A stretch of DNA of 19,830 nt from Deltaproteobacteria bacterium RIFOXYA12_FULL_61_11. GTDB taxonomy: Bacteria > Bdellovibrionota_F > JAHFAK01 > YA12-FULL-61-11. Position numbers and translations under genes: made by a program. Each line of letters begins with the position of its first letter. Positions within the stretch are counted from its first letter, which is position 1. The notes below the pieces were generated by a model. The model was not told where the DNA came from, did not search any database, and saw only the letters and a list, made by a program, of their open reading frames with translations. The stretch lies in contig MGSU01000024.1 of NCBI GenBank assembly GCA_001799195.1, positions 522 to 20,351 of the forward strand. Direction: 5' to 3'. Shown in pieces: positions 1 through 19,830 of the stretch.

Positions 1-349
1 TTCATGGTTGACCACCCATGGTTTCCCTATCTCTACACTCTCTATCGGCAGCTTCCTCGCCCGGCTTAAGTCTTTTTTTCTGCCTCGAGCGCGTGCGAAG
101 GTCTCGTTCTTACTTATCGGCGGAAGGCGGCGAGAACTGAAGAAAAAAATGTACCTGGCATAAAAAAAGGTCACCGGAAAAAAATGCACTGATAAAAGAA
201 TGTAAAAAAACAGCAAATTGCTAAGAGTTGTGAAAAAAATGCTTGAGTACCTGGGGTAGATCCGGCAGGATAACTTCCGGCATGATAAAAAGATGCACAG
301 GCCGGGAGAGTTCCCGGAGACAGTACGCGACCTAGGTTCAGGAGACGGA
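1..349. other. Gene-free leader upstream of the response regulator
   Basis: I see no convincing gene in the first 349 bases. The first ~70 bases are mixed in composition and contain TTGACC at 8-13, but no correctly spaced -10. A T7 run lies at 73-79. From about 140 to 240 the sequence is A-rich with five A7 tracts (separate entry). The stretch 250-300 contains two copies of TCCGGCA (261-267 and 276-282, the second as TTCCGGCA). I could not identify a strong sigma-70 or sigma-54 promoter for the response regulator here. Confidence 0.5.
142..241 (+). repeat. Cluster of five A7 tracts, three as GAAAAAAATG
   Basis: Exact A7 runs occur at 143-149, 162-168, 178-184, 204-210 and 233-239. Three of them are the 10-mer GAAAAAAATG (142-151, 177-186, 232-241). 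Each of those ATGs opens a tiny reading frame: ATG-3 codons-TAA at 149-163, ATG-CAC-TGA at 184-192, and ATG-5 codons-TAG at 239-259. An ATG-TAA start-stop pair sits at 200-205. All are upstream of and on the same strand as the response regulator gene. The tracts could be curved DNA, a protein-binding site or leader uORFs. The function is unknown. Confidence 0.6.
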
Positions 350-1729
350 GTGCGAGATCCGCGAATCCTCCTCATCGATGACGACGAGAGTTTGCGCATG
401 ATGCTCTCGATCTACCTGAAGAAGGAAGGGTATCTGGTCGATATGGTCGGCAACGGCAAACAAGGCCTGGACCTCCTCGACCAGGAAGCCTACGGCATGG
501 TGCTGTGCGACCTGCGCATGCCTATCATGGACGGTATGACCTTCCTCCGCAAGGCCCGGCGGCAGCACCCCGAGATCTCGGTGATCGTGATGACGGCCTA
601 TGGCAGCTTCGACATCATGAAGGAGGTGCTGCGCGAGGGCGCCATCGACTATCTCTCCAAACCCTTCAAGACAGACGATTTGCTGCTCACGATCAAGAAG
701 AGCGAAGAACGGCTCAAGTTGCCGACCATCCAGAAGCTGGCTCCGGGAGTGGAGAACGACGCGATCACCTCCATGATCGTGACCAAGAGTGCGAAGATGC
801 TCGAGATCTTCGATACGATTACCAAGATCAGCGAGTACAAGACTACGGTGCTGATCCAGGGTGAGAGCGGCACCGGAAAAGAGTTGGTCGCGCGGGCCAT
901 CCACCTCACCTCGAACCGGGCCAAACAACCCTTCGTCACCATCAACTGCGGTGCGATTCCCGAGAACCTGCTCGAGAGCGAGCTGTTCGGACACGTCAAG
1001 GGAGCTTTCACCGGCGCCCACAAGAACAAGAAAGGCCTCTTCGAAGAAGCGAACAACGGCACCATTTTCCTGGACGAGATCGGAGAGTTGCCGCTCATCC
1101 TCCAGGTCAAGTTGCTCAGGGTTCTCCAGGAGGAAGAGATCCGCAAGGTGGGCGATACGGCGTCGGTGTCGGTCAACGTGCGTATCATCGCCGCCACGCA
1201 CAAAGACCTCGCCGCCGAGGTCGAGCGCGGGAACTTCCGCGAAGACCTCTACTACCGGCTCAATGTCCTGCCCCTCGACATTCCTCCGCTGCGCGAGCGC
1301 AAGGAGGACATCCCGCTCCTGGTCCAACACTTCCTCAGGAAGAACAACGAGAAGATGAAGACCTCGATCGAGGATCTCAGCCACGATGTGCTCCGCCTCT
1401 TGATGAATTACGATTGGTCGGGCAACGTGCGCGAACTCGAGAACACCATGGAGCGGGCCATGGTCCTCTCGCACGATGCGATCCTTGGGGTCTCCGTCCT
1501 GCCTCCGGCGATCACCAACTTCCAACCCGTGATGAAGAACATCCTCGAAGAAGAGGAAGAGGAACTCTCGATCAAGAAGATCGGCAAGATCCTCGAGGAA
1601 CGCCTCATCCGCAAGGCCCTGACCAAGACCCGCGGCAATCGCACCCAGGCGGCCAAGATTCTCGAGATCAGCCACCGCGCCCTGATCTACAAGATCCAGG
1701 AATACAACATCGAGATCAAGAAACAGTAG
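350..1729 (+). CDS. Sigma-54-dependent response regulator, NtrC family
   Basis: This cytoplasmic two-component regulator should activate sigma-54 promoters after phosphorylation. A receiver domain comes first, with an acidic pocket (IDDDE), phospho-acceptor Asp in LCDLRMP, switch Thr in MTAYG and Lys in SKPF. The AAA+ domain follows, with Walker A GESGTGKE, the sigma-54 contact loop GAFTGA, Walker B FLDEIGE and the FREDLYYRLNV segment. A Fis-type HTH ends the protein (RGNRTQAAKILEISHRALIY). I choose GTG at 350 because AGGAG at 340-344 lies 5 nt upstream and the receiver domain begins at once. An ATG at 293 would add 19 unlikely residues and has no good ribosome site. No histidine kinase is visible, so the partner is outside the window or elsewhere. 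Domain order and length are normal for the family, and all key motifs are intact. Confidence 0.96.
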   Translation: MRDPRILLIDDDESLRMMLSIYLKKEGYLVDMVGNGKQGLDLLDQEAYGMVLCDLRMPIMDGMTFLRKARRQHPEISVIVMTAYGSFDIMKEVLREGAIDYLSKPFKTDDLLLTIKKSEERLKLPTIQKLAPGVENDAITSMIVTKSAKMLEIFDTITKISEYKTTVLIQGESGTGKELVARAIHLTSNRAKQPFVTINCGAIPENLLESELFGHVKGAFTGAHKNKKGLFEEANNGTIFLDEIGELPLILQVKLLRVLQEEEIRKVGDTASVSVNVRIIAATHKDLAAEVERGNFREDLYYRLNVLPLDIPPLRERKEDIPLLVQHFLRKNNEKMKTSIEDLSHDVLRLLMNYDWSGNVRELENTMERAMVLSHDAILGVSVLPPAITNFQPVMKNILEEEEEELSIKKIGKILEERLIRKALTKTRGNRTQAAKILEISHRALIYKIQEYNIEIKKQ

Positions 1730-1761
1730 TCGCAGCCGGTGTGGCAAGACGTAGGTGTTTG

Positions 1762-1777
1762 TGGTACGGTTCTGGCA
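1762..1777 (+). promoter_or_regulatory. Possible sigma-54 (-24/-12) promoter
   Basis: The string TGGTACG-GTTC-TGGCA has GG at 1763-1764 and GC at 1775-1776, separated by the required 10 bases. Compared with TGGCACG-N4-TTGCA it differs at two positions. It would start transcription near 1788, just ahead of GGAG (1793-1796) and the lipoprotein ATG at 1803. It lies directly after a sigma-54 activator gene, which makes it attractive. The very short leader and the two mismatches keep confidence moderate. Confidence 0.45.
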
Positions 1778-1802
1778 TTGTCCGTTGCCGCTGGAGCCAG
1801 GT

Positions 1803-4394
1803 ATGCGCCGCCTCATCGCCTTGTTGCTGCTTACCCTCCTCTCCTGCATGCAGGAGGACCCCACGACAACCCCGCCCACCAACGGGCAAACCACCACCGG
1901 ACCGGACGGGGCTCCTGAGCTCGACCGGCAGGACACGCTGGTCCTGATCCGCTCCGAGGACCGCATCACCCTCGAGGACGGATCCATCGCGGTGCAGGTC
2001 GAGTACGACAACGGTGCGACCATGATTCTGCCGGTAGAGCAGGCCGAGGTGGGTCCACCGTTCCGCTTCGAGGACATCGGTGGTGAGGCTGTGCTCCAAG
2101 GCCTCTCCGAGGCCGGAGTTGCCCTGGCCCTTCCCTCGAACGCCGTGATCCTGGTCGCTTCCCGCGCCAGCGGCGAGTCCGAGCTCGATTTCCGGGATGC
2201 ACTGCTCTACCGGCTGCCCGCCACCGCCCTACCGGCTTCGTTCGAACCCGCAGCGGCCATCCCGGCCAACGCCATCCCGTTCGAACTCGCTGCTACGGCC
2301 ATCCCCTCCAATGCAATTCCCAGCAATGCCCTCCCCTCCTCGCTGATCGAAGAGGAAGCTGCACCGGTCTGGGCGGCCGAACTCGCCCCCGAGGCCGCCC
2401 TACCGGCCTCCTGGTACTTACAGCCGGAACCAGCCGTCGACCCGACCGATGACACGCCGGTCTTGTTACCTCTCCTCGTCCTACGAGAGAAGGAAGACCG
2501 CGTGATCAGCCTGGTCTGTGAGGCGGAGCGAGACGAGGAGGACTACGAGCTCACCTGCCCCGTGAGTGGCGCGATCACAGCGCCGACCGCCTACCTCCTG
2601 GTCGTCCTCGTCCCGTTCAAGGATTTCCGGGGTATGACCCTTGGGGCCGTTCCCGTGGCCGCCATGCACCAGGCTGCGGCCCTTGATGCCCCGAACCACC
2701 CTCCCAGGCTCGAGGTCCCCGAAGAACTCGAGGTGTGGGCCGGCCGCACCTCCTATCTGCGCCTGGCCGCTCTCGACGAAGACGGCGATCTGGTCGAGCT
2801 CGTAGCGATCGAGGGTCTTCCCGAGGACTTCACCGTGAGGAAGCGCAAGCATCTGTTCATTAAGCCGCGTCTCGATGAACCGGCGGCCGAGTATCCGGTC
2901 CAGGTCACCCTACGGGACCTGGCGGTACCGCCGGCCGAGACCGTGGCCGAGTTCACCCTCGTGCTGAAGAGCCCCGTGAGCTGGGCCCGGGTGACCGGTA
3001 CCAACTTCCCGACGGAGGTCTTCCAGCGGGACAATCTGGCCGTGCGCCCGGACGGCGGGGTGCTCATGGTCGGGCAGTTCTCCGGGGTGCAGGACCTCGG
3101 TTCCGGCTTCCCCAAGGCCATCCCAGCTCCCCCACCCGTGCAGGGTGACCCGAGCGGGGATACCGTGGTCCTCTCGGTCACCGACGGGGGGGACCTCGAA
3201 TGGTACCACGTTTTCCCCGGTCAGTACGGGCAACTTCAGGGCGTTGCTGCGGCCGGAGCCTCCTCGGCCGTGATCTTCGGCGGCCTGATGGGGCGGGTCG
3301 ACCTGGGCCGGTTCTTCGGCCAGGTCGAAGTCAATCTCCAAGGCAACCCACTCGAGTTCACCGCGCCGGACTCGGCCTTCGACGGGTTTATGGTCGAGTT
3401 GGAGGCCGGCCACGCCACTACGGGGCGTTCGCTCACGGGGACGAGTTTCGACCGGGTGGAGAACCTGATCGGTCTGACCGACGGCAGCAGGATCGTCGCA
3501 GCGAACGCGGTCAAGAGCACTGCCTGGAGCGATCAACCCTTTCCCAAGCCGCTCACCCTGAACTCCAGGCTCGACGTCCTGGTCAGCCGCTTCGACCAGC
3601 ACGGCGGTGTGGTCTGGACCTCTACCTTTGGCGGCGAGGGTGCCGAGCGGCTCAACGCCATGGCAGCCACGACCGAGGGGGAGGTCTACCTCACCGGCTA
3701 CTTCGATGGGACGGTTGTGCTCGAACCCTCCCCGGGCGGGGGGCTCGACACCGGGTATCCAACCACCCCGGACGGCCTGGACCTCTTCCTGGTCAAGCTC
3801 GACGCCAAAGGCAGCCTCCGCTGGAGCCGCACCTACTCAGGTGCCTCCAAAGAGATTGGAGTGGATCTCTTAGCCCTTCCTGACGGGAGCGTGGTGCTGT
3901 TGGGCTCGTGGCAGCAGGAACTCGTGCTCGTCGGAGAGGAACCGGCGGTCTCCGAGAGTACGACCTCCCTTGTCGACAACGCGGTGATCGCGCGCTTCGA
4001 CCGTGACGGCGGGCTGCTCTGGTCGAAGGTGATCGCCTGCAAAAAAATGGTCACCCCGCGCTCCCTGTCCACCCTCGACGATGGTCGCATAGCAATCCTC
4101 GGTACCTTCACCGGAACCTGCGATTTCGGTGCCGGCTTCGGGACCCAGGAAATCCTTGTCGGCGCAGGCCAGAATGACGTTTTCCTGCTCGAACTGGACG
4201 AGCAGGGCACGTATCTCGGCACGACCGCGTTCGGCGGGACCGGTAGCGACGTCGCACATGGCTTTGCCGGGTTCGACGGTGGGGCCTACCTCACCGTGGT
4301 ACTTGCCGGCGAGACTCCGCTCTCCTCGCGCTTTCCGGGACAGTCCGCTCCAGCCACCGGCCGTTACCAGACTCTCTTACGTATCGAGCGATGA
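1803..4394 (+). CDS. Outer-surface lipoprotein with Ig-like domain and SBBP-type beta-propeller
   Basis: The product is an 863-aa exported lipoprotein. ATG 1803 (GGAG at 1793-1796) gives a short signal peptide MRRLIALLLLTLLSC with lipobox LLSC and Cys15 as the lipidated residue. An in-frame ATG at 1755 would add 16 residues ahead of the signal peptide and is unlikely. Residues about 152-180 are a pentad repeat (AIPAN, AIPFE, LAAT, AIPSN, AIPSN, ALPSS). Residues about 300-390 resemble a cadherin/Ig-like fold, opening with HPPRLEVPEELEV. The C-terminal ~470 residues repeat the pattern 'W..tfgG.g.d....a...dG.vyl.G.f.g...f......D.fl.kld..G', typical of SBBP beta-propellers. Binding, adhesion or a structural role is plausible, but the function is unknown. 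It follows the response regulator on the same strand, possibly under sigma-54 control. Confidence 0.88.
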   Translation: MRRLIALLLLTLLSCMQEDPTTTPPTNGQTTTGPDGAPELDRQDTLVLIRSEDRITLEDGSIAVQVEYDNGATMILPVEQAEVGPPFRFEDIGGEAVLQGLSEAGVALALPSNAVILVASRASGESELDFRDALLYRLPATALPASFEPAAAIPANAIPFELAATAIPSNAIPSNALPSSLIEEEAAPVWAAELAPEAALPASWYLQPEPAVDPTDDTPVLLPLLVLREKEDRVISLVCEAERDEEDYELTCPVSGAITAPTAYLLVVLVPFKDFRGMTLGAVPVAAMHQAAALDAPNHPPRLEVPEELEVWAGRTSYLRLAALDEDGDLVELVAIEGLPEDFTVRKRKHLFIKPRLDEPAAEYPVQVTLRDLAVPPAETVAEFTLVLKSPVSWARVTGTNFPTEVFQRDNLAVRPDGGVLMVGQFSGVQDLGSGFPKAIPAPPPVQGDPSGDTVVLSVTDGGDLEWYHVFPGQYGQLQGVAAAGASSAVIFGGLMGRVDLGRFFGQVEVNLQGNPLEFTAPDSAFDGFMVELEAGHATTGRSLTGTSFDRVENLIGLTDGSRIVAANAVKSTAWSDQPFPKPLTLNSRLDVLVSRFDQHGGVVWTSTFGGEGAERLNAMAATTEGEVYLTGYFDGTVVLEPSPGGGLDTGYPTTPDGLDLFLVKLDAKGSLRWSRTYSGASKEIGVDLLALPDGSVVLLGSWQQELVLVGEEPAVSESTTSLVDNAVIARFDRDGGLLWSKVIACKKMVTPRSLSTLDDGRIAILGTFTGTCDFGAGFGTQEILVGAGQNDVFLLELDEQGTYLGTTAFGGTGSDVAHGFAGFDGGAYLTVVLAGETPLSSRFPGQSAPATGRYQTLLRIER

Positions 4395-4404
4395 CCTCCT
4401 CGCC

Positions 4405-4433
4405 TTGACCGGCTAGTCCCATCTCCCTATACT
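4405..4433 (+). promoter_or_regulatory. Sigma-70-type promoter of the PhnD-like gene
   Basis: A -35 TTGACC (4405-4410) and a -10 TATACT (4428-4433) are separated by exactly 17 bases, just after the stop of the upstream lipoprotein gene. Transcription would start near 4440. A GAGGG ribosome site (4454-4458) and ATG 4468 follow. This makes the PhnD-like gene a separate unit from the lipoprotein gene. Confidence 0.7.
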
Positions 4434-4467
4434 CGGCCTCGGGCACACGGCGTGAGGGTATACTTGC

Positions 4468-5493
4468 ATGGGGTCCTTGTTCCGCACCGCTCTGATCCTG
4501 ATTTTCTGTCTGGCCGCTCTGGCCACGGACGCTCGGGATGCGCAGGGCAAGCTGGTCTTCGGCATCCAGGGCACTGCCGCGGATTACCACGATTGGGATC
4601 GGTTCATGACCGAGAGACTCCAGGGACTCTTCCAGCCCCGCGGCATCACGGGGATCACCTTCGTGGGCGAAGAGGATTATCAAACCTTCATCCGCCGCGG
4701 GCAGCAGGGCGAGTTTGATATCGTCAAGTGCGGTCCCATGGCCTACCTGGAGATCGCGAGGAAGTTCCCCCTGACCCCGGTGCTCAAGACCGCGTACACG
4801 GTCGAAGAGGGGAAACCCACCGAATACCGGGCCGTGCTGGTTACGACCAAAGGAGAGTATCGCAATGGCCTGCCTCGCGGGGTCAAAGTCGGTCTGGTCA
4901 GCCCCAGCTCGACCTCGGGAGGGCTCTTCCCGCAACTGATGCTCAGGGATCTCGGGGGCAGCGAGAGCGAAGTCGTCCTGAGTTGGTGGAAGTCGCATCT
5001 GGGGGCGCTCGAGGCCATGCTTGCCGGCATCGTCGACGTGGCCGGGGTCGGGGATTTCGTCCTGACCAGGAGCTATCTCGAACAGCGGGTGAACAAGGAC
5101 GAAGTTCGCTTACCGCAGCATTTCGTGTTGGCTCGGAGCGAGCCGATCCCGTCAGACCCCATCGCGGTCAGCGCCGCCTTGGCCGCGGACAAAGCATTGG
5201 TTGAGGACCTCTCCCGGGCCTTTCGCGTCTATCGCAACACCACGGGGCAGAACCGTTATTCTTGGCTCGAACCCGCCGGTCCCGAGCATTACCTCGGCGT
5301 GGCCGAGGCCATGGAGATCCTCGAAGGCCGGAATCGCTGGGGCAGAACCCTGCGCAAATTGGGCCGGACCCTCGGCGAACGCTTCGAGGACCCTTTGGTT
5401 CAACTTGTCGTTATTCCACTCGCCTTGGCCGTGGTCTTGTTGCTCGTCGGTCTCGGTTTCGTCGCGCGGTGGCATTGGAGGCCGAGGGGCTGA
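4468..5493 (+). CDS. PhnD-like periplasmic substrate-binding protein with C-terminal membrane anchor
   Basis: The 341-aa protein has a signal peptide (MGSLFRTALILIFCLAALA) and then a phosphate/phosphonate-type ABC binding fold. Family features are KLVFGIQGTAADY near the N-terminus, a domain-swap segment with FDIVKCGPMAYLEIAR, VGLVSPSSTSGGLFPQLML (the phosphate-gripping STSG loop of PhnD/PtxB relatives), and AMLAGIVDVAGVGDFVL. Residues about 310-333 form a hydrophobic helix followed by RWHWRPRG, so the protein is probably held to the inner membrane facing the periplasm. Classic PhnD proteins are soluble or lipid-anchored and are encoded with an ATPase and permease. Neither is present here, so a sensory or scavenging role is as likely as transport. 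ATG 4468 has GAGGG 9 bases upstream. The family call is firm; the ligand is unknown. Confidence 0.85.
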   Translation: MGSLFRTALILIFCLAALATDARDAQGKLVFGIQGTAADYHDWDRFMTERLQGLFQPRGITGITFVGEEDYQTFIRRGQQGEFDIVKCGPMAYLEIARKFPLTPVLKTAYTVEEGKPTEYRAVLVTTKGEYRNGLPRGVKVGLVSPSSTSGGLFPQLMLRDLGGSESEVVLSWWKSHLGALEAMLAGIVDVAGVGDFVLTRSYLEQRVNKDEVRLPQHFVLARSEPIPSDPIAVSAALAADKALVEDLSRAFRVYRNTTGQNRYSWLEPAGPEHYLGVAEAMEILEGRNRWGRTLRKLGRTLGERFEDPLVQLVVIPLALAVVLLLVGLGFVARWHWRPRG

Positions 5494-5521
5494 CCTCATC
5501 CCGCGCGGTGCTTCCCCGGTC

Positions 5522-5863
5522 TCACGGTCTCGCCCCAGGATAGGACGAAGTTTCCACGCAGAGTGCCTCCAGCCTCAAGGTTTCGACCCAGGACAGGAAG
5601 GAAAGGGCTGTGGAGTAGCGGGTGGTGATGGCCTGCAGACTGCCGCGGGGGCATTCCTCTTGGAGTTGGATATAGGCGCGCTCGACGTACTCGGTGTCGA
5701 AGGCAAAGCCGAGGATGACCCGTTCTTCCACCACGACCTCGACGGGCCGTCCGGTGCCCGATGGTACAGGGTAATCCATGCCGCTGCAGTGAACCTGGTG
5801 GATACTATAGGAGCAACTCAAGCCGCCCAAGATGCAGCTCATCAGGACAAGCTGCGCTTTCAT
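5522..5863 (-). CDS. Small lipoprotein, third of three tandem paralogues
   Basis: This 113-aa predicted lipoprotein starts MKAQLVLMSCILGGLSCSYS, with lipobox GLSC. A longer in-frame start at 5980 would put 39 basic residues before the signal peptide and is rejected. The ATG (5863-5861) overlaps the TGA of the upstream gene (5862-5860) as ATGA, so translation is probably coupled. The sequence LQEECPRGSLQ...EALC carries two cysteines exactly 30 residues apart, as in both upstream neighbours. The preceding ILGFAFDTEYVERAY matches FFGFSFDNDFLDELE of the second gene. I do not recognise a named family. It ends convergently with the PhnD-like gene, 28 bases away. Confidence 0.8.
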   Translation of the reverse strand: MKAQLVLMSCILGGLSCSYSIHQVHCSGMDYPVPSGTGRPVEVVVEERVILGFAFDTEYVERAYIQLQEECPRGSLQAITTRYSTALSFLSWVETLRLEALCVETSSYPGARP

Positions 5864-6177
5864 CGCTCTACGCCCTGTTGCAGGCAGTATCCTTTCGCGA
5901 TGACACGTTCGGTGTGTGCGAGAAGGTAGAATCGCCGCTCGTGTTTGGTCAAAATCCCGGCGACCTTGCCGTTCGGGCATTGTGCGGCCAGCTTAGGTTC
6001 GAGTTCGTCCAGGAAATCGTTGTCGAAGGAAAAGCCGAAGAAGATGAATTTACTGACCTCTGCCTCGATGCGATGCTGCCGTTCCTTCGGAATGGTGGTG
6101 AGGGAGACCGTGGCAAGTTGAGCGCAGCCGACGAGAGCACAGGAGAGTAAGACCAAGGACAAATAGCATCGGTACAT
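5860..6177 (-). CDS. Small lipoprotein, second of three tandem paralogues
   Basis: The product is a 105-aa lipoprotein, MYRCYLSLVLLSCALVGCAQ, with lipobox LVGC. ATG 6177 has GGAG six bases upstream on the minus strand and is preferred over an ATG nine codons earlier. Its core is FFGFSFDNDFLDELEPKLAA, followed by QCPNGKVAGIL and a final GYC, with 30 residues between the two cysteines. It sits 14 bases downstream of the first gene and overlaps the third by ATGA, so the three form one operon. The two invariant cysteines suggest a periplasmic disulfide. The function is unknown. Confidence 0.82.
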   Translation of the reverse strand: MYRCYLSLVLLSCALVGCAQLATVSLTTIPKERQHRIEAEVSKFIFFGFSFDNDFLDELEPKLAAQCPNGKVAGILTKHERRFYLLAHTERVIAKGYCLQQGVER

Positions 6178-6191
6178 GAGGGACTCCGCGA

Positions 6192-6608
6192 TCAAGGTGC
6201 ACAACGACCGGTAAGGTGGACTATTTCTCCGCTGATGACCGGGTAGCGGCGCATCTCGCGCACCAGCATGAGCGAGGTGACGTTACCGGAAGGACATTGC
6301 TGGCGCAACAAGGCCTCTATCCCATCAGCATAGGTATCATCCAGGACCGGATTCCCGGTCCTGGGCCCCATCTGGCTGAGTTCGATGATGAGCTGGATAA
6401 AACTGGCTGCTTTGCGTGCATCTCCCTTCAATGCGGTTCGAGCGATGAAACCCGCCTCCCGGGTGCTGACCCCGAGTTCCGATACTTTGATATCTATCGG
6501 GGTCGACTGATCGCGGCCACGGGTGTCGATGTCACCGTACTGGACGTGATGCACCATGGCACATCCGTGCAGTACCAAGAACGCGCCAAGCGGCAGGATT
6601 CGACGCAT
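6192..6608 (-). CDS. Small lipoprotein, first of three tandem paralogues
   Basis: This 138-aa lipoprotein has the signal MRRILPLGAFLVLHGC (lipobox VLHGC) and is led by a good sigma-70 promoter at 6639-6666. The N-terminal half resembles the TRL-like family of small bacterial lipoproteins (HHVQYGDIDTRGRDQSTPIDIKV), though this is a weak match by eye. The C-terminal part, LLRQQCPSGNVTSLML...LTGRC, has the same CPxG and the same 30-residue spacing to a final cysteine as the two genes after it. It is longer than its paralogues because of the middle segment before the CPxG motif. The function is unknown, and an envelope location is likely. Confidence 0.8.
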   Translation of the reverse strand: MRRILPLGAFLVLHGCAMVHHVQYGDIDTRGRDQSTPIDIKVSELGVSTREAGFIARTALKGDARKAASFIQLIIELSQMGPRTGNPVLDDTYADGIEALLRQQCPSGNVTSLMLVREMRRYPVISGEIVHLTGRCAP

Positions 6609-6638
6609 GAGCTACCAGGTATAACGTAGTTGGAGAGG

Positions 6639-6666
6639 ATTATCGGGAAAACCGAGGTAGTGTCAA
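6639..6666 (-). promoter_or_regulatory. Sigma-70 promoter of the three-lipoprotein operon
   Basis: On the minus strand, TTGACA (6666-6661) and GATAAT (6644-6639) are separated by 16 bases. The start of transcription would be near 6632, about 24 bases before ATG 6608. It lies in the short gap after the stop codon of the upstream minus-strand gene (6680), so the operon can be transcribed independently. Confidence 0.7.
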
Positions 6667-6679
6667 GAAAGGGGGCGGG

Positions 6680-8050
6680 TTATTGCGGGATCGGACCGCC
6701 GGTGCGCGGGCGGGGCGTGGGGTTCGGGTTGTTCTCGCCCTCCTTGGGTACCTTGACCGGTTGGTAGGTGAAGGGCTTGAACTCTTTGTAGGCCGGGTCG
6801 GTGTAGAGCTTGTGGCAGGCCTCGTACTGGTCCTGGTCCATCCACACTTTTGCCGCCTGCACCGGGTCCTTCACGTCCTCGGCGATTTCGGCGAAGAGGT
6901 GGTAGCACTCCCAACTCGCGGTCTCGATGCAGTGGCACTTGCTGCCGTAGTCGCACAGCTTGTCGCCGTAGCAGTTCTCGACCTTGCCGTGCGGGCAGAA
7001 GGTCTGCCAGTGGTCGGTCTTGGCCTTGGCCGCGTCGAGGACTTCATAGGCAGTGTAGTTGTACTTGGGATGCTTGGGGTGACAGAAGGCGTTGGTCTGA
7101 CCGCCGAGCACGGCGAAGCACAGCGGCTGTACCCCGCCGGCGCAGGGGCCGTTCTTCTTGCTGGTGTAGTCTTTGGGTGTATAGACGTAATAGGTCGGAA
7201 CATAGACCTCGGTGAACTGCGGCGGTTGGGGCATGGGTTGCGGCATGGGCTCGGGCATGGGCTCGGGCATCGGTTCGGGCATGGGCTGCGGCATGGGCTG
7301 CGGCTGGGTCGAGGCAGCGCGCTTGAGCTGGGCGGCGAAGAGCACCTCTTCCTGTTTGCCGTCGCCGGCGCTGTTTTTAAACCGCAGTACCACGCGGTTG
7401 ACCTTGAAATTGTTGGGGTTGAAGTTGGTGAGCAGGGCAGAGCCGCCGCGGGTGGCGAAGCTGAAGTCGCTCTTCTCGAACTCGAGCTTGGTGTTGGTGT
7501 AGCCCAGGATGGCCACCTTGTACTGGTCCCCCTTCACGAACATGCGGACCTCTTGGAGGTTCGTCGGTACGGCCAGGGTGTATTCCACCTCGAGATCGAA
7601 GTCTGGGCGATTGCGGTACACGCGCAGGGCAGGATCTTCCGGGCTGAAGGCCGTGGCGTCCTCGGCCTCCTTGAGTTGGGTGAGGTACTCTTTCTCCATC
7701 TCAATCACGCGCTGGGGTTTTTGCCCGCTCTTCTTGAGTAGATGGATAGCCTTGAACACGCCGTAGTCGATCAGGTCGCCGTAATCATAGCTGAGGAGGG
7801 TCTTGTAATGGGCTTCGAAGACCCCTTCGTCGAGCACGATGAGGTGATTGGATGTCGGGTTTGCCTTGATCTTGAGGACGTTGCCGTCAATGATCACGGC
7901 CACATTGGGGTTGACCATGGCCGGCGTGGTTTCGGGCACGTTGACCTTGATCTCCCGAAGGTAGTTGGCAGGCACAGGCTCGGTCATGGCTGCCCCGGCC
8001 AGTTGGCCGGCAAGCAGGAAACAGCACAGCACGGTGAAGAGAACCTTCAT
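6680..8050 (-). CDS. Secreted protein with Met-Pro repeat linker and cysteine-rich C-terminus
   Basis: This 456-aa exported protein begins MKVLFTVLCCFLLAGQLAGA, a Sec signal peptide. The ATG at 8050 is preceded by GGAGGAGG. An ATG eight codons earlier is less likely. The mature N-terminal ~220 residues contain beta-rich segments (VAVIIDGNVLKIKANP; DFDLEVEYTLAVPTNLQEVRM; KVNRVVLRFKNS) of no family I recognise. Residues about 248-275 are a PMPQ/PMPE repeat encoded by a 12-bp tandem repeat. Residues about 300-415 contain ten cysteines (PC, LC, FC, FC, NC, LC, KCHC, EC, AC), enough for five disulfides. A Pro/Gly-rich tail ends the protein. It could be a surface or matrix protein, but the function is unknown. 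Before the element inserted, this was probably the first gene beyond the tRNA and its terminator. Confidence 0.85.
   Translation of the reverse strand: MKVLFTVLCCFLLAGQLAGAAMTEPVPANYLREIKVNVPETTPAMVNPNVAVIIDGNVLKIKANPTSNHLIVLDEGVFEAHYKTLLSYDYGDLIDYGVFKAIHLLKKSGQKPQRVIEMEKEYLTQLKEAEDATAFSPEDPALRVYRNRPDFDLEVEYTLAVPTNLQEVRMFVKGDQYKVAILGYTNTKLEFEKSDFSFATRGGSALLTNFNPNNFKVNRVVLRFKNSAGDGKQEEVLFAAQLKRAASTQPQPMPQPMPEPMPEPMPEPMPQPMPQPPQFTEVYVPTYYVYTPKDYTSKKNGPCAGGVQPLCFAVLGGQTNAFCHPKHPKYNYTAYEVLDAAKAKTDHWQTFCPHGKVENCYGDKLCDYGSKCHCIETASWECYHLFAEIAEDVKDPVQAAKVWMDQDQYEACHKLYTDPAYKEFKPFTYQPVKVPKEGENNPNPTPRPRTGGPIPQ
7230..7301 (-). repeat. 12-bp tandem repeat encoding PMP(Q/E)
   Basis: Six units of GGCATGGGCTCG-like sequence (plus-strand view) lie head to tail at 7230-7241, 7242-7253, 7254-7265, 7266-7277, 7278-7289 and 7290-7301. 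Two are identical to GGCATGGGCTCG and two to GGCATGGGCTGC. The unit is a multiple of three, so copy-number change would lengthen or shorten the linker without breaking the frame. Confidence 0.9.
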
Positions 8051-8162
8051 ACGACCTCCTCCTTCTTTGACCAACGAGTGTCATCGACACGTTTCACGTA
8101 TGTCGGACCATAGTGCAAAGCGGCAATCACGGCAAGGGATATTTGCGGATTGGCAGGACGAG

Positions 8163-8198
8163 AAAAAACGAAGGCCGTAACCTTTCGGTCACGGCCTT
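8163..8198 (-). terminator. Intrinsic terminator, originally of the tRNA gene
   Basis: The hairpin AAGGCCGT-A-ACC / GGT-C-ACGGCCTT at 8171-8198 has loop TTTC, one internal mismatch and 11 base pairs. On the minus strand it is followed by CG and T6 (8168-8163). It lies 12 bases beyond the left 16-bp att repeat, which is a copy of the tRNA 3' end. Reading across the empty site, the tRNA would end and meet this terminator at once. Confidence 0.85.
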
Positions 8199-8207
8199 TC
8201 GCACCTC

Positions 8208-8223
8208 GATGGCACCTCAGGGA
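8208..8223. other. Distal attachment site (16-bp repeat of tRNA 3' end)
   Basis: GATGGCACCTCAGGGA is identical to 13737-13752. Leftward of it lies the tRNA terminator, which supports this being the displaced original tRNA 3' end. Similarity stops immediately on both sides of the 16 bases. Confidence 0.85.
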
Positions 8224-8364
8224 GTGGAATGATTGTCATAACAATAATGAAAATATTGGCATATCGTGAATATCGAAAATTGGCTTGAATGGGTACTTGT
8301 ACTAACAGGGGAGGGTAGTGGGTTCAAATCACAATCAAGGACGGCCTTAGCCTCTCACGCGGAT
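8224..8364. other. AT-rich distal att arm, with integrase arm-like site
   Basis: I see no gene in this stretch. It is AT-rich just inside the distal att site. It contains CTTGTACTAA at 8296-8305, the same 10-mer and orientation as at 13614-13623 near the proximal att site. That is consistent with an arm-type integrase binding site about 75-90 bases from the core. GGGTTCAAATC at 8320-8330 resembles a tRNA T-loop, but the flanking stem does not pair. Confidence 0.5.
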
Positions 8365-8487
8365 CTACCTCGAGCGGGTCATCTCGAGTACCTTGGACCA
8401 GTTCGGCGCGGATCGGTTCGCGAGGTCGAGTAGCCAGCGACGGCCGTTGACGTTGCGGTACCAGCCAAACAAGTCGAGATCGTGCAC
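8365..8487 (-). CDS. Possible small ORF, 40 aa, GTG start
   Basis: A minus-strand frame open from 8529 to a TAG at 8367-8365 reads like protein (...HDLDLFGWYRNVNGRRWLLD..., then NRSAPNWSKVLEMTRSR). The only standard start is GTG at 8487-8485, with only a weak GAAGAAA upstream. The open frame begins just inside the 3' end of the 72-aa gene in a +1 frame, so coupling or frameshift is possible. Coding-like amino acid composition is the main evidence. I recognise no family. Confidence 0.35.
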   Translation of the reverse strand: MHDLDLFGWYRNVNGRRWLLDLANRSAPNWSKVLEMTRSR

Positions 8488-8521
8488 TAGGCGGTATTTC
8501 TTCGAATGAAACCAGCTCGGA

Positions 8522-8740
8522 TCACTTCTTCACCCTCCGGCGCGGTTTCTTGTCCGGAGCGTCGAGCTCTAATTCCCCGCGGACTACCAACTCCTCGGCG
8601 GGCCGTTCGTCCTCGACTTCGACGAAATACTTGGCCGCGCTCTCGGAAACGTCGAAGGGCATCTCCAGAGTCATGGGAGGCCAGACGCGGCCGTGGTGAT
8701 TTAGTTCGACGGTGTTCATAAAGCGAATCCTCTTGGACAT
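8522..8740 (-). CDS. Small hypothetical protein of the element, 72 aa
   Basis: This 72-aa protein runs from MSKRIRFMNTVELNHHG through PPMTLEMPFDVSESAAKYF to a basic tail (KKPRRRVKK). ATG 8740 has GGAG about eight bases upstream. A longer frame to 8821 has no support. The opening resembles small phage proteins of the type 'KIRFLKNVELNHxGxVxxPG', so an origin in a phage head or regulatory region is possible. That is an impression, not an identification. It is the last well-supported gene before the distal att site. Confidence 0.6.
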   Translation of the reverse strand: MSKRIRFMNTVELNHHGRVWPPMTLEMPFDVSESAAKYFVEVEDERPAEELVVRGELELDAPDKKPRRRVKK

Positions 8741-8742
8741 GG

Positions 8743-8838
8743 TCAATACTCCATCTCGTTGGTGAACATCGCCGCAAGGTCGTCGTTGTCGTCCCAGTCC
8801 TCGGTCGGCCATTCCGAGCATCGGAAAATGGTTATCAG
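8743..8838 (-). CDS. Possible small acidic ORF, non-standard start
   Basis: The minus-strand frame ending TGA at 8745-8743 encodes ...IFRCSEWPTEDWDDNDDL..., ending FTNEMEY, only two bases before the next ATG (8740). The frame is open back to a TAG at 8901-8899 but contains no ATG, GTG or TTG before the acidic segment. CTG at 8838-8836, with AGGA upstream, is the best guess. It may be a genuine small phage-type protein, a remnant whose start was lost, or a chance frame. Confidence 0.3.
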   Translation of the reverse strand: MITIFRCSEWPTEDWDDNDDLAAMFTNEMEY

Positions 8839-8873
8839 ACGGTAGATAGATCCTACCTCGAGCGGGTGGCGTC

Positions 8874-9014
8874 GGTCAACGTGATCGCCGGGTTTGACCT
8901 ATGGCAGGGGGGGGAGGGGTACAAGAATCGGTCAGGATATAACCCCACCTGAACCGGCCAACTCGGCGGGCTTTTTTCGCCTCCTGGGGTGCAGGGTGGT
9001 GGTCAACGTGATCG
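8874..9014. repeat. 14-bp direct repeat pair GGTCAACGTGATCG
   Basis: Exact copies lie at 8874-8887 and 9001-9014. The right copy covers the stop codon of the terminase-small-like gene, and the left lies six bases from a copy of the 15-bp repeat (8853-8867). The bases between hold a G8 run and a plus-strand terminator. The repeat may mark a past duplication or recombination event. Confidence 0.6.
8954..8977 (+). terminator. Plus-strand intrinsic terminator without an obvious gene
   Basis: CCgGCC-AACTC-GGCgGG (8954-8970) forms a five-pair stem with one G-G mismatch, followed by C and T6 (8972-8977). It points rightward, against all genes of the element. It may block antisense transcription into the terminase-small-like gene or end a short plus-strand RNA. 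On the minus strand it has no T-tail. Confidence 0.6.
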
Positions 9015-9479
9015 TGGTTTTTTTCCCAGCGCTTCGATCAACACCTGTTCAAGTTCGAGGTCGCTCATCTTGTGCAATTCTTCTTTGGTCGGGTGGTGAC
9101 GTTCTTCATGCTCGACGACGACGGCCGGTTGCTTTAGCACGTCGCCAAGGATCAGTTCGGCGGCTTTGAGCGCAACGCGGGGGTCTTTGGCATCGAGGAG
9201 AGATACCATCACCTCGGCGGCTTTGACGCGGGCGGCGGTCAGGATTTCGACGGCGCTTTGTGACATGGCGGCTTCGATATCCTCGCGTGCTTCTTTGTAG
9301 TCCAGCCTGGCGCGGGTCTTCTCGACGGCCGAGGTCGAGAGCTTGAGCAGCGCGGCGAGCTTCGGAGACGAGAGCGAGGGGTTCTCTAGCTCACAACGGA
9401 GCACGCGGCGGACGTTGCGCGGTAGATTTCCGGCATGTTCTTGCAATGTTCGTCCTAGATCGAGGTCAGCCGGTTTCAT
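9003..9479 (-). CDS. Terminase small subunit-like DNA-binding protein
   Basis: The 158-aa protein has an N-terminal HTH (residues ~25-58: RCELENPSLSSPKLAALLKL then STSAVEKTRARL). A long helical segment follows, with the SAVEILTAARVKAAEVMVSL...DPRVALKAAELILG pattern seen in phage terminase small subunits. A charged tail (HPTKEELHKMSDLELEQVLIEAL) ends it. In phages TerS recognises pac/cos DNA and recruits TerL. No TerL lies nearby, as in satellites that redirect helper packaging. The ribosome site before ATG 9479 is weak. The gene is 140 bases downstream of the primase gene with a possible promoter between. The alternative is a generic HTH phage regulator. Confidence 0.6.
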   Translation of the reverse strand: MKPADLDLGRTLQEHAGNLPRNVRRVLRCELENPSLSSPKLAALLKLSTSAVEKTRARLDYKEAREDIEAAMSQSAVEILTAARVKAAEVMVSLLDAKDPRVALKAAELILGDVLKQPAVVVEHEERHHPTKEELHKMSDLELEQVLIEALGKKPRSR

Positions 9480-9510
9480 CGGTAACCATACAAGTCAATG
9501 GTTGCCTTGC

Positions 9511-9539
9511 ATCGTAGCGTATATGGCCTCTGCCGTCGA
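9511..9539 (-). promoter_or_regulatory. Weak candidate promoter of the terminase-small-like gene
   Basis: On the minus strand TCGACG (9539-9534) and TACGAT (9516-9511) are separated by 17 bases, each matching consensus at four of six positions. The start codon lies about 31 bases beyond the -10. The site falls in the only real gap of the replication-packaging gene run. Confidence 0.3.
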
Positions 9540-9619
9540 GATAGGGGCATGGTTTCGATCAGAGGGCGGGGAAGTAGGGGGCGATAGGAAACGGGGCTTC
9601 TGGTGGCCCTGGTGCGCTG

Positions 9620-10738
9620 TCACGGTAGCGGAAGACCGGGGCCGGTGAAGATGTATCGGTTCGCCATGCGGTTCGGTGTCGGCGGTCGCACAACTGAAAG
9701 CCAGTGGTAGGTCTTGAGAAGCAGCAACAGTTTTGCAGCGGCGGCATGACTCACGTCGAGCAGCTCACCGGCGTCTCTACAGCACAGCCAGAAAACGCCA
9801 TCTACGGCGAGCAGTTCGTTGACGGCCCATACTAGCGCGGCGGTTCGTTTCACGGTGGACCAGGGCGGCGGAACCAAGGGACAGGACGGCGCCAACTTCA
9901 GCGCCTCGGCCTTCCACTCAGTGCCGGGGTTTTCGACCAGTACGAGCTTGCGGTAGAACTCGGCTTGGTTCAAGTCGCGGTCCTTCGTTTTGATGATCGG
10001 TACGGCCAGAGTATACCATCGGTCGAAGATGTCGGCCACCTCGGGAGCGGCCGGTTCGTAGTACCGACGTACAGCTCTAGCCAGAGTCCACAGCCCGTGG
10101 TCTCGCTGTCCCTCGGCGGTCGGAACGAATGGAGCAACGTCGAAGTCGCCGGGGGGGTGGTAGCGGTCCATACTAACGTCTTTCAGAAGTCTTCTGGAGT
10201 CCTCCGGTGGCTCAGGAGTCTTCAGGAGTCTCTGTAAACAGAACCCAGCTTCAACTAGGTCGAGCACCTCCGGCACCTGGTCAACGTGCGCTGGAAATGG
10301 GTTGATCCATCGGTAGGAGGCGCCGGACGGGTGCAACGACGGGGGTACAAGAATGTAAGAACCGGAAGCTCGTAGCTCTCCGTCATCGAGGTTGCAGGTC
10401 TTGGCGCCGGGGTGGCGTGCGTAGACGTGAAAGCCTCTACCTGTTCGAACGGTCGGCAGGGTTGCGGCAAGGCCGGGGTGCACGGTGGCCCACTTCTCGA
10501 AAATGCCCTCCACGTCGAAGTCGCGGCATACGAGATCGCCGGAAACGGGACCAAGGATCACCGCGAGACCGGTGACGCTTCCCCCGCTGGGGCCGGTGAA
10601 CCAGTGCTTCAACTCGGCTGGGGTTGCTCGTCTTTTCTGGTACTCGCGCCAAGAACAGCACGCGGCCTTCTCATGCGTGGGTATGATGCTCAACCCACGG
10701 GCCTCGAGATCGAGCGCAGCGGCGAGGAAGTCGGTCAT
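9620..10738 (-). CDS. Primase-polymerase (AEP/Prim-Pol fold) with C-terminal winged helix
   Basis: This 372-aa replication protein probably primes element DNA synthesis. The Prim-Pol domain shows FLAAALDLEARGLSIIPTHE, the metal-binding pair in CRDFDVEG (Asp73, Asp75), TVRTGRGFHVYARH with the conserved His104, and RASGSYILVPPSLHPSGASY. The C-terminal ~70 residues look like a winged helix (VWAVNELL...GELLDVSHAAAAKLLLLLKT...). No helicase domain is fused, so a host or helper helicase must be used. I choose ATG 10738 because it overlaps the upstream stop as ATGA. Starts further upstream (TTG at 10822, ATG at 10780) lie inside the previous gene and precede the domain by nonsense-like basic residues. 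Confidence 0.85.
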   Translation of the reverse strand: MTDFLAAALDLEARGLSIIPTHEKAACCSWREYQKRRATPAELKHWFTGPSGGSVTGLAVILGPVSGDLVCRDFDVEGIFEKWATVHPGLAATLPTVRTGRGFHVYARHPGAKTCNLDDGELRASGSYILVPPSLHPSGASYRWINPFPAHVDQVPEVLDLVEAGFCLQRLLKTPEPPEDSRRLLKDVSMDRYHPPGDFDVAPFVPTAEGQRDHGLWTLARAVRRYYEPAAPEVADIFDRWYTLAVPIIKTKDRDLNQAEFYRKLVLVENPGTEWKAEALKLAPSCPLVPPPWSTVKRTAALVWAVNELLAVDGVFWLCCRDAGELLDVSHAAAAKLLLLLKTYHWLSVVRPPTPNRMANRYIFTGPGLPLP

Positions 10739-11052
10739 CGGGTGCGGTATGCGTGGAGTGGACAAGATTCGGTTCCGCATCGTCTCACGTCGGCGGCGAC
10801 GAACCCCACACAAGAGAGGCAAAAGGTCTTCATCGCAGCAGCTCGCGATTTTCCGGCCACGGCGCGAAGATATTGCCGACGATGCGCCGGGGGGTATTGT
10901 TGGGCCATCCGCTGGATTGCATCAGATGGACCCTCTGAGGGGGTTCCTGCGGCATCAGAAACGGGCGAATTCTGATCACCGGGGTCTTGGGTCCCCCCTC
11001 CGGGATTTTCACCGGTTTGGCCTCCGTCGAGGCATCCTACAGCGTCTTTCAT
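10735..11052 (-). CDS. Small phage-type zinc-ribbon-like protein
   Basis: The first half of this 105-aa protein is Gly/Pro/Asp-rich. The C-terminal part, AAMKTFCLSCVGFVAADVRR and then CGTESCPLHAYR, carries Cys78-x2-Cys81 and Cys92-x4-Cys97. This matches a small family common in phages and satellites (pattern 'A.r..C..C.gg...ev..C....CplypyR'), thought to bind zinc. The exact role is unknown. Its ATG (11052) overlaps the stop of the AlpA-like gene and its TGA overlaps the primase ATG, so the three genes are coupled. A large frame lies on the other strand here, but the cysteine motif and the two ATGA junctions favour this one. Confidence 0.75.
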   Translation of the reverse strand: MKDAVGCLDGGQTGENPGGGTQDPGDQNSPVSDAAGTPSEGPSDAIQRMAQQYPPAHRRQYLRAVAGKSRAAAMKTFCLSCVGFVAADVRRCGTESCPLHAYRTR

Positions 11053-11360
11053 TTCTTCCCCCTGGTCGAGGTCCTCGCGGGTTCGGTCTTCTTGACGGTC
11101 TTGGTCCTGGGTTTCATCGGCAAGGGTCCGGTCTGGTAGGGGAGGTTCGCCAAGAAGGCCAGTACGTCGGCGCCTTTGAAGGCGACGGTGTATGCCCCCA
11201 GCTTGACCGGCCGGATCGCGATGGTTCCGGCGGCAATGCCCTCGCGGAGCTTCGTCCTACCCATCGGCACAAGAGCGAGTAGCTCTCGTTCGCGGATCAG
11301 GGTCTCAGGTAGCAGGCGGAACCCTTCGGGGAGTACGCGGATCTTTCTGGTCTTGGGCAT
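11049..11360 (-). CDS. AlpA/excisionase-like HTH regulator
   Basis: In this 103-aa protein, residues ~20-72 follow the AlpA/MerR-type winged-helix pattern: ETLIRERELLALVPMGRTKL...GTIAIRPVKLGAYTVAFKGADV, with LAFLANL closing it. AlpA-type proteins activate integrase or excision and satellite replication genes. The C-terminal 25 residues are basic and probably disordered. ATG 11360 has GGAG seven bases upstream; an earlier in-frame ATG at 11402 would overlap the promoter. The gene heads the operon AlpA-like, zinc protein and Prim-Pol, under a strong promoter at 11393-11421. Confidence 0.75.
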   Translation of the reverse strand: MPKTRKIRVLPEGFRLLPETLIRERELLALVPMGRTKLREGIAAGTIAIRPVKLGAYTVAFKGADVLAFLANLPYQTGPLPMKPRTKTVKKTEPARTSTRGKK

Positions 11361-11392
11361 GTTCAGTCTCCAATGTGATCGAACGTGCTTGC

Positions 11393-11421
11393 AAGATATC
11401 ATCTGAATGCAATACTGTCAA
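11393..11421 (-). promoter_or_regulatory. Strong sigma-70 promoter of the replication operon
   Basis: On the minus strand TTGACA (11421-11416) and TATCTT (11398-11393) are separated by 17 bases, with an extended -10 TGA just upstream. Transcription would start near 11386, about 26 bases before ATG 11360. It is the best promoter within the element and is flanked upstream by repeated TTATGATTA sites. Confidence 0.8.
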
Positions 11422-11434
11422 TATAAACAAAGAC

Positions 11435-11459
11435 TTATGATTATTTATGATTATGATAC
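11435..11459 (+). repeat. Iteron-like repeats TTATGATTA in the AT-rich control region
   Basis: TTATGATTA occurs at 11435-11443 and 11445-11453, 10 bases apart, with a degenerate third copy TTATGATAC at 11451-11459. They lie about 15 bases upstream of the replication-operon -35 box, in the most AT-rich stretch of the element. One-turn spacing suggests a protein-binding array, either a regulator site or part of a replication origin. The gap 11361-11514 holds nothing else that I can see. Confidence 0.55.
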
Positions 11460-11514
11460 TTGCGCTCGTGCTTGTGGCAGTAAGGCGCGGTGTGTGTACG
11501 ATGAAAAAAAATGA

Positions 11515-12312
11515 TTATTTGTGCTTTTTCTTGATTTGAAATCCTACTAAGAGTCCTCTCTTGCGAAGGTTCGTTGCAACGTTGCAAAGATATTCCTCGG
11601 AATAGCCCACCAGGCGAGACGCTGCCGTGATTGTCGCTGCTTTGCACCCCTCCTTGATAGAGCCGAACTCCCCTTGGTTGAGCCACTCAACAAGGTAGCG
11701 CTTCATGGGTTTCAGGCGTTTCAAGTCGGCCGGTACCGGGTCGGTCGGGGGTGCGAAGGATGGGGACAGTTCTTTATACACACGATCAGCGCTCGCAGCT
11801 AAAGCCGCATACTTGGTTTCGTCGGCCGATCTTCCCAACTCGATCAGCGCATGCTGAATCAATTCGCGTTTCAGGGGTCCCCCTGCCGGTAGATGTTCTC
11901 CCTCGGCGAACCTGACCAACCGAGCAAGGGCCTCGAATGCCAACCGCTCGGCCTCGCAGAACCGAGCGCGGTCCCGTTCGGGCAGGGCTTCAACGATTCG
12001 CCGGTGCGCCTCCTCATCGCGTTTCGGAATGTCGCGAATGACAATTCTCTTCACGTCTTCGTTGTCAGGGGCCAGCCCTCCGACCAAGGAAGCCAGCTCT
12101 TCCAGGGTCAACGCGGACAAACCACGCCACCTTGACCAGACATCTGGGGGCATCCATGGCGGGCTTCCAAAGACCGTCACCGGTGCCGCTGTCGTCGTCA
12201 ACTTGTTCCAATCCATGCCGGGCTTGATGGTTCCGGTTGCCGTCGTCCTGCCCTCGGAGATCGGTTCCACGGTCTTCGGTTCCGGTGCTTCGGTTGTCGG
12301 TGTCGTCTTCAT
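11515..12312 (-). CDS. Element protein of unknown function with C-terminal HTH-like region
   Basis: I do not recognise this 265-aa protein. The N-terminal ~45 residues are Thr/Pro/Glu-rich and likely disordered. A helical middle (ALTLEELASLVGGLAP; DEEAHRRIVEALPERDRARF) follows. The last ~60 residues (KRYLVEWLNQGEFGSIKEGC, ASRLVGYSEEYLCNVATNLRKRGLL) look like a winged-helix DNA-binding unit. ATG 12312 overlaps the integrase stop as ATGA, with GGAGGGG seven bases upstream inside the integrase gene. The two are therefore one transcription unit. A T8 run follows the stop, but no strong GC hairpin precedes it. A repressor of the element or a replication accessory protein are reasonable guesses. 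Confidence 0.7.
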   Translation of the reverse strand: MKTTPTTEAPEPKTVEPISEGRTTATGTIKPGMDWNKLTTTAAPVTVFGSPPWMPPDVWSRWRGLSALTLEELASLVGGLAPDNEDVKRIVIRDIPKRDEEAHRRIVEALPERDRARFCEAERLAFEALARLVRFAEGEHLPAGGPLKRELIQHALIELGRSADETKYAALAASADRVYKELSPSFAPPTDPVPADLKRLKPMKRYLVEWLNQGEFGSIKEGCKAATITAASRLVGYSEEYLCNVATNLRKRGLLVGFQIKKKHK

Positions 12313-13559
12313 ACTTGTTCCCCTCCATCTCGAATCCAGGGCGGCGGCCCACCTCGCAACTCGTCGAGCAGGTCTGCCCATTGCTGCATCACAACGCGCC
12401 GGTCGTCGATGAACTCCTCTCGAGCGTATGTGTGACCGAGCGGCCCTCGCGCGACATGACCTAGTTCATGCTCCAGGATGTCGGGGAGGGCTTTGAATCT
12501 TTCGCGGGCGAGGGTCCGAAAACTAGCACGGAACGAATGCGCCACCACGATATCGGGGGGCAGACCTACCGACCGCAGCGCGGCCACGATGGCGGCATCT
12601 GACATCGGACGGTTATTCTTGCGCTGGCCGGGAAAGACCCATTCACCTCCGCCGGTCAAAGGGAAAAGTGCTTTGAGCAACGCGAGAGCTTGCCAGGAGA
12701 GTGGTTTATCCAGGAAGCGCGGTTCTTTGCCTTTCTTGGTCTTCGAAACCTTCAATTTCCAGGTCCCTGTCTCGAGGTCGAGGTCTTTCCATTTCATCTG
12801 CCGCAATTCGCCCGGCCTGGCTGCCAAGTAAGGGGTAAGCTGGAGCGCCACGCCGACCACGCAGCCGCCTTTATGGCACGCCATAGCGCGAAGTACGGGG
12901 GCGAGTTCTTCGGCCTTTACAGGCGCCGGAAAATGGTCTTGCGGACGTGGTGTCAGATCTTTGGTCATGCCTCTGGTGACGTCGGCGGTGACCATTTCCA
13001 TACGAACGGCATATTGTAGCGTGCTCGAGATCGCGCGTAGGGCTCGATGAGAGGTTTCGATCTTGCCGGTTTCTTGGATCTTTTTGATCACCGGCAGAAG
13101 ATCACGATAGCGCAGGTCTGCCACGTTGCGATTTCCGATGCTGGGTTGGACGTCACGTTCGATGATGCGCTGAATGTTGTTGGTATAGCTCTCAGACCAA
13201 CTCGAAGAACGGTTCTTGATCCAGGCGGCGAAGACATCTTTGAAGGTCTCGCCTCCCACCACTTTTGCCAGAGTGCGGGCTTGCCTCCGATCGGCTACAG
13301 GGTCATGGCCGGATTGGAGCTTGCGCAGCAGTTCACCTGCTCGCAATCTTGCTTCCCTCAAGGTGACATCCGGCCAACTGCCAAGACTGATTCGAGTGGT
13401 CTTGCCGTTGCGGGAAAATCGGTACCGCCACCATTTCCCTGTGATGGTCACCTCGAGCATGAGACCGGGGCAAGATGCGTCGAGCGCATAGGTGCTTTTT
13501 TCGGTATGGGGCAGATCTTCAACAATTCGTTCGGTCAAGGGTCGTGCAGTCTTGGGCAT
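12309..13559 (-). CDS. int: P4-type tyrosine integrase
   Basis: This 416-aa site-specific recombinase would integrate the element at the tRNA 3' end. An N-terminal arm-binding domain (residues ~1-95, with GLMLEVTITGKWWRYRFSRN and ISLGSWPDVTLREAR) is followed by a core-binding domain (~105-200) and the catalytic domain. Active-site residues are present: Arg248 (AARPGELRQMKW), a Lys near 273-275 (SKTKKGKE), His341-Arg344 (HSFRASFRT), His368 (LEHELGH) and Tyr378 (GHTYAR). The length is normal for P4 integrases. ATG 13559 has no clear ribosome site and overlaps one arm of a perfect 12-bp inverted repeat, suggesting tight control. The gene lies 180 bases from the tRNA and reads away from it, the classic arrangement. 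Confidence 0.95.
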   Translation of the reverse strand: MPKTARPLTERIVEDLPHTEKSTYALDASCPGLMLEVTITGKWWRYRFSRNGKTTRISLGSWPDVTLREARLRAGELLRKLQSGHDPVADRRQARTLAKVVGGETFKDVFAAWIKNRSSSWSESYTNNIQRIIERDVQPSIGNRNVADLRYRDLLPVIKKIQETGKIETSHRALRAISSTLQYAVRMEMVTADVTRGMTKDLTPRPQDHFPAPVKAEELAPVLRAMACHKGGCVVGVALQLTPYLAARPGELRQMKWKDLDLETGTWKLKVSKTKKGKEPRFLDKPLSWQALALLKALFPLTGGGEWVFPGQRKNNRPMSDAAIVAALRSVGLPPDIVVAHSFRASFRTLARERFKALPDILEHELGHVARGPLGHTYAREEFIDDRRVVMQQWADLLDELRGGPPPWIRDGGEQV

Positions 13560-13655
13560 TTTTAGTACAACTTCGGGGGTGGTTGTGGCCTCGTCGGGTC
13601 ACCTGTACCCTATCTTGTACTAAAAACGTCCAAACTTCAATAAAACTGCCTGTAC
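13559..13655. repeat. 12-bp inverted repeat and TGTAC sites upstream of the integrase
   Basis: TTTTTAGTACAA (13559-13570) and TTGTACTAAAAA (13615-13626) are perfect inverted copies, 44 bases apart; the first overlaps the integrase ATG. Further TGTAC cores lie at 13604-13608 and 13651-13655. The 10-mer CTTGTACTAA recurs at 8296-8305 near the other att site. They could be integrase arm-type sites that also repress the integrase gene, or operators of an element regulator. The rest of 13560-13738 has no gene that I can see. Confidence 0.7.
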
Positions 13656-13736
13656 TTCATTGGCTTGATTTTGATTGCTTTCTGAATGAGATCAAGAGGG
13701 TTGTGGCCTTCCCTGGCCCTGAAAAAAAGAGGAAGA

Positions 13737-13752
13737 GATGGCACCTCAGGGA
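13737..13752. other. Proximal attachment site within the tRNA 3' end
   Basis: GATGGCACCTCAGGGA is identical to the distal repeat. It covers the 3' side of the acceptor stem, the discriminator base and part of the T-stem of the tRNA. Integration therefore keeps a functional tRNA. Confidence 0.88.
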
Positions 13753-13812
13753 TTTGAACCCCGGACACTGCGGATATGAGCCGCATGCTCTAACCACCTG
13801 AGCTAAGGTGCC
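13739..13812 (-). tRNA. tRNA with CAU anticodon (elongator Met or lysidine-type Ile2)
   Basis: On the minus strand the gene folds fully: acceptor GGCACCT/AGGTGCC, D-stem GCTC/GAGC, anticodon stem TGCGG/CCGCA with loop CTCATAT (anticodon CAT), variable GTGTC, and T-arm CGGGG-TTCAAAT-CCCTG with discriminator A. CCA is not encoded. Position 1 pairs with 72 and the anticodon stem lacks three G-C pairs, so it is not the initiator. Met-elongator and Ile(CAU) cannot be separated by eye. It is the integration target of the element. Confidence 0.93.
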
Positions 13813-13843
13813 GAGCTCGAGGATTCCTCCTTTTTGCGGCCGC

Positions 13844-13873
13844 AACCTAGCCCGGGAACGGTTTCAGTGTCAA
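13844..13873 (-). promoter_or_regulatory. Probable tRNA promoter with GC-rich discriminator
   Basis: On the minus strand TTGACA (13873-13868) is followed after 18 bases by TAGGTT (13849-13844) and then the GC palindrome GCGGCCGC (13843-13836). A strong -35, weak -10 and GC-rich start region are typical of stringently controlled stable-RNA promoters. It lies 32 bases before the tRNA 5' end and in the gap after the 1488-aa gene. Confidence 0.5.
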
Positions 13874-13928
13874 GGGAAAAGAAGGGTGTACTGGACTTCC
13901 GAACTGGGGCTTCGCTGCTGCTCCGATG

Positions 13929-16900
13929 CTACTCCTGGTTGAGCCCGGCATTGGCGGTCAGGGTGTCCCCATCCGGGCGGGACTGGTCGTAGAGCAATCC
14001 CACGCCGGCGATCGGCTGGTCGCACTCGATAAGGACGCTACCGTTGAAAGAAGCTGCGTTGATCCGTAGGTTGGCCAAGGGGCTTTGGGTCAGGTCGGTC
14101 CTGACCTCGACCAGAGCGAAGTCGCCGCGAGGGACTTCGGAAAGGGTACTGCCGAGGATACCGCAGATGTTGCCGTCGCCGCAGGTCGTATCGACATAGG
14201 TATGGCGGCACGAGGTGGGGCTGGCTCCGAGATTGACATACTGGTAACGACTGTTCCAGGTGGCGTGGCCGCCCTGATCGAGCGAGACCGCTTGCACGAT
14301 GAGCAACTGCGTCGAAGTCGAGGGGAGACCTGGGGCATTGTAGGTCGCGCCGCCGCCCTGGCCTGGGGTGCGGCTGTCTTCATTGACAGTGCAGGCGACC
14401 TCGCCGTTCGAACTGGTCACCCTGGCGAAGCCGGTTGTTCCCTCCTGACCCGCGATGGCCGTGGCATGGAAGAGGAAGCTCTGCCCGGGAGCGAGAGACT
14501 GGGTTTTGACCGTGCTCACGAGGTTCCCGCCTGCCGTGGGCCGCAGTAGGATCTCGGCGCGAACCTCGGTTGGTACGGTGCCGAGGTTCTGACAGGCCAG
14601 ACCTGATTGATAGGCCTCGTGCTTGATGAAGCGCGGTAGGATGAGTTCGTCGTCTCCGCGTGGAACCCCTTGGAATGCGAAGAAAGCCGGGGTTTCAACG
14701 GAATTATTGTAGAGGAAGACCGAGGCCACGAGGGGCAAATCGCCTTCGATAACGGCAGAACCGTTGAAATCCCCGTCGACGATCGAGGCGAGTTCCAAGA
14801 TCACCGCGCTCCACGGCGGCAGGTCGTGTTCCACTGTCCAAAAACGTGGATCCTGCCCTGGGGGGTCCCGGAACGTAATACTGATGGCGTTGGGTTGATC
14901 GGTGGCGTTCTGGACCACGAGGTACGAGCCGAACAGGGCAGTTCCGCCGGTCAGGTTGACCACCTGGGTGGCAAAAAAGTCGGGTGCGGCGCCATCCTCC
15001 GGGAATGCCGAGGCTGAGGCTGTCCTCACCGTAGCAGCGCCAATGGGTGTCTGGGTGTTGTAGGAGCAGGTGATGGGTTGGCCGGCCGAGGGCGTGAGGA
15101 CGAGGGCGGCGGCCGAGTAGCCGGAGGCGGCCATACGGCTGCCGATGGGGTCGCTCTCCGTACCGGTGAACCACAATTGTGTGGCCTTTGGCGCGAGTAC
15201 GGCGCTGACGAAGGAACCGAGCGACTCGCCCTCTGGATCCTCGCCGATCGCGGCCGGGTACAGCTCCACCATCAAGGACTGAGCGACCGTTCCCGAGTTG
15301 GTACAGCTCACGCCGCTCACGAACGCTTCGCTGGGGCCGGGGCTCTCCGCGGCCGGGGATTTCAGCACGAGCGGGATTAAGACCCGGTTGTCCGGTGGTT
15401 CGATCGGGCTGATCGCCACGATTCCGGTAGCTGTCTCGGCCAGGGTGAAGGTGAGGAAACCGCCTTGCACCGAGACAGGCAAGGCCGCCCCATCGAGGGT
15501 CACTCGCAGGTTCGAGGCGAATTCCGCGGCGGCGACCCTGAAGAAGGCTGCGGCATCGCCCTGCCAGGTGAAGCTCACGGTTCTACCATGACCGAAAGTC
15601 TCGGGGGGAGGTTCGAGCGTGACCGTGTAGGGCACAGCGGTGTCGGCAGTGAAGGCCAGGTCGAGCTGCGCATCGCCCAATCGGGCGTCGTTGAAGGCGT
15701 GGCTTCCGGTCAGACCGGCCAGGTGCATACGCGGTGAAAGCCGCGGAAGGTCGAGGCTGGGGTAGAGACCGAGTAGGCCGCGTAGGAAGGTTTCAGCCAA
15801 GGCCAAGGACTCGAGGTAGATGGCGCGGTGGCTCTCGAAGAGATGTGGCGAGTAGTCGGCGGCGACGAAGGATTGGCCCCACAGCGGAGTCACTGCGAGC
15901 TGGGCATAACTCTCGGTCAGGAGTTGGATCGCCCTTGGTCCGCTGCCGTGCCGCAGCATGGCCGTGAGCTGCTGGCCGACCGCGGCACCATAGAGACCGG
16001 AGCCGTGCCAATCCGGTCGCTTGATGCAAGGATGTACCCCACCGTCGAGCGGCGGCTGATCCTGGCGTGCCACGGACAGTAATGAGCCGTCGTCGCTGAT
16101 GAAATCCTCGAAATGCGAGCTCAGGCCTGTGCGCTCGGACTCATTGAGCAGCCCATCGGGCTCCAGCAGACCGAACACAGGCTGGAAAAAGCGCGCCGCG
16201 GTCGTGTCTTCCACCTCACCCGGCCAGAAGGGATCGTTCCAGGTGCGGTCATAGCGGGAGGTGGCGCGGTACCAGAGCTCGCCGTAGGACCAAGCGCTGC
16301 GCAGAGCACTGGCATTGGCCGTGGCCAGGGTTCGGTGGTCTCGAGGAGGTTCTAGGCCCAGCGAGGTGTAGAATTCGGCCAGGGTCGTGTGGGCTTCGTA
16401 GCGCCGGCCGTTCAGGTCCGGGACGATGGCATTGTAATAGCGCACGAAGTGTTCTCGACATTCCGGGATGTGGTTGAACTCGTACAACTCGGTGTCGTCG
16501 CCGAAATCGGTCAGCATCGCAGCACCGGCGGCGAGGTCCTCGGGCCTGTTCTTGAGGTCTGCCCAGTTCGCCTCGGCCTCGAGTTTTGCAAGGACGGTCC
16601 GGCGCAGCTCGGGATTGGCCGGATCGGCATCGGCTGGCTGGGCGAGCAGCAACTGGTCCCCAGTCGCGGCCATATATTCGCGCACTAATCGAATAAGCGA
16701 ATAGCGTTGCGCGGCATAGGGGATAGGCAGAGAAGTATCGCCGTCGCCGCCCCAGTCGGTGCGGAACTTGTCGCGGTGGCAGTAGGGTTGGAGTTGAGGG
16801 CCGCTGTAGGCGCGGCAATCACCCAGCGTGGCCAGGAGCTCACCGAGGAAACGCCGTTGGAAGAGTGGATCGGCCAGGGCGAGCGCCAATTCCATGCCTG

Positions 16901-18395
16901 TACTCCACACGAAGAAGGCTAACGAGTGTCCGCGTTGGCTGGCCTGACCGAGCGTTCCAATGGCTTCCCATCGGTTCATGAGGTAGTGCAAAGCGGCATT
17001 GCGGTAGATGCCCTGGAGTACGGCGTCGGAAGACGTGAAGGTTGGCAGGCCGTGGGCATAGAGCCCGGCAAGACGTTCTGTCCAGTAAGCCTCGGACGTG
17101 GCGATGGGGTTCGTATCCCGATAGTGCGACCATTTTTGCAGCAACTCGGCGCGATCAGAGCCGACCAAGCCGATGAGAGTCAGCTCTCGAGGAGTGGTAG
17201 GTTCGAGGTCGGCGAAGCGGGTGGCAAGGCCGAGGGAGAGACTGTTGTGAGCCCAGGTTGCAGCCCCGTTGTGGTCTTCGAGCGTCCCATCCTCGAAATC
17301 TTGGAGAATGGGGGTTTCATCGCCTGCTTCGGCGCGGAAGGTCATCGTCGCGCCGTCGTCCGAGGAGGGGAAGGCCAGACCGAGGAGTAAGATTGCGTCG
17401 GCTTGCGCATCCTCGGGGTTATCGAGTTCGAGAAGGTAGCAATCTCCGGAGGCACACGGTTCGGCCCTCATGAGGGGAGTCGTGCCGGGCACTGTGGCAT
17501 TGTACCAGTTCCAATGGGTGGTGCCGGCGAGATACGGCAGAGAGACGCGGAGCAGGAGTTCGAGGTCGCCCGCTGATCCGCCTTCCTGTGATATCCGCAG
17601 GTGCAGGGCGAAGCCACGTTCTCGTGGCAGCGCAACCTTCGTGCCGGTGATGGTCAGCGTCGCACCGTGGTCCAGGGCATAGCGGTCGGTCACCATCATG
17701 TTCGAGGGACGCCAGGTTGCCGTGGTCTGCCCAACGAGCTTGGCCTGCTCGTCGAAGATTCTCGTCGGAGTGCCGTGGCGGAAGCGGCCGACAACATTGA
17801 AACCTGATGTCGTAGAATCAGCGAGATAGGGGGTAGAACCCGAGTAGTAGGGTGCGGCCCAAAACCCGCCGAGATGGGCGGCGTAGGGCAGGCCATCTTC
17901 GGGGTATTCGGCTACAACGAGGTCTCCGCCGAATACCTGGACTGCCTCGAGGTCGCCGTAGGCTTCACGAAAGCGCTCATAATCGGTGGCGTACGCAGCA
18001 AGGTCGGTCGCTGCTTTGCGCGGCAGGCCTTCTAGCGAAACAGGCTTTGACGTGATACTCGGTGGGACGGTTGTTGGCTGAGGGTCCTCGGTTTGCGCTG
18101 GAGCAGGTTCGTCCGGAGCCGGCCGCTGTGGTTCGGATGGATCGGGTCTAGAGAGATTCCCTGCAGGCTCGAGGGGCGTTGCGTCCGGGGACAGGGTACC
18201 GGCAGGAACCGAGGTGGTGTCGGGTCGGTCGAGAACCGGAGTACTGCCCGTATCCGCGCTCGCCTCCCCGGACTGGATCATGGCATCTTGCGAAGTCGCC
18301 CTGTCGTCGCTGCAGGAGAGCATGCCGAGCCACAGTAGCATCCAACCCCAGGTCATGCGGCGGAAGGGTCTGAGCAAGGTTCTGTGGGTATCCAT
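13929..18395 (-). CDS. Very large lipoprotein resembling six-hairpin glycosidases
   Basis: This 1488-aa protein has a signal peptide MDTHRTLLRPFRRMTWGWML with lipobox MLSC (Cys28), followed by a Thr/Pro/Glu-rich linker to about residue 130. A beta-sandwich-like region follows (HLGGFWAAPYYSG..., TLTITGTKVALPRERGFALH). Then comes a helical toroid-like domain, ~430-920, with NRWEAIGTLGQASQRGHSLA, FRTDWGGDGDTSLPIPYAAQ and GLYGAAVGQQLTAML, as in (alpha/alpha)6 carbohydrate-active enzymes. The last ~430 residues carry beta-sandwich repeats of the type 'lilPrfik...sGvsCtNlGtv...v.ael' alternating with 'nl..g......ylvvqN'. A surface glycan hydrolase or lyase is likely; family and substrate are not assigned. 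ATG 18395 has GAGGAA upstream. A longer frame from 18464 is less likely, since it overlaps the promoter. Confidence 0.82.
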   Translation of the reverse strand: MDTHRTLLRPFRRMTWGWMLLWLGMLSCSDDRATSQDAMIQSGEASADTGSTPVLDRPDTTSVPAGTLSPDATPLEPAGNLSRPDPSEPQRPAPDEPAPAQTEDPQPTTVPPSITSKPVSLEGLPRKAATDLAAYATDYERFREAYGDLEAVQVFGGDLVVAEYPEDGLPYAAHLGGFWAAPYYSGSTPYLADSTTSGFNVVGRFRHGTPTRIFDEQAKLVGQTTATWRPSNMMVTDRYALDHGATLTITGTKVALPRERGFALHLRISQEGGSAGDLELLLRVSLPYLAGTTHWNWYNATVPGTTPLMRAEPCASGDCYLLELDNPEDAQADAILLLGLAFPSSDDGATMTFRAEAGDETPILQDFEDGTLEDHNGAATWAHNSLSLGLATRFADLEPTTPRELTLIGLVGSDRAELLQKWSHYRDTNPIATSEAYWTERLAGLYAHGLPTFTSSDAVLQGIYRNAALHYLMNRWEAIGTLGQASQRGHSLAFFVWSTGMELALALADPLFQRRFLGELLATLGDCRAYSGPQLQPYCHRDKFRTDWGGDGDTSLPIPYAAQRYSLIRLVREYMAATGDQLLLAQPADADPANPELRRTVLAKLEAEANWADLKNRPEDLAAGAAMLTDFGDDTELYEFNHIPECREHFVRYYNAIVPDLNGRRYEAHTTLAEFYTSLGLEPPRDHRTLATANASALRSAWSYGELWYRATSRYDRTWNDPFWPGEVEDTTAARFFQPVFGLLEPDGLLNESERTGLSSHFEDFISDDGSLLSVARQDQPPLDGGVHPCIKRPDWHGSGLYGAAVGQQLTAMLRHGSGPRAIQLLTESYAQLAVTPLWGQSFVAADYSPHLFESHRAIYLESLALAETFLRGLLGLYPSLDLPRLSPRMHLAGLTGSHAFNDARLGDAQLDLAFTADTAVPYTVTLEPPPETFGHGRTVSFTWQGDAAAFFRVAAAEFASNLRVTLDGAALPVSVQGGFLTFTLAETATGIVAISPIEPPDNRVLIPLVLKSPAAESPGPSEAFVSGVSCTNSGTVAQSLMVELYPAAIGEDPEGESLGSFVSAVLAPKATQLWFTGTESDPIGSRMAASGYSAAALVLTPSAGQPITCSYNTQTPIGAATVRTASASAFPEDGAAPDFFATQVVNLTGGTALFGSYLVVQNATDQPNAISITFRDPPGQDPRFWTVEHDLPPWSAVILELASIVDGDFNGSAVIEGDLPLVASVFLYNNSVETPAFFAFQGVPRGDDELILPRFIKHEAYQSGLACQNLGTVPTEVRAEILLRPTAGGNLVSTVKTQSLAPGQSFLFHATAIAGQEGTTGFARVTSSNGEVACTVNEDSRTPGQGGGATYNAPGLPSTSTQLLIVQAVSLDQGGHATWNSRYQYVNLGASPTSCRHTYVDTTCGDGNICGILGSTLSEVPRGDFALVEVRTDLTQSPLANLRINAASFNGSVLIECDQPIAGVGLLYDQSRPDGDTLTANAGLNQE

Positions 18396-18710
18396 GTCTG
18401 TTCCTCGAAGGAAGGTCGTGTAGTGCGGACCGAGGTGGCGTAGTGGACGTTCCATGCAGAGCATTATGTCGTAGGACCAAAATATTGTCTTGTACTCCTC
18501 ATGGTATCCCTTCAGTCTCGGGGGGATTGCTAATAGTTCCTGTAACCTCGTAGGGGTGGCGCCGACGGGGGACCCCCGCCACGCGCAAGAATGAGCATGG
18601 TGGGGGCGACCGCAAGGATGCGGACCTCCAAGCGACGCGCAGGATGCAGCGGCGTCGGTGTGTGAGGCGACAGGACCCCTTGCCCCCCACCAAGACTGAA
18701 CTAATACTCC
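18396..18710. other. Intergenic region with GC-rich inverted repeats, possible structured RNA
   Basis: No supported gene lies in these 315 bases. Nested complementary segments occur: GGTGGGGGC (18599-18607) with GCCCCCCACC (18682-18691), enclosing hairpins CCGCA-AGGA-TGCGG (18610-18623) and CGACGC/GCGTCG (18633-18657). A separate stem GTGGCG/CGCCAC (18556-18582) encloses GGGGGACCCCC. No T-run follows on either strand, so these are not ordinary terminators. TACTCCTCATGG occurs twice, at 18494-18505 and 18705-18716. Transcription from the gene at 18711-19544 would pass through this region. Confidence 0.35.
18463..18491 (-). promoter_or_regulatory. Candidate sigma-70 promoter of the 1488-aa lipoprotein gene
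   Basis: On the minus strand AAGACA (18491-18486) and CATAAT (18468-18463) are separated by 17 bases. The -10 matches at five of six positions and the -35 at four. The leader to ATG 18395 would be about 60 bases. Confidence 0.45.
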
Positions 18711-19544
18711 TCATGGCAGCGATCGTACCAGGCGGAACCCGACCTCGATCCCGGTTTCCTCCATGTAGATACTCCTCGAGGCGCCCGGATCGAGTTCCTC
18801 GGCCTCGTCGTAATAGGTGCCGCCACGACAAGAGGCCATGAATTCTTGCTGTTGTTTGTCACCACGGGTTTCACCGCCCGACCACACCCATTCACAGACG
18901 TTGCCCTGCAGGTCATACAGACCGAAATCGTTCGGCCGCTTCAACCCGACGCGATGGGTCGTGTCTCGGGAATTGGGCGCGAACCAGGCAAGCTCCTGCA
19001 AAGGGAAAGCGGGCGTTGTGACCGATCCGGCGCGGGCTGCATACTCCCACTCGGCCTCGGTCGGTAGCCGGAACCCGTTGCAGGTGCTATCCCAGGTCGC
19101 CTCTTCGCGCTCGTGCTCGTAGCAGGGTTGGTACCCTGCCAAGAGCGATAGTTCATTGCAGAACTCGAGGGCGCTCCGGAAGGTGACGCTTTCCACGGGG
19201 CGATCTGCGCCCTTCCTTTCACTGGGACTCCACGGCACCGTGTCGTACTTCACTCTGGCCAAGGCATTCCACAACCGCTGCGTGACCTCGGTCGTCATGA
19301 TCTCATAGGGCCTCGAGATGGTCAGTGCTCGCGGGTGCAGTTCCTCGGCGCCAGGAGCGGGAGGGAGCACGAGAGTCCCCGGCGCGATGGTGATCATCAA
19401 CGGCGGCTCGACCTTGGGCTCCCCATCCGCGCCTCCTGCCATCGCAAAACCAGGAGAGAGAAGGAGGGTGATAACGACAACGATGACGAGGACGAGGGGC
19501 GAGAGGCGATGCAGGCTAGATTGAGTCGCGATACACGTACACAT
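18711..19544 (-). CDS. Exported FGE/SUMF1-fold protein lacking catalytic cysteines
   Basis: This 277-aa protein starts MCTCIATQSSLHRLSPLVLV with a hydrophobic export segment (LVLVIVVVITLLLSPGFAMA). The FGE-sulfatase fold follows: ISRPYEIMTTEVTQRLWNAL, RPVESVTFRSALEFCNELS, GFRLPTEAEWEYAARAG, GLYDLQGNVCEWVWSG, CRGGTYYDEAEELDPGASRS and EVGFRLVRS. In true formylglycine-generating enzymes two cysteines lie between the RGGS segment and the GFR segment. Here that stretch has none, so it is probably a non-enzymatic or differently acting relative. The start at 19544 is chosen because GGAGG lies eight bases upstream; an ATG seven codons earlier lacks a ribosome site. A sigma-54 promoter lies upstream. 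Confidence 0.88.
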   Translation of the reverse strand: MCTCIATQSSLHRLSPLVLVIVVVITLLLSPGFAMAGGADGEPKVEPPLMITIAPGTLVLPPAPGAEELHPRALTISRPYEIMTTEVTQRLWNALARVKYDTVPWSPSERKGADRPVESVTFRSALEFCNELSLLAGYQPCYEHEREEATWDSTCNGFRLPTEAEWEYAARAGSVTTPAFPLQELAWFAPNSRDTTHRVGLKRPNDFGLYDLQGNVCEWVWSGGETRGDKQQQEFMASCRGGTYYDEAEELDPGASRSIYMEETGIEVGFRLVRSLP

Positions 19545-19582
19545 GGTTGTTTCCTCCCAATTCATGGTTACGGCACACCGGA

Positions 19583-19597
19583 GCAGTAAATATGCCA
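19583..19597 (-). promoter_or_regulatory. Sigma-54 (-24/-12) promoter of the FGE-fold gene
   Basis: On the minus strand TGGCATA-TTTA-CTGCT has GG at 19596-19595 and GC at 19584-19583 with exactly 10 bases between. TGGCA and TGCT match the consensus. Transcription would start near 19572, leaving about 28 bases of leader before ATG 19544. The AT-rich upstream DNA holds palindromes that could be activator sites. Confidence 0.6.
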
Positions 19598-19830
19598 CTG
19601 TTAATGAATTTATAAATTATTTAATATGCTAAAAACTAATAATATTTTATATCATGTAACCATAATATGATAATATTTTTGAATTTATCCATCCTCGGTG
19701 GTGCGACCTTGTCCCCACCTCGGGGCATGGCTGACCCTGGCCAACAAATGAGCAAAATGCAATTCACAAGAATTGAAATATAGAATAATACATTGAAATA
19801 ATAATATTAATGAAAAATAATTAAAATAGA
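19598..19830. other. AT-rich gene-free end of the window
   Basis: No gene is supported here. It is mostly AT-rich, broken by a short GC-rich piece around 19690-19745. It includes the palindrome AATTTATAAATT (about 19608-19619) and TATCAT...ATGATA arms (about 19650-19675), upstream of the sigma-54 promoter. They could bind an activator or bend the DNA. Confidence 0.4.

Follow-up and report, generated by a model that had tools for sequence, protein, structure and literature searches.

The three small genes A, B and C described here represent a new family of lipoproteins, conserved as a set of three and ordinary in anatomy. This defines a so far unannotated family, with three orthologous branches that are kept as an ordered operon across phyla and with OmpA-fused relatives. 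Searches of Pfam, NCBIfam, PHROGs and the PDB sequences gave no significant match to the family, in agreement with an earlier sequence-only reading of the locus, which had noted that no function was known for these proteins. The genes and their upstream region are located as follows in the window, i.e. the whole stretch of 19,830 nucleotides that was analysed:

6666-6639, minus strand: promoter-like site TTGACA-16-GATAAT upstream of gene A, 11 of 12 matches, as compared to 0.4 chance sites in the scanned region
6608-6192, minus strand: gene A (P1), 138 aa; lipobox LHGC16; cysteines C105-x30-C136
6177-5860, minus strand: gene B (P2), 105 aa; lipobox LVGC18; cysteines C67-x30-C98; in the model a minimal beta-alpha-beta-beta domain
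5863-5522, minus strand: gene C (P3), 113 aa; lipobox GLSC17; cysteines C71-x30-C102; same domain as B

The codon-position GC of the three genes agrees with coding on the minus strand. For gene B, the likely start is the ATG at 6177, 14 nt past A, rather than the TTG at 6204. The motifs reported previously are all present: the pattern L-x-x-[QE]-C-P-x-G occurs as LRQQCPSG in A, LAAQCPNG in B and LQEECPRG in C, the spacing of 30 residues to the final cysteine is exact in each of them, GFSFD in B and GFAFD in C correspond to the shared G-F-[SA]-F-D, and the stop codon of B overlaps the start codon of C as ATGA. Gene A carries, in addition, a family-specific insertion with MGPxTGxP upstream of its Cys-pair domain C105-C136. 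The description as envelope lipoproteins in one operon holds as well, with a homologous trio in which each protein has a lipobox. C has a poor lipobox (GGLSC), with C17 aligned to the lipobox cysteine of its orthologues; moreover, the signal peptide and the lipobox cysteine are aligned in every family sequence with an intact N-terminus. Lipidation of all three proteins is predicted from these sequences. The upstream region had been described as containing a clear sigma-70 promoter: the site is there, but the chance expectation leaves a sigma-70-like promoter plausible rather than proven.

The three proteins are homologous paralogues, as judged from their alignments. The local alignment scores of B with C and of A with B were not reached by any of 20,000 shuffles each, whereas the pair A and C is weak if taken alone (207 of 20,000 shuffles reached the score). 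When the orthologues were included, profile-profile comparison gave E-values of 6e-14 for A and B, 1e-20 for B and C, and 8e-9 for A and C. A search for further copies in the genome that contains the window, which is 87% complete, did not detect a fourth one.

To which bacteria the window belongs was judged by rpoB only: the nearest sequences are from metagenome-assembled genomes (MAGs) labelled Myxococcales and delta proteobacterium (66-65%), with the Myxococcales MAG as the best match (66%); a 16S rRNA gene was not found in the window's genome. A search with a profile built from the three proteins detected the same operon in the phylum of this best match: in seven of its 377 genomes the genes are side by side, with a best E-value of 6e-23. 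Five of them have the complete set in the order A-B-C; in a sixth (G699), B and C are present and A is truncated where the contig ends, and in the seventh (G670) only C and B, whose reading frame is disrupted in this assembly, can be seen, with A not visible. In the phylum of the second-nearest rpoB match, five of 395 genomes carry one or two copies, which we call group D (E 1e-11 against the ABC profile). In two of these genomes, one D copy continues into an OmpA domain (PF00691; E 1e-24 and 1e-22). The fused genes, L231 9276-9965 and L232 8733-9455, join the Cys-pair domain to the OmpA domain via a proline-rich linker.

Elsewhere, the searches were negative. The trio genes are absent from the one other species of the window's phylum that was examined, and among 386 genomes that were used as relatives, almost all of them members of other phyla, there are only chance matches. 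Gene B as the only query had no match in genome contigs, plasmids or phages, nor had the trio profile in IMG/VR; a search of plasmids with a relative's gene C was negative as well. Four candidates (L004, L007, L114 and L115) were dismissed as other frames or other genes: L007, from the other species of the window's phylum, is NuoG, L114 is located on the opposite strand of an SBBP gene, and L115 contains internal stops.

Two lines of evidence argue that the three genes have been separate for a long time. First, the arrangement itself is conserved: the 4-nt ATGA overlap of B and C is found in seven of eight operons including that of the window, and the eighth has a 3-nt gap. Second, in a maximum-likelihood tree the copies group by operon position rather than by genome. 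Clades A (100/100) and C (100/99) are well supported, with A, C and D all at 100/99 or better, and B forms an unresolved middle group. In line with this, the mean identity is 0.39 for the same position across genomes as compared to 0.26 for neighbours within one genome. This clustering implies that the duplications behind A, B and C are ancient. The sequences thus suggest that the duplications predate the split of these phyla, or that the operon travelled as one unit; in both cases, they contradict the local gene-family expansion that had been proposed.

The cysteine pair is the most constant feature of the domain. Both cysteines are kept in all 30 family sequences, with a spacing of 29-32 residues, and a glycine is found at position +2 or +3 in 29 of them. 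The shared CPxG, although present in all three genes of the window, is not invariant in the family, since the proline after the cysteine is kept in 20 of the 30 sequences. The insertion with [MFW]GPxTGxP is specific for gene A and is present in all seven A sequences. With respect to the conserved disulfide of the sequence-only reading, it is the pair that is conserved, and the bond between its members is putative.

An AlphaFold model of B, built on a three-row alignment, is of medium confidence, with a pLDDT of 63 overall and of about 78 over residues 61-100. It predicts a strand (34-46), a helix (55-66) and two further strands (70-83 and 87-100). C67 directly follows the helix and C98 is close to where the last strand ends, positions that make a disulfide between the two plausible. 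In each of the three proteins, the helix-end cysteine is the one in the L-x-x-[QE]-C-P-x-G context. For A, which was folded from its single sequence, the model is too poor to interpret (pLDDT 45), but its last helix ends before the cysteine and two strands follow, where they are expected. In VIA-align, the best match of the B model was the DUF74 protein 3qkb (Z 7.5, rmsd 3.2, 79 aligned residues), followed by the YbjQ structures 1y2i (Z 6.1) and 1vr4 (Z 6.0), the secreted Salmonella protein STM0082 (2jna, Z 5.1) and dodecins (about 5), all of them in the range for which the tool warns that a match may reflect no more than a common arrangement. RcsF itself is not among the 50 best matches listed. 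Foldseek of this model against BFVD and the PDB gave no match at E 0.001. In this medium-confidence model, B appears nearest in fold to YbjQ, DUF74 and DUF1471, the class of RcsF; DUF1471, RcsF, YbjQ and DUF74 have been grouped as one fold (PMC4092069).

We suggest that A, B and C may be three subunits of a single lipoprotein complex in the outer membrane, which would face the periplasm near the peptidoglycan and support or monitor the envelope, an explanation that we prefer and to which we assign slightly less than an even chance. Each protein would consist of a small beta-alpha-beta-beta domain with one closing disulfide and would hang from the outer membrane by its lipidated cysteine. B and C would be translationally coupled so that the trio is made in step, and the three proteins would assemble on the periplasmic face. 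Several observations are in agreement with this model: The fixed gene order and the near-universal coupling of B and C suggest synthesis in step and assembly into one complex. In E. coli, the absence of an aspartate at position +2 after the lipid cysteine points to the outer membrane by the Lol rule. None of the family sequences with an intact N-terminus has such an aspartate, and sorting to the outer membrane is predicted accordingly by this rule. Finally, the OmpA-fused relatives place the Cys-pair domain next to the peptidoglycan. Other observations weigh against this model: the mirror-tree correlations among the three proteins are weak and, with seven genomes, not significant, no gene neighbour common to all operons was found, A is not visible in G670, the fold model is of medium confidence, and the OmpA fusion is confined to the outlying group D and absent from the trio. 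The trio makes a good candidate for a complex in the envelope of Myxococcota-like bacteria, in which little is known about the biology of the outer membrane.

The trio might also be an envelope-stress sensor like RcsF, in which the disulfide-closed domain reports damage to a signalling partner in the inner membrane. The matches of the model to YbjQ, DUF74 and DUF1471, which suggest a fold class in common with RcsF, as well as the outer-membrane lipoprotein anatomy and the existence of OmpA-fused relatives fit this idea. We consider it unlikely, however: the surroundings of the operon contain no conserved signalling gene, IgaA/Rcs-like or other, and the RcsF model matches one of 19 relatives at an E-value of only 0.093. 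Moreover, RcsF is an outer-membrane lipoprotein with more than one disulfide in its periplasmic domain (PMC4092069), a network that compares to the one conserved cysteine pair of the trio.

It is somewhat more doubtful that the three proteins are distant tandem members of the phage Bor lipoprotein family (PF06291) and provide surface protection. For comparison, we used proteins of the Bor family, which came from 19 of 386 diverse genomes. They resemble the trio in their small size and, where they have the two cysteines, in the placement of these at the helix end and at the end of the last strand, two of them (L095 and L098) contain the string C-P-S-G-N as in gene A, and they likewise occur in tandem pairs. 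Such pairs are L096 with L113 and L097 with L112, in two genomes. The profile comparison sets the FG...C-P-x-G stretches in register, and the score of BC against Cys-Bor exceeds those of all 150 column shuffles (147 of 150 for ABC). Yet no family member matches PF06291 even at E 1, hmmsearch with a Bor profile gives an E-value of 1.7 for B, and the profile-profile comparisons with Bor (E 0.001-0.035; 0 to 3 of 150 shuffles as high) reach probabilities of only 1-19%. In addition, the trio lacks the long hydrophobic hairpin seen in Bor, and 30 residues separate the cysteines as compared to 34-36 in the Bor proteins counted. Kinship with Bor is thus unproven, a lead from sequence comparison rather than a membership.

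The trio of the window is accompanied by a PhnD-like protein (PF12974), an SBBP-type lipoprotein, a cysteine-rich secreted protein and a small integrative element at tRNA-Met. The cysteine-rich protein (6680-8050), which has a PQPMPEP repeat and matched no family, is encoded upstream of the trio on the same strand. The lipoprotein (1755-4394) combines similarity to SBBP-like beta-propellers with a run of AIPxNAIPSNA repeats. At 13929-18464, a predicted lipoprotein or secreted protein of 1511 aa without a Pfam match is encoded. The element of about 5.5 kb occupies 8208-13758 at the tRNA-Met gene (13739-13812, minus strand) and contains:

13559-12309: tyrosine integrase (PF00589)
10822-9620: Prim-Pol (PF09250)
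8208-8229 and 13737-13758: att sites, a 22-nt direct repeat with 20 of 22 positions identical, the second over the tRNA end

In the relatives, the neighbourhood might point to proteins with an accessory role in membranes that bear isoprenoids or pigments (retinal, carotenoids). Two of the seven genomes have a gene for a bacterial rhodopsin near the operon (PF01036; E 1e-39 and 1e-40; L229 475-1266 and L227 12953-13735). In one of them, a BCD dioxygenase that forms retinal (PF15461) and a hydroxylase are encoded between rhodopsin and operon, and in a third genome the neighbouring gene, tail to tail with the operon, encodes YceI (PF04264). No such neighbours were seen among the genes examined in the window and in the other four relatives, and we regard an accessory role of this kind as improbable. 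The repeated proximity to rhodopsin and carotenoid genes also hints at a new three-subunit outer-membrane lipoprotein complex serving pigment- or isoprenoid-rich envelopes, which we judge slightly more improbable still. The initial proposal of a local duplication, in which a lineage-specific lipoprotein would have been copied recently, would agree with the lack of copies in the other species of the window's phylum and, besides chance matches, in the 386 genomes, but is hardly tenable because tree and synteny refute it.

Compared with known systems, the trio would share with RcsF, DUF1471 proteins (YhcN, BhsA), YbjQ and DUF74 the small mixed alpha+beta envelope domain, as modelled for B; these proteins have no sequence match to the trio, which consists of three co-encoded paralogues, and DUF1471 lacks its cysteines. 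The Bor proteins have in common with the trio the lipobox, the helix-end cysteine followed by a glycine-rich turn, the cysteine at the end of the last strand and, in some members, CPSGN, whereas the match is below any significance threshold and the trio is a conserved three-gene operon. The trio differs from the Pal-type OmpA-domain (PF00691) lipoproteins by being devoid of the OmpA domain, which follows the Cys-pair domain in two relatives of another phylum.

Follow-up and report, generated by a model that had tools for sequence, protein, structure and literature searches.

A 5.5-kb integrative element in the genome of Deltaproteobacteria bacterium RIFOXYA12_FULL_61_11 is very probably a phage satellite. 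The reading that we favour, with a probability of roughly 0.7, is that of a minimal integrative satellite working by the mechanism proposed below. Its genes cover integration, replication priming and probably the choice of DNA for packaging, and it would therefore most likely spread inside the particles of another virus. It looks like the minimal plan of the phage-inducible chromosomal minimalist islands (PICMIs) of Vibrionaceae, here in a barely sampled phylum, with another type of primase and with an added gene of packaging type.

The window, by which we mean the whole stretch of 19,830 nucleotides that was analysed, contains one copy of the element, which is known from one metagenome-assembled genome; neither the Prim-Pol, the 158-aa protein nor the tRNA site has a second copy in that genome. 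Measured start-to-start between two exact 16-bp repeats, GATGGCACCTCAGGGA, the element spans 5,529 bp. The repeat has only two matches in 19.8 kb and still only two when three mismatches are allowed, where shuffled sequences gave a mean of 0.23, and its right-hand copy forms the 3' end of a tRNA-Met(CAT) gene. Exact copies of TTGTACTAA number three in the window, every one near an element end, and further repeats, CTACCTCGAGCGGGT and GGTCAACGTGATCG, lie within 8224-9014. Beside the distal att is a non-coding stretch of 300 bp, and between this att and the gene for the 158-aa protein a small ORF was found that has no match in domain and family searches. It can be seen in Table 1 that the element genes all share one orientation. 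No TerL, capsid, other structural or lysis gene is present among the element ORFs, and domain searches of the same ORFs gave no relaxase, conjugation, partition or mobilization gene.

Table 1. Features of the element and its integration site (window coordinates)
Feature	Position	Strand	Remarks
att repeat, distal to tRNA	8208..8223	.	exact 16-bp copy
TTGTACTAA, candidate integrase arm-binding site	8297..8305	plus	distal end
Small ORF	8522..8740 (72 aa, ATG 8740) or ..8821 (99 aa)	minus	SD-like GGAG upstream of ATG 8740
158-aa helical HTH protein	9003..9479	minus	TerS-like by remote homology
Prim-Pol primase-polymerase	9620..10738	minus	372 aa; ATGA overlap with upstream gene
Zinc-ribbon protein	10735..11052	minus	105 aa; between alpA and prim (position of PICMI up1)
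AlpA-like HTH (excisionase/regulator)	11049..11360	minus	phrog_66 at 4.8e-4; ORF reaches 11402
Sigma-70-like promoter	11393..11421	minus	TTGACA-17-TATCTT, extended -10; before alpA-zinc ribbon-prim
265-aa gene	11515..12312	minus	position of PICMI iolg; family not assigned
P4-type tyrosine integrase	12309..13559	minus	416 aa; intact
TTGTACTAA inverted pair, candidate Int arm sites	13562..13623	13562-13570 minus, 13615-13623 plus	tRNA end
att repeat, 3' end of tRNA gene	13737..13752	.	exact repeat
tRNA-Met(CAT)	13739..13812	minus	intact integration target

Two coupled blocks with ATGA junctions are formed by int with the 265-aa gene and by alpA with the zinc-ribbon and Prim-Pol genes, and a promoter lies between the blocks. 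The integrase carries the Arm-DNA-bind_3, Phage_int_M and Phage_integrase domains, matches phrog_1 at 4e-46 and is 30% identical to P4 Int over 95%. Its partner overlaps the int stop codon (12312-12309 minus) and has no match in domain and family searches; neither this gene nor the small ORF had been mentioned in an earlier, sequence-only reading of the window. The second block probably begins at ATG 11360, which has a GGAG upstream, and the promoter before it is the best of four such sites in 6 kb, where 2.3 would be expected. The zinc-ribbon gene overlaps its neighbour by ATGA at either side, and its product shows a CLSC...C....C pattern and has relatives at three loci (L007, L008 and L033), with E values of 1e-6 in the whole-genome search and 3e-10 in a small local ORF set. 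The Prim-Pol, which on the basis of the ATGA overlap probably starts at ATG 10738 and not at TTG 10822, matches PF09250 at 1.7e-16 and phrog_1156 at 8e-14. In alignments, motif I (DFD) and the histidine of motif II are present and the motif III position is E, not D. A domain search of this protein gave no helicase domain, and its closest named relatives are plasmid replication proteins. The att repeats at a tRNA, the intact P4-type integrase, the AlpA-like and zinc-ribbon proteins, the Prim-Pol, the shared orientation and the lack of TerL and capsid genes had all been proposed in the sequence-only reading, and all stand after the ORF and domain searches.

That reading had also called the 158-aa protein TerS-like and had suggested a search against terminase small subunit profiles. 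The protein has no direct match in Pfam, PHROGs, NCBIfam or the PDB and joins no TerS family by itself, but remote homology through intermediates was found. Against the profile of a TerS-like HTH family it scores 20.1-22.4 bits, compared with 13.6-15.1 for the best shuffle, and it outscores all 40,000 shuffles (20,000 in each control) and all unrelated natural ORFs tested. Its score equals that of L057, a TerS adjoining TerL, and hhalign places it colinear with the family over residues 19-117. The best members of this family in turn match TerS PHROGs at 1e-5 to 1e-8, and its wider relatives sit directly before TerL. In the phage collection 53 of 56 records of the family come from Streptococcus, and those listed are all satellite phages. 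The family is not solely a packaging family, because four members (L080, L081, L083 and L084) have no integrase or TerL matching reference proteins; a cyanobacterial plasmid carries one relative of this protein. The alignment of the TerS family offered no stretch conserved enough to scan the collection with, searches of the PDB returned nothing useful, and AlphaFold modelling of the 158-aa protein from its single sequence gave low confidence (pLDDT 60), with a TerS second in an uninformative Foldseek list. By these sequence comparisons the protein is a remote homologue of the TerS-like proteins of satellites; the label rests on intermediate sequences, not on a direct family match, and TerS packaging is its predicted function.

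In the mechanism that we propose, Int would integrate the element at the 3' end of tRNA-Met so that the tRNA is rebuilt, and the 265-aa protein may assist it in this. Infection or induction of a helper phage would turn on the promoter before alpA, and AlpA would act as excisionase or activator, leading to excision. The coupled zinc-ribbon and Prim-Pol proteins may then start replication of the circle using the helicase and polymerase of helper or host. The 158-aa protein would most likely direct the helper TerL to a site within the satellite, and satellite copies, probably as concatemers, would be packed into helper particles.

Other contigs of the host assembly carry TerL, portal and capsid genes of tailed phages, and therefore helper-type phages infect this host; a Prim-Pol-type helicase is likewise found on another contig. 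Helicase, capsid and TerL could all be supplied by a helper. The pac or cos match to a helper that the sequence-only reading had proposed to look for did not emerge: a comparison of 14-mers shared between the element and phage contigs of its own genome gave just one 16-mer, at 8362 of the element and in the portal gene of contig C189 (coding IYLER). We judge it to be a chance match, since an unrelated 19-kb contig has a 15-mer in common with the element.

Complete PICMIs were reported by their authors in Vibrio only, where they average 6.7 kb; the prototype, PICMI115, has 6,110 bp and its regulons are split into int-iolg and alpA-up1-prim (PMC10803314). The element is similar in size (5.5 versus 6.1 kb) and direct repeats (16 versus 17 bp), lacks capsid genes and has the same split int and alpA blocks and the same order: int, an ATGA-overlapping gene, alpA, one gene, prim and an accessory gene. 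It combines int, alpA and primase in a very small element, and the gene after int overlaps it by a few nucleotides, an overlap that in PICMIs is usually ATGA. The small size is not unprecedented, since the same plan occurs in 6.1-kb satellites (PMC10803314), a point overlooked when the earlier reading stated that such satellites are usually larger. In contrast to PICMIs, the element carries a TerS-like gene, lies at tRNA-Met and not next to fis, has PF09250 alone in place of a DUF3987/DUF5906 primase (PF13148, PF19263) and resides outside Vibrio. The DNA of PICMIs is packaged as concatemers, in capsids of full size that come from a virulent helper. The element would work like a PICMI but, with its different site and primase, is not a member of that group.

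Known Gram-negative PICIs are larger and encode more genes. Like the element, they combine Int, an AlpA-type regulator and a primase gene with helper dependence and no structural genes, and some carry terS; an example is EcCICFT073 (PMC6092414). Specific att sites with an integrase, no structural or lysis genes, and replication genes downstream of an AlpA/MerR-type or Stl regulator, which mark PICIs, are all present here, the AlpA-like and Prim-Pol genes sharing one operon. PICIs are further marked by induction, interference and packaging that depend on a phage. The differences are that the element has a Prim-Pol without helicase and that its induction and packaging by a phage are predicted. 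The Streptococcus satellite phages of the Javan series share the TerS-like protein family (about 53 records), have int at one end and, in the records examined, have no annotated TerL; they differ in being mostly 8-15 kb, with repressor or KilA-type regulators and other replication genes. Enterobacteria phage P4 resembles the element in integrase type, an AlpA/Vis-type protein, primase-based replication and a tRNA target, but at 11.6 kb has the alpha primase-helicase and sid/psu/delta; no match to the helicase or to sid/psu/delta-type families was found, so that the integrase alone does not make a P4-like satellite. The relaxase or conjugation domains expected of an ICE or IME are absent from the element ORFs. 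Packaging in virus particles is assumed for tycheposons and VEIMEs, which are integrative elements of small size. Both come from marine bacteria (PMC11389934).

Passive packaging is a variant of the favoured explanation, so that the two probabilities overlap; we consider it unlikely. The element would carry the packaging site of its helper, as in PICMIs or cos-type PICIs, and the 158-aa protein would be an Rpp-like packaging modifier or act in regulation or defence. PICMI115 itself lacks TerS and has an accessory defence slot after prim (PMC10803314), and the direct TerS signal of the 158-aa protein is weak; against this, the protein groups with satellite TerS-like proteins at the profile score of a TerL-adjacent one. 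A defence role for the unassigned genes was considered and dropped, PADLOC giving only one sub-threshold match, of the 158-aa protein to a CARF model (E 0.0034, 14 bits).

An integrative plasmid or mobilizable element, in which a Prim-Pol replicon with an integrase reaches new cells by conjugation or natural transformation and the 158-aa HTH protein is a copy-number or transcription regulator, would account for the plasmid matches of the Prim-Pol, which include small archaeal replicons (pIT3-like, E 1e-14) and Deinococcus plasmids, and for those relatives of the 158-aa protein found in loci not recognisable as phage or satellite. We hold this to be improbable: plasmid mobility and partition genes are lacking, the alpA-zinc ribbon-Prim-Pol operon with a TerS-like protein is a satellite trait, and satellites are where the family of the 158-aa protein is mainly found. 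Decay from a prophage or larger satellite that has lost mobility fits the small size, the single copy and the non-coding stretch by the distal att; the main ORFs are all intact with coupled starts, however, both att repeats match exactly, the tRNA gene is whole and each end has arm-like sites, and this origin seems very improbable. The satellite reading is well supported by the boundaries, the gene set and order and the satellite-linked family of the 158-aa protein. Two observations that the sequence-only reading had said would count against it did not arise: matches of this protein to non-terminase families were all sub-threshold, and the relatives examined have no conjugation or phage modules.

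The occurrence of the same minimal plan in a phylum that has hardly been sampled suggests that minimal satellites have arisen or been maintained in many lineages, and that detection tools built on the known primase and TerS models overlook such elements. It also offers a testable link between TerS and an uncharacterised HTH protein family that, in sequenced phage records, occurs almost only in satellites. Tentatively, very small satellites on the PICMI plan, with their own TerS-type packaging selector from a satellite-associated family, may form a class that spans phyla. IMG/VR and GTDB contigs gave no close relatives of the Prim-Pol or the 158-aa protein, and only distant integrases for Int. 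The 5.5-kb element, whose host phylum is represented by two genomes only in the collection searched, would be the smallest member of that class found here. The HTH family of the 158-aa protein also occurs in two further compact, satellite-like integrated elements from other bacteria: L038 (8.1 kb) has a 56-bp att at tRNA-Leu with int, AlpA, a primase and the TerS-like HTH family, and L033 (10.3 kb) has 22-bp repeats and int, with a zinc ribbon and TerS-like protein together.

The element is probably a minimal phage satellite, with a gene plan already known from the phage-inducible chromosomal minimalist islands (PICMIs) of Vibrio. Their prototype, PICMI115, spans 6,110 bp, has direct repeats of 17 bp and encodes, in this order, six genes: int, an ATGA-overlapping gene that is required for excision, alpA, up1, prim and up2, with AlpA acting as the trigger and alpA-up1-prim forming the helper-induced regulon (PMC10803314). 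It can be seen that the window element has the same gene order, overlap type and two-block split; however, it differs in site and primase, being integrated outside fis and carrying no DUF3987/DUF5906 primase, two of the features that define PICMIs. We conclude that, judged by its gene plan, it would therefore work like a PICMI while falling outside that class. The sequence-only reading held that satellites are usually larger, which is true of phage-inducible chromosomal islands but not of PICMIs, as the length of PICMI115 illustrates. The element is known from a single copy, in a MAG of 342 contigs estimated as 87% complete, from a phylum with only two genomes in the collection compared, and its excision, induction and packaging are inferred.

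Features of the window element and of two satellite-like elements in other genomes (the latter in coordinates of their own loci)
Feature	Position	Strand	Remarks
att, distal copy	8208-8223		exact 16-bp direct repeat
TTGTACTAA copy 1	8297		74 bp inward of distal att
CTACCTCGAGCGGGT	8365-8379, 8853-8867		15-bp exact repeat, in/beside distal non-coding stretches
Small ORF	8522-8740/8821	minus	after 158-aa gene
GGTCAACGTGATCG	8874-8887, 9001-9014		14-bp exact repeat, in/beside distal non-coding stretches
158-aa helical HTH protein	9003-9479	minus	downstream of Prim-Pol
Prim-Pol	ATGA overlap at 10738	minus	PF09250, 1.7e-16
Zinc-ribbon gene	after AlpA-like gene	minus	ATGA overlap
AlpA-like gene	start ATG 11360	minus	SD-like GGAG; phrog_66, 4.8e-4
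265-aa gene	11515-12312	minus	ATGA overlap with int stop
Integrase	12309-13559	minus	arm, core-binding, catalytic domains
TTGTACTAA copies 2 and 3	13562, 13615		inverted pair between int and tRNA
att, right copy	13737-13752		exact 16-bp direct repeat, 3' end of tRNA gene
tRNA-Met(CAT)	13739-13812	minus	intact
Element in L038 (G137:C94)	6253-14429		8,121 bp, at tRNA-Leu, 56-bp exact att repeat
Element in L033 (G023:C3:41000-57000)	2443-12745		10.3 kb, 22-bp exact repeats

Most of what had been read from the sequence was borne out. The two att copies are identical, and the pattern occurs only twice in the window even when three mismatches are allowed. The integrase is intact and of P4 type (30% identity to P4 Int, 95% coverage), the AlpA-like and Prim-Pol assignments each found a family match, all element genes are co-oriented, and TerL, portal and capsid genes are absent from the element, as are relaxase and conjugation genes. 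The 265-aa gene had been overlooked; it found no match in family and profile searches, and the short AT-rich gap between it and the AlpA-like gene contains the region's best promoter-like site (TTGACA-17-TATCTT, extended -10). The 9-mer TTGTACTAA, present exactly three times in the 19.8 kb, occupies the places expected of arm-type sites for a P4-type integrase, and its copies are candidate arm sites. The repeats CTACCTCGAGCGGGT and GGTCAACGTGATCG are candidate packaging or origin sites.

When Prim-Pol was aligned with four relatives, the DFD of motif I and the histidine of motif II were both retained, and the acidic position of motif III was E, against D in all four; the protein has no helicase domain. 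Within prim, at 10182-10231, lie five imperfect tandem copies of TTCAGGAGTC, an iteron-like array that is a possible replication origin.

The 158-aa protein, previously called TerS-like, gave no convincing family match in Pfam, PHROGs, NCBIfam or PDB; PADLOC returned one weak, sub-threshold CARF model match (E 0.0034), and a single-sequence structure model was too poor for use. A search of 386 genomes yielded a single useful, weak relative, a 148-aa protein of genome G137 (BLASTP, 42% over 43 residues), which itself matched three terminase-small-subunit PHROGs at ~1e-5 and had Streptococcus satellite phages as its top phage-collection matches. When a second relative served as query, matches came from 56 of the 50,697 phage records, 53 of them bearing Streptococcus names, all satellites among the matches listed. 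Against a profile built from six such relatives, the window protein scored 20.1 bits, and the highest of 20,000 shuffles reached 13.6; against a 14-member profile it scored 22.4 bits (best shuffle, 15.1; best unrelated natural ORF, 11.3), level with the 22.1 bits of L057, a TerS adjoining TerL in a phage contig. Residues 19-117 were colinear with the relatives in hhalign (probability 64.5%). Together, the scores and the colinearity support common descent with TerS-like HTH proteins, which does not in itself prove a packaging role; the earlier assignment thus stands as remote homology through intermediates, but not as a direct family match. In comparison with reference proteins, some family members had no integrase or TerL nearby.

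The G137 element encodes an integrase, the 148-aa TerS-like relative, an AlpA-type protein and a CHC2-type primase, with no confidently recognised TerL or capsid gene among the proteins scanned. The G023 element combines an integrase, a relative of the window zinc ribbon and a TerS-like protein (phrog_2538, 3e-5), and TerL was likewise not recognised; it also carries a RelBE-like toxin-antitoxin pair. The gene combination therefore recurs in distant bacteria. In a further genome (locus L082 of G151:C58, at 7552-8535 of the locus), a truncated integrase is fused in frame to a TerS-like N-terminus, evidently a remnant of an element of this sort.

Other contigs of the host assembly hold two TerL genes, one portal gene and two HK97-type capsid matches, indicating that tailed phages infect the lineage. 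The TerL genes of two short contigs (C189 and C135) are related, one being followed by a portal gene, and we take these contigs to be pieces of prophages or phages. A helper with a matching packaging site had been envisaged; phage genes are present, but a search for sequence shared between the element and these phage contigs revealed no link, the lone shared 16-mer being within chance. The assembly also encodes, outside the window contig, a helicase that matches the C-terminal part of phrog_19930, the N-terminal part of which matches the window Prim-Pol. Beside the element, at 5522-6608, adjoining small minus-strand ORFs with lipoprotein-like N-termini are possibly diverged tandem paralogues.
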